Shown here piece by piece: positions 1 through 64,000 of a DNA stretch of 64,000 nucleotides (position 1 is its first letter; each line of letters opens with the position of its first letter). Both the position numbers and the translations under genes were made by a program. Source of the stretch: Bradyrhizobium manausense (GTDB taxonomy: Bacteria > Pseudomonadota > Alphaproteobacteria > Rhizobiales > Xanthobacteraceae); the NCBI RefSeq assembly GCF_001440035.1, contig NZ_LJYG01000047.1, positions 179,862 to 243,861 of the forward strand, in the 5' to 3' direction. The notes beneath the pieces were generated by a model that did not search any database, was not told where the DNA came from, and saw nothing but the letters and a program-made list of their open reading frames with translations.

Positions 1-48
1 CCGGCACTAGGTTCCGTCAACTCTTTCGGCAGGTTCAGGAGAGCTCAC

Positions 49-777
49 ATGATCACGCTTTACGGCTTTGGCACCGGCTTCGGCCTGCCGGAAATCAGCC
101 CCTTCGTCACCAAGACCGAGGTGCAGCTCAAGATGGCGGGGCTGCCCTACCGGAAGGAGCGGGCGATGCCGCCGGCCTCACCCAAGGGGCAGCTGCCTTT
201 TATCGACGATGGCGGCGAGGCGGTGGCCGATTCGACCTTCATCCGCGCCCATATCGAGCGCCGCTACGGCTTCGACTTCGATGCCGGCCTCTCGTTGCAG
301 GAGCGTGCACAGGCCTGGGCCTTCGAGCGCATGATCGAGCATCACGTCTACTGGGCGCTGATCGGCGCCCGCTGGGTTGATCCAGTCAATTTCGCCAAGG
401 GACCTGCGCATTTCTTCGACGGTGCGCCGGAGCACAATCGGGAGAAACTGCGCGAGGATGCCCAGTTCCGCGTCGCCGAGAACTATCTGCTCTCCGGCCT
501 CGGCCGCCACGCCCCCGATGATGATGTCGATCTCGCAGTGCGTTCGCTGTTTGCGCTGTCGGTGCAGCTTGGTGACAAATCCTATCTGATGGGCAACAAG
601 CCCAGCGGTGTCGACGCGACTGCGTTCGGCGCGCTCGCTGGCATTTTGACGCCGTTCTTCGAGTCCAGCCTGCGCGACCGCGCGGAAGGGTTTCCGAACC
701 TCACCGCCTATGTCGACCGGATGATGGACACCTACTATCCGGAGTTTGCCTGGACGCCCCTGCGCCAGGCGGCGTGA
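49..777 (+). CDS. Glutathione S-transferase family protein
   Basis: A 242-residue cytosolic protein with a two-domain GST layout. The N-terminal thioredoxin-like half begins ITLYGFG and carries the SPKGQLPFIDDGG segment with the cis-Pro and then ADSTFI, where GSTs bind the gamma-glutamyl group. The helical C-terminal half ends in a GST_C pattern (SGVDATAFGALAGIL). It resembles the metaxin/Fax-like GST branch more than the classical detoxifying classes. The substrate cannot be read from the sequence. The ATG at 49 has CAGGAGAG about 8 bp upstream, which fixes the start. It converges with the next gene across a strong hairpin, so it is probably a single-gene unit on this side. Confidence 0.85.
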   Translation: MITLYGFGTGFGLPEISPFVTKTEVQLKMAGLPYRKERAMPPASPKGQLPFIDDGGEAVADSTFIRAHIERRYGFDFDAGLSLQERAQAWAFERMIEHHVYWALIGARWVDPVNFAKGPAHFFDGAPEHNREKLREDAQFRVAENYLLSGLGRHAPDDDVDLAVRSLFALSVQLGDKSYLMGNKPSGVDATAFGALAGILTPFFESSLRDRAEGFPNLTAYVDRMMDTYYPEFAWTPLRQAA

Positions 778-806
778 GGCAAGCGCGCCGGACGTATAAA
801 AGAAAA

Positions 807-829
807 GAGCCGGCCTGATGGGCCGGCTC
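807..829. terminator. Bidirectional intrinsic terminator
   Basis: A perfect 9-bp GC-rich stem (GAGCCGGCC / GGCCGGCTC) with a 5-base loop lies between the convergent GST and binding-protein genes. An A-rich run flanks it on the left (T-rich on the minus strand) and a short T-containing tail on the right, so it can serve both genes. Confidence 0.8.
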
Positions 830-854
830 TCGTCATTTCGGAGACCGACGCCGC

Positions 855-2003
855 CTACCTCACCAGCGTGTACTTGCCGTTCTTCACGGTGAGCAGGATG
901 CGCGAGCGCTCGTCGAGGCCGTAGCGGTCCTTTTCGGTGAAGTTGTAGACGCCCTGGCTGGCGGCCAGCTCCTTCTCGGACAGCAACGCCTGACGGATCG
1001 CTTCGCGGAACTCAGGTGTGCCGGGTTTTGCGGTCTTCAGCGCCGTCGGGATGATACGCTTGAGGATCTCGAAGGCATCGTAGGAATGGCCGGCGAACTG
1101 GCTGCGGCTGTTCGGGCCGTACTTGGCTTCATAGGCTGAGTTGAGCGCAAGGCCTGGCTTCTTGGTGGCGGCTTCCTCCGGCTGGTCCTCGGGGTCCATG
1201 ACAGGACCGGATGCCATCAGCACGCCTTCGGCCGCTTGGCCGGCGATGCGGATGAAGTCCATGCTGGCAGCGCCGTGGGTCTGGTAGATCAGGCCCTGAT
1301 AGCCGCGCTCACGCAGCTCGGTCTGCGGCAGCGCGGCCGCGGTGCCGGAGGCGCCGACCAGGATCGCATCGGGATTGGCGGCCACGAGCTTCAGCACCTG
1401 GCCGGTCACCGAGGTATCCGGACGGGCGAAGCGCTCCTCGTCGACGATGGTCATGCCCATCGGCACGGCCTGCGCCTTCAGGTCGTTGAACCAGAGGTCG
1501 CCATAGGAGTCGGAGTAGCCGATATAGCCGAGGGTCTTGATGCCCTTGGACTTCATGTGATCGTACAGCACCTTGCCGACGATCGGGATCGGCTGCGGCA
1601 TCGCCACCGACCACTTCATGCGTTCCGGCGTGATCGGGAAGGGAGCCAGACCAAAGTGCGGAATGCCGGCTTCGTTGGCGACGTTGGAGACTGCGATGGT
1701 CGGCGGCGTCAGCGCCGAGCCCATGATGATGTCGGCTTTGGATTCGGTGACGAAACGGCGGGCGTTGGTGGTCGCGGTGGTGGGATCGCCGCCGTCGTCG
1801 AGCACGATCACCTTCAATGGAACGCCGCCGATTTCCTTCGGCACGAATTCCAGCGCGTTGCGCTCGGGGATTCCGAGCGCGGCGCCCGGGCCGGTGGTGG
1901 TGGTGGTGATGCCGATGGTGATTTCGTTGGTCTGGGCATGCACGGGCAAGGCCGGCAACGCCAGCGTCGCCGCCGCGATGGCAGTCAGGTAAAAGCGTTT
2001 CAT
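855..2003 (-). CDS. ABC transporter substrate-binding protein (LivK/amino-acid type)
   Basis: A 382-residue periplasmic binding protein of the branched-chain amino acid family (Peripla_BP_6). A Sec signal peptide (KRFYLTAIAAATLALPALPVHAQ) is followed by EITIGITTTTTGPGAALG and the usual two-lobe pattern (VIVLDDGGDPTTATTNARRFV; GYIGYSDSYGDLW). The ATG at 2003 is preceded by GGGAGGAATTG, an ideal RBS; the TTG three bases upstream is less likely. It is the last gene of the minus-strand aromatic-CoA operon. No permease or ATPase is nearby, so it must share one encoded elsewhere. Relatives in such operons bind aromatic acids, and a hydroxycinnamate or benzoate ligand is an inference from context. 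Confidence 0.85.
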   Translation of the reverse strand: MKRFYLTAIAAATLALPALPVHAQTNEITIGITTTTTGPGAALGIPERNALEFVPKEIGGVPLKVIVLDDGGDPTTATTNARRFVTESKADIIMGSALTPPTIAVSNVANEAGIPHFGLAPFPITPERMKWSVAMPQPIPIVGKVLYDHMKSKGIKTLGYIGYSDSYGDLWFNDLKAQAVPMGMTIVDEERFARPDTSVTGQVLKLVAANPDAILVGASGTAAALPQTELRERGYQGLIYQTHGAASMDFIRIAGQAAEGVLMASGPVMDPEDQPEEAATKKPGLALNSAYEAKYGPNSRSQFAGHSYDAFEILKRIIPTALKTAKPGTPEFREAIRQALLSEKELAASQGVYNFTEKDRYGLDERSRILLTVKNGKYTLVR

Positions 2004-2091
2004 CAATTCCTCCCTTGACGTTTTCTTTGAAAGCAGAAATCGGGGATGAATTCAGCCCCGTCTTTTGGCGATGCGGCGATTTGGTTCCGGA

Positions 2092-2511
2092 TTAGCTCCC
2101 TGTGAATTTGGCCACCATTTCCGGGGGGAATGGTGCCGATTTCAGTCTATCGGGGTTGTCGGGGTCGCGGCCGACCAGGACGCGCGTCTCGAAGCCTTCG
2201 ATGGCGAGCGCCTCGCCCTTGTAGACGTTGTGCTTCACCTCGAAGCTCGAGCGCTTGATGCTCTCGATCTTCGTTTCGATGGTGATCCAGTCGCCATAGG
2301 TCGAGGGAATGTAGAACCTGGACCGCGTATCGACCATGGGGATGCCCACCAGGCCGTATTTGCGAACCAGGTCCTGCTTGGAGAAGCCGGCGACCTCGAA
2401 CAGGGTCGACGTCGAATCGTCGAACATCGCGAAATAGCGCGGATAGTAGACGATGTTGGCGGGGTCGCAGTCGCCCCACTGGATCTGGACGTCGCGCCGG
2501 TTCACGAACAT
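2092..2511 (-). CDS. Acyl-CoA thioesterase, 4-hydroxybenzoyl-CoA thioesterase family
   Basis: A 139-residue single hotdog-fold protein. The N-terminal IQWGDCDPANIVYYPRYFAMFD is the family signature, with the catalytic Asp and the tyrosine/asparagine pocket of 4HBT/YbgC enzymes. It starts 12 bp after the SDR gene and is cotranscribed with it. In this operon the likely job is release of an aromatic acid, such as 4-hydroxybenzoate, from its CoA ester. That would feed PobA, encoded at 10,012. The family assignment is secure from the motif; the substrate is inferred from neighbours. Confidence 0.85.
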   Translation of the reverse strand: MFVNRRDVQIQWGDCDPANIVYYPRYFAMFDDSTSTLFEVAGFSKQDLVRKYGLVGIPMVDTRSRFYIPSTYGDWITIETKIESIKRSSFEVKHNVYKGEALAIEGFETRVLVGRDPDNPDRLKSAPFPPEMVAKFTGS

Positions 2512-2523
2512 GCGTTGAGTGCC

Positions 2524-3285
2524 TTATTTCGGCGCCATGCGCAGCGAGCCGTCGAGGCGCACCACTTCGCCGTTGAGATAGGAGTTCTCGACCATGTGCA
2601 GCGCGAGCGCGGCGAACTCGTCGGCATTGCCAAGACGGCGCGGGAAGGGGATGGCGGCGGCGAGCGAGTCCTGCGCTTCCTGCGGCAGATTTGCCAGCAG
2701 CGGCGTCAGGAACAGCCCGGGCGCGATGGTCAGCACGCGGACGCCGAACTGGGCGAGCTCGCGCGCGATCGGCAAGGTCATGCCGACGATGCCGCCCTTC
2801 GAGGCCGAGTAGGCCGACTGGCCGATCTGGCCGTCATAGGCGGCGACCGAGGCCGTGTTGATGATGACGCCGCGCTCGCCGCTCGCCTGCGGCTCGAGCT
2901 TGGACATCTCCGTCGCCGCGAGGCGCAACATGTTGAAGGTGCCGATCAGGTTGATCTTGATCACCTTGTCGAAATCGGCAAGCGCCATCGGGCCGTCGCG
3001 CCCGACGACGCGTTTTGCAACGCCGATGCCGGCGCAGTTGACCAGTACGCGGGCCGGACCGTGGGCCTTGGCCGCCTGTGCGATCGCAGCTTCGGCGGAG
3101 GCCGCGTCTGAGACGTCGCAGGTGACGGCGACGCCCTTGATCTCGGCGGCAACGGTCTCTGCAAGCTTGGTATTGAGATCGCACACCGCGACCTTGGCGC
3201 CCTGCGCCGCCAGTTTTCGTGCTGTGGCAGCACCCAGACCCGATGCGCCGCCGGTGACGATGGCTGCCTGATCCTTCAACAACAT
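2524..3285 (-). CDS. SDR dehydrogenase, 3-hydroxyacyl-CoA dehydrogenase type-2 like
   Basis: A 253-residue classical short-chain dehydrogenase. It has the TGGASGLG nucleotide-binding motif, CDLN (Asp, favouring NAD), VNCAGIG, the catalytic Ser in INTASVAAYDGQ and the YSASK tyrosine/lysine pair. The segment GPMALADFDKVIKINLIGTFNMLRLAA resembles type-2 3-hydroxyacyl-CoA dehydrogenases. It lies in the CoA operon between the ligase (24 bp) and the thioesterase (12 bp). The probable role is oxidation of a 3-hydroxy-3-arylpropionyl-CoA during beta-oxidative side-chain shortening. A dedicated thiolase is absent nearby, so the exact pathway remains inferred. Confidence 0.85.
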   Translation of the reverse strand: MLLKDQAAIVTGGASGLGAATARKLAAQGAKVAVCDLNTKLAETVAAEIKGVAVTCDVSDAASAEAAIAQAAKAHGPARVLVNCAGIGVAKRVVGRDGPMALADFDKVIKINLIGTFNMLRLAATEMSKLEPQASGERGVIINTASVAAYDGQIGQSAYSASKGGIVGMTLPIARELAQFGVRVLTIAPGLFLTPLLANLPQEAQDSLAAAIPFPRRLGNADEFAALALHMVENSYLNGEVVRLDGSLRMAPK

Positions 3286-3309
3286 GGCGTTCTCCTTCGA
3301 TGAGTTTCT

Positions 3310-5193
3310 TTAGCCGACCGATATCACGCGGTCAGACGGATTGGCAGCGTAGAGCTCTTCAATCAACGCGCCGCGATGCTCCAGCACCGCGCGCTGGTTG
3401 ATCGAGCCCTTGTCGGTGACCTCGCCCTTGTCGATCGAGAGCGGCGTGTCCATCAGGATCGCACGGGTAATCCGGGTCGAGGAGCCGGTCGCCGAACCGA
3501 GAAACTGGGTCAAGCGCTCGCGGAACGCCTCGCGGACCAGCCGGTCGCGCGTTGCGACCACCACGTCGTCCGGCGGCAGCGTCGGGTTGATCAGGCGGCA
3601 GCCGTCGAGATCGAGCACGATGAGAGCGGAGATCTCGTCACGGTTGATGCCGGCGATGACGACGTCGCGCACCAGCGGCGCGCAGGCTGCGATGAGGCGC
3701 GCGCGCAAGGGACCGACGCTGACCCAGGTGCCGCTGGCGAGCTTGAAATCCTCGCTGACGCGGCCGTCGAAATCGAAGCCAGCGTTGAGATCGTCGGGAT
3801 CGGCAGGCTTGAGCGCATCGCCCATCTTGTAAAATCCTTCCTCATCGAAGGATTTTGCGGTGATGTCAGGCTGGCGCCAGTAGCCGGGCATCACGTTCGG
3901 CCCCTTGGCGCGGACCTCGAGCTTGCCGTTGTTTGGCACCAGCTTGGCCTCGTTGCCGGAAACGGGAAGGCCGACATGGCCGGAGCGGCTGGTACGCGGA
4001 TTGACCGACATGAAGAACGGTGCGGTCTCGGTGGCACCGAGGCCCGTGAGCATCGGTACGCGATATCCCTTCTCCTTGACCGCGAGCTCGTCAAGACTGT
4101 TCCAGACGAACGGCGACAGCGCAGCGCCGGAGAAGAACATCGCATGCAGGCGATCGAAGAACTTTGCGCGCAGGCCCTGGTCGTCCCGCAAATAGGGCAG
4201 CAGCGATTCATAGCCCTTGGGCACGTTGAAATAGACCGTCGGCGAAATCTCCTGGAGATTGCGCACGGTCTCCTCGATGCCGCCGGGCACCGGCTTGCCG
4301 GCGTCCAGATACATCGAGCCGCCATTGTACAGCGTCAGCCCGATATTGTGGTTGCCGCCAAAGGTGTGGTTCCACGGCAACCAGTCGATGATGACGGGCG
4401 GCTCGTCCTTGAGGAAGGCGAGCGTCTCGCGCAGCATCACTTGGTTGGCGCAGATCATGCGCTGCGTGTTGATGACGGCCTTGGGATTGCCTGTTGAGCC
4501 CGAGGTCAGCAGGAATTTTGCGATTGTGTCGGGGCCGATCTTCTCATGGAGCTCGTCAAGATCGCTACGGATCGGGGTTGCGATGAGGTCGGCGAGCAGG
4601 GTGACGTCGCGGCCCGGCACATGGCCATAGGAGGCAGCGATCTCGGTACCGAGGGAGACATTGGCGGCGAGCGCGTCCGCGAACTTGTCGGCATCCTCTG
4701 CGAAAACGAGGCCGGGCGTCAGCAGCTTCATCAAATATGCGAGCTTGCCGTAATCCTTCGACACCAGCGAATAGGCCGGTGACACCGGGCAGAAGGGAAT
4801 GCCGGCATAGAAGGCGCCGAAGGCGAGCAAAGCGTGGTCGATCGAATTGCCGGAGAGGATGACGACCGGCCGCTCCGCCGACAGGCCGCGCTGGATCAGG
4901 CCTGAGGCGATATGCCGGCTCGCGGTGAGCAGCTCGGCATAAGTGATCTTGCGCCAGCCCCGGCCACCCTCGCGTTCGGCCATGAAGACGCGGTCCGGCG
5001 TCGCCGTCGCCCAGTGATGCAGACGATCGGTGATGCGGACGGGATAGTCGCCGAGGGGCTGCTTCGGCCGCAGATAGATCGTGCCATCGGCGCGACGCTC
5101 GACATCGACGACGGGATCTCCGAACGAGATCGGCCGCAGCGGAGAATTGCTCACGCCGCGCTCTGTGCTGGAAGAGGACGGCTGTGCGCTCAT
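3310..5193 (-). CDS. fcs: Feruloyl-CoA synthetase family acyl-CoA ligase
   Basis: A 627-residue ANL adenylate-forming enzyme. The P-loop LLTSGSTGNPKAV, the GLGATETAPF core and the FDFDGRVSEDFKLASGTWV hinge are present. The N-terminal layout (DVERRADGTIYLRPKQPLGDYP, then the HWATATPDRVFMAER stretch) is that of feruloyl-CoA synthases rather than plant-type 4CL. It activates hydroxycinnamates such as ferulate or p-coumarate with ATP and CoA. The start overlaps the upstream crotonase stop (ATGA at 5190-5193), showing translational coupling. Assignment to the family is firm; preference for ferulate over coumarate cannot be read here. Confidence 0.85.
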   Translation of the reverse strand: MSAQPSSSSTERGVSNSPLRPISFGDPVVDVERRADGTIYLRPKQPLGDYPVRITDRLHHWATATPDRVFMAEREGGRGWRKITYAELLTASRHIASGLIQRGLSAERPVVILSGNSIDHALLAFGAFYAGIPFCPVSPAYSLVSKDYGKLAYLMKLLTPGLVFAEDADKFADALAANVSLGTEIAASYGHVPGRDVTLLADLIATPIRSDLDELHEKIGPDTIAKFLLTSGSTGNPKAVINTQRMICANQVMLRETLAFLKDEPPVIIDWLPWNHTFGGNHNIGLTLYNGGSMYLDAGKPVPGGIEETVRNLQEISPTVYFNVPKGYESLLPYLRDDQGLRAKFFDRLHAMFFSGAALSPFVWNSLDELAVKEKGYRVPMLTGLGATETAPFFMSVNPRTSRSGHVGLPVSGNEAKLVPNNGKLEVRAKGPNVMPGYWRQPDITAKSFDEEGFYKMGDALKPADPDDLNAGFDFDGRVSEDFKLASGTWVSVGPLRARLIAACAPLVRDVVIAGINRDEISALIVLDLDGCRLINPTLPPDDVVVATRDRLVREAFRERLTQFLGSATGSSTRITRAILMDTPLSIDKGEVTDKGSINQRAVLEHRGALIEELYAANPSDRVISVG

Positions 5194-5999
5194 GACTTCG
5201 GCTTTACCTTGGCGGTCTTGTGCTCGAGGAACTCGCGGATCCTGCGTTTTGCTTCCTTGTCGCTCTGCGCAACGGTGGCCATCAGCGATTCCATCAAAAG
5301 GCCGGTCTGCGGATTGGCCTCCGCGATCATCGGGAGTGCTTGAAGCACGGCGAAATTCGTCAACGGCGCGTTGGACGCAATCTTGGCCGCAAGCTCCAGC
5401 GCCTTGGGCAAGCCGTTGCCGGCCTCGGTGACATATTGCGCAAAGCCGTAGGACGCGCCCTCGGTCGCGCTATAGACGCGGCCGGTCAGCATCATGTCCA
5501 TCATCCTGGCAACGCCGATCAGCCGCGGCAGCCGCACCGAGCCGCCGCCGCCGACGAAGATGCCGCGCTGCCCCTCTGGCAGGGCAAAATAGGTCGAGGG
5601 CTCGGCGACACGGATATGCGCCGCGCAGGCAAGCTCCAGCCCGCCGCCGATCACGGCACCCTTCAGCGCGGCGATGACGGGGACGCGGCTATACTGGATA
5701 CGGTCGAACACCCGATGCCACATTTGGGAATGGAGAAGGCCGCCGGTGGCGTCGTGGTCCTGGAGCTCGGACAGGTCGAGACCGCTGGAGAAATGGTCGC
5801 CGATGCCGTGAATGACCACCGCACCGACATCCTCGGGCAGGGACGTAAAGCATTGGCCGATTTCGAGAATGATGCCGTCATTGAGCGCATTGCGCTTGGC
5901 CGGCCGGTTCAGCCCCACGGTCAGAACCCGGTCCACCCTCTCGATCTGAAGCAGCCCGGAGGTGCCCGCGCCAGCGGTCTCGGCGTTTCCCTGTGTCAT
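5190..5999 (-). CDS. Crotonase-family enoyl-CoA hydratase
   Basis: A 269-residue crotonase superfamily member. The two oxyanion-hole segments are visible: DHFSSGLDLSEL and the IGGGLELACAAHIRVAEPSTYFALPEGQRGI block. This is the first gene of the five-gene minus-strand operon and is translationally coupled to the CoA ligase. Context points to hydration of feruloyl- or coumaroyl-CoA. Whether it also performs the retro-aldol cleavage of Ech/CouA-type hydratase-lyases is uncertain, because the dehydrogenase downstream suggests a beta-oxidation route instead. An inverted repeat that could be an operator lies 20 bp upstream of the start. Confidence 0.8.
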   Translation of the reverse strand: MTQGNAETAGAGTSGLLQIERVDRVLTVGLNRPAKRNALNDGIILEIGQCFTSLPEDVGAVVIHGIGDHFSSGLDLSELQDHDATGGLLHSQMWHRVFDRIQYSRVPVIAALKGAVIGGGLELACAAHIRVAEPSTYFALPEGQRGIFVGGGGSVRLPRLIGVARMMDMMLTGRVYSATEGASYGFAQYVTEAGNGLPKALELAAKIASNAPLTNFAVLQALPMIAEANPQTGLLMESLMATVAQSDKEAKRRIREFLEHKTAKVKPKS

Positions 6000-6018
6000 T
6001 TGCGTCCTTATCAGAATA

Positions 6019-6033
6019 GTTATGTTGTATAAC
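6019..6033. promoter_or_regulatory. Inverted-repeat operator, GTTAT-N5-ATAAC
   Basis: A perfect 5+5 inverted repeat with a 5-base spacer lies 20 bp before the crotonase start. The same pattern with one mismatch is in front of pobA (9931-9945). Size and AT content suit a MarR-type dimer, the class that commonly controls hydroxycinnamate genes. No MarR gene is in the window. Confidence 0.5.
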
Positions 6034-6090
6034 GAATTTGGGAGGAGTCAAGGAGGGGGCCGGTAGGCAAAAGCCGTCCTCCAATTTGGT

Positions 6091-6216
6091 GTCGTCCCGG
6101 CGGAGGCCGGACCCATAACCCCAGGGAGGCATTTGGCGAAGATTGGTCGTTCGGTACTCCGACCGCCTGCAGCGGATAGATCACGCGGTATGGGTCCCGG
6201 CTTTCGCCGGGACGAC
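6091..6216. repeat. Palindromic intergenic repeat element
   Basis: Long imperfect palindrome bounded by GTCGTCCCGG and CCGGGACGAC, with inner arms around GGACCCATA / TATGGGTCC. This type of dispersed palindrome is widespread in Bradyrhizobium intergenic regions. It fills the gap between the CoA operon promoter and the end of the DUF3237 gene. Confidence 0.75.
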
Positions 6217-6230
6217 AGTTGAGTGTGCGC

Positions 6231-6692
6231 TCACACCACCTGATGCACGTCGATCACCACGCGATCGGCGTGCCGCGCGGCTGAGCCGATAAAGATGTAC
6301 TCCATCAGCCAGCGATATTTCTCGTGCCCCGTCTCGAATTTCGGCACGGTCCGAAAATAGATCAGCTTCGGATCAACAGGTTCGCCACGCTTGAGCTTTT
6401 GCAGGAGTTCGATCGGGCCAAAGCGGATGCCCTTGTTCTCGACATAGATGGTGGCGCCGTCGTCGGTCTCGAAGGCGTATTTGGCCTCCAAGTCGATCAG
6501 CTCGTTGGGGCGGATGGTTTGGAAGTCGGCGCCGTACGGCAGCACTTTTCCAGTGATCGCGCCCGTCACCTCACCGCCGATGATCGGGATGATGCGGCGG
6601 ACGCCGATGCCGGTCTCGCCAGCGGTGATGACGTCGCCGATTTTTGCAGTGATCGTGAAGACATAATTTGTCGCGAGCGTCGGTGTGGTCAT
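6231..6692 (-). CDS. DUF3237 domain-containing protein
   Basis: A 153-residue cytosolic protein matching the DUF3237 (UPF0311) pattern. It begins TNYVFTITAKIGDVITAGETGIGVRRIIPIIGG, continues with GADFQTIRPNELIDLEAKYAFETDDGATIYVENKGIRFG and ends in YRWLMEYIFIGSAAR. The molecular function of the family is not established. It is 12 bp downstream of the TRAP large permease and closes that operon. Genes of this family often accompany aromatic-acid uptake or degradation, which fits here, but no activity is claimed. Confidence 0.8.
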   Translation of the reverse strand: MTTPTLATNYVFTITAKIGDVITAGETGIGVRRIIPIIGGEVTGAITGKVLPYGADFQTIRPNELIDLEAKYAFETDDGATIYVENKGIRFGPIELLQKLKRGEPVDPKLIYFRTVPKFETGHEKYRWLMEYIFIGSAARHADRVVIDVHQVV

Positions 6693-6704
6693 TGCTTCGC
6701 CTCG

Positions 6705-8024
6705 CTAGTGCGCCATCATCCGCGTCGGCAGCCATGTCGCCAGCAGCGGGAACGCGATCAGGATCACCAGGCGCACGAGGTCGGTCGCCACGAATGGAAT
6801 CACACCCTTGAAGATCGTGGAGAAGGAGACGTCCTTCACCACGCTCTTGATGACAAACACGTTCATGCCGACAGGCGGATGGATCAGCCCGAGCTCGACG
6901 GTCATGACGATGATGACGCCGAACCAGATCGGGTCGAAGCCGAGATGTGTGATCACGGGGAAGATGATCGGCACGGTCAGGATGATCATCGCCATGGCGT
7001 CCATCAGGCAGCCGAGCATGAGATACATCACCATGATCAGCGCCAGCACGCCGTAAGGGCCGAGGCCGAGGCCGGTGAGAAATTCCGTCACCTTCTGCGG
7101 CGTCTGCGTCACCGTGAGGAAATAACCGAAGATCAAAGCGCCGATCAGCACGGTGAACACCGCGGCCGCGGTGCGCGTCGCCTGCAGCAGCGAGGCCAGC
7201 ACCTTCTCGCGGTCGAGCCGTCCCGTGACCATGCCGATGATGAAGGCGCCGGTGGCGCCGACGCCGCCAGCTTCAGTCGGCGTAAAGCGCGGCAGGAAGG
7301 GCAGACCGTAGAGACCGCCGATCACGAACACGAACAGCAGCACCGGCGCCCAGATGTCCTTCAGTCCGGCGAAACGCTCGCGCCAGGGCAGCACCTTGCC
7401 CTTGGGCAGGAAGTCGGGGCGGAGATAGCCGATCAGGAAGATCGTGATCATATACATGGTCATCGCCAGCACGCCCGGAATGATGCCGGCGATGAAGAGT
7501 TTGCCGATGTCCTGCTCGGTGATGATGCCGTAGACCGCGAGCACGGTGGAGGGCGGCAGCATCGCGCCAAGCGTGCCGCCGGCCGCGATCACCCCTGTCG
7601 CAAAGGACTGCGGATAGCCGAAGCGGCGCATCTCGGGATAGGCAACGGCGGAGAAGGTGGCTGCCGTCGCCACCGATGAACCGCAGATCGCGGCAAAGCC
7701 GCCGCAGGCGCCCACGGTCGCGATGCCGAGCCCGCCGCGCAAATGTCCGACAAAGCCGTTGGCGGCGCGGAACAGCTCCCGGCTCATGCCGGAATTGCTG
7801 ACGAACGAGCCCATCAGCAGGAACATCGGGATGACGCCGAAGGTGTAGTCGGTGACCGTGCGCATCGAGGTCTGGCCGACCAGTTTCAGCGCCGGCGTCG
7901 CGCCGACCAGATAGGAGAAGCCGGAGACGCCGACGAGCCCCATGGCCATGCCGACGGGCACGCGCAGCAGCATCAAGGCAAACAGGGAGATGAAGCCGAT
8001 TACGGCGACGGCATCTGTGCTCAT
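6705..8024 (-). CDS. TRAP transporter large permease (DctM)
   Basis: A 439-residue polytopic membrane protein typical of the TRAP DctM subunit. Recognisable pieces are PVGMAMGLVGVSGF, the FVGHLRGGLGIATVGACGGFAAICGSS motif, GGTLGAMLPPS and the final GLIHPPVGMNVFVIKSV segment. It couples solute import to the sodium gradient together with the small permease (2 bp upstream) and the periplasmic protein at 8744. Length and membrane density agree with the family. Confidence 0.93.
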   Translation of the reverse strand: MSTDAVAVIGFISLFALMLLRVPVGMAMGLVGVSGFSYLVGATPALKLVGQTSMRTVTDYTFGVIPMFLLMGSFVSNSGMSRELFRAANGFVGHLRGGLGIATVGACGGFAAICGSSVATAATFSAVAYPEMRRFGYPQSFATGVIAAGGTLGAMLPPSTVLAVYGIITEQDIGKLFIAGIIPGVLAMTMYMITIFLIGYLRPDFLPKGKVLPWRERFAGLKDIWAPVLLFVFVIGGLYGLPFLPRFTPTEAGGVGATGAFIIGMVTGRLDREKVLASLLQATRTAAAVFTVLIGALIFGYFLTVTQTPQKVTEFLTGLGLGPYGVLALIMVMYLMLGCLMDAMAMIILTVPIIFPVITHLGFDPIWFGVIIVMTVELGLIHPPVGMNVFVIKSVVKDVSFSTIFKGVIPFVATDLVRLVILIAFPLLATWLPTRMMAH

Positions 8025-8026
8025 GA

Positions 8027-8536
8027 TTATTCCGTCGCCTTCAGCTTGGGGTCGTGCATCTCTTCAGGATGGAAGATCAATCGGTAGGTGCGGATCGCGA
8101 TCAGCAGAACGGCCGAGACGTCGCCGATCCAGGCGATCGCGAAGAACGGCCAGGTCGGCATGTGCATGTCGAAGGTCTGGACGTTGTCGTTGTAGGTGCC
8201 GCGCACCTTGTCGAACAGCGTCCAGGTCTGCACCGTGACGACGAACAGCAGCACCAGCGTCGCGAACACGTCGATCCAGCGCTGGTAGCGTGGCCCGACA
8301 TTGCCCCAGACCAGATCGACCGTGATGTGCGTGCCGCGGTAGGAGGTTGCCGCGATGCCCCAGAAGATCAGGATGCCGAGCAGCATGCGACCGATGTCGA
8401 AACTGTCAGGGATCGAATAATTCAGCGTGTTGCGCAGCAGCACCGACAAAAAAATGTCGAGCGCGACGATGCCGACGAACGCGGCGGCGATCCATTCGAT
8501 CGTGTCGATGATGCGGTCCATCCAGGCGCGCTTCAT
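8027..8536 (-). CDS. TRAP transporter small permease (DctQ)
   Basis: A 169-residue four-TM membrane protein. It has MDRIIDTIEWIAAAFVGIVALDIFLSVLLRN, then FDIGRMLLGILIFWGIAATSYRGTHITVDLVW and a Trp-rich end, as in DctQ. The reading frame is open further upstream, but that extension runs through the palindromic repeat and is low complexity. The ATG at 8536, just after a GGACTC/GAGAG stretch, is the natural start. It lies 2 bp before dctM and about 200 bp after dctP. Confidence 0.88.
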   Translation of the reverse strand: MKRAWMDRIIDTIEWIAAAFVGIVALDIFLSVLLRNTLNYSIPDSFDIGRMLLGILIFWGIAATSYRGTHITVDLVWGNVGPRYQRWIDVFATLVLLFVVTVQTWTLFDKVRGTYNDNVQTFDMHMPTWPFFAIAWIGDVSAVLLIAIRTYRLIFHPEEMHDPKLKATE

Positions 8537-8590
8537 GGGGAGAGAGTCCTTTCGACCAGTTCGAGGTGTCCCCGCGATGGAGCCGCGCTC

Positions 8591-8736
8591 CCTCCCCCGC
8601 TTGCGGGGGAGGGGTGGGGAGAGGGTGTCTCCACAATCGAGAACCCCCAAGAGGAGAGAGCCCCCACCCGGCACTCGGGACGATGCTTCGCATCGCCCGG
8701 AACGCGCCGACCTCTCCCGCAAGCAAGCGGGAGAGG
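8591..8736. repeat. Palindromic intergenic repeat element
   Basis: Two GC-rich hairpins bound this stretch between dctP and dctQ. The first has arms CCTCCCCCGC / GCGGGGGAGG at 8591-8612; the second has CCTCTCCCGC / GCGGGAGAGG at 8711-8736. It is a dispersed repeat of the type seen at 6091 and 11849. Its position after dctP could attenuate transcription and raise binding protein over permease, as is usual in such operons; this is inference. Confidence 0.7.
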
Positions 8737-8743
8737 TGTAGTC

Positions 8744-9760
8744 TCACTCCGCCAGTGCGTTGTACTTCTTCAACGACGCCTTCAATTCCGCCAGCGCAGC
8801 GTTCGGATCGATGCCGGTCTTCTTGACGCCATCGCCCCAGGTCTTGACCAGCGGTTCGGCGGCCTTCTTCCAGGCGGCGGTCTGGTCCGGGGATAGCTTG
8901 TAGACCTCGTGACCTTCTTCCGCCTTCACCTTGTCGACGCCGGCATCTTCGAACTTGCCCCAGTGCTCGCCAACCACCCCGGCCATCTCGGTCGAGCAGT
9001 TCTTGTCGACCGCGGCCTTCTGCTTGTCGGACATCGCATTGTACTTGTCCTTGTTGATCACGAACACGAAGGTCGTGGTGTAGAGCGGCGCTTCCATGTG
9101 GAACTTGGTGACCTTGTCGATGCCGAACAGCACCAGCGAGCCCCAGGGAAAGGTGACGCCGTCGGCGACGCCGCGCTCGATAATGTCGCGCACTTCAGGG
9201 GCGGAGGACTGCACATTGGTGCCGCCGAGCGCGGTGACGAAGTTCGCCATGGTCGCATGCGCGGGACGGATCTTCATGCCCTTCACGTCCTCCGGCATGG
9301 CGATCTTCTTGCTGCGCGAGTGGAAGGACGAAGGCGAGTGGACGAAGGCGAGGCAGTATTTGACGTCCTTCATCTCCTTCTCGGCATATTTGCGGTACCA
9401 GGCGTCCAGCCCCATCGAGCCGCCCTTGGCGTCAGAGATCAGGAACGGCAATTCGCCGGCGCCGATGACCGGGAAGCGGCCGGGCTGGTAGCCGGGATTG
9501 ACATAGGTGACGTCAGCGATGCCGTCGCGTGCCATGTCGTAATGGTCGAACGCCTTGCCGAGCTGCTGGGCCGGAAACACCTTGCCGGTGATGGTGCCGC
9601 CGGAATCCTTGTTCACTGCGGCCACCCAGTCTTCAAGAGACTTTTGCAGCGGATGCGACGCCGGCACCCAGTGCGAGACCTTCAGGTCGACGGTTTTGTC
9701 CTGCGCGAACGCAGGCGTCACGCTTGCTGCCAGCAGCAAAGCCAGACAGGCCTTCCTCAT
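8744..9760 (-). CDS. TRAP transporter substrate-binding protein (DctP)
   Basis: A 338-residue periplasmic DctP-family protein. A Sec signal (RKACLALLLAASVTPAFAQ) is followed by VDLKVSHWVPASHPLQKSLEDW. Later comes the conserved KGMKIRPAHATMANFVTALGG block with the arginine that grips the substrate carboxylate. The frame is open upstream, but the ATG at 9760 has GGGGAGAG 8 bp before it. It is the first gene of the TRAP operon and divergent from pobA. Relatives (CouT-type) bind p-coumarate and similar acids, so a hydroxycinnamate or 4-hydroxybenzoate ligand is likely but inferred. Confidence 0.9.
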   Translation of the reverse strand: MRKACLALLLAASVTPAFAQDKTVDLKVSHWVPASHPLQKSLEDWVAAVNKDSGGTITGKVFPAQQLGKAFDHYDMARDGIADVTYVNPGYQPGRFPVIGAGELPFLISDAKGGSMGLDAWYRKYAEKEMKDVKYCLAFVHSPSSFHSRSKKIAMPEDVKGMKIRPAHATMANFVTALGGTNVQSSAPEVRDIIERGVADGVTFPWGSLVLFGIDKVTKFHMEAPLYTTTFVFVINKDKYNAMSDKQKAAVDKNCSTEMAGVVGEHWGKFEDAGVDKVKAEEGHEVYKLSPDQTAAWKKAAEPLVKTWGDGVKKTGIDPNAALAELKASLKKYNALAE

Positions 9761-9808
9761 TTCGTATCTCTCCCCTTTCGTGACGGCAGGCTTCGATGGC
9801 CTGGTCTT

Positions 9809-9830
9809 GTTAATTAACATGTTATCTAAT
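9809..9830. promoter_or_regulatory. AT-rich palindromic region upstream of dctP
   Basis: This stretch contains the 10-bp palindromes GTTAATTAAC and TAACATGTTA, overlapping. It lies 49-70 bp upstream of the dctP start, where promoter or operator elements would be expected. It is built from the same GTTA/TAAC half-sites as the operators at 6019 and 9931, but with different spacing. Binding by the same regulator is possible and unproven. Confidence 0.35.
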
Positions 9831-9930
9831 CGGCCGGCGCGTTCAAGCCGGAACTGCTGCGTCATCTACGTCAGCGCTGTTGCACGGATTTGTCGCTGTC
9901 CGAGCGACCAACCTCCCTTTTTGCCAAACC

Positions 9931-11181
<1,251 letters not shown>

Positions 11182-11185
11182 GAAG

Positions 11186-11309
11186 GTGCCGTAGGGTGGG
11201 GTTGGCTAAGCAGTGCGCGAAGCGCATCTGCTCGGCGTAACCCGCCTCTTTGATTTCCGCGGAGACAGAAGTGGTGGGTTACGCCTACGGCTAACCTACC
11301 CTACGGCAC
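11186..11309. repeat. Palindromic intergenic repeat element
   Basis: Arms GTGCCGTAGGGT (11186-11197) and ACCCTACGGCAC (11298-11309) are perfect complements. Inside are further paired pieces around the GTAACCC / GGGTTAC sequence. This is another dispersed palindrome of the Bradyrhizobium type and fills most of the pobA-thioesterase gap. It may double as the pobA terminator. Confidence 0.7.
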
Positions 11310-11427
11310 TGTCAATGCGACACCACACGTTTCAAACATCTGCGCAAATCCCGTTTAAAACTTTGTAATTGATGCGTTCGTCTCGTCCATCGCGTTCAAT
11401 GCTGTCAATCAACAACGCGAGACGCGC

Positions 11428-11847
11428 ATGACCTCCATCGACATCCCCGAAGGCTTCGAGCCGCTCGCCCGCAAGAGTCCGATGACCGAACCGTGGGAGC
11501 CGCTCTACGCGAAGAAGACCGACCGTGCCGTCATCATCGGCCTGCGGCTGGCAAGGCCGCACACCAACGGGCGTGGCTTGATCCACGGCGGCCTTATCAC
11601 CGCGCTCGCCGACAACGCGATGGGCTACAGCTGCGCCCAGCTGACGAACTGGACCACCTCATTCGTGACGGTTTCGCTGTCGATCGATTTCGTCGGCTCG
11701 GCCGAGACCGGCCAATGGTGCTCGATCGAGAGCGACGTGATCAAGACCGGCAAGACGATCTGCTTCGCGCAGAGCCTGGTCAAGGCCGACGGCATCGTGA
11801 TCGCGCGGGCCAGCGGCACGTTTCGCGTCGTGCCGAAGCCGGGGTAG
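11428..11847 (+). CDS. PaaI-family thioesterase
   Basis: A 139-residue hotdog-fold acyl-CoA thioesterase. The motif NGRGLIHGGLITALADNAMGYSC is the PaaI/ACOT13 pattern, with HGG and the catalytic Asp. SVDFVG-like strand residues (LSIDFVGSAETGQW) follow. It would hydrolyse acyl- or aryl-CoA esters in the cytosol; the substrate is unknown. It stands alone between two palindromic repeats, so its link to the nearby aromatic genes is only by proximity. Confidence 0.85.
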   Translation: MTSIDIPEGFEPLARKSPMTEPWEPLYAKKTDRAVIIGLRLARPHTNGRGLIHGGLITALADNAMGYSCAQLTNWTTSFVTVSLSIDFVGSAETGQWCSIESDVIKTGKTICFAQSLVKADGIVIARASGTFRVVPKPG

Positions 11848-11848
11848 C

Positions 11849-11928
11849 CGTCATTCCGGGGCGGTGCGAAGCACCGAACCCGGAATCTCGAGATTCCGGG
11901 TTCTCGCTTCGCGAGCCCCGGAATGACG
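11849..11928. repeat. Palindromic intergenic repeat element
   Basis: Outer arms CGTCATTCCGGGG / CCCCGGAATGACG with an inner pair CCCGGAATCTCGAGATTCCGGG arranged as nested hairpins. It lies exactly between the convergent thioesterase and LysR genes and can act as a bidirectional terminator. It belongs to the dispersed class found at 6091, 8591 and 11186. Confidence 0.75.
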
Positions 11929-11931
11929 ACT

Positions 11932-12822
11932 TCACCCAAACTTCCAATCCGTCGTCTCCACCACGAGATCGATGAACGCCCGCACCTTGGCCGAGAGCAG
12001 CCGCGAGGTCGGGTAGACGATGTGGATCGGCAACGCCGGCTGCTCGTATTTCGCCAGCAGGACCTTCAGGCGTCCGCGCTTCAGGCCCTCGGCGGCCTGA
12101 TAGGCCAGCACGCGCGTGATGCCGCCGCCGGCTTCGGCATATTGCAGGGCGGCGTCGGCACTGTTGCTGATGAAGCGCGGAGTTGGCGTCACCTCGATGC
12201 CCCGGCCGTCCTGCATGAACTGCCAGCTCGCGGACGGACCAAATTGGATCGTCTGGTGCTCAGACAGCGCCTGCGGCGTCCTCGGCTCGCCGTGGCGCTT
12301 GAGATAGCCTGGCGTTGCCACCGTGATCCGCCGCATCTCGCCGACCTGACGCGCGACCAGCGAGGAATCGGCAAGATGGCCGATCCGCACCGCGGCATCG
12401 ACGGCGTCCTCGACAAGGTTGACGAGATTGTCCGACAGCCTGAGCTCGGCCGCCACCTCGGGATAGCGCTTGAGATAGTCGGTCATGACAGGCCCGACAT
12501 GGAGCCGGCCGAAACCCACCGGGGCCGAGACCACCAGCCGCCCGCTCGGCCGGTTGCGCTCTTCCCGCGCCGCGCCGTCGGCCTCATCGACGTCGGCGAG
12601 GATCCGCCGGGCGCGCTCCAGATAGCGCCTGCCGACATCGGTGAGCCGCACCTGTCGCGTGGTCCGCTGCAGCAGCCGCGCGCCAAGATGCTCCTCCAGC
12701 GCTGCAATCAGCCGCGTCACCGCCGAAGGCGATAGCCTTAGCTTGCGCGCCGCCGGCGCAAAGCCGCGCAGATCGGCGACCGTGATGAAAACGCGCATGG
12801 CGTCAAGGCGGTCCATGGACAT
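11932..12822 (-). CDS. LysR-family transcriptional regulator
   Basis: A 296-residue LTTR. The N-terminal winged helix (DRLDAMRVFITVADLRGFAPAARKLRLSPSAVTRLIAALEEHLGARLLQRTTRQVRLTDVGRRYLERAR) is complete, followed by the periplasmic-binding-like effector domain (RPSGRLVVSAPVGFGRLHV...). It is divergent from the pyridoxamine-oxidase-fold gene at 12,941, its probable target. A TTGC-N7-GCAA palindrome directly upstream could be its own site. Either ATG (12,822 or 12,816) is possible, since neither has a strong RBS. Confidence 0.9.
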   Translation of the reverse strand: MSMDRLDAMRVFITVADLRGFAPAARKLRLSPSAVTRLIAALEEHLGARLLQRTTRQVRLTDVGRRYLERARRILADVDEADGAAREERNRPSGRLVVSAPVGFGRLHVGPVMTDYLKRYPEVAAELRLSDNLVNLVEDAVDAAVRIGHLADSSLVARQVGEMRRITVATPGYLKRHGEPRTPQALSEHQTIQFGPSASWQFMQDGRGIEVTPTPRFISNSADAALQYAEAGGGITRVLAYQAAEGLKRGRLKVLLAKYEQPALPIHIVYPTSRLLSAKVRAFIDLVVETTDWKFG

Positions 12823-12824
12823 TA

Positions 12825-12839
12825 TTGCATATGTCGCAA
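12825..12839. promoter_or_regulatory. Probable LysR operator (TTGC-N7-GCAA)
   Basis: A small inverted repeat in the 118-bp gap between the divergent LysR gene and the gene at 12,941. The layout fits LTTR autoregulation, but the half-sites are only 4 bp. Confidence 0.35.
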
Positions 12840-12940
12840 CGATGAAGTGTCAAGCCACCTGATTGTTCTAGACGGCAGAAGGTCCATCTTGGGTCGTGAA
12901 AGACCGCAGACATGCGCCGGAATTTTCAGGAGATGTTCCG

Positions 12941-13570
12941 ATGACCGCAGTTCGTACCTATGCCAGCGATGTCGCCTTCACCCCCGCTGTGAAGGCGATC
13001 CAGGCACGCAAGGGCTCGCGCGAAGCCTATGGCCGCGTCGAGCAGCGCGGCTGGCGCACCGAGGTCGACGAGAACCTCGAGGCCTTCCTCGCTGAGGCCA
13101 ACAGCTTCTACTTTGCCACGGCATCGGCGGACGGCCAGCCCTATATCCAGCATCGCGGCGGCCCGAAGGGATTTCTGAAGGTGCTGGACAAGCAGACGCT
13201 TGCTTTCGCCGACTATGCCGGCAATCAGCAATATCTGTCTCAAGGAAATCTCTCCGAGAACCCCAAGGCCTACATTTTCGTGATGGACTATGCCCATCGC
13301 CGCCGCGTGAAGATCTGGGGCGAGGCGCGCGTTGTCGAGGATGACGATGCGCTGACGGATGCGCTGATGCCGAAGGGCTATCGCGCCCGGCCCGAGCAGG
13401 TGATTCTCTTCAAGATCGTGGCCTGGGACACCAACTGCCCCCAGCACATTCCGCAAAAGTTCGACGCCCCGGATGTGGCGGCGGCGCTAGCCGCGAGGGA
13501 TCAGCGGATTGCGGAGCTCGAGGCGGAAATTGCCGCGCTGAGGGGACCAGCGGCTGCGGAGGGCGGCTAG
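12941..13570 (+). CDS. Pyridoxamine 5'-phosphate oxidase-fold flavoprotein
   Basis: A 209-residue split-barrel flavin-binding protein. The block FLAEANSFYFATASADGQPYIQHRGGPKGFLKVLDKQTLAFADYAGNQQYLSQGNLSENPKAYIFVMDY is typical of PNPOx-like putative oxidoreductases, with WGEAR later. The C-terminal 30 residues form a short coiled coil (AALAARDQRIAELEAEIAALRG). CAGGAGA before the ATG at 12,941 sets the start 15 codons inside the open frame. The biochemical role is unknown. The last four bases overlap the end of the convergent membrane-protein gene. Confidence 0.8.
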   Translation: MTAVRTYASDVAFTPAVKAIQARKGSREAYGRVEQRGWRTEVDENLEAFLAEANSFYFATASADGQPYIQHRGGPKGFLKVLDKQTLAFADYAGNQQYLSQGNLSENPKAYIFVMDYAHRRRVKIWGEARVVEDDDALTDALMPKGYRARPEQVILFKIVAWDTNCPQHIPQKFDAPDVAAALAARDQRIAELEAEIAALRGPAAAEGG

Positions 13571-14652
13571 TCGTCCACGTCGTCCTGCGTGCGGCCGAAC
13601 AGGTGCACGATGCCAGGCGTCGCAATTGTCACGAACACGAAGCGCGACAGGTGATGGGCGCCGACGAAGATCGGATCGATGTGCAACGTCAGCGCCAGCG
13701 CCAGCATCGCGTCCATCGCACCGGGCGCGTAGGCGACGACGACGTCCGAGAATTTCACCTGCGTGGTGAGTGCGACGATGCCGACGAAGATGGCGGAGAC
13801 GGCGACGGCTACGGCAAATGAGCCGAGCGCGGCGTTGATGTGGCCGGCCAGCGTCTTGATGCGCATCCGGGCGAAGCGGCCGCCGATCAGCGCGCCGATG
13901 CCGACCAGCGACACGCCGCGCACCCAGTTCGGCAGGCCGCCGTCGACCCAACCCGCGCCGTGCAGCACGCTGGAGGCGATCATGGCGCCGAACATCCAGC
14001 TCGCCGGAAATTTCATCAGCCGCAGCACGAGTGACGCCGCCAGCGAAGCGGCAACCAGTTCCAGAAGATCGAGCGGCGAGGCGATCGCGGTCGTCAGAGA
14101 TGGCGAGACCGAGGGGGCGACTCCCGCGATAGCCAGCACCATTGGCAGCGCCGCGGTCAGGATGATCACGCGCATGGTCTGCACCACCGCGATACCAGGC
14201 AAATCGGCCCCGCGCTCAACCGCCAGGATGGTGATCTGCGAGAGCGCACCGGGGCTGCCGGCCAGGAAGGCCGAGGTGCGGTCCCAGCCATGGACGCGCT
14301 GCAAGTAATAGCTGGAGCCGAAGGTCGAGCAGAAGGTGGCGAGCGCCAGAAGCCCGATGGTCAGCGGATAGGCACTGACCTGCTGGATCAGATGGCGCGA
14401 TACGACCGAGCCCAGCGAAATTCCGAGCAGCACCAGCACGGTCTGGGTCAGGAGCGGCGGCACCGAGAGCTGACGTCCGGCAATCGCGGCGATTCCGACC
14501 GCGATCATCGATCCCGAGATCAACCCGCCCGGCAAGCCCAGGGCAAGGAACATCAATCCACCGGCCGCGCCGATGATAAGTGTCTCCGCGGTGCCTAAAA
14601 CCTTGGCACGGCTCGGCCATTCGAACGGAAGGGAGGCGGTGATTTGCTTCAC
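13567..14652 (-). CDS. AbrB/AmoA-type membrane protein
   Basis: A 361-residue hydrophobic protein with about ten predicted TM segments in two similar halves. Each half has the glycine-rich pattern of the AbrB duplication family (LGLPGGLISGSMIAVGIAA...; FPASWMFGAMIASSVLH). Despite the family names (AbrB regulator, ammonia monooxygenase) it is an integral membrane protein with no DNA-binding domain and no established function. It converges with the flavoprotein gene with a 4-bp overlap. No operon partner is evident. Confidence 0.8.
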   Translation of the reverse strand: MKQITASLPFEWPSRAKVLGTAETLIIGAAGGLMFLALGLPGGLISGSMIAVGIAAIAGRQLSVPPLLTQTVLVLLGISLGSVVSRHLIQQVSAYPLTIGLLALATFCSTFGSSYYLQRVHGWDRTSAFLAGSPGALSQITILAVERGADLPGIAVVQTMRVIILTAALPMVLAIAGVAPSVSPSLTTAIASPLDLLELVAASLAASLVLRLMKFPASWMFGAMIASSVLHGAGWVDGGLPNWVRGVSLVGIGALIGGRFARMRIKTLAGHINAALGSFAVAVAVSAIFVGIVALTTQVKFSDVVVAYAPGAMDAMLALALTLHIDPIFVGAHHLSRFVFVTIATPGIVHLFGRTQDDVDD

Positions 14653-14752
14653 GCCGCCTTATCGCAAATCGGCGAGAGGGGCACAATTGCAGGCTCGTCA
14701 TGCCGCAATGCGTGCGCCTCTCGCCAAAGGCGAGGCGAGGATTGTGACGGAG

Positions 14753-15046
14753 TTACTTCTTGTCAGCGGCCGGCGCTGGCGTGGCAGCGCCACCGGCCTT
14801 CGCAGTCTTGATGCATTCGGAGCGGAATTTCTTGCGCTCCTTGCCATGCAGGCCCTTGGCGTCCGCCTGCTTGGAGCATTCCAGCGACTCGGCCGAGTGC
14901 TCCTTTGGCGCCTTCTTGTCAGTGGTGGTAGCAGCATCGGTCTTCATATCGGACTTGGCAGCTGGCGCCGCGGTCTGGGCGAAGGCGGTGCCGGTGGCGA
15001 ACAGGGAGGCGATCGCGACGACGGCAAGGCGGGAGGCGAGGGTCAT
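14753..15046 (-). CDS. PsiF-repeat periplasmic protein
   Basis: A 97-residue exported protein. The signal peptide (TLASRLAVVAIASLFATGTAFAQ) precedes a low-complexity Ala/Lys/Thr linker and one PsiF-type unit, ECSKQADAKGLHGKERKKFRSECIK, with its paired cysteines. A Pro/Ala/Lys tail closes it. PsiF proteins were named from a phosphate-starvation gene in enterics and have no known activity. The frame is open upstream, but the ATG at 15,046 directly begins the signal peptide. Confidence 0.75.
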   Translation of the reverse strand: MTLASRLAVVAIASLFATGTAFAQTAAPAAKSDMKTDAATTTDKKAPKEHSAESLECSKQADAKGLHGKERKKFRSECIKTAKAGGAATPAPAADKK

Positions 15047-15231
15047 GATGTGGCTCTTCTTGCGAGAGTTGCGGAGGCCGCGAACGTCGACCCACGTTGC
15101 TGAACGCCACATGAATAACACGACCGGAGCGGCCACTATATTTTGGCCTCAGCCACCATCGCTTTCTTGTCCGAAGTCGCCGACACGCTAGGATAGCAAT
15201 CCTCGTTTTGCTTCCCTGAGGGAGACCAAGG

Positions 15232-15732
15232 ATGACCATTCAAGCGAAATTGTTGTGTGCCATTGCGGTAACGGGCGTTGCCGCGCTGGTGGCGAGTGCG
15301 CCGGCCCGGGCATTGACCGCGCAGGAGTGCAGCGCGAAGTATCAAGCCGCCAAAAAGGACGGCTCGCTCGGCACCATGAAGTGGAATGACTTCCGCAAGG
15401 CCCAGTGCGGCGCCGACGCGACGCCTGCGGCTGCGCCGACCGCAGCTGCCCCCGCCGCACCTCCGTCCGCCCCGGCGGCGACAACGACGGCGAAGAAGGA
15501 AGCTGCGCCCGCAGCTGCTCCGGCGCCGACCCTGCCGGCCGGTCCGGCGATCTTCCCGAACGCCGTCGATCCGAAATACGCCAAGGAGACCGCCGGCAAG
15601 GCCCGCCTTCACACCTGTGTCGACCAATACAATGCCAACAAGACCACCAACGGCAATGGCGGCATGAAGTGGATCGCAAAGGGCGGCGGCTATTACAGCG
15701 AATGCAACAAGAAGCTGAAAGGCGCCGCCTGA
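15232..15732 (+). CDS. Exported protein with two Cys-x(n)-Cys modules
   Basis: A 166-residue secreted or periplasmic protein not recognised by name. A signal peptide (TIQAKLLCAIAVTGVAALVASAPARA) is followed by module 1 (ECSAKYQAAK...GTMKWNDFRKAQC), an Ala/Pro-rich linker of about 60 residues, and module 2 (TCVDQYNANK...GGMKWIAKGGGYYSEC). The modules share a Cys-x3-Tyr/Gln-Tyr opening, Lys, the Met-Lys-Trp triad and a closing Cys. They look like an internal duplication distantly related to PsiF units, such as the one divergently encoded next door. Start ATG preceded by AGGGAGACCAAGG. Confidence 0.7.
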   Translation: MTIQAKLLCAIAVTGVAALVASAPARALTAQECSAKYQAAKKDGSLGTMKWNDFRKAQCGADATPAAAPTAAAPAAPPSAPAATTTAKKEAAPAAAPAPTLPAGPAIFPNAVDPKYAKETAGKARLHTCVDQYNANKTTNGNGGMKWIAKGGGYYSECNKKLKGAA

Positions 15733-15749
15733 GGCTTCGAGATCACGTC

Positions 15750-15780
15750 GAGGCCGGAGCCAGACTCCGGCCTCTTGTTT
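15750..15780. terminator. Intrinsic terminator
   Basis: A perfect 10-bp stem (GAGGCCGGAG / CTCCGGCCTC) with a 5-base loop is followed by TTGTTT on the plus strand. It separates the convergent exported-protein and TetR genes and probably serves the former. Confidence 0.75.
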
Positions 15781-16328
15781 CAGTCCAGCAGTTTTTCGGC
15801 CGACTTCGCCACGAGCTGCGATCGCTTGCGCGGGCCGCGCTCGACGAACAACAGGCTCTGGCCGAAGATGAAGCAGTAGAACAGGAAGGCCTGTGCTTCA
15901 GCTTCTTCGGCTTCAAGGCCGGTCGCGCGATAGAGTTCGGCGACGTGCTTCAGCCGCGCCGCATCGACACTTGCGACCGCCGCCGCGGCGCTCTCTTCTG
16001 AACGCGCCCATTGCCTGATCGCGAGCTCGATCGCCATGCCTTCCGGATTGAGCCGCTCGGAGTAGAGCTGGATCACCGCCTTCAGCCGATCGCGGGGTGC
16101 TTCGCCGTCAAGGCTGGTCTGCTGCGCGATCGAGGCCGAACGGCCCTCGCGCCAGTGCACCAGCATGGCCTCCAGCAGCGCGGCGCGGTCGGCGAAGCGG
16201 CGGTAGAAGCCGCCTTTGGTGACGCCGAGATTCTTGGCGAGCACCTCCACCCTGACACCCTCGACGCCTGCACGGGCAAGCTCCTTGAATCCTGCCTCGA
16301 CCCAGACGTCGCCCTTGCCGTCGTTCAT
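15780..16328 (-). CDS. TetR/AcrR-family transcriptional regulator
   Basis: A 182-residue repressor-type regulator. The N-terminal HTH is clear: GFKELARAGVEGVRVEVLAKNLGVTKGGFYRRFADRAALLEAMLVHW. The C-terminal ligand-binding domain is helical. The ATG at 16,328 has a GAGGG upstream and is preferred over the GTG at 16,343. It is divergent from a thioesterase pair, and two strong palindromes lie in the shared 101-bp promoter region. It therefore most likely represses itself and the two thioesterases, perhaps releasing in response to an acyl-CoA or fatty acid; the ligand is inferred. Confidence 0.88.
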   Translation of the reverse strand: MNDGKGDVWVEAGFKELARAGVEGVRVEVLAKNLGVTKGGFYRRFADRAALLEAMLVHWREGRSASIAQQTSLDGEAPRDRLKAVIQLYSERLNPEGMAIELAIRQWARSEESAAAAVASVDAARLKHVAELYRATGLEAEEAEAQAFLFYCFIFGQSLLFVERGPRKRSQLVAKSAEKLLD

Positions 16329-16352
16329 AAATGAAGCCCTCACCGGTTCTTG

Positions 16353-16366
16353 ATACGGTGCCGTAT
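16353..16366. promoter_or_regulatory. TetR operator 1
   Basis: ATACGG-TG-CCGTAT, an inverted repeat that extends to TGATACGG on the left. It shares ATACG/CGTAT half-sites with the second palindrome, whose start is 35 bp further on. It is next to the TetR start and would overlap its promoter. Confidence 0.65.
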
Positions 16367-16384
16367 TGCTAACGCGTTCGGCGC

Positions 16385-16404
16385 TTGATACGCTAGCGTA
16401 TCAA
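16385..16404. promoter_or_regulatory. TetR operator 2 (perfect 20-bp palindrome)
   Basis: TTGATACGCTAGCGTATCAA is self-complementary over all 20 bases. It lies 26 bp before the first thioesterase start. With operator 1 it forms a pair of sites of the size expected for TetR dimers. Confidence 0.7.
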
Positions 16405-16429
16405 AATCAAGACACGGCAAGGGCGGGGA

Positions 16430-16864
16430 ATGACGATGGAGCAGGAGGCAACCTACCGCGGCACGGTCTATCCCTGGCACTGCGATCATGTCGGCCACAT
16501 GAACATCATGTGGTATGTCGGCAAGTTCGACGAGGCCAATTGGAATCTGTTCGCCCGGCTCGGGCTGACGCCGAGCTATCTGCGCATCTCCGGCCGCGGC
16601 ATGGCAGCGGTGCAGCAGAACATCAGCTACAGGCGCGAGTTGCTCGCCGGCGACATCGTCGAGATCCGCAGCCATCTGCTCGAAGTTGGCGACAAGTCGA
16701 TCCGCTTTCGGCACGACTTGACCAATGCCGAGACCGGCGAACTCGCCGCAACTTGCGAAATCATCGGTGTGCACATGGACCGCAGCCAGCGCAAATCGGT
16801 GCCATTCGAGGCTGTGATCCGCGAGCTCGCTCTGAGGCATCTTGTCGAACCGGTCGAGGCCTGA
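16430..16864 (+). CDS. Acyl-CoA thioesterase (YbgC/4HBT type)
   Basis: A 144-residue hotdog-fold enzyme. YRGTVYPWHCDHVGHMNIMWYVGKFDEANW holds the 4HBT signature with catalytic Asp and the following Asn/Tyr residues. SYRRELLAGDIVEIRSHLLEVGDKSIRFRHDL matches the second half. First gene of a two-thioesterase unit under the divergent TetR. Start ATG at 16,430 after GGCGGGGA; the second ATG at 16,436 is an alternative. Substrate unknown; control by TetR suggests acyl-CoA or acid stress handling. Confidence 0.87.
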   Translation: MTMEQEATYRGTVYPWHCDHVGHMNIMWYVGKFDEANWNLFARLGLTPSYLRISGRGMAAVQQNISYRRELLAGDIVEIRSHLLEVGDKSIRFRHDLTNAETGELAATCEIIGVHMDRSQRKSVPFEAVIRELALRHLVEPVEA

Positions 16865-16867
16865 GCC

Positions 16868-17344
16868 ATGGCTGCGTTCGAGCCGAATAACCCCGGCTAT
16901 CGTGCGGCGGCCATCGCGATGTTCGAGCGGCAGCCGGCGATGCACACGCTCGGCATCGTGATCGTCCGCCTCGCGCCAGGCGAGGTCGAGCTCGCCATGC
17001 TGCATTCGGCCGCCTTCACACAGCAGAACGGCTTTGTCCATGCCGGCATCATCACCGCCGGGCTCGACAATGCCTGCGGCGTCGCCGCCTTCACGCTGAT
17101 GCCATCAGAGGCCGATATCCTCACGGTCGAGTTCAAGACCACGCTGCTCGCGCCGGCCCGCGGCGAACGCTTTGTCTTCAAGGCCGAGGTCGTCAAGCCC
17201 GGCCGTACACTTACCTTCTGCGAAGCCAAGGCTTTTGCCGAACACGAGGGCAAGACCACACTGATCGCGACCATGACCGGCACGCTGATGGCAATGCTGC
17301 CCCGCGCAACCGCTTCGCACGAGCCGCGCCCCTCCCACGCCTAG
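16868..17344 (+). CDS. PaaI-family thioesterase
   Basis: A 158-residue hotdog protein. SAAFTQQNGFVHAGIITAGLDNACGVAAF is the PaaI motif with H-A-G in place of H-G-G and the conserved Asp. LTVEFKTTLLAPARGERFVFKAEV completes the fold. It begins 3 bp after the preceding thioesterase, so the two are cotranscribed and probably share an acyl-CoA-related job under the TetR regulator. The pairing of two different hotdog subfamilies suggests complementary chain or aryl specificity, but this is inferred. Confidence 0.85.
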   Translation: MAAFEPNNPGYRAAAIAMFERQPAMHTLGIVIVRLAPGEVELAMLHSAAFTQQNGFVHAGIITAGLDNACGVAAFTLMPSEADILTVEFKTTLLAPARGERFVFKAEVVKPGRTLTFCEAKAFAEHEGKTTLIATMTGTLMAMLPRATASHEPRPSHA

Positions 17345-17384
17345 CGGCAATTGACAAGCCCTGCAGCGCATCCCTTGATGCGTC

Positions 17385-17768
17385 ATGCTCGCGAGTCTCA
17401 GCCTCATCCTGCTCTGCCAATTGATCGGCGAAGCCGTGGTCCGCGGCCTCGGCCTGCCGCTGCCTGGGCCTGTGCTCGGCCTGCTCCTGCTTCTGATCCT
17501 GCTGCTCGCCCGCGACCGGTTTGCACTGCTCGCGCGTGGGCCATTGCGGAACGACGGCGTGGAGACCGCGAGCAAGGGGCTGCTGGCGCATCTGTCGCTG
17601 CTGTTCGTGCCCGCCGCCGTCGGCGTCGTGCAAAAGCTCGATCTGCTCGCCTCTCATGGCGTTGCCATCATTCTGATCCTGGCAGCCTCGGTGGTCGTGA
17701 CTTTGCTGGTGACCGTCCTGACCTTCCGCCTGGTCAGCCGTCTGTTGCGACAGCAGGACGTCCCATGA
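17385..17768 (+). CDS. CidA/LrgA-family membrane protein
   Basis: A 127-residue protein with four TM segments. The motif LCQLIGEAVVRGLGLPLPGPVLGLLLLLILLL is the LrgA/CidA signature, and VPAAVGVVQKLDLL follows. These holin-like proteins act with LrgB in murein hydrolase control and, in other bacteria and plants, in pyruvate or glycolate export. The stop overlaps the lrgB start (ATGA), as expected for the pair. Confidence 0.9.
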   Translation: MLASLSLILLCQLIGEAVVRGLGLPLPGPVLGLLLLLILLLARDRFALLARGPLRNDGVETASKGLLAHLSLLFVPAAVGVVQKLDLLASHGVAIILILAASVVVTLLVTVLTFRLVSRLLRQQDVP

Positions 17769-18487
17769 AGGACAATCCGTTCTCGCTCTGGGTCTATCTG
17801 TCGCAATCACCGCTGCTCTGGCTGACGGTGACGCTGCTGGTCTATGCCACCACGGATGCCGTATCGCTGGCGACGCGGCGCCATCCATTCGCCAATCCCG
17901 TGCTGCATGCAATGTGGATCATCGGAGCGTTCCTGCTCGTAACGGGCACCTCCTACACCACCTATTTCGCCGGCGCGCAGTTCGTGCACTTCCTGCTCGG
18001 GCCCGCCACCGTCGCGCTCGCCGTGCCCCTCTACGAGAACCGCAGGCGCGTGGTCTCATCCATTGTGCCGATGCTGGTGGCGCTGGTGGCGGGCTCGGTG
18101 ACGGCCGTGGTTTCTGTCGTGCTGCTGGCGGAGTTCGCTGGCCTGCCGCGCGATGTGGTGCTGTCGTTGGCGCCGAAATCGGTCACGGCGGGCGTTGCCA
18201 TGGGCATCGCGGAATCCCTGCATGCGGACCCATCACTGACGGCGGTTGCGGTGATCCTTACGGGGATTATGGGTGCCATTATCGTCACGCCGCTGATGAA
18301 TCGTACCGGTGTGACCGATTTTCGCGCCCGCGGTTTTGCCGCCGGACTTGCCGCGCACGGCATCGGGACTGCCCGAGCGTTCCAGGTCGACGAGATCGCC
18401 GGCGTGTTCTCCGGTATCGCCATGAGCCTGAACGCTCTGGTGACCTCGTTTCTGGTCCCTTTGGTGGTGACTCTGCTGCTGCGATGA
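17765..18487 (+). CDS. lrgB: LrgB-family membrane protein
   Basis: A 240-residue membrane protein with the LrgB core: VVLSLAPKSVTAGVAMGIAESLHADPSLTAVAVILTGIMGAIIVTPLMNR, then RGFAAGLAAHGIGTARAFQVDE. It begins at the ATG at 17,765, overlapping the LrgA stop by 4 bp. The open frame extends further upstream, but that part is merely antisense-like sequence inside lrgA in another frame. The pair would form a small-metabolite (pyruvate/glycolate) exporter or holin-like complex in the inner membrane. Both suggestions come from family knowledge. Confidence 0.92.
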   Translation: MKDNPFSLWVYLSQSPLLWLTVTLLVYATTDAVSLATRRHPFANPVLHAMWIIGAFLLVTGTSYTTYFAGAQFVHFLLGPATVALAVPLYENRRRVVSSIVPMLVALVAGSVTAVVSVVLLAEFAGLPRDVVLSLAPKSVTAGVAMGIAESLHADPSLTAVAVILTGIMGAIIVTPLMNRTGVTDFRARGFAAGLAAHGIGTARAFQVDEIAGVFSGIAMSLNALVTSFLVPLVVTLLLR

Positions 18488-18601
18488 CATCGCCTCCGCA
18501 ACACTCTATATTGTCTGTAACAACTCCCGGTCCTGACGCGTATTTGCTGCGATGGGACCGAAACGGGACAAGATATGGCTGGATATCGGAATAGGGGACT
18601 T

Positions 18602-19234
18602 ATGCCGACGCGCCGAACGGCGCTGACGCTGATGGGCGCGGGCGCCCTTGCGGCTGGCGGGATGACCTTGGCACGCGCGGCCACCGGTGATGACGAGGTG
18701 CTGACCGAAGCCAAGGTGCTGCGCGATCCCGATGTTCCCGTTGCCGGCAATCCCGATGGCAACATCAGCATCATCGAATGGTCCGACTACAATTGCCCCT
18801 ATTGCCGCAAGCTCGAGCCGGAGCTGCGCCAGGTCGTCCAGGACGACGGCAAGGTCAGGCTGGTTTTGAAGGACTGGCCGATCCTCGGGTCGGTCTCGGT
18901 GGCGGCCGCCCGTATCGCACTCGCCGCGAAATACCAGGACAAGTATCACAAGGCCCATGACGCCATGATGGGCGTCAGCTCGCGCCTGACCGAATCACGC
19001 ATCAACGAGCTGCTCGCCTCGGTCGGAGTCGACATGGATCGTCTCAAGGGCGACCTCACCGCGCACGCCAAGGACATCGACGCGATCCTCAAGCGCAACA
19101 ACGAGCAGGCCGAAGCTTTCGGCTTCAACGGCACGCCGTCCTTCATCGTCGGCAAGTATCGCGTCCCCGGCGTGCTCAGCATGAACGAATTCGAGCAGGT
19201 CATCGCCGACGCCCGCAAAGCCAAGATGAACTGA
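18602..19234 (+). CDS. DsbA-family thiol oxidoreductase (Tat-type signal)
   Basis: A 210-residue exported thioredoxin-fold protein. The leader PTRRTALTLMGAGALAAGG resembles a twin-arginine signal. The active site is CPYC in IIEWSDYNCPYCRKLEPELR, and FNGTPSFIVGKYRVPG contains the cis-Pro loop. It probably catalyses disulfide formation or acts on specific periplasmic or envelope substrates. GGGGAC lies 5 bp before the ATG at 18,602, which is preferred over the ATG at 18,575. No DsbB homologue is adjacent. Confidence 0.87.
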   Translation: MPTRRTALTLMGAGALAAGGMTLARAATGDDEVLTEAKVLRDPDVPVAGNPDGNISIIEWSDYNCPYCRKLEPELRQVVQDDGKVRLVLKDWPILGSVSVAAARIALAAKYQDKYHKAHDAMMGVSSRLTESRINELLASVGVDMDRLKGDLTAHAKDIDAILKRNNEQAEAFGFNGTPSFIVGKYRVPGVLSMNEFEQVIADARKAKMN

Positions 19235-19263
19235 ATATCGCCGTGCTGGTCGCAGTCAAGACA

Positions 19264-19295
19264 AAGGCGCCGCCGCGGATCCGCGACGGCGCCTT
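19264..19295. terminator. Intrinsic terminator
   Basis: A GC-rich hairpin of about 14 bp with one mismatch (AAGGCGCCG...CGGCGCCTT) lies in the gap between the convergent DsbA-like gene and the small membrane protein gene. A short TTGTTC tail follows. Confidence 0.7.
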
Positions 19296-19316
19296 GTTCA
19301 TATCAGGTTGATCGAA

Positions 19317-19523
19317 TTACTTGGACGAGATCTTGACCCAGTCCTTGTGCGCGCGATCGCGCAGCAGGTCCCAATCGGCCTTTGCAACGTCCCAGTTCAC
19401 GATGGTGCGATTGGTGATCGCGACCTCGCCATTGGCGACTGACGACGTCTGCATGGAATCATAGACATAGACGCTGCAAGCAAGCAGCAGCGCGCCCAGG
19501 ATCATTCCGAAAAAAGTCTGCAT
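19317..19523 (-). CDS. Small membrane-anchored protein
   Basis: A 68-residue protein with an N-terminal hydrophobic helix (TFFGMILGALLLACSVYVYDSMQ) and a polar tail with VNWDVAKADWDLLRDRAHKDW. It is not recognised beyond that. The cysteine in the helix could suggest a lipobox (LLAC), but the following residue is Ser and the spacing is short, so a plain signal anchor is equally likely. The ATG at 19,523 has GGAGGG upstream, a strong RBS. It is downstream of the esterase gene on the same strand. Confidence 0.6.
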   Translation of the reverse strand: MQTFFGMILGALLLACSVYVYDSMQTSSVANGEVAITNRTIVNWDVAKADWDLLRDRAHKDWVKISSK

Positions 19524-19609
19524 GGAGAACCCTCCGGTGTGTCGGGCGGATAACGTCGGCCCGGAGTGAATGGTTCCGCGACAGTAGGGCGCGGGTAAGG
19601 ACGCCTCGT

Positions 19610-20680
19610 TCACGCCCCGTTCAGCCATTGCAGCAGCTCCGCGTTGATCTCGCGCGGATAGGTGTGACTGAGATCATCGATCTCACGGTAGGTGACCTTG
19701 GCGCCCGCGGCCGTGAGGGCTGCTTGCGTTTGCCGCGCGGTCTGCACCGGAAACATCCAGTCGAGCTTTCCGTGAGTGATAAAGACAGGCAGGCCCTGAA
19801 GCCGCGTAGCGTCGGCCATCTCCGCCATCAGCGGATGGAAAGTCGCCGACACCGGCGCGAGATGGGTGAAGGGCGAGGCGCCGTCAAGCCCGCTGACATA
19901 GCAGAAGGTGCCGCCGTCGCTCATGCCTGACAGCAACATGCGTGAGGCGTCGATGGTCCAGCGGCCGCGGACGGTCTCGAGAATGCGCATCAGGTTGGGC
20001 GTGTCGGTGTCGTCGCCCATCAGCGCCCAGGTCTGCCCCGTCGCCGTCGGCGCCACCAGGATCGCGCCCAAGCTGCGCGCATCGCGCAGCCAGCTCCACA
20101 GGAAGCCGCGACCATTGCCGCTGCCGCCATGCAGCGCCATCACCAGCGGCCAGGCGCGGTCCGGCGTGTAATATTCGGGTACATAGACCGAGAAGCCGCC
20201 ACGGCTGCCGGGCTCGTTGTGATCATGGAAGATGCCGGTGCGCTCGCTCGCGCCGACCTCTAGCCGCGATAGCAGTTCCTCATTCTCGCGCTTGGCGGTG
20301 TTGAGGAAGAAATTGCTCACTGGCGGGAATTGCACCGACAGCGGATAGAGCACCTCTTGCGCGCGCGGCAGGTGGCGCAGCGCGCGGAAGACGGAGACGA
20401 GATCGCCATTGCCGCGCTCGACGTCACGGATGCCGGCAAAGGCTGATAGCGTCTCGTTGCAGGCGAGATCGAGCCGCTCGCGAAGCCCGGCAAATTGCTC
20501 CGGCCATTCTCCGATCGCAGCGCGCGCGCCTTGCAGCGCATCGTCGGGCGCGCCGATCGCGTTCATGACCGAGCCGAAGGCCGGCGGATGCAAATGCCGG
20601 GCGAAGTAGCCGAGCGCTTCCAGCGCGTTGAGCAGCGGCGGCAGCACGGCCACGATGTCGTCGACGACGGCCTCGGTCAT
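19610..20680 (-). CDS. Alpha/beta hydrolase (phospholipase/carboxylesterase-like)
   Basis: A 356-residue protein. The first 140 or so residues are helical and unfamiliar. From about residue 160 it is an alpha/beta hydrolase: YVPEYYTPDRAWPLVMALHGGSGNGRGF carries the oxyanion HGG motif, LLSGMSDGGTFCYVSG the nucleophile (G-x-S-x-G), and ITHGKLDWMFPVQTAR and LSHTYPREIN the Asp and His. This matches the phospholipase/carboxylesterase branch, with cytosolic location (no signal seen). Substrate is unknown. It may be cotranscribed with the small membrane protein downstream. Confidence 0.82.
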   Translation of the reverse strand: MTEAVVDDIVAVLPPLLNALEALGYFARHLHPPAFGSVMNAIGAPDDALQGARAAIGEWPEQFAGLRERLDLACNETLSAFAGIRDVERGNGDLVSVFRALRHLPRAQEVLYPLSVQFPPVSNFFLNTAKRENEELLSRLEVGASERTGIFHDHNEPGSRGGFSVYVPEYYTPDRAWPLVMALHGGSGNGRGFLWSWLRDARSLGAILVAPTATGQTWALMGDDTDTPNLMRILETVRGRWTIDASRMLLSGMSDGGTFCYVSGLDGASPFTHLAPVSATFHPLMAEMADATRLQGLPVFITHGKLDWMFPVQTARQTQAALTAAGAKVTYREIDDLSHTYPREINAELLQWLNGA

Positions 20681-20700
20681 TGCTGCTTCCCTTGGCTGGA

Positions 20701-21690
20701 CTAGTGCAGCTTCGGCGCCTTCAGAAGCTTGAAGCGATCGGTCGACGTCACCGTGACGTCGAAGGTGACGCCCTCATGATGCGCGCTGCCCTGATGATGC
20801 ACGGTGAGAGGCACGTCGACGCCGGCAGGGCCGAGCGCCCACATCTTCTTGTAGAAGCTCGTCTGGCTCGTGACCTTCTCACCATCCACGGCCAGGATCA
20901 CGTCGCCGGTCTTGAGCTCGGCGCGAGCAGCCGGACCATTGGCGGAGATCCCGATCACCACGACGCGGTTGTCGATCTCGGTCGAATAGAGCCCGAGCCA
21001 TGGCCGCGCTGGCTTGTTGACGCGGCCAAACTTGCGCAGGTCGTCGAGGATCGGTTTCAACAGGTCGATCGGCACGACCATGTTTACGTGCTCGGCCTTG
21101 CCGTCGCGCTCACGATCGAGCTGGAGCGAGCCGATGCCGATCAATTCACCGCGCTCGTTGATCAATCCCGTGCCGCCCCAATTCGGATGGGCGGGATAGG
21201 TGAACAAGGCCTCGTCGAGCAGATACTCCCAATACCCGGCGAATTCCTGCTTGGCGACGATCTGGCTCGCGACCGAGCGCGTCCGCCCTCCGGCGCCGCC
21301 GACCACGACGCGGTCGCCGAGCCTGACGTCCGCCGAGGAGCCGAGCGGCAGCGGCTCGATGTCGAGCCGTCCGAGCGCCTGCACCAGGCCGAAGCCGGTG
21401 ACGGCGTCGAAGCCGAGCACATGTCCCTCCACCACGTGTCCGTCGCCGCGATGAAGCCAGACGGATTCCGCCTCCGTGATGAGATAGCCGATCGTGAGCA
21501 CCAGCCCGTCGTCGATCACGACGCCATTGCCAGCGCGCTCGGTGCCGAGCGTTTCCGCGCTGAAGGCGTCTGGCGGAATGATGGCGTGGAGGCCGACAAC
21601 GGAACCGAGCGCACGGTCAAGATCGAAGCCGTAGTCGCTCGCACGCGGCTGATAGGCCGGCGGCACTCTCCATTCGGTCAGAACAGTCAT
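20701..21690 (-). CDS. HtrA/DegP-like protein with PDZ domain, catalytic triad apparently lost
   Basis: A 329-residue protein with an S1C trypsin-like domain (about 25-190) and one PDZ domain (about 210-305, WLGLYSTEIDNRVVVIGISANGPAARAELKTGDVILAVDG). No signal peptide is visible. The barrel framework is clear (GNGVVIDDGLVLTIGYLI; VVEGHVLGFDAVTGFGLV; NWGGTGLINERGELIG). At the three catalytic positions of HtrA, however, His is replaced by Tyr69, Asp by Gly99 and Ser by Trp171. It is therefore probably a pseudoprotease that binds protein C-termini. The ATG at 21,690 after GGAG is chosen as start. Ends 20 bp before the hydrolase gene start, so they form an operon. Confidence 0.82.
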   Translation of the reverse strand: MTVLTEWRVPPAYQPRASDYGFDLDRALGSVVGLHAIIPPDAFSAETLGTERAGNGVVIDDGLVLTIGYLITEAESVWLHRGDGHVVEGHVLGFDAVTGFGLVQALGRLDIEPLPLGSSADVRLGDRVVVGGAGGRTRSVASQIVAKQEFAGYWEYLLDEALFTYPAHPNWGGTGLINERGELIGIGSLQLDRERDGKAEHVNMVVPIDLLKPILDDLRKFGRVNKPARPWLGLYSTEIDNRVVVIGISANGPAARAELKTGDVILAVDGEKVTSQTSFYKKMWALGPAGVDVPLTVHHQGSAHHEGVTFDVTVTSTDRFKLLKAPKLH

Positions 21691-21975
21691 GGAGTTCTCC
21701 TGGCTGAGAGCATCGCTCCGCCGAGGCTGCGGAACAACGCACGAAGCAAGCATAATTTAGGCCGCAGGAGGCCGTCTTGAAAGACTTGACCGCAACTATT
21801 CCAGATGTCGTGACGCCGATTTCGGAGGATGACAGAAATTGTTCGCCCAAATTCGCCCGGCGGTTGCCCCTTCCGGCACCGGTCGCATGGCTGCTGTCCC
21901 GCGAGATGCTAGGCGGGGTGCAATGAAGCTGCTAACCATTGCCGCTTCGTTGGCCAAGAGATCACGGACAGAACC

Positions 21976-23394
21976 ATGGACAATCGCAGCGACATCTGGC
22001 GTGGCATCGACACGATCAAGGGACGCTTCATCGACCTCAGCGACAAGGTCTGGGGCATGCCCGAGGTCTGCTACACCGAAGCGCGCTCCTGCGCCGAGCA
22101 TCTCGCTGAGCTGCGCCACCAGGGTTTCCGCATCACCGAGAAGGTCGCGGGCATTCCGACAGCGGTGATGGGGGAATGGGGCGAGGGCGGCCCGGTCATC
22201 GCCTTCATGGGTGAATACGATGCGCTGCCAGGCCTCAGCCAGGAGGCCGGCGTTGCCGAACACCGTCCGGTCGAAACCGGCGGTCACGGCCATGGTTGCG
22301 GTCACAATCTGCTCGGCTCCGCCGCCCTGCTCGCCGCGACCGCGGTCAAGGACTGGCTCGCCGAGAACAAGGTGCCAGGCCGCGTGCGCTATTACGGTTG
22401 CCCGGCGGAAGAAGGCGGCGCAGCCAAAGCGTTCATGGTGCGCTCGGGCGCGTTCGAGGACGCCGATATCGCCATTACGTGGCATCCGCATAGTTTCTGG
22501 GAAGTCGCGGTGACGCCGTCGCTCGCCAACACCCGCGCCGACTTCGTCTTCACCGGCCGCACCTCGCATGCGGCGGCTTCGCCCCATCTCGGCCGTTCCG
22601 CGCTCGACGCGGTCGAGCTGATGAATGTTGGCGTGAACTACATGCGCGAGCACATGCCGAGCGATGCGCGCGTGCATTACGCGCTGCTGGACACCGGCGG
22701 CATTGCGCCCAACGTGGTGCAGGCTCACGCCCGGGTGCGCTATTCCATTCGCGCCCGGGACCTTCCCGGTATGAACGAGCTGGTCGGGCGCGTCAGCAAG
22801 ATCGCAGAGGGCGCGGCCTTGATGACCGAGACCAAGGTCGAGATGAAGATCATCTCTGCAGTCTCCAACATCCTGCCGAACACGCCGCTGGAACAGGCGC
22901 TGCATCGGGTCATGGAGGAGCTCGGACCGCCGCATTTCGACGACACCGACAAGGGCTTTGCCAGCCAGATCCGCGCGACGCTGACCGACAAGGACATCGC
23001 GTCGGTGTATTACGCGATCGGCATGGAGCCGACCGACCGGCCGCTGGCCGACTTCCTGGTGCCGCTGGATGCCAAGCGCAACCCGCTGGTCGGCTCGACC
23101 GACGTGGGCGACGTCAGCTGGGTGGTGCCGACCGTGCAGGTTCACGCACCAACGGTTGCAATCGGCACGCCGTTCCACACCTGGCAGGTAGTGGCGCAGG
23201 GCAAGAGTCCCCACGCGCACAAGGCGATGGTACAGGCGGCCAAGGCCATGGCCGGCCTCGGCATCAAGGCGTTGAGCGAACCGGAACTGATCAAGGCTGC
23301 GAAGGCCGATCTGACGAAGCGGACGGCCAAGACGCCTTATGTCTGCCCGCTGCCGGACCATGTCGCGCCGCCGCTCAATATGTCCGTCGCGTAG
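21976..23394 (+). CDS. M20-family amidohydrolase (AbgB-like)
   Basis: A 472-residue metallo-aminoacylase/carboxypeptidase of the M20D group. Visible sites are FMGEYDALPGL, the zinc motif GGHGHGCGHNLLG, GCPAEEGGAAK with the catalytic Glu pair, and ITWHPHS. The dimerisation domain follows (FTGRTSHAAASPHLGRSALDAVELM). The closest named relatives are p-aminobenzoyl-glutamate hydrolase subunit B and related amide hydrolases. The dipeptide ABC transporter encoded directly downstream suggests hydrolysis of an imported peptide-like amide. Start ATG 21,976; cytosolic. Confidence 0.88.
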   Translation: MDNRSDIWRGIDTIKGRFIDLSDKVWGMPEVCYTEARSCAEHLAELRHQGFRITEKVAGIPTAVMGEWGEGGPVIAFMGEYDALPGLSQEAGVAEHRPVETGGHGHGCGHNLLGSAALLAATAVKDWLAENKVPGRVRYYGCPAEEGGAAKAFMVRSGAFEDADIAITWHPHSFWEVAVTPSLANTRADFVFTGRTSHAAASPHLGRSALDAVELMNVGVNYMREHMPSDARVHYALLDTGGIAPNVVQAHARVRYSIRARDLPGMNELVGRVSKIAEGAALMTETKVEMKIISAVSNILPNTPLEQALHRVMEELGPPHFDDTDKGFASQIRATLTDKDIASVYYAIGMEPTDRPLADFLVPLDAKRNPLVGSTDVGDVSWVVPTVQVHAPTVAIGTPFHTWQVVAQGKSPHAHKAMVQAAKAMAGLGIKALSEPELIKAAKADLTKRTAKTPYVCPLPDHVAPPLNMSVA

Positions 23395-23656
23395 AATTCG
23401 ATCTCGATACTTCGTCTGATCTCGCGAACAAATTTTTCGCAGTGCAACTAGGTTTCCAGCGGATTTTGACGCTGGAATGCCGAACCGTTGGGCTGCGGAA
23501 TGAAATTTTGCCCAACCGACAGCCAGAACATCGTTTGCACACACACGGCTGCAGTTGACGTGCGACCTATTCGGTGTGCCATCTACCGCCAGCCAAAACC
23601 CAGGTGGCCGTTCCGCGGCCGCCCGCAAGCATATGGGAACCAGACGGGGGATAACC

Positions 23657-25447
23657 ATGCTGGACAAAGAACTGCGTTCGATGATCGGTGACGTGAAGGA
23701 CGGGCGGATGGATCGCCGCGCCTTCATTCAGCGCCTGGCCGCTGTCGGTCTCACTGCCCCCATGGCGAACCAGATCCTCGCCATCGGCGGCGTTGCCATG
23801 GCGCAGAGCCCGTCGCCCTATCCGCCGACCAAGCGCGGCGGCGGTGGCCCGCTCAAGCTGCTGTGGTGGCAGGGACCGACCCTGCTCAATCCGCATTTCG
23901 CCACCGGCACCAAGGATCAGGACGGCTCGCGTCTGTTCTATGAGCCGCTCGCCAGCTGGGACGTCGACGGCCACCTCAATCCGATCCTCGCCGCCGAGAT
24001 CCCGTCGATCAAGAATGGCGGTCTTGCCGCTGACGGCAAGTCGGTGACCTGGAAGATCAAGCCCGGGGTCAAATGGCACGACGGCAAACCCCTGACGGCC
24101 GACGATCTCGTCTTTACCTGGGCCTATGCCAGCGACCCCGCCACGGCGGCCGTCTCGATCAGCACCTATGCCGACATGTCGGTCGAAAAGGTCGATGACC
24201 TCACCATCCGGCTTGTGTTCAACAAGCCGACGCCGTTCTGGGCCAATGCGTTCGTCGGCGCCTATGGATGCATTCTCCCGAAACATCTGTTTGCGGACTA
24301 CAAGGGTTCGAAGTCCCGCGAAGCGCCGACCAATCTGGCCCCGGTCGGCACCGGCCCCTACAAATTCGTCGAGTTCAAGCCGGGCGACCTGATCCGCGGT
24401 GAGCTCAATCCCGAGTACCACATGCCCAACCGTCCGCATTTCGACACCATCGAGATGAAGGGGGGCGGCGATGCCGTCTCCGCGGCGCGAGCCGTGATCC
24501 AGACCGGCGAATTCGATTTCGCCTGGAACATGCAGGTCGAGGACGAAGTGCTGCTGCGCCTCGAGAAGGGTGGCAAGGGCAAGACCACCTATGCCGTGGG
24601 CGGCGACATCGAGTTCATTGCGATCAACTTCACCGATCCGAACACCGAGGTCGATGGGGAACGGTCCTCGATAAAGACCAAGCATCCGATCCTGTCGGAC
24701 CTCGCGGTGCGTCAGGCGCTCGCTTTGCTCGTCGACCGCGAATCCGTGAAGAAGGCGATCTACGGCCGCGCCGGTCGCACCACCTCGAACTACCTCAATG
24801 GTCCCGAGGACTTCGTGTCCAAGAACACCAAATGGGAGTTCAGCGTCGAGAAGGCGATCGCGCTGCTCGAGAAGGCCGGATGGAAGGCCGGTGCCGACGG
24901 CATCCGCGAGAAGGACGGCAAGAAGCTGAAGTTCGTCTACCAGACCTCGATCAACGGTCCGCGCCAGAAGACACAGGCGATCGTCAAGCAGGCCTGCCAG
25001 AAGGCGGGCATCGACGTCGAGCTGAAATCGGTCGTCGCCTCGGTGTTCTTCTCCTCCGACGTCGCCAATCCCGACACCTATTCGAAGTTCTACACCGACA
25101 TCGAGGAATTCCAGATCCCGATGACGCAGCCCGATCCTGCCCTGCACATGAAGCGCTACATCTCGAGTCAGGTCGCCAGCAAAGACAACAAATGGCAGGG
25201 GCAGAATTTCCCGCGCTGGGTCAACAAGGACTACGACGCCGCGATCGAGGCTGCGGAGACCGAGATCGACCCGGTCAAGCGCGCCGCGCTCTACATCAAG
25301 TGCAACGACATGCTGTGGCAGGATGTCGTGTTCATCCCGGTGATGCACCGCCTGACGGTGGATGCCTGCGCCACCGCGCTGCAGCCGGTCGTCTCGGGCT
25401 GGGCCAACCGGACCGACAACATCCAGGACTGGTATCGGGGGGCATGA
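23657..25447 (+). CDS. Peptide ABC transporter substrate-binding protein (DppA/OppA type)
   Basis: A 596-residue SBP_bac_5 protein. The leader has a twin-arginine-like RRAFIQRLAAVGLTAPMANQ and so may be Tat-exported. LLWWQGPTLLNPHFATGTKDQDGSRLFYEPLASWDVDG and LTADDLVFTWAYASD are typical of cluster C binding proteins. The ATG at 23,657 follows GGGGGATAA; the open frame reaches further upstream but without an RBS. First gene of a complete five-gene importer, downstream of the M20 hydrolase. The ligand is probably a short peptide or N-acyl amino acid, inferred from the pairing. Confidence 0.92.
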   Translation: MLDKELRSMIGDVKDGRMDRRAFIQRLAAVGLTAPMANQILAIGGVAMAQSPSPYPPTKRGGGGPLKLLWWQGPTLLNPHFATGTKDQDGSRLFYEPLASWDVDGHLNPILAAEIPSIKNGGLAADGKSVTWKIKPGVKWHDGKPLTADDLVFTWAYASDPATAAVSISTYADMSVEKVDDLTIRLVFNKPTPFWANAFVGAYGCILPKHLFADYKGSKSREAPTNLAPVGTGPYKFVEFKPGDLIRGELNPEYHMPNRPHFDTIEMKGGGDAVSAARAVIQTGEFDFAWNMQVEDEVLLRLEKGGKGKTTYAVGGDIEFIAINFTDPNTEVDGERSSIKTKHPILSDLAVRQALALLVDRESVKKAIYGRAGRTTSNYLNGPEDFVSKNTKWEFSVEKAIALLEKAGWKAGADGIREKDGKKLKFVYQTSINGPRQKTQAIVKQACQKAGIDVELKSVVASVFFSSDVANPDTYSKFYTDIEEFQIPMTQPDPALHMKRYISSQVASKDNKWQGQNFPRWVNKDYDAAIEAAETEIDPVKRAALYIKCNDMLWQDVVFIPVMHRLTVDACATALQPVVSGWANRTDNIQDWYRGA

Positions 25448-25476
25448 TCGCGCGGACATAGACGGGATTCTTCCCC

Positions 25477-26436
25477 ATGAGCCAGTATGTCCTGCGTCGC
25501 CTTCTGATCGCCATTCCGAGCCTGCTCGGCATTTCGGCGGTGCTGTTCTTCGTGCTGGCGCTCGCGCCCGGCGATCCCTTTTCGGAGTTGGCGACCAATC
25601 CGAACGTGCCACCCGAAGTGCAGGCCGCACTTCGGGCCAGGTTCGGCCTCGACGATCCGATCTATCTCCGCTACCTGCACTGGCTCTTTGCCATGGCGCA
25701 CGGCGATTGGGGCTTCTCCTTCGTCAGCAGGATGGACGTCGACAGGCTCATCCTCCAGCGCCTGCCGGCCACGCTCTACGTGATCGGCTCGGCGCAGGTC
25801 CTGGCACTCCTGATCGCCATCCCCGTCGGGGTCTATGCCGCCACCAAGCCCTATTCGTTGTTCGACCAGATCGCGAACACGCTCGCCTTCATCGGCTTCT
25901 CGCTGCCGACCTTCTTCACCGGTCTCCTGTTCATCCTGATCTTCTCGGTCACGCTGGACTGGCTGCCCTTTGTCTACACCACCGACATCAAGGCCACCGG
26001 CATCCACTATGTGCTGGAGATGATTCGTCAGGCCATCATGCCCGTGGCGGTGCTCGGCCTGTTCCAGGCGGCGTCGATGACGCGCTTCGTCCGTTCGGCG
26101 ATGCTCGACGTCATCAGGCTCGACTATGTCACCACGGCGCGCGCCAAGGGGCTCGGCCAGGCCAAGGTCATCGTCAAGCACGTGATGCGCAATGCCATGA
26201 TCCCGGTGGTCACGCTGATCGCGTTGCAGATGCCTGCAGTGTTCGGCGGCGCCCTCGTCACCGAGCAGATCTTCCGTATTCCCGGCATCGGATCGCTGCT
26301 GATCTCCTCCATCCTTTCCAACGACACGCCGGTGGTGATGGCCGTCACCTTCGTTTTCGCGTGCCTCGTTGTGCTGTTCAATCTCATCGCGGACGTCCTG
26401 TATGGCTGGCTTGACCCTCGCATCTCCCTCCGCTGA
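25477..26436 (+). CDS. Peptide ABC transporter permease (DppB type)
   Basis: A 319-residue permease with six TM segments. The N-terminal YVLRRLLIAIPSLLGISAVLFFVLALAPGDPF and the EAA loop RAKGLGQAKVIVKHVMRNAMIPVVT are typical of DppB/OppB. It starts 29 bp after the binding-protein gene. Together with the next gene it forms the channel through the inner membrane. Confidence 0.93.
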   Translation: MSQYVLRRLLIAIPSLLGISAVLFFVLALAPGDPFSELATNPNVPPEVQAALRARFGLDDPIYLRYLHWLFAMAHGDWGFSFVSRMDVDRLILQRLPATLYVIGSAQVLALLIAIPVGVYAATKPYSLFDQIANTLAFIGFSLPTFFTGLLFILIFSVTLDWLPFVYTTDIKATGIHYVLEMIRQAIMPVAVLGLFQAASMTRFVRSAMLDVIRLDYVTTARAKGLGQAKVIVKHVMRNAMIPVVTLIALQMPAVFGGALVTEQIFRIPGIGSLLISSILSNDTPVVMAVTFVFACLVVLFNLIADVLYGWLDPRISLR

Positions 26437-27318
26437 GCGGGGCGTCTATTCGCCCTGGCGCGAGACGTGGCGGCGCTATAGCCGCCACAAGCTCGCCGTG
26501 GTCAGCGCCGTCCTGCTTCTCGTTCTGATCCTGGCGGTCGTCTTCGGTCCCTTCATCTGGCGCGTCAAGATCAACGACATCGACATCGTCGCCGGCCTGC
26601 AGGGGCCATCGCTCACCCATCCTTTCGGCACCGACGATCTCGGCCAGGACATCCTGGCGCGCATGATCTATGGCGGGCGCATCTCGCTTGCCGTCGGGCT
26701 CGCCGCGATGCTGGTCTCGGTCTTCATCGGGACCTTGATCGGCGCGCTGGCCGGCATGTCGCGCGGCGCGCTTGGGCACGGTCTGATGTGGCTCACCGAC
26801 CTCTTTCTGTCGCTGCCGGCACTGCCGCTGCTCTTGATGCTCATCTATCTGTTCCGCGACGCGTTGAAAGCGATGTTCGGTCCCGAGGGCGGCATCTTCA
26901 TCCTGATCGTGCTCGTGATCGGCGGCCTGCGCTGGATGCCGGTGGCGCGCCTCGTCCGCGCCCAGTTCCTGTCGATCCGAGAGAAGGAGTTCGTCGAGGC
27001 CGCGCGTGCGCTTGGTGCGAGCCCCGTGCGGCAGGTGGTGAAGCACATCCTGCCCAATGCGCTCGGCCCGGTGATCATCGCCGGCACCATCGATGTTGCC
27101 GCCGCCATCATTGCGGAATCGACGCTGTCCTTTCTCGGTCTCGGCTTCCCGCCTGATACCCCGACCTGGGGCCGGCTGCTGTTCGACGCCAAGGACTTCC
27201 TCGATATCGGCCCGCACTGGGCCCTGTTCCCGGGTGGCGCGATCTTCATCGCGGTCGTCGCCATCAACTTCATCGGCGACGGTCTGCGCGACGCGCTCGA
27301 TGCGCGACGGGTGATCTG

Positions 27319-27319
<1 letters not shown>
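26402..27319 (+). CDS. Peptide ABC transporter permease (DppC type)
   Basis: A 305-residue permease. [34 protein letters not shown] is the OppC N-terminal region, [24 protein letters not shown] the conserved DppC block and [27 protein letters not shown] the EAA loop. The ATG at 26,402 overlaps dppB by 35 bp; start choice is somewhat uncertain because no good RBS is seen. The stop overlaps the next ATG by one base, consistent with a coupled operon. Confidence 0.9.
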
Positions 27320-28310
<991 letters not shown>

Positions 28311-28314
<4 letters not shown>

Positions 28315-29279
28315 GCGAGCCCTTGCTCCGCGTCAGCGGCCTGAAGAAATATTTCCCCGTGCTCGGCGGCCTGCTGTCGCGCCAGGTCGGCACCGTCTAT
28401 GCGGTCGACGGCGTGTCGTTCTCGGTCAATCGCGGCGAGACGCTTGGTCTGGTCGGCGAGTCCGGTTGCGGCAAGTCGACCACGGGACGCTGCGTGTTGC
28501 GCCTGATCGAGCCGACCGATGGCGAAGTCACCTTCGACGGTCAGAACGTGCGCAACCTCGGCGGCAACGATCTGCGGGCGATGCGGCGGAACATGCAGCT
28601 CGTGTTCCAGGATCCGTTCGCCTCGCTCAATCCGCGCATGACGGTCGGCTCGATCCTCGGCGAAGCCTTCACCATCCACAATCTCGCAGCCAACGCCAGG
28701 GAGCGTGAGGAACGCGTCGCGGGCTTGCTGGTCAAGGTCGGCCTCAAGGCCGAGCACATGCGACGTTATCCGCATGAATTCTCCGGCGGCCAGCGCCAGC
28801 GCATCGTGATCGCACGCGCCCTTGCGGTCGAGCCGAAGCTGATCGTCTGCGACGAGCCGGTATCCGCGCTCGACGTCTCGATCCAGGCGCAGGTCATCAA
28901 CCTGCTGGAAGATCTCCAGGCCGAGCTGAACCTCACCTATCTGTTCGTGGCGCACGATTTGTCGGTGGTCGAGCACATCTCCGACCGTGTCGCGGTGATG
29001 TATCTCGGCCGCATCGTCGAGCTGGCGAAGGCGAGCGATCTCTATCGCAATCCGCAGCATCCCTACACCAAGGCACTGCTCTCCGCGGTGCCGGTGCCGG
29101 ATCCCAAGCTCAAGCGCAACCGCATCCGCCTCAAGGGCGACGTGCCGAGCCCGATGAAGCCGCCGTCAGGCTGTCACTTCCACACCCGCTGCCCGATCGC
29201 CCAGCCCCGCTGCGCGGAAGCCGCGCCGGAGCTGAAGGAAGGCGCGGGCGGACATTACGTGGCGTGTCACCTGGCTTAA
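28311..29279 (+). CDS. Peptide ABC transporter ATPase (DppF type)
   Basis: A 322-residue ABC ATPase. Walker A GESGCGKS, signature [16 protein letters not shown], Walker [14 protein letters not shown] and the C-terminal [16 protein letters not shown] extension identify the DppF/OppF partner. The start overlaps the dppD stop by 4 bp. Last gene of the importer. The last 14 coding bases including the stop are part of a 15-bp tandem duplication that repeats directly after the gene. Confidence 0.95.
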
Positions 29280-29295
29280 AGTCACCTGGCTTAAA
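29266..29295. repeat. 15-bp tandem duplication at the dppF stop codon
   Basis: GTCACCTGGCTTAAA occurs twice back to back (29266-29280 and 29281-29295). As 15 is a multiple of three, the second copy repeats the TAA in the same frame. A recent slippage duplication with no likely effect on the protein. Confidence 0.8.
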
Positions 29296-29363
29296 GTTGC
29301 GCGGTTGGCATTCTCGGCGGCTACGGTGCGCTGACGAGCGAGCTTTATCGACGCAAGCCCGCC

Positions 29364-29585
29364 TCACCCTTCCAGCGTAAAGCCGACGCGCAGCGTCACC
29401 TGGTAGTGGCGCACCGCACCGTTCTCGATGTGGCCACGGGTCTGCACCACCTCGAACCATTTCATCTCGCGGATGGTCTTGGACGCGCGGCTGACAGCAT
29501 TTTTTATGGCGTCGTCGATCGAGGTCTCGGACGATCCGACCAGTTCCAGGATCTTGTAGACATGATCCTTCTCGGCGGTGGGCAT
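29364..29585 (-). CDS. Dodecin family flavin-binding protein
   Basis: A 73-residue protein matching dodecin: [63 protein letters not shown]. Trp in MKWFEV and the following Gln-x-x-Gly are the flavin-stacking region of bacterial dodecins. The protein assembles as a dodecamer that stores FMN/riboflavin. Single-gene unit facing the end of dppF. Confidence 0.93.
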
Positions 29586-29708
29586 GGTGAGCCTCCCTGG
29601 TTGCGCGGCAGCCTTCGCCTCCGCATGGGCTCCGATTGAACGGGTACCGGACGTTCCGGTTCCCTCGCGCGGCGGCGTGACGCTGGTTCTGTCGCGAACG
29701 TAATGGCG

Positions 29709-30989
29709 CTATTCCGCAGCCTGGGCGGCTCGCGGTAGGACGGATGCGGACTGCATTCCGCGCCAGAGCAGCCGCAGCAGCACGGCCAGCAAGGCCATCA
29801 TCGCGAAGCCGCCGAGGGCCGGCGCAAACCTGTCGGTCAGTCCGGCGAGATAGGCCTGTTCCTCGCCGAACTGCGCCGCCAGCCGCGCCGATTGAAGCAT
29901 GCCGTAGGCGCCGGCCAGCAGGATCAGCCCGTAGATGACGCCGCGTTCGCGCGCGCTCGCCAGAAGCGCCAGATCGGGAAGCAGCAAGGCGAGGCCGATG
30001 CCGATCATGGGCAGATCATAGTCATAGGCGTAGGGGCTGATCATCACCGAGACCATGGCGGTGATGCCGAGGGCGAATCGAGGCGACATCTTGCGCGCCG
30101 CGCCGAGCCAAACGGCAAGCACCACCGCGCAGAGCGCAAGGCTCGCGACCGCTGCCTGCGTCCAGAAGGCAAGAGTTGGCGGAACGCCCGCACGGGAAAG
30201 CGCCGCGTAGGTCGAGATCATTCGCAGCAGCGGGTAAATGCCCTGATCGAGAAAACGCGCCGATTCCCCGATCGCGCCAAGCCATGCGGTCCAGATCTGC
30301 CAGCCGAACACCAGTGTGCAGACCATGGAGCTTGCCAGCACGACGGTCGCGGCGGTCGCGAGCGCCACCCAGCGGCGTGTCGCCAGCATGTAGACGCCGA
30401 CCGCGATGGCGAGATGCGGCTTGATCACCATCGCACCCAGCGCGAGGCCGGCGACAAGCTGGCGCCGCTCCACGTTGAGGCAGACCAGGCCAATCAGGGT
30501 GCCGGTGAGAAAGCCGTTCTGTCCGCCGCCGATCGTGATCGCAAGCGCAGGAAACAGTGCGACCAGGACATGGGCGAAATTCGCGCCCGCAATGGCGCGA
30601 AGCATCAGCAGGTAGGTCGCGAGCGTTGCGACGATGAACACGAGATAGGCGATGCCAATCGGCAGCAGCGCCAGCGGTGCGACGAGCAGGTCGAACTGCG
30701 GCGGGTAGGTCCAGGGCATGAAGCCGGTTGCTCCATGCGCAGCCTCGGCCTGGAACTGCATCAGCGTTTCGAACCGGTAGACCAGTTCGACCTGGCCGCG
30801 CCACACCTGTTGCGCGGCGATGTAAAAGGCGTCGAAATCGGAGAGCTCGCGGATCTGGAAGACGCCCCAGCGCCCAAACCTCAACGTCTTGAACAGCACC
30901 ATCACGGCCAGTGCCGCCAGCACGAAGCGGACATAGGCGATCCGTTTCGATGGCGAAAATTGAACCGCTTCCAGCGCCTCGGCAAACAT
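29709..30989 (-). CDS. GT87-family membrane glycosyltransferase-like protein (DUF2029)
   Basis: A 426-residue polytopic membrane protein with about ten TM segments. The motif ELSDFDAFYIAAQQVWRGQ in the first periplasmic loop is the GT87 signature, and FMPWTYPPQFDLLVAPLALLP and GGGQNGFLTGTLIGLV are also typical. Enzymes of this group use polyprenyl-phosphate sugars to glycosylate envelope lipids. The open frame extends to a TTG at 31,046, but the ATG at 30,989 is the more natural start. It is the last recognisable core gene before the island; its upstream region is only 160 bp from the repeat array at 31,149. Confidence 0.8.
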   Translation of the reverse strand: MFAEALEAVQFSPSKRIAYVRFVLAALAVMVLFKTLRFGRWGVFQIRELSDFDAFYIAAQQVWRGQVELVYRFETLMQFQAEAAHGATGFMPWTYPPQFDLLVAPLALLPIGIAYLVFIVATLATYLLMLRAIAGANFAHVLVALFPALAITIGGGQNGFLTGTLIGLVCLNVERRQLVAGLALGAMVIKPHLAIAVGVYMLATRRWVALATAATVVLASSMVCTLVFGWQIWTAWLGAIGESARFLDQGIYPLLRMISTYAALSRAGVPPTLAFWTQAAVASLALCAVVLAVWLGAARKMSPRFALGITAMVSVMISPYAYDYDLPMIGIGLALLLPDLALLASARERGVIYGLILLAGAYGMLQSARLAAQFGEEQAYLAGLTDRFAPALGGFAMMALLAVLLRLLWRGMQSASVLPRAAQAAE

Positions 30990-31148
30990 GAGCGACGACC
31001 CGACCTGACCGATCGGCGGCGTGCAGGCCCCGCAGATCCCGGCCAAACTGCCATCAGAGCTTTAAGGGACGGTAACGAATCAAGAAGGATTTGGGGCGCG
31101 CCTTGCCGCGACCGCTGCGCCGGATCGAGATCGCGGCGGGTGGAAGTC

Positions 31149-31285
31149 TGTGCTGCGACTTATAAGAGTGTCAAATTAACCAAAAAACTCCAATGATTTC
31201 GGAGCGCGTGCGACACATAAGATTGTCGCCTGCGACTCATAAGATCGTATCGGACGGGGGGGTGCGACCCAAAAGAGTGTATCGG
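31149..31285. repeat. Array of four 22-bp direct repeats, probable Tn7-like left end
   Basis: Four copies of TGCGAC-N2-A(T/A)AAGA-N2-GT start at 31154, 31209, 31231 and 31263, all in the same orientation. The sequence TGTGC directly precedes the first. Three or four TnsB-binding sites of about 22 bp within 90-150 bp, next to a TGT terminus, is the layout of Tn7-like transposon ends. A TniQ gene is at the other side of the island. The identity of the element is inferred; the repeats are seen directly. Confidence 0.6.
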
Positions 31286-31720
31286 AATCGCCGACACGGC
31301 GACGGCACAACATCAGGTTGCGCCTTCAATCCACGCAAACGAGCGATTTCGACCCAATTTCAGCTGTGACTTGGCTGCCCGGCGGCCGCCGGTCCCGCGG
31401 CGCGCCCGCACCGGCGCGGACCTTGCCGCGTACTTCTCCCGAAATGCCCGCACAATCTGGTCGGCCCAGCGGCTTGGTCAGGTAAGGAGAGGATGCTGCG
31501 CTCGGAGGACTGCCTGCTCGATGAAACAGTCGAGATAAACGTCACACCGCGGGACATCGACGATGTGCACCTCCGACATGCGCTAGAGGACGGCGATCCG
31601 GACTACGTAGTTGGATATGCCGATCTTCCGGGTTCCGCGCCGCAGCGCCAGTGGGCACGCAGGGTTCTGCTTCGACTTCAGACAGGGGTGGCAAGGGGCC
31701 GCACATCAGTGTCGGGCAGC
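31286..31720. other. Gap inside the island's left edge; no supported gene
   Basis: Follows the direct-repeat array and ends at the membrane-protein gene. Short open frames exist on both strands but show no family motif, no RBS and no consistent coding bias. It may hold decayed sequence from earlier insertions. Confidence 0.4.
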
Positions 31721-32848
31721 CTAGCTGCTTCTTCTTGCGCGCCCAGCGATCATCAGCAAGAGGCCGCCGAGCTGCGGCAAAAGAGCCAAAAGCACCACGC
31801 GCAGCATATTGAAATCGTCGGCAGTCGGTTTCAAGTTGCCGGCAGAGAGCCAAGTTACGATCTTGATGGCCGCGTCGGCTTGGGGGTCGGCGGCGTGTTC
31901 AACCGAACTCATCGCGGCTTCCAGCGCGCGGTGACGCTCGGTTACAACTTGGTCGCGTGCGCGACAGATTCGGCCCTCCCCGCTCGCGCACTCCCGGTCG
32001 CGTGCCGTCACGGCGTCATTCAACGCAGCTCGCGCTGCCGTCACCGCAGGAGTGATGCGGGCCGCGCGCGCGAGCGTCACGTCGGCGATGTTTGCGGAAG
32101 CGAACCCGATGCCGCCAGTCAAGGCAAACACTGAGACAATCGACCATATCGCCCAAGCCGCCGCAGCCGTGGGCCGCTTGCCTGCCTGCCAAAGCTGGGT
32201 GGCAGCCTCGGGCACGGCGAGGAGAACGAGGTCGGCGGCGGCACCAACAGCGAAAAACAACCACCCGGCGAGATCAGACGAACCCAACGAGCGAGCAAAC
32301 CAACCATTCGTTGTGATGGCAACGCCACAGAGGGCGAGAGCAGCTGCGGTCAGTACGTGCGAGCTGATCCGTCGCCCGACGGTCACGTGATTGTGTGACT
32401 TCGTGTAGGTCGTGACGTTCGCCGTGACTGGTGATGCGGCTCCGGCAGTCACGGGGGTGACGCTTGCTGTGGCTGGTAAAGCGGCGGCAGAGGTGACGAG
32501 CGTGACATTCGCCGTGACTGGTAGCGCGGGGTCGGGAGTGGTCGACGTGACATTGGCCGTGACTGCCAACGCGGCGACGTCAGTCACGGGGGCGACGTTT
32601 GGCGTGACTGCCAAAGCGGCGGCAGGCGTGACGAGCGTGACATCCGCCGTGACTGGTGACGCGGATTCGGGGATGACAGTTAGGCCCTCGCGCAGGACTT
32701 CTGCCGGAACAGCAGACGAGGCAGCAAGCAGCGCAATCTGGCGTTTTAGCTTCTTGCGCTGCCGACAGGCGCGCTGCCGTTCGGCCGGCGTTTTGGACCG
32801 GCGGGTTTGGTTCTTGGGGGGAGTCAATGCAGTGCTATCCTCAAGCAT
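31721..32848 (-). CDS. Membrane protein with basic N-terminus and VT-rich repeats
   Basis: A 375-residue protein of unknown family. Residues 15-40 form a basic stretch (RRSKTPAERQRACRQRKKLKRQ) that looks nucleic-acid or coiled-coil like. About 100 residues of six 15-residue repeats follow (consensus PVTANVTLVTxAAAL), then two TM pairs (VLTAAALALCGVAITTNGWF; LAGWLFFAVGAAADLVLLAV; AWAIWSIVSVFALTGGIGFAS). A helical segment with paired cysteines (RDRECASGEGRICRARD) and a final TM (LRVVLLALLPQLGGLLLMIAG) close it. The ATG at 32,848 with GGAG upstream is preferred to a GTG at 32,863. Overlaps the small gene upstream, suggesting an operon. Function not recognised. Confidence 0.6.
   Translation of the reverse strand: MLEDSTALTPPKNQTRRSKTPAERQRACRQRKKLKRQIALLAASSAVPAEVLREGLTVIPESASPVTADVTLVTPAAALAVTPNVAPVTDVAALAVTANVTSTTPDPALPVTANVTLVTSAAALPATASVTPVTAGAASPVTANVTTYTKSHNHVTVGRRISSHVLTAAALALCGVAITTNGWFARSLGSSDLAGWLFFAVGAAADLVLLAVPEAATQLWQAGKRPTAAAAWAIWSIVSVFALTGGIGFASANIADVTLARAARITPAVTAARAALNDAVTARDRECASGEGRICRARDQVVTERHRALEAAMSSVEHAADPQADAAIKIVTWLSAGNLKPTADDFNMLRVVLLALLPQLGGLLLMIAGRARRSS
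32412..32681. repeat. Six 45-bp tandem repeats inside a coding region
   Basis: Units start at 32412, 32457, 32502, 32547, 32592 and 32637, each beginning GTGAC or GCGAC and containing CCGTGACTG or a close variant. In the minus-strand gene they encode 15-residue Val-Thr-Ala units. Divergence between units shows they are not freshly made. Being contiguous without spacers, they are not a CRISPR array. Confidence 0.85.
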
Positions 32849-33041
32849 TTGAGGCCACTCCAACCTTGAGCTTGCTAGAACTGCTTTCTGGGCCGCTGTC
32901 AGGGGCGCGAGCCTTATTGCAACGGAGCCAGGCGTCAGCCGTGGGAATGGTCACGTCTGGACGGCTAACCATCGTCTCGGCATTCAGTACCTTCGCGGCG
33001 GGATCGTCGATGTCCTTGGTCGAAATATCTAAAGTCATCAT
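32841..33041 (-). CDS. Small hypothetical protein upstream of the membrane protein
   Basis: A predicted protein of 66 residues starting MMTLDISTKDIDDPAAKVLNAETMVSRPDV and ending SSSSKLKVGVASNA. No known domain. The start is directly downstream of a strong palindrome (33043-33065) and the end overlaps the following gene by a few bases, which is what makes it credible. It may be the first gene of a two-gene unit. The second of its two adjacent ATGs is equally likely. Confidence 0.4.
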   Translation of the reverse strand: MMTLDISTKDIDDPAAKVLNAETMVSRPDVTIPTADAWLRCNKARAPDSGPESSSSKLKVGVASNA

Positions 33042-33042
33042 T

Positions 33043-33065
33043 GGTTCGGGATAATATCCCGAACC
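33043..33065. promoter_or_regulatory. Palindromic operator 1
   Basis: Arms GGTTCGGGATA / TATCCCGAACC are perfectly complementary around a single central base. It lies between two divergent genes and next to the start of the minus-strand one. Its 19-bp core recurs at 33082-33100. Confidence 0.65.
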
Positions 33066-33081
33066 CGCTTGCAATCAATCA

Positions 33082-33100
33082 TTCGGTGTATTATCCCGAA
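33082..33100. promoter_or_regulatory. Palindromic operator 2
   Basis: TTCGGTGTATTATCCCGAA is the same length as the 19-bp core of operator 1 and shares both outer arms (TTCGG and CCCGAA). Its start is 37 bp from that core and 3 bp before the ATG at 33,104. Twin sites suggest repression of both divergent genes by one dimeric regulator. Confidence 0.55.
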
Positions 33101-33103
33101 CGA

Positions 33104-33817
33104 ATGGTTAACGCGCTATTATCTTTGAACGGTCAACTTCTTCCCATGGCAAAACCCGGACAATTGAGAAAAGCGGTTGCCGAAGCGCTGGGCCTGCAAG
33201 ACCAGTTGGAGTCCGTCGACGTACATCTTCGCAATTTGCGTGAGGCAGGTCATATTACGAAAGCCAAGAAAGGCGGCGGCGCTGCTGATATGAGCCCGGA
33301 CGATGCGCTCAACCTTTTTCTCGCTGTTGCTGGCAGCGACAGAGTCAAGGATAGCGTCAAGACGGTTGAATGCTTCCGACCCCTTCCTCGGACATCAATT
33401 CGAATGCGCAGCAACGAACGGCCTCAGCACGAGTCGCAGTGGATGGCCGACATTCCGCTAGCCAACTTGCCAACGCACCACGCCTTCTCGGACGCGCTTC
33501 GGGAGGTGCTTATACTGCTGCGTGATGCCGACTTCTTCACGCCGGGCCTGCGCGACCAGTTCTATCGTAGTGAGCGCCATATACATGCTACGCAGCCGAC
33601 CGAATATCTCTTCGTACACCTTTTTTTTCCGACGAACGCCGCCGCCATTATGTTCGGTATCCGAGGGAGAATTGAAGTCGAGGCCGTATACGGTTCGCTC
33701 CTGTCGGACGGAGTACAGGTTTGGGATCTGCGCCGATTGCAGGCCGAAGGTCAGCTTTTGACCATTCGGGCTATCGACCTAAAATCTCTTGCGGCAATCG
33801 CAAAGGCGATCGCCTAA
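33104..33817 (+). CDS. Hypothetical protein with possible N-terminal winged helix
   Basis: A 237-residue soluble protein not recognised. The first 75 residues (GQLRKAVAEALGLQDQLESVDVHLRNLREAGHITKAKKGGGAADM) resemble a winged-helix arrangement with a helix, turn and basic wing. The rest is mixed alpha/beta (AFSDALREVLILLRDADFFTPG; PTEYLFVHLFFPTNAAAIMFGIRGRIEVEAV). The ATG at 33,104 is directly behind the twin palindromes, so the protein may be the regulator binding them. That link and the fold are inference. Confidence 0.55.
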   Translation: MVNALLSLNGQLLPMAKPGQLRKAVAEALGLQDQLESVDVHLRNLREAGHITKAKKGGGAADMSPDDALNLFLAVAGSDRVKDSVKTVECFRPLPRTSIRMRSNERPQHESQWMADIPLANLPTHHAFSDALREVLILLRDADFFTPGLRDQFYRSERHIHATQPTEYLFVHLFFPTNAAAIMFGIRGRIEVEAVYGSLLSDGVQVWDLRRLQAEGQLLTIRAIDLKSLAAIAKAIA

Positions 33818-34018
33818 GCGATCTCATTGCGGATCTAGTCGAGCTTCTCGGTTCTCGCAGCCCGCTCGGTCCTCAGGTATGTTTCCTTCCAGATCGGCTT
33901 GGGGGCAGTGTCTGGTTTCACTCCTCGTCCGGGAATAGTACGCCCGCATCAACGAGCATCCTCTTATCCAACGCCATCCCTGACGAGGAAGCTTTCAATT
34001 GGTCTTTTGCGGCGCGAC

Positions 34019-34486
34019 CTATCCAACCTCAAGATCGTGGATGATCGGTTTCAGACCGTCGGGCGCGATTTCGAGGCGCGCAAGCGTGATCGGTAGCTTG
34101 AAGCGTCGGCGCCCAGCACTGCCGGGATTCAGGTAGAGCACGCCGTTTACGGTGTTGATCTTCGGCACGTGTGAGTGGCCGGAAACGATGACATCGATGC
34201 CCTCAGATACGGGATCGACCTGCAGCATGTTGAGGTCGTGCAGAACGTAGAACAGCCGTCCGGCGAGCCGCACGAACTCGGTCCCGGCAAATTCGGTGGC
34301 CCAATCGCCCGTGTCCACGTTCCCCCTAATCGCCGTGACGGGGGCAATTCTCCGCAGCGCGGTGATGATATCGGGATCGCCGATGTCGCCGCCGTGAATG
34401 ATGTGGTCGACATGGGCCAGCACGCGCAGCGCCTCTGGCCTGAGCAGGCCATGCGTATCCGAGATGATGCCGATGGTGAGGGTCAT
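34019..34486 (-). CDS. Metallophosphoesterase (YfcE/MJ0936 type)
   Basis: A 155-residue calcineurin-like phosphoesterase. The metal motifs are complete: IISDTHG, HGGDIGD, IRGNVD, and VSGHSHVPKI, with LNPGSAGRRR near the end. It matches the short YfcE-like subfamily of phosphodiesterases and is cytosolic. Substrate unknown. The ATG at 34,486 is chosen over an upstream in-frame start. Downstream of ku on the same strand, separated by 80 bp, so perhaps cotranscribed with it. Confidence 0.88.
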   Translation of the reverse strand: MTLTIGIISDTHGLLRPEALRVLAHVDHIIHGGDIGDPDIITALRRIAPVTAIRGNVDTGDWATEFAGTEFVRLAGRLFYVLHDLNMLQVDPVSEGIDVIVSGHSHVPKINTVNGVLYLNPGSAGRRRFKLPITLARLEIAPDGLKPIIHDLEVG

Positions 34487-34566
34487 CGAAGCGTCCGGTT
34501 GAAGCACTCTATCGCGCGTCGTGCCGCGGCCTCCAGATGCACCGCGGTACCCCGGACATCAACTGC

Positions 34567-35487
34567 CTAAGCCGACTTCCGCCGCTGGCCCGTCACGGGT
34601 TTCTTCGCCACTGCTTCCTTCGCCGGCTTCTTGCCTTGGATCGGCATCAACATCTCTTTCTGGCCCGCCGCGGCCTTGCGCGCCTTCTTGGCGGGCTTTG
34701 CTGCCTTAGCCGGCGCAGCCTCTCGACCGACGCTCTGCCGCAGCGCCTCCATCAGATCGACCACGTTTTCGCCTTTGGGCCGCTCCTTCGGGCGGATGGT
34801 CTTGCCTGCGCGCTTCTGGTTGATCAGGTCGACCAGCGCGGTCTCGTAGTGATCCTCGAATTTCTCGGGGTCGAACGTGCCCGTCTTCTGGTTGACGATG
34901 TGTCTTGCGAGGTCGAGCATGTCCTTGGTGACTTTGACGTCCTGGATCTCGTCGAAGTACTCCTGCTCGGAGCGGACCTCGTAGGGGTAGCGCAGCAGCG
35001 TACCGACGAGACCCTTCTCCAGCGGCTCGAGCGCGATAATGTGCTCGCGGTTGGTGAGAACCACGCGGCCGATCGCCACCTTGTCCATCTCCCGGATGGT
35101 CTCCCTAATCACCGCGAAGGCATCGTGACCGATCTTGCCGTCGGGGCGCAGGTAGTACGGACGGATCAGATAGCGCGGGTCGATTTCTGCCTTGTCGACG
35201 AACTCGTCGATCTCGATGGTCCGCGTCGACTCGAGCGCCAGCTCCTCGAGCTCCTCCTTTGTGACCTCGATGAATTGGCCCTTCTCGAGTTCGTACCCCT
35301 TGACGATGTCCTCGTTAGGCACCTCGTCACCGGTATCGACGTCGACCTTCACGTACTTGATCCGGTGACCGGTCGCTCGATTGAGCTGATTGAACGAGAT
35401 CTTTTCGGATTCCGATGTCGCCGGGTAGAGAGCCACCGGGCAGGTGACGAGCGACAGACGCAAGAAGCCTTTCCAGTTGGCTCTCAT
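34567..35487 (-). CDS. ku: Ku protein, non-homologous end joining
   Basis: A 306-residue bacterial Ku. RANWKGFLRLSLVTCPVALYPATSESEKISFNQLNRATGHRIKYVKVD is the diagnostic N-terminus, followed by the ring core (EKGQFIEVTKEELEELALESTRTIEIDEFVDKAEIDPRYL). The Lys/Ala-rich tail (AAPAKAAKPAKKARKAAAGQK) is typical of rhizobial Ku. It forms a homodimer at DNA ends and recruits LigD. No ligD is in the window; rhizobia often have several ku copies. The ATG at 35,487 has GGAG upstream. An SOS-type box lies about 120 bp upstream. Confidence 0.95.
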   Translation of the reverse strand: MRANWKGFLRLSLVTCPVALYPATSESEKISFNQLNRATGHRIKYVKVDVDTGDEVPNEDIVKGYELEKGQFIEVTKEELEELALESTRTIEIDEFVDKAEIDPRYLIRPYYLRPDGKIGHDAFAVIRETIREMDKVAIGRVVLTNREHIIALEPLEKGLVGTLLRYPYEVRSEQEYFDEIQDVKVTKDMLDLARHIVNQKTGTFDPEKFEDHYETALVDLINQKRAGKTIRPKERPKGENVVDLMEALRQSVGREAAPAKAAKPAKKARKAAAGQKEMLMPIQGKKPAKEAVAKKPVTGQRRKSA

Positions 35488-35521
35488 GGTACGCAGAACT
35501 CCAGTTCGGGACGGCTCGGAC

Positions 35522-35678
35522 TCAAGACGAACGACAGGGCATGGTTCCGACAGCATGCACGGGCCCACAAGACGATTTTTCACGCCGGCTATCGACTCTT
35601 TTGTTCTTGTTATGTTCTATTGAGGCATCACGGGCCGACCTGCGAGCTGGCGCATGCCGAACCCGAAGGAGACGGATA
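35522..35678. repeat. Direct repeat copy A (about 157 bp), ku side
   Basis: Closely matches 51671-51830 in the same orientation, including GACAGGGCATGGTTCCGACAG-like sequence, the SOS box and the start of a small gene. In this copy the small gene's ATG reads ATC, so the plus-strand gene is dead here while ku on the minus strand is intact. The remaining 35679-35920 holds no recognisable gene. Confidence 0.85.
35603..35617. promoter_or_regulatory. LexA (SOS) box, GTTC-N7-GTTC
   Basis: GTTCTTGTTATGTTC matches the alphaproteobacterial LexA direct-repeat box exactly. It lies 116 bp upstream of ku. It is identical to the box at 51755-51769. Confidence 0.65.
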
Positions 35679-35920
35679 CGGTGTGGATCGAAAACAATGC
35701 TGCGGCGCGCCATTCAGAATGAAATTGCGAACTCTTATGTAATTGAAATTTCGACATAATTTCCAATGGCGCCATCTCCGGAAGTCTCGTCTTCAATGTC
35801 AGAAACCTGGTTGATGCTTTTTGGCGCGCCCGCGGCAAGGCCCTGGTAGGAGATTCTTGCGCAGCTGCCGGCGAGCCGCGTGACGCATTCATCGGAAAAT
35901 GGGATCGCATCAACAATGAA

Positions 35921-38900
35921 TCAGCCGAGCTCATCGAGCAACATTTTCGCCAGTTTTAGATCAAGCGTTTCGAAGCCCTCTCTAAACCAATCATACGCCT
36001 CCCCGAGTAATCCTCGGGCCCTGGCGCGCTCGCCTCGATCGCGCCAAAGCCGCGCCAGGCTCATGGCTGCCCGAAGCTCCCAGGATTTAGCCTGCTGTTC
36101 CCGCGCAACCGAGAGCGCGCGCTCGAAATGCGCTTCCGCGTTGCGGATATCGCGCTCGGGCGCAAGCAATGCGATTTCCCCGGCGATTCGACGAACATCG
36201 GATTCACACCACCTTTCTCCTGTCCCTTCAATCGTCGCCAAAGCTTCGGCCATGTATCGCCCTGCATCGTCGAACCGGCCGAGTTCCGCCATCGATTTTG
36301 CCATATGCGCTACATACCAGGGAACGAAAACGACAGAGCCGCTCGATCGCCAGGCCGCTATGCCTGACGGGATCATGGCGATCGCATCCGAGGCTTGACC
36401 GGTCAGCGCCCGTATGGCGCCACGGTGCATCATGCCGCCGCCTCTCCATTGCGCGGCGTTCTTCTCTGTCGCCATCGGAATGAGCTCGTCGAGATGCGCG
36501 TCGGCGGCTTGGTAATCCCCGCAATGGATAAAAGCATATGACGTGAAATAGAGCGAATACATCAAGGGTACGCCCTGACCGACCTCGCGCGCTTCTGCGA
36601 CCGCACTTTTCGCATCAGCGAGCGCGGCTCGGGGATATCCGAGCATCCAGCGGATCCACGAACGATAACAGAGCGCGGCGACCCGGATGTCCTGACCAAA
36701 TCGCGCCGAAAGCTGGCGATGTTCCGCGGGATTATAAGACGCGATCGCGCGATCGAACTGTGTGAGCGCTTCCGGAAGATTTCCTATCGTCGCCTGAGAT
36801 ACGCCAACGAGCCGTTGCCCAAGCATCTGCAGCGTAGCTTCCTTCTGCTCTTCGGCGCGCTCCAGAAATTGCGCAGCGAGCTCGGTCACAGTGCTCGCGT
36901 GAAAACCGTTAAAGTTCGCAACCCAGAAGCTATAAAGCACCGAGAACAGCAGAAATGGGTCCTCTGGAGCCTCGCCGCGCGTCTGTGCCTGTTCAATGAG
37001 CGTACGCGCACGAAGTGCGGCCGCTTTGGTTTCCGGTGCGCCATAGCCCCGGAAGTGCATGAGCGGGGTGATCAGCGCGACCTGCAACTTGATTTCCTCT
37101 CGCCTGAGAGCCGGTGTCGATGGCAAGGATGCAATCAAGGTCAGGGCCCGGTTGAGTTGCTCGGCGGCTTCGGGCAGGGCGGCCCGCTCCAACGATCGTT
37201 GTCCGGCCTTCGCCCAAAGCCCCGCCGCCTTCTCGATCAGCCCGGCATCAGAGCAATGGCGTGCCAATAGCTCCGGCTGACGCTCCACGATATCGGCAAA
37301 TCGGCCTTCGAGCGCCTCCACGATCTTTTTGTGCAACGCGCGGCGGTGTTCGCGCAACAGGGTGCTGTAAGCCGCGTCCTGCACCAAGGCGTGCTTGAAG
37401 AGGTAGTGCGCGTGCGGCGGGACGCCCTGACGGAACAACAAGCCGGCACTGATGAGCCGATGCAGAGCACTATCAAGGTCTGCCGGCGGCTTGCGGGCCA
37501 CCGCCTCGATGAGCGCATGTGAGAACTCGCGGCCGATCGCCGCTCCAATTTGCGCAAGCTCTTTTGCGGAACCAAGCCGATCGAGACGCGCCATCAACGA
37601 GGCGTGAAGTGTTGCGGGAATTTCGAGTTTCGGTGACGGAATCGCAGCCGTCGTTCGTCGCGCGTCTTCCTCGCTCTCCGCCTCCAGTATCGCCTTGGTC
37701 ATTTCCTCGATGAACAATGGAATGCCATCAGTCCGATCGATCAGGTCTTCGCGGATATCAGGCGAGAGAAATTTATTGCCGACAATTCGGTCAATAACGG
37801 CATCGATGTCGCGCCGACCGAGCCGATTGATGGTGACGGCTGTCACGTGTGGAAGGCTAATCCAGGGCGGCTGGAATTCTGGCCGGAAGGTAATGACGAG
37901 CAGAACGCGAAGCGCCTCGATTCGATCCACGATGCGGCCAAACAGTTCGAGACTGGTCGGATCAGTCCAGTGAGCATCTTCGAAGATCATCAATACAGGC
38001 GCGGATCGTGAGAGCGCCTCGATTTGCTTGAGAAGCGCCTCTAGGGTCTTTTGTCGACGTTGCTGCGGGTCAAAGGTCAGCGCCGGATAGCGGCCGTCGT
38101 TCGAAAGAGACAGCATTTCGGCCAGCAGCGCTGAATCCATTGGCGAAGTCGCGCTCTGCAAAAGCAACGCATCAAGCCGATCGAGCTTCGTCTTTATGGT
38201 GTCGTCGTGCTTCAATCCGGCGGCGCGCTCAAAGTGACCGATGACCGGCGAAAGGGCACTGTTCGTGCGCTGCGGCGAACAGAAGCAGCGTAGCCGTGCA
38301 TGCTGTTCCTTGCTGACCTCTTCCAGCAACGCTGCCGTCAGGCGAGATTTGCCGATGCCGGGTTCACCGCAGACCAGCACTGCCTGACCTTCGCCATTCT
38401 TTGCTCTCGACCAGCGCCGCAATAATAATTGCGATTCCTCGTCCCTTCCGACAAGCGACGTGAGGTCGCTGCGGTGAAATGCTTCGAACCGACCTTCCAC
38501 GGACGTTGGTCGAACCGCGGCCCAAACCTGCACCGCACCAGCAATGCCCTTCAATTCATTGAGACCGAGATCTCTTAGTTCGAAGAGATTGCCGAGAAGC
38601 TGTCTCGTTGCGTCCGCGATTACGACCATGTCCGGCTCAGCGAGCCCTTGCAGCCGCGCCGCGAGGTTCGGCGTCTCGCCGACAATGCCGCGCTCTTGCG
38701 CCTGTCCGGAGCCAACGAGATCACCGACCACAACCAGACCCGTGGCGATGCCCACGCGGGTCTGCAACGGCGTGCCGGTCTTCAGTTTCGTGACTTCCGA
38801 GACCAGCTCCAATCCTGATTGTACGGCCCTTTCGGCATCATCCTCATGAGCTTCGGGATAGCCAAAATAGACAAGCACGCCGTCGCCCATGTATTTTGCG

Positions 38901-39274
38901 ACGAAGCCGCCGTAGCGCTGAACAACTTCCGTGACGCATTTCTGGTAGGCCGAGATCAGCTTGCGCAGGTCTTCGGGGTCCATCCGCGTCGACAGAACCG
39001 TCGAGCCCACGAGATCACTAAACAGCACCGTGACTTGCCGCCGTTCGGCCGAGGTCTCTGCAACCGCTGCAGGCGACGGCGGCTGTCCCAGGGGTTCCTT
39101 TGCAAGCCCTGCAATGGCCGCGAGAAGCTTGATCCGGGCGCCGAGCGGAAGACCGAGCTCGCGCAAGTGATCCTGGGTCAGATGCGGCAGGACCGATTCA
39201 TCGATCGCGTTGTCGCGAAACGCCGCCTCGAAGCGCTCGAGACCGTTGTTCCGCAGCAAAGTTCCGAGGTCCAT
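35921..39274 (-). CDS. SAM / class III adenylate cyclase / AAA ATPase / TPR signalling protein
   Basis: A 1117-residue multidomain protein. Residues 1-60 form a SAM domain (LLRNNGLERFEAAFRDNAIDESVLPHLTQDHLRELGLPLGARIKLL). About 78-250 is a class III nucleotidyl cyclase (RRQVTVLFSDLVGSTVLS with the metal Asp; YMGDGVLVYFGYP). About 270-650 is a MalT-like STAND ATPase (VGRDEESQ; Walker A GEPGIGKS; IFEDAHWTDP). The rest is TPR-like helices. It probably makes cAMP in response to an unknown signal in the cytosol. The ATG at 39,274 begins the SAM domain; the open frame further upstream is not conserved-looking. Confidence 0.9.
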   Translation of the reverse strand: MDLGTLLRNNGLERFEAAFRDNAIDESVLPHLTQDHLRELGLPLGARIKLLAAIAGLAKEPLGQPPSPAAVAETSAERRQVTVLFSDLVGSTVLSTRMDPEDLRKLISAYQKCVTEVVQRYGGFVAKYMGDGVLVYFGYPEAHEDDAERAVQSGLELVSEVTKLKTGTPLQTRVGIATGLVVVGDLVGSGQAQERGIVGETPNLAARLQGLAEPDMVVIADATRQLLGNLFELRDLGLNELKGIAGAVQVWAAVRPTSVEGRFEAFHRSDLTSLVGRDEESQLLLRRWSRAKNGEGQAVLVCGEPGIGKSRLTAALLEEVSKEQHARLRCFCSPQRTNSALSPVIGHFERAAGLKHDDTIKTKLDRLDALLLQSATSPMDSALLAEMLSLSNDGRYPALTFDPQQRRQKTLEALLKQIEALSRSAPVLMIFEDAHWTDPTSLELFGRIVDRIEALRVLLVITFRPEFQPPWISLPHVTAVTINRLGRRDIDAVIDRIVGNKFLSPDIREDLIDRTDGIPLFIEEMTKAILEAESEEDARRTTAAIPSPKLEIPATLHASLMARLDRLGSAKELAQIGAAIGREFSHALIEAVARKPPADLDSALHRLISAGLLFRQGVPPHAHYLFKHALVQDAAYSTLLREHRRALHKKIVEALEGRFADIVERQPELLARHCSDAGLIEKAAGLWAKAGQRSLERAALPEAAEQLNRALTLIASLPSTPALRREEIKLQVALITPLMHFRGYGAPETKAAALRARTLIEQAQTRGEAPEDPFLLFSVLYSFWVANFNGFHASTVTELAAQFLERAEEQKEATLQMLGQRLVGVSQATIGNLPEALTQFDRAIASYNPAEHRQLSARFGQDIRVAALCYRSWIRWMLGYPRAALADAKSAVAEAREVGQGVPLMYSLYFTSYAFIHCGDYQAADAHLDELIPMATEKNAAQWRGGGMMHRGAIRALTGQASDAIAMIPSGIAAWRSSGSVVFVPWYVAHMAKSMAELGRFDDAGRYMAEALATIEGTGERWCESDVRRIAGEIALLAPERDIRNAEAHFERALSVAREQQAKSWELRAAMSLARLWRDRGERARARGLLGEAYDWFREGFETLDLKLAKMLLDELG

Positions 39275-39744
39275 GACGGAATTCCAGCTGCCTGCGTCTG
39301 CGCGCGTATTGTGAGCCAAATCTGCCGCCGGATCACGGATTTTGGCTATGCAGTATCGGCAAGCTTTATGTTGCGTCGCGCCATTTGTCGCAGCGCGCCG
39401 AGACATAGGCACCAAGCTTACTGATGAGCATGAAGCATTCTGCAGGCAGATCGCGTGACAGAACCAGGACAGGCGATTGGTAGTTGCAGAGAAATCCAAG
39501 CGTTCGCGAGTTGCCCTTGTATCCGGAATGGCCCCCAAGGCGGCGCGGAAACGGCACATACCGCTCCCTCTGCACCCCACCATCCGCCGCCGTAACGTCA
39601 CAATTCCTGCATTGATCGGGAGTAGTGATCGACATAGGATACCACCGTTGTTTTAATTGATGTTTTTGGAAGCACGCAGTCTGCTGGTGCGCAGTGGCTT
39701 TGCACTGACTAGCTGCCGACTTTTCTGCCCGGGGGAGGACAGAA
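39275..39744. other. Intergenic region between cyclase and AraC genes
   Basis: The 470 bp between these divergent genes include open frames on the minus strand (to 39,635) without any family motif or RBS. It presumably contains the promoters of both flanking genes. Nothing else is supported. Confidence 0.4.
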
Positions 39745-40752
39745 ATGCATTGGAGCAGAGTTCTCAGGTTTGCCGATCCTCAGGCAAGTCAGGCCGCCGT
39801 TCAGGGCGGTCAAGTCGAAATCGTCCCCATGGCAAGGGGGCGTTTCGACGTCGAGATGACGCAAATCGGCATAGACAGGGTGTGGATGCAGCGCTTCAAC
39901 GTGGCTCTGCCGCAAGTCGCCACAGCCACGACTGCTCGCGACCGCAAGGGCATTGGCTTTCTCATTGATTCCAACGCATCGGAGCTGCAGCACTGCGGCA
40001 TGGAGGTCACCCCAAACGACATTATCGTTGCGGGCTTCGATGTGCGGCATCAGCGATCTTCGTCCGACCTTCACTATGGAACCATGTCTGTTCCGGTGGA
40101 GGATTTTCCTCAGTTGTGCAGAACGATCATTGGCCGCGAGTTTCTCGAAGAACCGCACGCCGTGATTGTTCGTCCGGATCCCGCCTTGATGTCGCGACTG
40201 CTAAAGCTGCACAGGACCGTCGGGCAACTTGCCCTCGACACGCCCGACATACTGGACCTGCCCGATGTGCGCCGGGCATTGGAAGAACAACTGATTCACA
40301 TCATGGTTCGGTGCCTTGCCGACGGCGCCAGCATCGAAGCGACAGCAGGTGGCCGTCGCCATGACGCGATCGTCACGCGGTTCGAGGAATTTCTGGCCGC
40401 GAATCCTGACCGGCCTCTTTACCTTACCGAAATCTGCGCAGCCATCGGTGTCGCGGAGCGTACACTTCGCGCCTCCTGCGAAGAACACCTCGGCATGGGA
40501 CCGATCCGTTATCTGACGTTGCGCCGAATGCATCTCGTGCGCCACGCATTGTTGAGCGCTGATCCATCGAATTCGACCGTCACTCGCATTGTGACGAATC
40601 ATGGCTTTTGGGAGCTTGGAAGGTTTTCGGTTGCCTACCGCACGCTTTTTGGGGAGACGCCATCAGAGACATTGAGGCGTGCTGAGCCGGCCGCAATCGA
40701 CCTCAATCGTCCATCATCGCTGCCGGCCGCTCAAGCTCTCGCCTGCCGCTGA
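39745..40752 (+). CDS. AraC-family transcriptional regulator
   Basis: A 335-residue regulator. The C-terminal AraC HTH pair is clear: YLTEICAAIGVAERTLRASCEEHLGMGPIRYLTLRRMHLVRHALLS then TVTRIVTNHGFWELGRFSVAYRTLFGETPSETLRR. The N-terminal 220 residues are an unclassified sensor domain. Starts with GTGG-rich GGGGGAGGACAGAA before the ATG. It precedes the sulfatase gene and is a paralogue of the AraC protein at 43,686. Two TGCATAG-type sites lie just downstream, in front of the sulfatase. Confidence 0.9.
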   Translation: MHWSRVLRFADPQASQAAVQGGQVEIVPMARGRFDVEMTQIGIDRVWMQRFNVALPQVATATTARDRKGIGFLIDSNASELQHCGMEVTPNDIIVAGFDVRHQRSSSDLHYGTMSVPVEDFPQLCRTIIGREFLEEPHAVIVRPDPALMSRLLKLHRTVGQLALDTPDILDLPDVRRALEEQLIHIMVRCLADGASIEATAGGRRHDAIVTRFEEFLAANPDRPLYLTEICAAIGVAERTLRASCEEHLGMGPIRYLTLRRMHLVRHALLSADPSNSTVTRIVTNHGFWELGRFSVAYRTLFGETPSETLRRAEPAAIDLNRPSSLPAAQALACR

Positions 40753-40760
40753 AGCCTCCC

Positions 40761-40776
40761 TGACGAACCTGCATAG
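40761..40776 (+). promoter_or_regulatory. Putative AraC-regulon site 1
   Basis: TGACGAACCTGCATAG, one mismatch to the TGCCGA-N3-TGCATAG pattern found at 40875, 44652 and 49361. It lies about 226 bp before the sulfatase start. Confidence 0.4.
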
Positions 40777-40874
40777 TCCCCAGCCCGGGCCCAGAAATCG
40801 CGCGATTAGCACACGATCAGCGGCTCTCCGGCAAGCGGTCAGCAGCTCTTCGCGCCGCGGCAGTGATCAAATCC

Positions 40875-40890
40875 TGCCGAATGTGCATAG
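40875..40890 (+). promoter_or_regulatory. Putative AraC-regulon site 2
   Basis: TGCCGAATGTGCATAG, exact match to the shared pattern, 112 bp before the sulfatase start. The length of 16 bp suits one AraC-type monomer with two HTHs. Confidence 0.5.
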
Positions 40891-41001
40891 TACGGCACGC
40901 CGGCGTTGATGTAGTTTTCGCCGGACTGCCTTAGCGAAATCGTGGCCACACGAAATCAGGTCGCCGCATCTCTCGTTATCCGAAGACGATGGAGGTTGGG
41001 A

Positions 41002-42513
41002 ATGAGCAGAGACCTATCCGTTGGCTTGCTGGCATTGCTTTTGGCGGTGACGGCGACTGCTCCGGCATCCGCACAACAACCCCAAAAGCCAAACGTTGTT
41101 TTCATTCTCGCCGATAATGTCGGGTACGGCGATTTGGGGTCCTATGGCGGCGGAGAGTTGCGTGGCGCGCCAACGCCGCGTCTGGACCAATTGGCCCGCG
41201 AGGGATTACGGCTAACCCAGTATCTGGTCGAACCAGGCTGCACGCCGTCACGGGCCGCTCTTATGACCGGCCAATACTCGATCCGGAGTGGCTTATCACT
41301 TGTCGCTCTCGAGGGGACCCCCAATACGCTTTCCGCCCGTGCCTTCACCATGGGCGAGCTGTTCAAGGGCGCGGGCTATGCCACGGCAATTTTCGGCAAG
41401 TGGCATCTCGGCGGCGAACCGCAGAGCTTGCCGACTGCGCACGGTTTCGACGAGTTCTACGGCATCCCTCCGAATATTTCTTGGGACTCGGCAACCTACG
41501 TCAGCAGTATGGATCTGACGCATTCAGTCGCGGCCACTCCGGCTGAGCTTCTAGCTCGTGGGCCGCAAATCGTTGAAGCGACGGCCGGGGGAGCGCTGCG
41601 AGCCGTAAAGCCATTCACACCAGAGGTTCGCGCAAACATCGACTACGAACTGGTCGACAAGTCGATTGACTTCATGCGGCGGCAGAAGGCGGCAGGTAAA
41701 CCGTTCTTTCTCTATTTGCCGTTTTCTATGGGCCACGTGCCGAACTTGCCGTCAGCACAGTTTAAGGGCAAGTCGCGGATCGGCAACTACGGCGACAAGA
41801 TCATGGAGGGGGACTATCACGTCGGCCAAATCCTCGACACGTTGAAAGAACTTGGCGTTGACGACAGCACTATTGTCGTCTTCGCCTCCGACAACGGGCC
41901 GTTTGGTCAGGCCGGACGGGAGTTTGGCAATGATGGGACGCCCGATATGGGCAATTCCGGTCCCTTCCGTGGCGAGCTGGGGGAAGTGACGGAGGGCGCA
42001 ATACGGACGGCGGCCTTCGTCCGCTGGCCCGGAAAGGTCCAGCCGAACACCACCTCATACGCGATGTTCTCGATCATGGATTTCATGCCGACTTTCGCCC
42101 ACATTGTCGGTGGCACGATGCCAACTGATCGGCCTATCGACGGCGTGGACCAGACCGACGTGCTGCTAGGCAACAGCGCGGCGGGACATCGCGAAAGTCT
42201 CCTGAGCTTCATTGGTGCCGATCTGGTCGCTGCCCGATGGAAGCAGTGGCGCATTTACTTCACCGATATTCATCCGACCGGCGACGGACCTCAGCGGGAG
42301 CCCGGCGTTTTCTCGGCCAGTGCTCCGATGGCGGGCTACCCGAAGGTCTACAACATCGAGATGGACCCGCACGAGGACCTCATCGTGGGAGGAGTGTTTG
42401 CCTGGGTATCGGACCCTGCGCTCAAGCCGGTCTTTGAGTATTTGGAGACGGTCAAGAAATATCCCAATCCGCCCGCGCCGAACATCACGCAGTTCCATGG
42501 TGGCCGTGGTTAA
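41002..42513 (+). CDS. Arylsulfatase-type sulfatase, exported
   Basis: A 503-residue alkaline-phosphatase-superfamily sulfatase. A signal peptide (SRDLSVGLLALLLAVTATAPASAQ) precedes PNVVFILADNVGYGDLGSYGGG (metal site). The formylglycine motif C-T-P-S-R occurs in EPGCTPSRAALMTGQYSIRSGL, and GKWHLGG and FASDNGPFG follow. It would hydrolyse sulfate esters in the periplasm, with the Cys matured by a formylglycine-generating enzyme encoded elsewhere. GGAGGTTGGGA before the ATG at 41,002 sets the start. Control by the AraC regulator next door is likely from the shared motif. Confidence 0.92.
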   Translation: MSRDLSVGLLALLLAVTATAPASAQQPQKPNVVFILADNVGYGDLGSYGGGELRGAPTPRLDQLAREGLRLTQYLVEPGCTPSRAALMTGQYSIRSGLSLVALEGTPNTLSARAFTMGELFKGAGYATAIFGKWHLGGEPQSLPTAHGFDEFYGIPPNISWDSATYVSSMDLTHSVAATPAELLARGPQIVEATAGGALRAVKPFTPEVRANIDYELVDKSIDFMRRQKAAGKPFFLYLPFSMGHVPNLPSAQFKGKSRIGNYGDKIMEGDYHVGQILDTLKELGVDDSTIVVFASDNGPFGQAGREFGNDGTPDMGNSGPFRGELGEVTEGAIRTAAFVRWPGKVQPNTTSYAMFSIMDFMPTFAHIVGGTMPTDRPIDGVDQTDVLLGNSAAGHRESLLSFIGADLVAARWKQWRIYFTDIHPTGDGPQREPGVFSASAPMAGYPKVYNIEMDPHEDLIVGGVFAWVSDPALKPVFEYLETVKKYPNPPAPNITQFHGGRG

Positions 42514-42754
42514 TCTTTATACTGCACTTGTCTGCTAGCGGCCCGTTTGAGACGTGTGCGACTGCGTCGAGCAATGTCCGAGTTCGAAGGCGAAGCGGAG
42601 GGCAGATGCGCGCGCTGAGTTTTTCTCAGTTTGACCCTGAGCAGCCGCGCTGCCAAGAGAAGGTCGTCCGTGGCGCGGCCGGAAAAATACATCGTAGTTG
42701 CTCCTTCCCCGGCCGGAATGCGCAGGTCGGGGTCGTATTTTTGGCGACTCAGCC

Positions 42755-43519
42755 ATGGAAAATCTGACGCACTACCCTCCGCTTTTGTTCGTTGTTTCCC
42801 TTGTGGCGCTTTCAGTCGTTGCGGTCGCAGGATCCTGGCTACGCAGGCATTATCCGACCGCCAACCACGAGCAGAGCGAACATCTTGGTGTCATCCTTGC
42901 GGCTACCCTGACGTTGCTCGGCCTGATCATCGGTTTCAGCTTTTCGATGGCTGCCAATCGTTATGATCAGCGCAAGAATTTCGAGGAGGCGGAAGCCAAC
43001 GCCATTGGAACCGAAATATTACGTGCCGATTTTCTTCCCGCCGATGCCGCAAACGTCCGCAAGCTCCTTGCCGAGTACACGGGCCTGCGCATCCAGTTTT
43101 ATCTCAACAAGGATGACAACCAACGCAAGCAGATGGCCGAACGGACGACCCGGTTGCAAGCCGCTCTTTGGTCTGCAGTCCGACAATCCTCGGCTGCACA
43201 GCCGACGCCCGTGGAGGCGCTGGCAATCGCCGGAATGAACGATGTAATTAATTCGCAAGGCTATACACAGGCAGCGTTTTGGAATCGGATCCCCACTGCC
43301 GCATGGTTTTTCATGGCGATCATTGCGCTATGTTCGAATGCGTTGATGGGCTACCGAAGCGGCAAGGCCGGACCAAGGCTGCTGTTCGTGCTGCCGCTGA
43401 TCGTTTCGTTTGCCTTCCTCCTGATCGCCGATATCGATGCACCTCGCCATGGCCTGATTGAGGTGAGGCCGCAAAATCTTGAGAGCCTAGCGAACTCGCT
43501 CGGCGATATAGCACACTAA
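42755..43519 (+). CDS. DUF4239-like (bestrophin-like) membrane protein
   Basis: A 254-residue membrane protein. Two N-terminal TM segments (LLFVVSLVALSVVAVAGSWL; LGVILAATLTLLGLIIGFSFSMAANRYDQRKNFEEAEANAIGTE) match the DUF4239 start. Two or three more lie at the C-terminal end (TAAWFFMAIIALCSNALMGY; LLFVLPLIVSFAFLLIADID). The related bestrophins are anion channels, but a channel role is not shown here. The ATG at 42,755 is chosen because it directly precedes the first TM region. It sits between the sulfatase and the second AraC gene on the same strand. Confidence 0.7.
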   Translation: MENLTHYPPLLFVVSLVALSVVAVAGSWLRRHYPTANHEQSEHLGVILAATLTLLGLIIGFSFSMAANRYDQRKNFEEAEANAIGTEILRADFLPADAANVRKLLAEYTGLRIQFYLNKDDNQRKQMAERTTRLQAALWSAVRQSSAAQPTPVEALAIAGMNDVINSQGYTQAAFWNRIPTAAWFFMAIIALCSNALMGYRSGKAGPRLLFVLPLIVSFAFLLIADIDAPRHGLIEVRPQNLESLANSLGDIAH

Positions 43520-43572
43520 AGCCATCCGACGGGCAGCCGGCGCTCCACCGCATCTGCCATCCACCATCGAAG

Positions 43573-43588
43573 TTCCGAAACCGCATAG
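43573..43588 (+). promoter_or_regulatory. Putative AraC-regulon site 3 (weak)
   Basis: TTCCGAAACCGCATAG differs from the shared pattern at two fixed positions. It is 98 bp before the second AraC gene, so could serve cross- or autoregulation. Confidence 0.3.
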
Positions 43589-43685
43589 TCGAAAGTCGCT
43601 AACTGCCTGATGCTGTATCCGCGGCGAGGCCAGAGCGGTTCAAACAGGTCGCAAGAACTGTCCGCCGGCTCGACAGGGCGAGAAA

Positions 43686-44636
43686 ATGGCAGATGGTGGT
43701 ACACTCACCTTTACGCATCCGGACGGCTACGCGGCCGCCATCAGCGACGCCCGGCTCAACCTCACGATAACGGGAGCAGGGGATTTCAAGGCCCAGCTCA
43801 CGTGGCTGCGATTGCAACATCTGAAAATCTATCGATGTTGCGAAAGCCTCCCGCGCATTGGCTATATCTCGCTCTCTCCCGGACTGGCTTTCCTGTCGTT
43901 TCCCATCAAGGCGACATCAGCCATATGCGGTGGACTTTCCGTTCAAAAAGGCGACATCATTTTTTACAGTCCGGGCGAGCGCGTGCACCAACGATTCGAC
44001 GGTGGATGCCAATGGGGTCTGATCGTCCTATCGGCACAGCATTTCGCTGATTGCAGCCGGGCATTGGTCGGGAGATCGTTGGTCTCACCCGGCGCGAGCG
44101 GCCTCTGTCACCCTTCGCGAACGGAAATAGTGAGGTTTCGGCGTCTGTTCGGACAGGCCTGCCGTCTCGCCGAAAGCAGAACGCAAATCGCTGAACTCCC
44201 CGAGGTCGCGAGAGCACTGGAACAGGACATGCTTCACGCCATCGTTCATTGTCTCCCAAGCGAGCATGACGTGGTCAAAACACACAAGGCGAGAAGCCAT
44301 CACGCAGCCGTCATGGCTCGTTTCGAGGAAGCGCTCAGCAAACTTGCTGATGACCGGCCTAGCATGTCCAGGCTTTGCGCAGAGATCGGCGTGGCAGAGC
44401 GAACTCTCCGGATGTGTTGCGCCGAATTTCTCGGCATCAGCCCCACGCGCTACCTTCTGCTTCAGCGCCTGAACAGGGCCCGTGTCGCGCTACAACGAGC
44501 CAACCCTTCGACAACGAGCGTTGCGGAGATCGCCCGGGACCATCAATTCCTGGAGCTCGGGCGCTTTGCGGTGACGTATCGCATCACCTTTGGTGAATCG
44601 CCTTCCGTCACGCTGCAGCGGGATCCCCGAGCCTGA
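43686..44636 (+). CDS. AraC-family transcriptional regulator
   Basis: A 316-residue regulator with AraC HTH repeats at the C terminus (SMSRLCAEIGVAERTLRMCCAEFLGISPTRYLLLQRLNRARVAL; TSVAEIARDHQFLELGRFAVTYRITFGESPSVTLQR). It is a paralogue of the 39,745 product, sharing IGVAERTLR, the LGI/LGM-x-P-x-RYL segment and FLELGRF-type residues. The N-terminal sensing half (about 200 residues) is weakly similar. It is followed by an AraC-type site and the cytochrome gene. Confidence 0.9.
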   Translation: MADGGTLTFTHPDGYAAAISDARLNLTITGAGDFKAQLTWLRLQHLKIYRCCESLPRIGYISLSPGLAFLSFPIKATSAICGGLSVQKGDIIFYSPGERVHQRFDGGCQWGLIVLSAQHFADCSRALVGRSLVSPGASGLCHPSRTEIVRFRRLFGQACRLAESRTQIAELPEVARALEQDMLHAIVHCLPSEHDVVKTHKARSHHAAVMARFEEALSKLADDRPSMSRLCAEIGVAERTLRMCCAEFLGISPTRYLLLQRLNRARVALQRANPSTTSVAEIARDHQFLELGRFAVTYRITFGESPSVTLQRDPRA

Positions 44637-44651
44637 GCGGAATGCCGAACT

Positions 44652-44667
44652 TGCCGAAAGTGCATAG
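44652..44667 (+). promoter_or_regulatory. Putative AraC-regulon site 4
   Basis: TGCCGAAAGTGCATAG, exact match to the shared pattern, 162 bp before the multiheme cytochrome gene and directly after the second AraC gene. Confidence 0.5.
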
Positions 44668-44828
44668 CCGCAAGGGAGGGCTTCACCCAGTATTGCATGG
44701 TCGATTTCTGTCATTTCGCGATGAGCATCCCAGAGACATGAGGGTCAATATCTTGCATCCGCCTAGCTTGGGCGGATCTTCATTGCTCAGTTGTTCCATC
44801 GCAAGGAGCAAAAGCAATCGAGGACGTG

Positions 44829-47288
44829 ATGTCGGCCAACAAGCGCAAGTCCGGCAAAACTGACAAGCACCCTCGGCGCGGAGGCATTTCGATGCCGATC
44901 GCCGGCACGACGGATGCCCACAACGCGCCCGCCCGCTCGAAGACACGGGCCGCGCTGTTAGCCGTTCTCGGCGCCATCGCCGTTGGCGCGGTCGCGTTGC
45001 TCGCCTTCAACGGCGGATTTCTCCTGCTCGAAGGACTACGCGCTCACAATGCAGCCCCTGTCCTTGCCTTCGTCGGGAGCGAAGCTTGCGGCGATTGCCA
45101 CCAGGCGGAAACTGCGTTGTGGAAGGAGTCACAGCACAAGCATGCCATGCAGCACGCGACGAGCACTTCTGTGCTTGGCGATTTCGACAACGCAACCTTC
45201 GAGTATTACGGCGTCGATTCCCGGTTTTTCAAAAAGAACAACAGATTCTTCGTCGAGACGGATGGTCCAGACGGCAAGCTCGCAACCTTCGAGGTCAAAT
45301 ACACGTTCGGAATCGATCCCCTTCAGCAATACCTGATCGAATTCCCGGATGGCCGCATACAGGCGCTGTCGATCGCCTGGGACAGCCGGCCAAAGGACCA
45401 GGGCGGCCAACGCTGGTTTCACCTTTATCCCAATGAAGAGATCAAGCACGACGACGTGCTGCATTGGACAAGACTCAATCAGAACTGGAATTTCATGTGC
45501 GCGGAGTGTCATTCCACCGGCGTGCGGAAGAACTACGACGCGGACACGGATCGCTTCCACACAACATGGGCGGAAATCAGTATCGGTTGTGAAGCGTGCC
45601 ATGGCAAAGGCTCTCGCCACATCGAGTGGGCGCGCAGCCGGCGGAGCTGGTGGCCTTTTGATAAGGACGAACACCCCTTGAAGGGGCTGGCGGTCTTCCT
45701 CGACGAACGCAACGGCGTCACCTGGCGGCCCGATGTCAAGACCGGCGATCCGCGACGCAGCGCTATTCCTGCAGTGATGCGCAAAGAGGTTGAGACTTGC
45801 GGCCTTTGCCATGCGCGACGTGCCCAACTTTCCGAAGACTGGATACCGGGACAACCATTGTCCGACACCCACCTGGTCTCGATGCTTGCCCGCGGACTTT
45901 ACCACTCCGATGGGCAAATGCTCGACGAGGTCTACAACTATGGCTCGTTCAAGCAGAGCAAGATGTTTGCGGCGGGCGTCACCTGCAGCGATTGCCACGA
46001 ACCCCACGCCGCCAAGTTGCGGGCACCAGGTGACGGCGTATGCCTACAGTGCCACACCGCCGACAAATATGAGGTCGCCGCGCACAGCCACCACGAAGGC
46101 GTAGCGCCGAAGGTCACCTGCGCGTCGTGCCACATGTCGGTCAAGACCTACATGCTGATCGACCGGCGGCACGACCATAGCCTCCGGATCCCAAGGCCGG
46201 ATATCTCCGTGAAGCTTGGTACCCCCAACGCCTGCAACAATTGCCACGCCGATAAATCGGCACAATGGGCTGCGGATGCCATCGAACGTTGGCACGGCCC
46301 GGTCCGCCACGGCTTGCAGAATTACGTCGAGGCATTCCAGGCTTCGTGGAACGACCAAGCTGATGCCGCTTCGCTTCTGGCCCTGGTTGCGGCCAGTCCA
46401 ACAACCCCTCCGATTGCGCGTGCGAGCGCGCTTAGCGAACTTCGCTCGCGGGTTTCGGCAGCCAACATCGAACTCGCTCGCAAGGGCTTGTCCGATCCCG
46501 ATCCGATGGTGCGCGTTGGAGCACTTGATATGCTCGACGACCTGCCGGGCGCTCAGATCTGGCGCTTCGTCTCGCCGCTCCTCTCCGATTCCAGCCGTGG
46601 CGTTCGCGTTCGGGCGGTGTCGGTGCTGGCGGCCGCGCCGACTGCCAGCCAACCCTTTAGTGACCGCGCGGCCTTCGAGCGGGCCGCGGCCGAGTTCATT
46701 GCCGCACAGCGGCTCAACGCGGATCGCCCCGAAGCTCGCACAACGCTCGGAAATTTCTATGCGCGTCGCGGCTCTACGGGCGAAGCGGAAAAAGAATATA
46801 AGGCCGCACTGAGACTTAGTCCTCAGTTCGGGCCCGCAGCGATCAATCTCGCCGATTTGTATCGGCACCTCGGCCGGGATGGCGATGGAGAGAGCCTGCT
46901 GAGGACAACGATTGCGTCATCACGCCCGGACGCCGGCTTGCATCACGCGCTCGGGCTGACCCTGACCAGACAAAAACGGCCCGATGATGCGCTGAACGAA
47001 TTTCGCATGGCCACGGAGCTTGAACCTGGCCGATCGCGCTACACCTATGTTTACGCCGTCGCGCTGCATTCGTCGGGTCGGATCGACGAAGCGATCAAGG
47101 TCCTGAAGGCAAACCTGGTCCGGCATCCGGACGATCGGGACACCATGTTGGCGCTCGTCGCTTTCAGCCGCGACGCCGGAGACATCAGTGCTGCCCTCGA
47201 ATATGCCCAGCAGCTCTCCCGCCTTAGACCGAACGATCGTGATTTGACCCAACTGACCAACGAGCTTCGCGCGCGCCTGGGCCGATAG
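44829..47288 (+). CDS. Octaheme c-type cytochrome with HEAT-like and TPR repeats
   Basis: An 819-residue protein with a signal anchor (AALLAVLGAIAVGAVALLAFNGGFLLL, about residues 40-68), so periplasmic. Eight heme-binding CxxCH motifs follow: CGDCH, CAECH, CEACH, CGLCH, CSDCH, CLQCH, CASCH and CNNCH. The layout resembles the cytochrome c554-type family. A HEAT-like region (about 530-620) and four or so TPRs (about 640-815, with FYARRGSTGEAEKEYKAALRLSPQFGPAAINLADLYRHLGRDG) close it. The role is electron transfer, possibly to a partner held by the TPRs; the partner is unknown. Start ATG at 44,829 behind GAGGA. Confidence 0.9.
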   Translation: MSANKRKSGKTDKHPRRGGISMPIAGTTDAHNAPARSKTRAALLAVLGAIAVGAVALLAFNGGFLLLEGLRAHNAAPVLAFVGSEACGDCHQAETALWKESQHKHAMQHATSTSVLGDFDNATFEYYGVDSRFFKKNNRFFVETDGPDGKLATFEVKYTFGIDPLQQYLIEFPDGRIQALSIAWDSRPKDQGGQRWFHLYPNEEIKHDDVLHWTRLNQNWNFMCAECHSTGVRKNYDADTDRFHTTWAEISIGCEACHGKGSRHIEWARSRRSWWPFDKDEHPLKGLAVFLDERNGVTWRPDVKTGDPRRSAIPAVMRKEVETCGLCHARRAQLSEDWIPGQPLSDTHLVSMLARGLYHSDGQMLDEVYNYGSFKQSKMFAAGVTCSDCHEPHAAKLRAPGDGVCLQCHTADKYEVAAHSHHEGVAPKVTCASCHMSVKTYMLIDRRHDHSLRIPRPDISVKLGTPNACNNCHADKSAQWAADAIERWHGPVRHGLQNYVEAFQASWNDQADAASLLALVAASPTTPPIARASALSELRSRVSAANIELARKGLSDPDPMVRVGALDMLDDLPGAQIWRFVSPLLSDSSRGVRVRAVSVLAAAPTASQPFSDRAAFERAAAEFIAAQRLNADRPEARTTLGNFYARRGSTGEAEKEYKAALRLSPQFGPAAINLADLYRHLGRDGDGESLLRTTIASSRPDAGLHHALGLTLTRQKRPDDALNEFRMATELEPGRSRYTYVYAVALHSSGRIDEAIKVLKANLVRHPDDRDTMLALVAFSRDAGDISAALEYAQQLSRLRPNDRDLTQLTNELRARLGR

Positions 47289-47310
47289 AGGTCAACGGTC
47301 ATCGCGATGG

Positions 47311-48123
47311 TTATTGGCTGATCGCACTCTTGACGCCGTGCCATACTTCGTCCTTCAGCGCGATCAAGGGAGGTGGTGGCAGCGTTACCGGCGCCTCTGT
47401 CCGCTTGATGCCGTCGATGACGAGACTGGCAACGTCGATCTCACCGTCCGTATAGTAGGGATCGCCTTCGCCATTTCGACCAAACAGGGTCGGGCCCGTT
47501 CCGGAAATCTGGAAGAAGTTTTGAACCATGCCCGCGTCACCAAGATCGCGCATCAAAAGATCTCGTTCGGCATCAATGTCGGGCGCAATGTGGTGGGTGA
47601 CCTGCCCGGTGTCACGGCTCAAGCCCACGCCACGATCGAAGGTGACTGAGCCGAGCCAGACCGGGCGGCCGTCGCTGCCTTTTTCGAGGACCATCCAGAA
47701 GCGGACGTGATGTCGCTTGTCGGCGCTTCGACCGTCAGGCTTTTCGAATGCGAGCTCTTCTTTCTTGCCCATGTAGTAGAGCGGGCTGACCGGCGCATCG
47801 TGGTACGGCCTGTCGAGCACAACGCTGCCGATGATTTCGATGCTGGTGCGCAAGGTAATTGGGTCAGCCGGATACCAACCTGCAGAATGCATGGCAAAGA
47901 GGACATCTTGCTTGCTGCCGACGAGGCCGACATTGAGCGCGTCACCCGGGATGTCGCTTGCCGTACGCGTCACCATGGGCAGCGACGCAAGTCCCGGCTC
48001 ATGTTCGTGATGCCTCCACAGGGAAGGAAGCAACAGATAGGCAAGCACCAGATAGGCGACGAGCACGCCCACCAGAATGAGCCACCATCGTTGCCTGCCT
48101 GCAATTTGCTTCATGCGTTGCAA
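47311..48123 (-). CDS. LssY C-terminal domain protein
   Basis: A 270-residue membrane-anchored protein. One N-terminal TM (WWLILVGVLVAYLVLAYLLLPSLW) is followed by a domain with DALNVGLVGSKQDVLFAMHSAGWYPADPITLRTSIEI and DRPYHDAPVSPLYYMGKKEELAFEKPDGRSADKRHHVRFW, the LssY_C pattern. The molecular activity of this domain is not established. It is 72 bp downstream of the SphA-like gene and probably in its operon. Confidence 0.8.
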   Translation of the reverse strand: MQRMKQIAGRQRWWLILVGVLVAYLVLAYLLLPSLWRHHEHEPGLASLPMVTRTASDIPGDALNVGLVGSKQDVLFAMHSAGWYPADPITLRTSIEIIGSVVLDRPYHDAPVSPLYYMGKKEELAFEKPDGRSADKRHHVRFWMVLEKGSDGRPVWLGSVTFDRGVGLSRDTGQVTHHIAPDIDAERDLLMRDLGDAGMVQNFFQISGTGPTLFGRNGEGDPYYTDGEIDVASLVIDGIKRTEAPVTLPPPPLIALKDEVWHGVKSAISQ

Positions 48124-48195
48124 CAGCAGTGTTGCGGCATTCGCCTCGTATGACGTGCCAAGCGGCCGGCTAGGTTCAAGAGGTCAAATGGCCAC

Positions 48196-49266
48196 TCACT
48201 TGGTCACCAAATGCCTGGTCGGCGTCACGGTACTTTCGGGCGGCGCCTCTGAGATCGCGAACGTCAGCCAAGTATTCCAGCCCGACGGCCGGTTTGCCGC
48301 ATCGAATTCGCCGTAGCCCTTCAGGTTCAAATATCCCTGCATCTTTCCGATCGGGAAAATGTACCCCACTTGCGGGCCGATCCCGATAACCCGGGACTTG
48401 AAAGGTCCCAGAATTGGATGTTGGCCGGAATCGGCCGTCACCTGCTGATAGGCGTAGCCGACGAGGCCCACAAAAAACTGTTTTGAGAGAAACTGCGACG
48501 CACCCCAGTCAAAATGAAAATCAATACCGCTCGTATATTGCGTGTCCGGGTTTTTGAAATTGTAGGTGAAGCCGGCCACTCCTGAAAATTCATGCCCCGT
48601 CGCGGGGTTGAGGTAAGTATATCCGCCGCCGACATCGATTGCGCCGTGACCGAGGCCAATGTTGGAGAGCCGGTTCGGGTCATACGCTCCGACCGGAATG
48701 TCCCCTGTCGCGTAGGTCATCCAGTTGTTGACGCCATCATTCCATTTGAGCGTCAGCATCGGAATTAGATCACCCACCGATGTGAGCGAGTCTGATATGG
48801 TTCCCGTGCGCTGCGCCACGATCGGACCAGCCGCGGCCGTCAGCGTCCCCGCAATGCTGGTGTCGAGCCTGCCGAACACTCCCGTCACTCCAGCGGCGAA
48901 TTGGCCGCCCAGCACCGGAGAGGCAAAGGTGTAGGTCGGCGCCAGGAACACCACATCGGCCCGCGCATTCAGATTCGCGTTCAAGCTGACGTTGACATTT
49001 GGCGTGAAGCGACCGATCTCGATTTCCCTGGCGGCGGCGACGCCGCCGGACGCAGCAACCGACGCGTGATAGTAGACAGTCCCCAGCGACCAGCCTGGGG
49101 TCGTCGGGACGGCAGCGAGGCTGCCGAACTGTCCGGGGAACCAGAATGAATTGCCGGTTTCGTCGGCCCTGGCAGGTTGAGCGGCAAGCGTCAGGAAGAC
49201 GGCAAGCGCGCAGACACTCAATTGCTGCCAAGAACCAGGGACCGGCCACGATCGACTACGCTGCAT
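48196..49266 (-). CDS. SphA/MetA-pathway outer-membrane channel-like protein
   Basis: A 356-residue exported protein. The signal peptide (SWQQLSVCALAVFLTLAAQPARA) is followed by TGNSFWFPGQFGSLAAVPTTPGWSLGTVYYH, the start of the Phenol_MetA_deg/SphA family. Alternating beta strands with GAYDPNRLSNIGLGHGAIDVGGGYTYLNPATGHEFSGVAGFTYNFKNPDTQYTSG and a C-terminal beta signal suggest an outer-membrane barrel for a hydrophobic solute. First gene of a minus-strand pair with LssY_C. A shared AraC-type site lies 95 bp upstream. Confidence 0.85.
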   Translation of the reverse strand: MQRSRSWPVPGSWQQLSVCALAVFLTLAAQPARADETGNSFWFPGQFGSLAAVPTTPGWSLGTVYYHASVAASGGVAAAREIEIGRFTPNVNVSLNANLNARADVVFLAPTYTFASPVLGGQFAAGVTGVFGRLDTSIAGTLTAAAGPIVAQRTGTISDSLTSVGDLIPMLTLKWNDGVNNWMTYATGDIPVGAYDPNRLSNIGLGHGAIDVGGGYTYLNPATGHEFSGVAGFTYNFKNPDTQYTSGIDFHFDWGASQFLSKQFFVGLVGYAYQQVTADSGQHPILGPFKSRVIGIGPQVGYIFPIGKMQGYLNLKGYGEFDAANRPSGWNTWLTFAISEAPPESTVTPTRHLVTK

Positions 49267-49360
49267 CTGCCGTCCTCACTTTCCTGCCCCACTAGCCGTG
49301 CCAAAGGACAACCCGGCGTGGGGGCGCACGGGTTAGGAAAGCGAGCACGCGCCGGTTCGT

Positions 49361-49376
49361 CTATGCAAAATCGGCA
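49361..49376 (-). promoter_or_regulatory. Putative AraC-regulon site 5
   Basis: On the minus strand, TGCCGATTTTGCATAG, an exact match to TGCCGA-N3-TGCATAG, 95 bp upstream of the SphA-like start. The orientation relative to the downstream gene is the same as for sites 2 and 4. The remainder of the gap to 49,580 has nothing recognisable. Confidence 0.5.
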
Positions 49377-49580
49377 AAGCTTCCCTCGGTTGCTTTGTTG
49401 CTGCGAGACTGTGTCTCGCGCACAACAGCCACGGACCCTGATCTCTTGCCCGGCAAGCTGCATGCATTGTTTCATTGCCAAGGCTTGCCCTTTTGCCGAA
49501 GATGGGTAGCGCGGCACCCAACGTCTCCTTGGCCTGCCTGAACTCCTGAACGGTGTCCCGATCTTGCAGTGGAGCGAGTC

Positions 49581-49865
49581 ATGAGCCCGCCTCGCTATCT
49601 TGCGATTCTCCTGTTTTTGCTCCTTGCTGCCATGCCGTTGGGGCGTTCCAGGCTTATCGCGAGGGTGGTTGCCGAAACAGTCAAGGACATGCTGGCGGCC
49701 CAGGTTCGCAGTCAGGGAGTCGTATGCGACAAACCCCGGCAAGCAATCCGGGACGCAAAGCGGTCAAAGCCGGATCATGATGTCTGGATACTGACATGCG
49801 AAAACGCGACTTACAGGGTCAGCCGCTATCCCGATCTTGCAGCGAAGATTGAGCGGGTTCGATAG
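49581..49865 (+). CDS. Small exported hypothetical protein
   Basis: A 94-residue protein with a signal peptide or anchor (RYLAILLFLLLAAMPLGRS) and a short polar domain (VVAETVKDMLAAQVRSQGVVCDKPRQAIRDAKRSKPDHDVWILTCENATYRVSRYPD). The two cysteines may form a disulfide. Not recognised. The ATG at 49,581 follows GGAGCGA. Stands alone before a 320-bp gap, which shows no gene. Confidence 0.55.
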   Translation: MSPPRYLAILLFLLLAAMPLGRSRLIARVVAETVKDMLAAQVRSQGVVCDKPRQAIRDAKRSKPDHDVWILTCENATYRVSRYPDLAAKIERVR

Positions 49866-50186
49866 CCTCTCCCTACCTGCAAGATAGGTCGACGGGTTCG
49901 CTATTCGCAGAATGTATAGTTGCAGATCAAGCTTGGATATCGGTCGATGTCGACTTTTACGCTCCTTTGAGACACACCGACCGGCTCCGAAATGTCGGTT
50001 CTGCGGGGAGGATCGGAAATGCTCCGCGGCTACCCAAAACGGCGCGAATGATTTGAACCGGACTTCGCATGGTCCCGAAATATCAGTTCGGTAAGGCCGC
50101 CTTAGTTCCTTACGCAGCGTACCCCCGGACAGTAATATCCCACGTTCAGCGCGTTGGGGCTGGCATGAATATCGAGGGAAGGTTTC
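49866..50186. other. Intergenic region before the TAXI gene
   Basis: About 320 bp without a supported gene on either strand. It presumably holds the promoter of the TAXI binding-protein gene, whose RBS (GAGGGAAGG) is at the end of the region. Confidence 0.4.
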
Positions 50187-51482
50187 ATGGCTGCCAAGGA
50201 ATTTCTGCGAAACAATTGGCCTGCGATCACGATAGGTGCGACCGCCGCCGCAATCGCGTTGGCGGCTATTGTGATGCTGATCAATATGCCCCCACGCACG
50301 GTCGTCATGGCGACCGGTCCCGAGGGAGGCGCCTACCAAGAGCTTGGTAAGCGCTATCGCGCGGAACTTGCGAAGGAAGGCGTAGAGGTGCGACTGATGC
50401 CGACTGCAGGTTCGCCCGAAAACCGGGCGCTGCTGCTCGACCAGCATTCGGGAGTAAGCGTCGCGCTGATCCAGGGTGGCACTATGAGCCAGGAAGATCG
50501 TTCGAAGCTTGCCTCACTCGGAACGCTCTACTACGAGCCCTTGTGGTGGTTCCGCAGGCGCGAGATCCAAGTTGATGGAGCCGCCAATCTCGTGGGCAAG
50601 AGACTGTCGATTGGGCCCGAGGGCAGCGGGACTCGAGCGTTATCGCTCGAATACTTCAAAATCCTCGGATTTGACCAGCAGGTCGGTGAATGGCTAGCCC
50701 TGCCTACGCAAGCTGCTGGAGAAAGTCTCTTGGCCGGTCAGATCGATGCAGTATCGATGGTGGCTGCATGGGACGCACCCGAGGTGCAGCAACTTCTCGG
50801 CGACGAGCGCGTCACCCTCACGGGTTATCGGCGCTTGAATGCCCTTATCGCGCGCCTTCCATTTTTGAGCAAGGTGGTGGTGCCAAGGGGAGTCAGAAGC
50901 TTAGCAAAGGATCTGCCGCCAACGGATGTGACCTTGATCGCAGTGAAGGCCAACTTGATAGTGCGAAACGATCTGCATTCGGCCCTTCAGTACCTGCTGC
51001 TCGGCGCGGCGGAGCATATCCACTCGTCACCGAGTATTTTTCAACGCGCCAATGAATTTCCCGCTGGCGAAGCCGTCGATGTTCCACTGAGCAACGAGGC
51101 ACTGCGATTCTACAAATCGGGGCAGCCTTTCCTGCACGATTATCTTCCGTTCTGGGTCGCGGAGCTGACTGGCAAGCTGTTTATCCTACTCATTCCGATC
51201 CTGGGCGTGCTCTACCCAATGACGCAATATCTGCCTCGCCTATATGACTGGGCGATGCGATCGAAGATATTGCGCATGTACGGAGAACTGCGGCTTCTGG
51301 AAGACGAGATCGCGGACGCCCGACGCACCAAGCGTGATACGAGTGAAATGATCTTGCAGCTCAATGGCCTCGAGGAGCAAGCAAACCGAGTAAAGGTTCC
51401 GATTGCTTATGCGGATATGCTGTACTCTCTGCGAGCTCATATCGACCTCGTACGCGAAAAAAATACGCCGACAATTAGCTGA
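50187..51482 (+). CDS. TAXI-family TRAP solute-binding protein with C-terminal membrane segment
   Basis: A 431-residue protein. The N-terminal helix (WPAITIGATAAAIALAAIVMLINMP) anchors it to the inner membrane. VVMATGPEGGAYQELGKRYRAELAKEGVEVRLMPTAGSPENRALL is the TAXI binding-domain start and GKRLSIGPEGSGTRALSLEYFKILG follows. After about residue 315 is a second TM (GKLFILLIPILGVLYPMTQYLP) and a coiled-coil tail (LRLLEDEIADARRTKRDTSEMILQLNGLEEQANRV). The tail is cytosolic if the first TM is N-in. No TRAP permease is near, so it may be a membrane-tethered sensor rather than a transport partner. Confidence 0.85.
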   Translation: MAAKEFLRNNWPAITIGATAAAIALAAIVMLINMPPRTVVMATGPEGGAYQELGKRYRAELAKEGVEVRLMPTAGSPENRALLLDQHSGVSVALIQGGTMSQEDRSKLASLGTLYYEPLWWFRRREIQVDGAANLVGKRLSIGPEGSGTRALSLEYFKILGFDQQVGEWLALPTQAAGESLLAGQIDAVSMVAAWDAPEVQQLLGDERVTLTGYRRLNALIARLPFLSKVVVPRGVRSLAKDLPPTDVTLIAVKANLIVRNDLHSALQYLLLGAAEHIHSSPSIFQRANEFPAGEAVDVPLSNEALRFYKSGQPFLHDYLPFWVAELTGKLFILLIPILGVLYPMTQYLPRLYDWAMRSKILRMYGELRLLEDEIADARRTKRDTSEMILQLNGLEEQANRVKVPIAYADMLYSLRAHIDLVREKNTPTIS

Positions 51483-51670
51483 AGAACCGGTTGCGCGGCT
51501 TGAACGACCAAAACCCGGCTGAGTCTGATATTGATGCTGTAGACGGCTCCTCCACCGGCGCAAGAGCGCCAAGGAGTGGGCGCCGTTTGAGGCTCCCACG
51601 ATGTGTCGCGGCTCCGAATATTATGTTGGGCGCCGGTTGGGGGGGGCAAAAGCGGCGCCGATCCACAGAT

Positions 51671-51830
51671 TCAAGACGAACGGCAGGGCATGGTTCCGAC
51701 AGCATGGACGGGCCCTCAAAAGGATATTTTTCCACGCCGGCTATCGACTCTTTTGTTCTTGTTATGTTCTATTGGGGCATGACAGACCGACCCGCGAGCT
51801 GGCGCATGCCGAACCCAAAGGAGATGGATA
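51671..51830. repeat. Direct repeat copy B (about 160 bp), SRAP side
   Basis: Counterpart of 35522-35678. Here the small gene on the plus strand keeps its ATG (51,779), while the ku-side sequence stops matching left of 51,671. The segment 51483-51670 upstream is unremarkable and without a supported gene. Confidence 0.85.
51755..51769. promoter_or_regulatory. LexA (SOS) box, GTTC-N7-GTTC
   Basis: GTTCTTGTTATGTTC, identical to the box at 35603. It ends 9 bp before the ATG at 51,779, so LexA would block expression of the zinc-ribbon/SRAP unit. Confidence 0.7.
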
Positions 51831-52174
51831 AGATGGCCGCTCTCGTCGGCAGAAACGTGCCTCGGGAGCCCGGATTGGCTCCGGAAGCTGATCTGCCGCC
51901 GGAATACTGGCAGGCGCTTCTGGACGACCCTCGCGCAGAGAGCAGGTCGGGCCCCTCCGGAGGGGCGCTGCAGTTGAGCCAGATTCCTCAACATATTCTG
52001 AGGGTGGGGTGCCGGCGCTGCGCCAGGGTCATCGAGATTCAGAAGGTCGATGCCGTCCGCCTCTATGGTCGTGAGGCGCTCTGGCAGGATGTCGGGCGGC
52101 GGCTCTTGGACAATACCTGCACGCAGCGGACCGGGCGCCACGAGGAAGACGGCTGCTGGCCTGCGTTCGATTAG
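51779..52174 (+). CDS. Small zinc-ribbon-like protein, SOS-controlled
   Basis: A 131-residue protein beginning TDRPASWRMPNPKEMDKMAALV. The second half has ILRVGCRRCARVIEIQKVDAVRLYG, a CxxC knuckle, and CTQRTGRHEEDGC, so a zinc site is possible. Not a named family. The open frame extends upstream but crosses the duplicated promoter segment; the ATG at 51,779 directly follows the SOS box. First gene of a unit with the next two. Confidence 0.65.
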   Translation: MTDRPASWRMPNPKEMDKMAALVGRNVPREPGLAPEADLPPEYWQALLDDPRAESRSGPSGGALQLSQIPQHILRVGCRRCARVIEIQKVDAVRLYGREALWQDVGRRLLDNTCTQRTGRHEEDGCWPAFD

Positions 52175-52204
52175 TCGCCAGCGCGGCCAGAACTGGATGC
52201 TGCC

Positions 52205-52654
52205 ATGGCACCGAAGCATCACCCGACGCCGCTCAGCGGCGGCGACCGAAAGGCGCTCACCAAGGAGTTGGGGAGAGCGCGCACCATGACGACGATTCTC
52301 GCTGGCCAGTCTGCCGAAGCCCGCGCCAAAGGCGAGACCCTCATTCGACAGGCTGACAAGCTGCTTTGCGAATCGTGGAATGAGAGAATGTGGGCTGACG
52401 GAGGACCGATCGACCCATCACCGATCGTCGATCAGGCCATCAACGGCGGTTATGCCTGGCTTGAGATCGAGTGCTCGCGGTGCAAGACCCGGCGAGACGT
52501 CGACCTAGCGGCGCTGCGCCATCCACCGATCACATTCGTCCACGACTTGGCGAGCCGCCTCCGCTGCAGCAAATGTAGCAAGGCGGGTCGCCGGCCTTCA
52601 GCTACCCTTCTGCAATTGGCATCGCGCTCCCGCCGGGCCGTTCCGGAGACCTGA
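52205..52654 (+). CDS. Zinc-ribbon-like hypothetical protein
   Basis: A 149-residue protein with a helical first half (GDRKALTKELGRARTMTTILAGQSAEARAKGETLIRQADKLL). Its cysteine pairs are in WLEIECSRCKTRRDV and LRCSKCSKAG, a likely four-Cys zinc ribbon. Not recognised by name. It lies 30 bp after the preceding gene and 2 bp before the SRAP gene. The position between an SOS box and SRAP points to DNA-damage work, by inference only. Confidence 0.65.
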   Translation: MAPKHHPTPLSGGDRKALTKELGRARTMTTILAGQSAEARAKGETLIRQADKLLCESWNERMWADGGPIDPSPIVDQAINGGYAWLEIECSRCKTRRDVDLAALRHPPITFVHDLASRLRCSKCSKAGRRPSATLLQLASRSRRAVPET

Positions 52655-52656
52655 TC

Positions 52657-53385
52657 GTGTGCAATCTCTACTCGATGACGAAAAACGTCGACGCGATCCG
52701 CCGCTTGTTCGGGGCGCTGAACAGCCGCGTCGGAAACCTGCCGTCGATGCCGGGCATCTTCCCGGATTAGCCAGCGCCGATCGTTCGCAACGCTGCGGAC
52801 GGGCGCGAGATCGCAATGGCGCGCTGGGGCATGCCGAGCTCCCAGCGAGCGCTGATGGACGCGACCAAGAAGCGCGCCGAAAAGCTGCAGGCGAAGGGCA
52901 AGACCGTCGACTTCAAGGAACTGCTCCGGATGGAGCCGGATTCCGGAACCACCAACATCCGCAAGGTGAACAGCGCGCACTGGAAGCGGTGGCTGGGTCC
53001 GGAGCATCGCTGCCTTGTGCCGTTCACCTCCTTCAGCGAGTACGACACCATCGACGGCAAGAAGGTGCCGGTCTGGTTCGCTCCGGACGCGAGCCGGCCG
53101 TTGCTCGCGTTCGCCGGCCTCTGGACGAACTGGACGTCGGTCCGCAAGGCCAAAGAAGGCGAAGTGACTGCAGACATCTTCGGATTTCTGACCACAGAGC
53201 CGAACGCCGAGGTGAAGCGCGTGCATCCCAAGGCCATGCCGGTGATCCTGACGACGACCGAGGAGCACGACGTCTGGCTCCGCGGTCCATGGGAGGAGGC
53301 GAAGGGGCTGCAGCGACCGCTGCCCGACGGGGCGTTGGAGATCGTCGCCACCGGCGAGAGGGAAGACCCGGGCGGAGAGGCCTAG
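52657..53385 (+). pseudogene. SRAP (YedK/HMCES) gene interrupted by an amber codon
   Basis: Homologous to SOS response-associated peptidases, which form a covalent link to abasic sites in single-stranded DNA through Cys2. The GTG start gives C-N-L-Y-S with the catalytic Cys. NSRVGNLPSMPGIFPD then meets TAG at 52768-52770, where the family has Tyr (DYPAPIVRN). The frame continues intact through [46 protein letters not shown], and the catalytic His region [11 protein letters not shown] single TAC/TAT to TAG change explains the break. A shorter protein from 52,816 would lack the active Cys. Confidence 0.85.
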
Positions 53386-53640
53386 CCGTCGAAAAGCCTC
53401 TGCAGGGGTCAACCTTGGGTGCCGAAAGGGGGCAATGTTCGAAGCCCAAACGCACCCGTCGCCAGCGCACCCCAATGATTATGCCGCCGAAGGAATTGCC
53501 GTCCTATCTAAAGTTGTACGATGCATTTCGCTTCCTTCTTGCAATTCCGCCAAGAACCGGGTTCTCTTGGAAAGGCAAGCCCCGACGAGATCACGATAAC
53601 GCTCCTCTGAAGCACTGCAGTCAACCAGTCGACCTCAACT
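53386..53640. other. Short intergenic region upstream of the CHAT operon
   Basis: 255 bp with no supported gene. It is where the promoter of the CHAT-patatin operon would lie. A G+C drop begins here compared with the SRAP gene. No palindrome or LexA box was noticed. Confidence 0.35.
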
Positions 53641-56600
53641 ATGAGAAGTCGAATGCTACCGGCCTCCGTTGACTTGGTTTCGAAAATTCAAGTCATTCCC
53701 CTACGCTGGCTCCTGCTGCTTTCCTTCACATTTCTATTGGGCTTCCCCCACGCCGCCGCTGCGCGGGGTTGCGACGTCGATGAACTCCGCGGACGAGTCA
53801 CTCAGTTGAGGAAGGCCGGAAGGTACGCTGACGCCGTAATATTTGCCCAGCGCAATCTGGCCCTAGCGGAACGGTGTTACGGCCCTAGTTCTCGCGAAGT
53901 AGATTCTGCACTTACATCTCTCGCTATGCTGTACTGGTCGCAACGGCGTTTCGAATCGGCCGAACCGCTTTTTTTGCGTTCGCTGGCAATCCGAGAAAAG
54001 CGATCAGAGGGAAATCAACAAGAAGTTGCAATCGCTCTTAAGAGCCTCGCCGACGATTACTCGCAGCTTAACCGCCATGTCGATGCTGAACCGCTCTACA
54101 GGCGCGCCCTTATCATCTACGAGAAGCTCTCTAAGCCAGAAAGTTTAGACCTTGCTGTGGCACTCAGGGGGCTTGCCAACAGCTACCGGTGGCTCGACCG
54201 CGCCGTAGACGCTGCGCCACTCCACGAGCGCGCCCTTGCCATCCGGGAGAAGATTTCGAACCCGGACGACTCTACATTTGCTGTGGCCCTCAAAGATCTC
54301 GCTGACGACTACTGGCAGCTAAACCGCTATGCAGACGCTACGCCGCTCCATGAGCGCGCCCTTGCCATCCGCGAGAGGATTTCAAAGCCGGACGATCCCG
54401 ATCTCGCTGTGGCCCTCAAGGATCTAGCCGACGATTACTGGCAGCTAAACCGCAATGCAGACGCCGAGCCGCTCCACAAGCGCGCCCTAATCATCCGGGA
54501 GAAGATTTCGAAACCGAACGACTCTGCACTTGCTGTGGCTCTCAAGGATCTCGCCGACGACTACTGGCAGCTCGACCGCTATGCCAACGCTGAGCCCCTC
54601 CACAAGCGAGCTCTCGTCATTCGCGAGAAGATTTCAAAACCGAGTGACCCAGAACTCGCTGTGGCTCTAAAAGATCTTGGCGACGACTACTACCAGCTCG
54701 ACCGTTACGAAGACGCTGAGCTCTTCCACAAGCGCGCCCTAGCCGTCCGCGAGAAGAGTTCAAAGCCTGATGACCCAGAACTCGCTGTGGCTCTAAAAGA
54801 TCTTGGCGACGATTACTACCAGCTCGATCGCTACGCAGACGCTGAGCCTCTCCACAAGCGCGCCCTAGTCGTCCGTGAAAAGATTTCAAAGCCTGGTGAC
54901 GCAGAACTCGCTGTGGCTCTAAAAGATCTTGGCGACGATTACTACCAGCTCGATCGCTACGCAGACGCTGAACCCCTCCACAAGCGTGCCTTGGTCATCC
55001 GCGAGAAGAACGACGGTCCTGCCGACACCAGTCTCGCGGACGCGCTCGACGATCTAGCGTCGGATTACAATCAGCTCGGTCGATACGCTGATGCCTTGGC
55101 TCTATCCAAACGAGAATTGGCGCTTCTCGAGCACAACGCTAAGAGCGAGGATTCGAAGATTGGGCACGCCCTGAAGGCAATCGGTGACGCTTACACAGAA
55201 CTCGGGAAATATACGGAAGCTGAGTCGTTTTTGCTCCGTGCGTTGCACATCTTTGATTCCGGCGGGGGCACTGAAACGGACGATCTCGCTACAGTTCTTG
55301 ATTTGCTCGGCTGGCTATATCAACTGGAAGACAGATCGTCCGATGCCGAGCCGCTCATGGAGCGTGCTCTGCGGATCAGAGAAACAATTCCAGGTAACGA
55401 TCCGGAAGGAGTGTCTGCTTCTCTCAACGACCTCGCGTTCACATACGAACGCGAAAGGAAGTTCGCCGAGGCGGAACCGCTTTATAAACGCAGCATAGCG
55501 ATCGATGAGAAGCTCAACCCAAACAGCAAAAACTTGGCTATTTCGCTCAAGAATCTTGGCCGAATGTACGAATCTCAACGGCGCTATAAAGAAGCGGAAT
55601 CCCTCTTGCGGCGCTCGCTGCAGATGACTTCTTCCGTTTTGGGTCCTGAGAATGAACACGCGGCACTCGTTTGGAACAACCTTGGGTCTTTGTACCTCGA
55701 TCAGGATCAATATGACAAAGCGGAAGACTGCTTCCAACATGAGCTGTCGATCAAAACGACCATACTGGGGGCCGAACATCCGCTTACTGCCGACGCTCTG
55801 GAAAATATTGGAAGGGTGAAATTCGCTCAAAAAGACTTCAATTCGGCGTTGGGCTATTTCAGACGAGCCGCTGCGATTGAGGTCTCCATTCTTCGCTTGG
55901 AGGGTAATACCATAGGCAATCCTGTCGCAAGTGACCGCGGTCCGGATGCGTTAGTGGGAAACTCGACATTCGAACGATTCATCAAGGTGGCCCACCGAAT
56001 AAACGGTAACGCGAACGGGGAGGCTTCGTCGCTCGCGGAAGAAGCCTTCATGATGGCACAACGCCTAACATTTTCCTCGACGGCACTGTCACTTTCCCAA
56101 ATGGCAGCGCGCGCGGCCAGTGGCTCTCCAGAACTCGCCAAGCTCGTTAGAGAAAGGCAAGACAGTGTTCTAGAGTGGCAGTCGTTGAACAGGGATTTGA
56201 TCGGCGCCGCCGCTGGCGCGACAGCGAGTCGCAAACCGGAAGCTGAGCAGCGGCGCTACTCTCGCATGACGGAGATATCGACCCGTATTGCTGAGATCGA
56301 CTCGCTTCTCGGTAGGGGTTTTTCTGAGTACTCCGCGTTCGTGCACCCGCAGCCGTTAAGTGTACAGAACGCTCAGAAGTTGCTTAAAGAAAACGAGGCC
56401 ATCGTTGCAATTCTACCTACCGATCGCTCCGAAGGCGAGGCCGAGACTTTCGTCTGGGCGATAACCAAAACCCAGTTCACTTGGATACGGATCGGCTCCG
56501 ACAAGTCCGACCTTCGACGCGACGTCGGCGCGCTGCGCTGCGGGCTCGACGAGTCGAATTGGGTCGATGCGAGCGGATGGCCGGAAGACAACAACTTTGA

Positions 56601-57819
56601 AAAGGAGCGTAAAGCCGCGCAAGAGCAAAAAAAGGCGCAATGTCAGCTGCTTTTAGGACAGGGGATCATGGAGGGCAGTTTGCCGCCGTTCGATTTAGCG
56701 CGCGCGCGTCAGCTTTACGTCACTCTATTCGGTCAAATCGAAGAATTGATCAGAAATAAAAGTTTGATCATCGTCCCCTCGCCACCTCTTACTGTTCTGC
56801 CGTTTGCGGTCCTTGTGACCGAGGAGCCTCGGCGCAGATACCCGCCGTCAGATGCGGACTACCGCGATGCCGCTTGGCTCATACGAGACCATGCATTGTC
56901 GGTTTTGCCCTCTATTGCGTCGCTTGCAGCTCTGCGCGCTAGGACAAACGAAACCATCGCAGATCAGCCTTACATTGCATTTGGCAATCCACTTCTAGTG
57001 GGTAGCCCGGACAAGCCGACGGATGTGCAGCGCGCCGATCTCGCCCGAAGATGGCAGCACTGCGAAGATTTCGAAGAATTGCCGAGGGAGACAGTTTATG
57101 CCGACAAGTCGTTATCCGTCAGCTCGGCCGATTATGGCGTTTTCCGTGGGGCGTACTCAAATCTAATAAATCGATCGGCCATTCGGGCACAGGCGCCGCT
57201 GCCGGAGACCGCGCGAGAGCTTTGCGCGGTCGGGCGGGAGATGGGCCTCGATCATGAGAACCTTGATCGTGCAGTATATCTGGGCGGACGCGCGACCGAG
57301 ACGACCATCAAGAACCTTAACGAGAAGCACGAGCTCGAACAGTATCGCGTCGTGCAATTCGCCACACACGGTGTGCTTGCAGGCGCGTGGCGCGGCCTTG
57401 CCGAGCCTGGGCTCATTCTGACTCCTCCGGCGGAGAACACGGATCACAGCGACGACGATGGATATCTAAGCGCCTCTGAGATTGCCGCCCTTCAACTCAA
57501 TGCAGAATGGGTGGTGCTATCAGCCTGCAACACCGCCGCCGGCGCGAATGGCAACGCCGAGGCTCTGTCCGGGCTCGCCAAGGCGTTCTTCTACGCTCGC
57601 GCGCGCGCTATTCTCGTCTCGCACTGGGCAGTCAAAAGCAGCGCCGCCGTAAGCTTGACGACAAAGGCGTTCGGAGAGCTGCGGACCGCACCTGCCATAG
57701 GCCGGGCTGAGGCATTGAGGCGCTCTATGATTGCGATGATTGATGATGAGACGCAGCCCGGCACCTCCCATCCTTCCGTCTGGGCTCCTTTCATCCTTGT
57801 AGGTGAAGGATCGCCATAG
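53641..57819 (+). CDS. Exported TPR-CHAT protease
   Basis: A 1392-residue protein. A Sec-type signal peptide (VIPLRWLLLLSFTFLLGFPHAAAARG) sends it to the periplasm. About residues 45-780 are some 15 TPRs of 42 residues each (consensus LADDYWQLDRYADAEPLHKRALVIREKISKP). A helical linker follows, then a CHAT (caspase-like, clan CD) domain over roughly 900-1390. Its His1243 is in QFATHG and Cys1296 in VVLSACNTAAG, both canonical, and LVSHWAVKSSAAV completes the fold. First gene of a three-gene operon with a Cys-rich protein and a patatin. Start ATG at 53,641; 53,653 is possible. TPRs likely sense a ligand that switches on the protease. Confidence 0.9.
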   Translation: MRSRMLPASVDLVSKIQVIPLRWLLLLSFTFLLGFPHAAAARGCDVDELRGRVTQLRKAGRYADAVIFAQRNLALAERCYGPSSREVDSALTSLAMLYWSQRRFESAEPLFLRSLAIREKRSEGNQQEVAIALKSLADDYSQLNRHVDAEPLYRRALIIYEKLSKPESLDLAVALRGLANSYRWLDRAVDAAPLHERALAIREKISNPDDSTFAVALKDLADDYWQLNRYADATPLHERALAIRERISKPDDPDLAVALKDLADDYWQLNRNADAEPLHKRALIIREKISKPNDSALAVALKDLADDYWQLDRYANAEPLHKRALVIREKISKPSDPELAVALKDLGDDYYQLDRYEDAELFHKRALAVREKSSKPDDPELAVALKDLGDDYYQLDRYADAEPLHKRALVVREKISKPGDAELAVALKDLGDDYYQLDRYADAEPLHKRALVIREKNDGPADTSLADALDDLASDYNQLGRYADALALSKRELALLEHNAKSEDSKIGHALKAIGDAYTELGKYTEAESFLLRALHIFDSGGGTETDDLATVLDLLGWLYQLEDRSSDAEPLMERALRIRETIPGNDPEGVSASLNDLAFTYERERKFAEAEPLYKRSIAIDEKLNPNSKNLAISLKNLGRMYESQRRYKEAESLLRRSLQMTSSVLGPENEHAALVWNNLGSLYLDQDQYDKAEDCFQHELSIKTTILGAEHPLTADALENIGRVKFAQKDFNSALGYFRRAAAIEVSILRLEGNTIGNPVASDRGPDALVGNSTFERFIKVAHRINGNANGEASSLAEEAFMMAQRLTFSSTALSLSQMAARAASGSPELAKLVRERQDSVLEWQSLNRDLIGAAAGATASRKPEAEQRRYSRMTEISTRIAEIDSLLGRGFSEYSAFVHPQPLSVQNAQKLLKENEAIVAILPTDRSEGEAETFVWAITKTQFTWIRIGSDKSDLRRDVGALRCGLDESNWVDASGWPEDNNFEKERKAAQEQKKAQCQLLLGQGIMEGSLPPFDLARARQLYVTLFGQIEELIRNKSLIIVPSPPLTVLPFAVLVTEEPRRRYPPSDADYRDAAWLIRDHALSVLPSIASLAALRARTNETIADQPYIAFGNPLLVGSPDKPTDVQRADLARRWQHCEDFEELPRETVYADKSLSVSSADYGVFRGAYSNLINRSAIRAQAPLPETARELCAVGREMGLDHENLDRAVYLGGRATETTIKNLNEKHELEQYRVVQFATHGVLAGAWRGLAEPGLILTPPAENTDHSDDDGYLSASEIAALQLNAEWVVLSACNTAAGANGNAEALSGLAKAFFYARARAILVSHWAVKSSAAVSLTTKAFGELRTAPAIGRAEALRRSMIAMIDDETQPGTSHPSVWAPFILVGEGSP
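54289..55044 (+). repeat. Six 126-bp tandem TPR-coding repeats
   Basis: Units start at 54289, 54415, 54541, 54667, 54793 and 54919. Neighbouring units are very similar at the DNA level, especially the last three, which share CTAAAAGATCTTGGCGACGA. Flanking TPRs in the same gene are much more diverged. This shows recent expansion of the array inside the CHAT gene. Confidence 0.85.
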
Positions 57820-57900
57820 CAGTGCGGCCTTGCCTTCGTTAGATCAGTGTCATACAATTAGGAATTGCCAAATAGTTTTTGTGCACCTTATGAGGCCTTC

Positions 57901-58350
57901 ATGTTTTCGTGGCGAAGATGCGCTATCCTCATCTCGATGCATCTGCAGTTCGCCGTCTTCCCGCTGCAAGCGGGTGCAGTCAGCAGTTCTGAATTCGTGG
58001 AGTTACGCGAGAAAGAACTGACTGTAATTGTTTCTCCACCCGATCACGCTCCGCGCAGTGCCGGCCCGAGCCATTCCGCGCTATCATTGCCAACGGATGG
58101 GACTAGTAGCGATCAGCCGACCTGGCGCCTAGCTCAGAACTCGATTACGGCAAAACAGCCTTCGGCAGAGAATCCCTCGGCGGTCAAAAAAGATGATCCT
58201 GATAGGCAGACCACCGACGTTGATGAAGTCGTGTGTACGGCTTTGAAGTCTGAATATAACAAGTGCACTCCTGCATGCGAGGCAAACTGCGAGTCACTCT
58301 ATGAGGAAGCGCGGGACTGCCCGAAAGTGGTGCATCGCTGTACGCGCTAA
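57901..58350 (+). CDS. Secreted Cys-rich small protein in the CHAT operon
   Basis: A 149-residue protein of no known family. The signal peptide (FSWRRCAILISMHLQFAVFPLQAGA) leads into a long polar, disorder-prone region. A compact C-terminal motif with six cysteines follows (VVCTALKSEYNKCTPACEANCESLYEEARDCPKVVHRC), enough for three disulfides. It lies 81 bp after the CHAT gene and 15 bp before the patatin gene. It could be the substrate or inhibitor linking the two, or a structural partner. The ATG at 57,901 is preferred over 57,865 because it begins the signal peptide. Confidence 0.6.
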   Translation: MFSWRRCAILISMHLQFAVFPLQAGAVSSSEFVELREKELTVIVSPPDHAPRSAGPSHSALSLPTDGTSSDQPTWRLAQNSITAKQPSAENPSAVKKDDPDRQTTDVDEVVCTALKSEYNKCTPACEANCESLYEEARDCPKVVHRCTR

Positions 58351-58365
58351 GCAGGATAGAATTGG

Positions 58366-60777
58366 ATGAAGAAGCGCTGGGCGAATGAACCGGTCTTAGC
58401 ACCGTTTGCTGCCTTCCGCAGTTTGCTGCACGTCTTGAGTGTGATGCTTGCTCCTATTCTACTTTGCGCGGTTACCGCTCTTCTCCTTTTGTATCCCGAT
58501 CAGATGAAGGAAGTGTACCGCGCTATTGCGCAGGACCTGGCATTCTCGGAGGGCGGCGGGTTGGAAGTACTTTTGGATTATCGGGAGGTAGTACTAGCCG
58601 CTTCTGGCCTTTCGTTGTTAGGCGCGACTTTCTGGTTAGTTGCGCGGCTGTTGAGCCTGAAGTTTTCGGATGCTGCGACGAATGACTCGCTGCTAGCACG
58701 GATGGCTGGGCGGTGGGTACCAATCTTGCTGGCGGTGCTTCCGCTGCTCTGCGCTTCTTGGGGCGTTTGGCATGCTCGGACGGCTCCTTCGAGCGCAACG
58801 TCCGCAAAAGGCGTGATTCTCAGCTGGATGAAGGATTTCTACGGGGCGATGCCGGAAACTATATGGCGGATCGTGTCCGGCCATATCGGTAACCGAATTG
58901 ACAGCTACCGGGCTTTTTTTTCGGAGATCTCCGTGGCTTTGATTGGGGTCGCCGCAGCCTTGTCGATCTTGTTCGTTTTCTTGGAACGTCTTTCGAACAA
59001 GGAGACTCTTAGCAGCAAGGATCACTTTCTCGTTCGACGTCAGCGCTTCGTGCTCTACGCCGCACTCTTGACCCTGATTGTCTCGATTTATCTCTTTCCG
59101 GTGGCGTTATCACAAATTCTAGGCGTCATATTCATATTCTCGATTTTTATGATATTCCTTACACTCGTCATGGGACAGCTCAGTTTCTGGTCGCAGAAAA
59201 TGAACTTCCCGTTTCTGGGCATACTCGTTGTCCTCGGCCTCACCTTCGAATTCGTCGGCCTCAATGATGATCACAAGCTACGAGCCGTAAGTGCAACCGT
59301 TCATTCTGGGACGGAAGCGGCGGCCGCACCCGCACCAACTCTGAAGGCCGAGTTTGCTCGATGGTACGCTTCGCGTGCTGACCGCGCATATTACGAAGCG
59401 AAAAAATCACCATACCCCATTTATGTAGTTTCGGCTGAAGGTGGCGGCATCTACGCCGCCTACCATGCGGCGAGCTTCCTGGGTGCGCTTCAGGACCAAT
59501 GTCCGAGCTTCGCACATCACCTCTTTGCGATCAGCTCAGTTTCCGGCGGTAGCTTGGGCGCGTCTTTGTTCGCAGCCATTGCGTCCCAAGCGGGCGCTGC
59601 AAAGATGCAAAGCACGGCCGGAAACCCCTGCCGAGGTGATAAGCCGGCGCATTTGAAGCCCGGCCAGATCGACGAGAATAGTGACCGCTTTTTCGATATC
59701 ATGGCGGATCAGGTTTTTGGACACGACCTGTTGTCACCCCTAGTCGCCAGCATGCTCTTTCCGGATTTTCTCCAACGCTTTCTGCCGTATCCGATCAACG
59801 GCTTCGATCGGGCTCGGTCGATCGAGGATGCGTTCGAAGGGGCTTGGGACGACACGCTGGATAAATTAAGAAAGAAAAGTCTGGGCTTCTGGCAGGACAA
59901 AGTAAATATTCTCAGCCAACCCTATAGATCGCATTGGCGCGCCGACGGCAGTTCGCCGGCGCTGTTACTAAATACTACCGAAATTGCTACGGGTCGGCGT
60001 CGCGTCATTTCGCCGTTTGTATTCGCTGAAGATAAATTACGGTTTCTACCTATATGGAATGAGCCTTGGGCAGTCACTCTCAAATCTGACAAGCTTGTAC
60101 GCGATATTCCACTGAGCACCGCAGCCATCGTGAGCGCGCGATTTCCTTGGGTGACGCCCGCTGGATGGTTCTATGACGTCCCCTTCGAGTCCGGAAGGAG
60201 GCAACCGATCTTACATGACGGTAAGCCCCTCCTGGAAGAGATTCAGCTAGTGGACGGCGGATACTTTGACAACTCGGGCGTATTCACGGCGCTGGAATTA
60301 ATAAGATCCATCAAGGCTGCCGCGAGTGAAGCGGGGCTTTCCAATTCCATCCGGATAAACCTCCTCGTCCTGACCTCCGCGGTTGGTCCAGACGAACCGC
60401 CCGCGCATGCCACTGAAGTTTCAGCACCCGTGCAAGCGCTGCTTGCGGCCCGCATCGCTGCCGGACGAGCGACGGTCGAGGAAGCGCTGCACGGCTTTGA
60501 TGGCCACGGCGAAACTGGCGTTCCGAATGTGGATGGGCCGCAATCAGTTCGCAAAGTTGAGTTGAGGGACGTTGGATACCCGCTTCCGCTCGGCTGGAGA
60601 CTGTCGCAAATGACGCGCATGCTGATGCGGACCCAGAGCGGCGACCGCGCCTTGTGTGATAAAATCCGCGGAGCCAGCTCGCCCGAAAGCTATGCCGCCC
60701 CCGCTTGCACGGTCGAGACGGTCCATCGAGAGCTGAGCGCAGTGCCTATGGGAGACAAAATGCCTCCGAGAAAGTGA
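58366..60777 (+). CDS. Seven-TM patatin-like phospholipase
   Basis: An 803-residue membrane protein. The first 300 or so residues hold seven predicted TM segments (about 17-37, 67-87, 110-126, 185-205, 225-243, 244-265, 276-291). The C-terminal half is a patatin domain: glycine loop AEGGGIYAAYH (Gly359-361), nucleophile Ser393 in ISSVSGGSLG, and Asp630 in LVDGGYFDNSG. With the positive N-terminus inside, seven spans place the patatin domain in the periplasm, the same side as the exported CHAT protease. It would attack membrane phospholipids when switched on. Start ATG with AGGA upstream. Third gene of the operon. Confidence 0.88.
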   Translation: MKKRWANEPVLAPFAAFRSLLHVLSVMLAPILLCAVTALLLLYPDQMKEVYRAIAQDLAFSEGGGLEVLLDYREVVLAASGLSLLGATFWLVARLLSLKFSDAATNDSLLARMAGRWVPILLAVLPLLCASWGVWHARTAPSSATSAKGVILSWMKDFYGAMPETIWRIVSGHIGNRIDSYRAFFSEISVALIGVAAALSILFVFLERLSNKETLSSKDHFLVRRQRFVLYAALLTLIVSIYLFPVALSQILGVIFIFSIFMIFLTLVMGQLSFWSQKMNFPFLGILVVLGLTFEFVGLNDDHKLRAVSATVHSGTEAAAAPAPTLKAEFARWYASRADRAYYEAKKSPYPIYVVSAEGGGIYAAYHAASFLGALQDQCPSFAHHLFAISSVSGGSLGASLFAAIASQAGAAKMQSTAGNPCRGDKPAHLKPGQIDENSDRFFDIMADQVFGHDLLSPLVASMLFPDFLQRFLPYPINGFDRARSIEDAFEGAWDDTLDKLRKKSLGFWQDKVNILSQPYRSHWRADGSSPALLLNTTEIATGRRRVISPFVFAEDKLRFLPIWNEPWAVTLKSDKLVRDIPLSTAAIVSARFPWVTPAGWFYDVPFESGRRQPILHDGKPLLEEIQLVDGGYFDNSGVFTALELIRSIKAAASEAGLSNSIRINLLVLTSAVGPDEPPAHATEVSAPVQALLAARIAAGRATVEEALHGFDGHGETGVPNVDGPQSVRKVELRDVGYPLPLGWRLSQMTRMLMRTQSGDRALCDKIRGASSPESYAAPACTVETVHRELSAVPMGDKMPPRK

Positions 60778-60837
60778 AGAGGCTCACATCGAAGTCAGTA
60801 TGGCGATGATATTCTCGACTGTCGCGCTTCCATTCTT

Positions 60838-60983
60838 GTGTTGAGAGGACGTCAACTACACCGTCTGATCGCTACTGCCAAGCTCAATAGCATCGATCCG
60901 CAAGCTTGGCTCGCCGATGTTCTAGCCCGCCTACCGGATCACTCTGCAACCGCATTCACGAACTCCTCCCCTAGAACTGGCGT
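60838..60983 (+). pseudogene. IS66 transposase (TnpC) C-terminal remnant
   Basis: The frame encodes LIATAKLNSIDPQAWLADVLARLPDH, the well-known IS66 transposase tail. One base later the frame shifts, and the shifted frame reads RIHELLP, then TAG, then NWR, where IS66 has RIHELLPWNW. A frameshift and a Trp to stop change mark decay. The rest of the IS is missing. Confidence 0.85.
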
Positions 60984-61012
60984 CAGCAGAACGTCGCTCA
61001 TGCTGCTTGAGC

Positions 61013-61102
61013 CCAATCAACTGTCCGGCAAGGACGACAAATGCATACTTTCAAGCAAGCTTTCAGTGCTCGCGGAGTGCGACTTCAAAGCACGTCGGTG
61101 CA
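61013..61102. repeat. 90-bp direct repeat, copy 1
   Basis: Matches 61584-61673 with about 8 mismatches in 90, same orientation, 571 bp apart. Begins CCAATCAACTGTCCGGCAA. Lies 125 bp beyond the 3' end of the tniQ fragment at 61,228. No protein recognised in it. Confidence 0.85.
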
Positions 61103-61227
61103 TATCCGTTAACCGGCGACCATACTGCATCCGACCACCAAAGACTTGCCAGCTCCCAGCCCACTCGCGGCCATGGAACAGCAAGAGCATCGCAACAGCT
61201 ACTGCGGTCTCCCTCATCTTATCCTTT

Positions 61228-61443
61228 TCAAGCGGCCACTTTCTTGCGGTTGGGCAGGGATTCAGCAGGAGCCCAGGCGCACGCAGCGTCCCAATAGCCC
61301 TTGCCGTGAAATCTCACGACTTCGGGTCTCCTGATCGCCATGCGGCGCAAATAGACGATCGGATCTGATAACGCGATCGCGATTTGCTTCTTTGCAAGGC
61401 CTGCCACGATGTCGTCTGGTATCATGGGGCGTTTGGCCTTTCT
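61228..61443 (-). pseudogene. Second tniQ 3' fragment
   Basis: Encodes RKAKRPMIPDDIVAGLAKK then LSDPIVYLRRMAIRRPEVVRFHGKGYWDAA, closely matching the last 70 residues of the TniQ protein encoded at 61,852 and beyond. Homology starts abruptly after a stop codon at 61,444. The extreme C-terminus (LPNRKKVAA against IPMAKKRAA) also aligns. The fragment is a truncated duplicate of tniQ. Confidence 0.85.
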
Positions 61444-61583
61444 CTAACCTACGCCACGCCGTATCTTATAAGATACAAATGCCGCAGCAATAAACTCAAT
61501 GCCGTCGTTTCTCGCTCGATCTGGTTGCCAAACCACCGAGTTAACGGCGAGCTTGCGGGACCAGGGTCTTGCCCGGACGCGTG

Positions 61584-61673
61584 CCAATCAACTGTCCGGC
61601 AAAGACGACAAATGCAGACTTTCAAGCAATCTTTCAGTGCTGGCGGAGTGCGACTTCGAAACAAGTCGATGCA
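61584..61673. repeat. 90-bp direct repeat, copy 2
   Basis: Partner of 61013-61102. It lies between the tniQ fragment and the cyclase remnant, 178 bp from the end of full tniQ. The pairing of each 90-bp copy with a tniQ 3' end suggests they were duplicated together. Confidence 0.85.
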
Positions 61674-61687
61674 GACGTGCGTATATT

Positions 61688-61847
61688 TATGAGCAGTTCG
61701 GCGCACGCAGAGATGCGTCGTCTCCAATACAGCCTCATTGCGGCACGTTGCACGTTGCAAGCCGGTCCGTTGATCCCCGATCGCCACCTGCGGCAGCCCC
61801 AGAGCGCTGAGAGGCACCACCTAACTGTGCTCTTTTGTGATCTCGTG
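61688..61847 (+). pseudogene. Adenylate/guanylate cyclase 5' fragment
   Basis: From ATG 61,688 the frame encodes about 53 residues ending PQSAERHHLTVLFCDLV, the start of a class III cyclase domain (compare AERRQVTVLFSDLVGS in the protein at 35,921-39,274). Homology stops at 61,847, four bases before the tniQ stop codon. The remainder of the cyclase is absent, so a recombination junction lies here. Confidence 0.7.
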
Positions 61848-61851
61848 CGTC

Positions 61852-64000
61852 TCAAGCTGCCCGCTTCTTTGCCATCGGTATGTAACCTGCCGGCTGCCAC
61901 GGCCTTGCGGCATCCCAATAACCCTTGCCGTGAAAGCGCACGACTTCGGGCCGCCTGATCGCCATGCGGCGCAGATATGAGATCGGGTCAGAAGACGCGA
62001 TGGCGATCCGCTTCTTTGCGAGGCCGGCTATGATGTCGTCTGGCATCATAGGAGATTTTGCCTGTCGGACGCTCGCAACGATCTCGTCGTCCACCATGTC
62101 GTGATAACTCGGGATCTTGCGATCGGCGAGGAATATGCGGCCCATGAACGCTCGCCGCCGTAACCACCACCCGGCACCGACAATGTACGCGAACTCGAGC
62201 TTCTCCTCGTTCATGGTAGCGTAGAAGAACCGATCCGTGTCGGAGGGGCCCAGCCGCACATTGTTCTCGCGCAGCAGTAGGAGGAGTTCCTTGGTTCCGA
62301 TCGGACGGTCGGCCTCTTCGAGAATCCGCCGCGTTTCCTCGATGACGGCGTTTCGAGGTGGCGGCGGCATGTCCAGCGAGACCTCGCCGTGCTCCAGCTT
62401 CTCCAGGAAAGGGGCGACCTCGGCACGCAAGTAACCTGAGCTGAGGCACTTCTCGAGCTTTCTATCCGGCTTGAAGCCAGCGCGTTCGATCTGTTCCTTC
62501 AGCGTCCGGAAGTAACCGCCGATCCGCTCCTTGATCTCGCCCATCATGATGAACTTTCTCGCGAACGCCTCAACGTGCCTCGCGGGCAAGGCTTTCGCGC
62601 TCGGCTCAACGCCCGGAAACATGCTTAGGCCGATCGCAAGCCTGAGTCCGCGGGCGTTCAAACGCATGAGACGCGCAGCCGCAGCGAACGACACCATCTC
62701 GCCGGTCGTGGGCTTCACCGCCGCGTCAAGCTCTAATTTATCAATGAACATCCCCTGAAGGCCGACACCCTCTTTCAGCCGTTCACGTATGCGTAGCTTG
62801 CCGTCGAGGATCAGACGTACGCAGCCTCCGATCGTCGCAGCCCGACCGCGCCCAAGCCGCGACATCGCGAGCAAGCCCTCCGACGACTTGTTGACGATCT
62901 TCGCGCCTCCGGTCAGCTTCCTGAGGAGGTCATCCACGTCGGCCGGCCGAAACACGAAGACATGACGTGGACCGCCGCCCTTTAGCGCTGGCACCAACGA
63001 ACCGTTGCTCATGATCTCGCGAATCGCCTGCAGGCCGATGCCGAGACGCGCCTGCGTCTCCTCCAGCGACAATGCTCCTTTTAAATCACGTGCGATCCGC
63101 GCAACTTCATCGACCGGGAACGACAAATGGCGACCCGAACGACGGTCTGGCGAAATCAGGCCGAGCGCCAAGCCGATGTTCCGCATCGCAAACACAGACG
63201 TTCCGGCCTTTGCTGCAGCCGCCTTGAGCGATAGTTTGCGTCTGGCCCGGTCGGGCAACTTGCCGAGACGTACCCCCGGCACCACGGGAAAGCGTGCAGC
63301 GCCGTGAAGAAGGATGGCCTGCGCCAACGAGGGCGAAAATTGCGCGCTCCGCTTGTGATTGAACCAATGATAGAGCCACCCGTAACAACGTCCGAAGCCG
63401 TCGTCCGGCTTGCCGCCCTGCGCGAGGTAGCCGTCGTAGATGCGGGTAAGCAGCTCTTCGACCTTGTTGTCAGCCAAGACCTCAAACCCGCCCGCTTGTA
63501 CGATCCCGAGCGGAACGCCCAGAGTCTTCGCTGAACGCCATGTGCGGCTGTAGCCCTCGCAAGCCGAACCGATGCGTTCTAACATCTTGAATACGTCGGG
63601 CATTGGAAGCGCATCGAGGACCGGGACGGCCTCGCCCGATCCGACGCCGAAACGCGACAAGATGTAGGCGTCCGACCGCAGCACTTTCGCATCGGCCGGC
63701 CGACGCTCGAACCGATAGCGGTCCTGCGCGCCGCAATCCGTACAGATCGACACGCCGCCATCTCGCCAACTCAACTCGGCCCCGCACGGACACGTCCCAA
63801 CTAATTCCAACTGGTGCCTTGGACACGTGGACACCGGGACAAGGTCCCACCAGAAACGATGGTGATCGGATTCCGCGATGCACCCGGGACAGAGCCTGCG
63901 CACGCCGAAATGCAGGTACTTGTCGACCACGTGGCCGCGGAGAACTAGCTTGTCGTCGTCCCGAAGCAGCGGGCTGTTCGCAAGAAGCGCGGCCGGCGTC
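61852..64000 (-). CDS. tniQ: TniQ-family transposition protein (5' end beyond window)
   Basis: The frame is open to the right edge; 716 codons are visible and the N-terminus lies outside. Near the visible start, LLRDDDKLVLRGHVVDKYLHFGVRRLCPGCIAESDHHRFWWDLVPVSTCPRHQLELVGTCPCGAELSWRDGG shows the TniQ zinc-finger cluster (C-x2-C, C-x2-H, CPCG, CTDC). The long C-terminal part is as in large TnsD-like TniQ proteins. TniQ selects the target site with TnsC. The orientation would place tnsABC to the right, outside. It defines the inner side of the transposition module of the proposed Tn7-like element. Its last 70 residues are duplicated at 61,228. Confidence 0.85.
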   Translation of the reverse strand, partial: TPAALLANSPLLRDDDKLVLRGHVVDKYLHFGVRRLCPGCIAESDHHRFWWDLVPVSTCPRHQLELVGTCPCGAELSWRDGGVSICTDCGAQDRYRFERRPADAKVLRSDAYILSRFGVGSGEAVPVLDALPMPDVFKMLERIGSACEGYSRTWRSAKTLGVPLGIVQAGGFEVLADNKVEELLTRIYDGYLAQGGKPDDGFGRCYGWLYHWFNHKRSAQFSPSLAQAILLHGAARFPVVPGVRLGKLPDRARRKLSLKAAAAKAGTSVFAMRNIGLALGLISPDRRSGRHLSFPVDEVARIARDLKGALSLEETQARLGIGLQAIREIMSNGSLVPALKGGGPRHVFVFRPADVDDLLRKLTGGAKIVNKSSEGLLAMSRLGRGRAATIGGCVRLILDGKLRIRERLKEGVGLQGMFIDKLELDAAVKPTTGEMVSFAAAARLMRLNARGLRLAIGLSMFPGVEPSAKALPARHVEAFARKFIMMGEIKERIGGYFRTLKEQIERAGFKPDRKLEKCLSSGYLRAEVAPFLEKLEHGEVSLDMPPPPRNAVIEETRRILEEADRPIGTKELLLLLRENNVRLGPSDTDRFFYATMNEEKLEFAYIVGAGWWLRRRAFMGRIFLADRKIPSYHDMVDDEIVASVRQAKSPMMPDDIIAGLAKKRIAIASSDPISYLRRMAIRRPEVVRFHGKGYWDAARPWQPAGYIPMAKKRAA

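Follow-up and report, generated by a model that had tools for sequence, protein, structure and literature searches.

The window, that is, the whole stretch of 64,000 nt from the genome of Bradyrhizobium manausense that was analyzed here, contains a ku gene that is divergent from a ZR1-ZR2-SRAP operon only across a segment of 16 kb, with a copy of the same bidirectional control region on either side of that segment. Two separate switches appear to lie in this control region, namely, an EcfG-like motif facing ku and a LexA-type box abutting ZR1, and most likely both halves of the locus descend from joined loci, in which a single region lies between ku and ZR1.

Two halves of a locus and two copies of its control region

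The two copies of the control region form a pair of direct repeats of about 165 bp, the left copy at 35519–35683 and the right copy at 51668–51835. The E value for the second copy is 1.7e-56. The sequence-only reading had placed near-identical repeats at 35522–35678 and 51671–51830; the repeats proved to be real, but their ends lie a few bases off, and their identity is about 90%. At an E value of 0.001, the repeat sequence was found at four places in the own genome, two of them in the window and two in other ku/ZR1 loci (C16 and C32). The repeat is no chance match, and it does not have the scattered, ku-independent distribution that would have spoken against the sequence-only reading. Both copies contain the same GTTC-N7-GTTC box, GTTCTTGTTATGTTC, at 35603–35617 and 51755–51769 on the plus strand. 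Four boxes of this form are present in the window versus 2.0 expected, and 18 of 100 shuffles reach four. The box alone is weak evidence, and its weight rests on position and conservation.

To the left of the left copy lies an open ku gene (34567–35487, minus strand; Ku, E 2.1e-50; Ku_bact, 303 bits), the frame of which has 306 codons when counted from its ATG (at 35487) and 338 when counted from an upstream GTG. An EcfG-like motif, GGAAC-N18-TT (35524–35548, minus strand), is positioned 36 bp 5′ of this ATG. On the far side of ku is a gene for a metallophosphoesterase (MPP; 34019–34507, minus strand; Metallophos_2, E 1.3e-33), which the closest relatives also have on the left side of the locus. 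Its orthologue (85–91%) is found beside ku in G071/L083, G067/L085, and G027, and an MPP gene left of ku is a trait of the subgroup of the window, too. To the right, the LexA-type box of the left copy now has no ZR1 gene. What is present is a dead ZR1 of the first 19 codons (35627–35683, plus strand), with ATC for ATG at 35627–35629, and homology to the joined loci stops at about its end. In the right copy, the box ends 9 bp 5′ of the ATG of ZR1 (51779–51781), and a ku-type motif, GGAAC-N18-TT (51673–51697, minus strand), is left as a vestige with no ku behind it; the only ku-like match to the left of this copy is one of 16 residues inside the repeat itself. The shared box, the intact ku, the dead ATG, and the missing second ku had all been seen correctly in the sequence-only reading. 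It is the presence in each half of a vestige of the other, the ku motif on the right and the box plus 19 ZR1 codons on the left, that points to a descent of both halves from joined loci.

The right copy is followed, on the plus strand, by ZR1 (51779–52174; 131 aa), which contains cysteines and had no match in the family profile searches, by ZR2 (52205–52654; 149 aa), and by the SRAP gene (52657–53385). ZR2 matches Zn_ribbon_4 with 18.2 bits, below the cut-off of 30.3; four of its cysteines (C90, C93, C121, and C124) are invariant in 9 of 9 alignment rows. The description of this side as an intact zinc-ribbon/SRAP unit holds for ZR1 and ZR2, the frames of which are open, but not for SRAP, which is interrupted by a TAG at codon 38 (52768–52770). 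Cys2 is present, and the sequence downstream of the stop was recognized as a member of the SRAP family (E 1.7e-18). The nearest relatives of ZR1 and ZR2 are CSA207, B. niftali, and B. hipponense. The 3′ part of the SRAP gene is nearest to L092 (91%), and over the SRAP frame the identity to B. niftali is 73%. Therefore, the right arm itself appears to be recombinant, and the assumption that SRAP is an orthologue of the same joined loci throughout was rejected.

The joined locus and its two proposed switches in relatives

Joined loci are present in the same genome, which contains six ku genes in total, three of them in ku/ZR1-type loci: at C16 as well as at C32, ku, the box, ZR1, ZR2, and SRAP are joined and the frames, including that of SRAP, are open. 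The named loci of relatives, mostly Bradyrhizobium, are the best 80 of 181 ZR2 matches. In 57 of these 80 loci, ku is divergent from ZR1, and the box is present in all 57. The other 23 comprise seven loci with ku only on the right (among them L101, the ku of which has its own ZR1), 11 with no ku in the stretch examined, one with ku 2.2 kb away, two cut by a contig end, and two without ZR1. Within the genus, ZR1 matches were obtained in 67 of 98 sampled genomes. The ancestral divergent locus ku-box-zinc-ribbon-SRAP that had been postulated from the window, and the genomes that were to be expected from it, with ku directly divergent from ZR1 across one box, are thus borne out.

In B. barranii, B. 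niftali, CSA207, B. hipponense, and Rc3b, the two halves of the window map side by side, and their overlap (the left half reaching to about 35678, the right half starting at about 51668) is a single block of about 162 bp. ZR1 is truncated in B. barranii, which was therefore left out of the ku and the ZR1+ZR2 trees. These trees contained 53 joined loci and the window, and in both of them the three joined loci nearest to the window are L083, L088, and L091 (the marked sets comprise six rows for ku and five for ZR1+ZR2), which supports an orthology of either half to one and the same group of joined loci.

A neighborhood of Ku, SRAP, and two zinc ribbons is already described: neighborhoods with DUF159 and Ku also encode two uncharacterized Zn-ribbon-like domains (Aravind et al., 2013, PMC3765255). 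As far as the sections of that article considered here extend, these appear to be the same kinds of genes as in the Bradyrhizobium locus (Ku, SRAP/DUF159, and two putative Zn-chelating proteins). In the window, however, the locus is split and the control region doubled, and the two switches do not appear in those sections.

The layout of the control region is conserved. In 48 of the 57 joined loci, the distance from the end of the box to the ZR1 start is 9 or 10 bp, and an exact box is found at most 150 bp from ZR1 in all 57 joined loci as well as in 17 of the 18 ZR1 loci that lack ku. The ku start is 111–132 bp away from the box (54 joined loci with a ku start found). Between the box and ku, on the ku strand, GGAAC-N18/19-TT is present in 57 of 59 regions, which are 55 of the 57 named joined loci and both copies of the window. 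The N18 form was observed in 55 of the 59 regions, compared with 0 to 3 of 59 in 200 letter shuffles; the strict EcfG form with CGTT was found in none of the 59. The sequence expected of an EcfG promoter is GGAAC-N16-17-CGTT, or a relaxed form of it, near the start; in the reports on EcfG promoters, as far as considered here, the −35 element is conserved and the −10 element flexible. Among 103 distinct 5′ regions of ku, the motif is present in 101, 89 with and 12 without an exact box (the window and its paralogues are included, and a strain with near-identical records may have been counted twice); among the 18 ku-less ZR1 loci, it is present in none. We read it as a putative EcfG-like promoter of ku's own. 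The earlier idea that the box drives both sides was not upheld, because the box abuts ZR1, and ku has its own conserved motif.

In Sphingomonas melonis Fr1, Ku is among the EcfG-dependent genes, with GGAAC-N18-TT 30 bp before the start and a log2 ratio of −3.2, and this motif has the same geometry as the ku motif of Bradyrhizobium; in contrast to Bradyrhizobium, the part of that article considered here mentions no divergent SOS-boxed operon (PMC6599016). GTTC-N7-GTTC is given as the alphaproteobacterial LexA motif in the relevant part of another article (PMC8565304); the box in the window matches it exactly, and a role of LexA at ZR1 is putative. Upstream of recA of the own genome there is a perfect GTTC-N7-GTTC as well, on the other strand. 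If EcfG and LexA act at these motifs, ku would answer stress and the right operon DNA damage. In Sinorhizobium, NHEJ is reported to be under the control of RpoE2. Neither a doubled control region nor the two switches together were reported in the open-licence literature searched, which is weak evidence of absence.

The intervening segment and the origin of the split

The segment between the copies (35684–51667) is a mosaic of accessory genes, as indicated by profile searches and genome comparison. It encodes a cyclase/AAA protein, an AraC protein, a sulfatase, a bestrophin-like protein, a second AraC protein, a cytochrome-TPR protein, an LssY_C protein, a MetA-type outer-membrane protein, and a TAXI protein, so that the sequence-only reading was right in outline (cyclase, AraC, sulfatase, cytochrome, SphA, and TAXI). 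In a comparison with 265 genomes including the own, with one or two places scored per genome, the segment was not found as a unit in any other genome. Its parts have different best genomes, with identities of up to 93% for the bestrophin region, 89% for the sulfatase, 88% for AraC, 79% for cytochrome-LssY, and 78% for the cyclase, and the longest match outside the own genome, among the matches listed, is 3.4 kb. Matches in other genomes, scored at up to two places each, never extend across a junction by more than 3 bases. Short repeats that are dispersed in the genus lie at the left (35704–35762) and right (51520–51602) edges of the segment. Integrase or transposase families were absent from the nine segment proteins with matches and the two without. 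For these reasons, namely, the absence of integrase or transposase families among the proteins scanned, the likeness of the parts to different genomes, and the uncrossed junctions, the segment is not favored to be one mobile element.

Both edge genes are transcribed toward the repeats, the SAM-guanylate cyclase-AAA gene (35921–39601, minus strand) toward the left copy and the gene for a TAXI/NMT1-like solute-binding protein (50187–51482, plus strand; 97.5% DNA identity to G069) toward the right copy. Thus, the orphan motifs point against the edge genes, and capture of the segment into an SOS or stress regulon is not supported. The region around the TAXI gene (50110–51490) resembles G069 at the same 97.5% and its neighbors do not, a sign of single-gene exchange.

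At about 32 kb of the window, the GC content drops from about 64% to about 58%, so that the locus sits in a low-GC, island-like stretch. Near this drop, four direct repeats with a spacing of 45 bp (32411–32671) were observed in a frame with a low coding score. The window contains no tRNA genes, and a tRNA-targeted island was therefore rejected. To the right of the segment, at 61852–63930 and onward at 212–4448 of L169, a Tn7-like set is found in a row, consisting of TniQ-like (24.8 bits, below the cut-off of 27), TniB/TnsC-like, rve/Mu-C transposase, and TnsA-like genes; no convincing ends were found, and Tn7-like ends were rejected as borders of the segment. Other observations in this neighborhood are a 1392-aa TPR-CHAT protein (53641–57819) with seven repeats at a spacing of 126 bp (54025–55080) and, to the right of the window (L169, 15516–19395), genes for a SMODS nucleotidyltransferase with an AGS_C sensor, an S_4TM effector, and a Tle1-like phospholipase, which by domain content would be a CBASS-like cluster.

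Regarding the split, complementary loss from two closely related copies of the locus, or integration beside a second copy, is the probable origin, and we favor it over one insertion event. A recent opening with target duplication should have left near-identical repeats that group together. The left and right copies of the control region, however, are 90.9% identical, less than the 94.6% between the right copy and B. barranii. Alignment-end gaps aside, a comparison with the four closest joined loci gave no derived site common to the two copies. A tree of 13 rows (L228 and L233 left out) that unites them is 2.54 log units worse and, with a p-AU of 0.099, not rejected. We lean, short of a proof, toward the view that the copies are not recent sisters. 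The lack of common derived sites, together with the mosaic segment, also disfavors a recent clean insertion with target duplication; of the earlier proposal, by which the locus was duplicated or opened, the opening of one locus by one 16-kb segment is thus not favored. Against complementary loss counts that neighboring second copies of the control region are rare, since among 76 other loci only L101 had one nearby (80% identity over 92 bp). None of the genomes examined has two full joined copies at the place of the window.

The same rarity would favor the opening of one joined locus in a single event, either by a crossover with circular or linear DNA that carried the ku-ZR1 control region or by an insertion that duplicated a target of about 165 bp. 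Such an opening is possible, yet doubtful. It would account for the presence of both motifs in both copies, and both copies end sharply, with the roughly 162 bp in common being one block in relatives. In addition, a 9-bp inverted repeat occupies the edges of the segment, TGTGGATCG on the left (35682–35690) and its partner CGATCCACA, abutting the right copy (51659–51667), both given on the plus strand. Its chance is 0.00035 within 6 bp of the edges and 0.005 in 30-bp windows, a modest significance for a feature that was noticed before it was tested; together with the sharp block ends it could hint at one insertion. However, the 5 bases outside of the inverted repeat differ, so that there is no 5-bp target duplication, and an opening in one event also has to face the difference of about 9% between the copies with no shared derived site, the mosaic nature of a segment not met as a unit elsewhere, and the lack of integrase and transposase families among its nine proteins with matches. 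Far less likely is an independent origin of two half-loci that lie 16 kb apart by chance, with nothing split. Neither ku regions with the EcfG-like motif and without the exact box (12 of 103) nor ku-less ZR1 loci (18 of the best 80) are rare, and B. barranii has a ku half with a truncated ZR1; however, the same three of the 53 joined loci lie nearest to either half, the ku motif is retained in a right copy that has no ku but is missing from all 18 ku-less ZR1 loci, and remains of the ZR1 side persist in the left copy. A misjoining of two locus copies during assembly is conceivable for a draft genome of 9.1 Mb in 127 contigs, but with copies that are only 90% identical and both placed within one 372-kb contig it is the least credible explanation.

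Under the favored origin, a closely related copy of the locus would have arisen beside the first one, either as a tandem duplicate or through the integration of related DNA from outside, in a stretch of low GC content where accessory genes come and go. Second copies can come from outside, since relatives of ZR2 are found on 22 plasmid records, 15 of them predicted to be conjugative (in 11, the match spans at least 80% of ZR2, and in 7 the identity is below 60%); phage records had no match to ZR2, and carriage by phages was rejected. One copy would then have lost ZR1-ZR2-SRAP and the other ku, leaving each control region with one functional switch and the vestige of the other, and accessory DNA of 16 kb would have ended up between the halves. 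A duplication inside the lineage, with a faster decay of the left copy, is possible. As the repeats have an identical run of 42 bp in common, excision by homologous deletion between them is conceivable in principle; the product would again be a joined locus, in which SRAP is interrupted.

Other broken loci and the meaning of the layout

In L231 (CSA207) and L235 (AS23.2), ku and ZR1 are about 1.9 kb apart, with other DNA inserted at matching positions, similar to the split in the window. The cut in L231 runs between the motifs, so that ku keeps GGAAC and ZR1 keeps the box with no doubling, whereas in the window the region is doubled. By eye, these inserts contain PHB-esterase-like and CopG-like frames. 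Transposase-like inserts, also identified by eye, are located between ZR2 and SRAP in B. niftali and AS23.2 (L234).

The control region between ku and ZR1, with a stress-switched Ku promoter and an SOS box back to back, may be a natural capture and break point, at which end-joining in the same cell fills breaks with foreign DNA and selection favors products that keep the switch of each half, but we give this idea little credence. If true, it would account for the cargo that separates ku from the SRAP operon, as found in more than one strain, and for the doubled control region described here.

The rearrangement itself is a single-genome curiosity. The layout is testable: one conserved intergenic region would combine an EcfG-like promoter for Ku end-joining with a LexA-type box for the SRAP operon, and the natural splits suggest that these two switches can be separated. 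If this holds true, two repair branches would be under two different alarms, in a genome with six ku genes.
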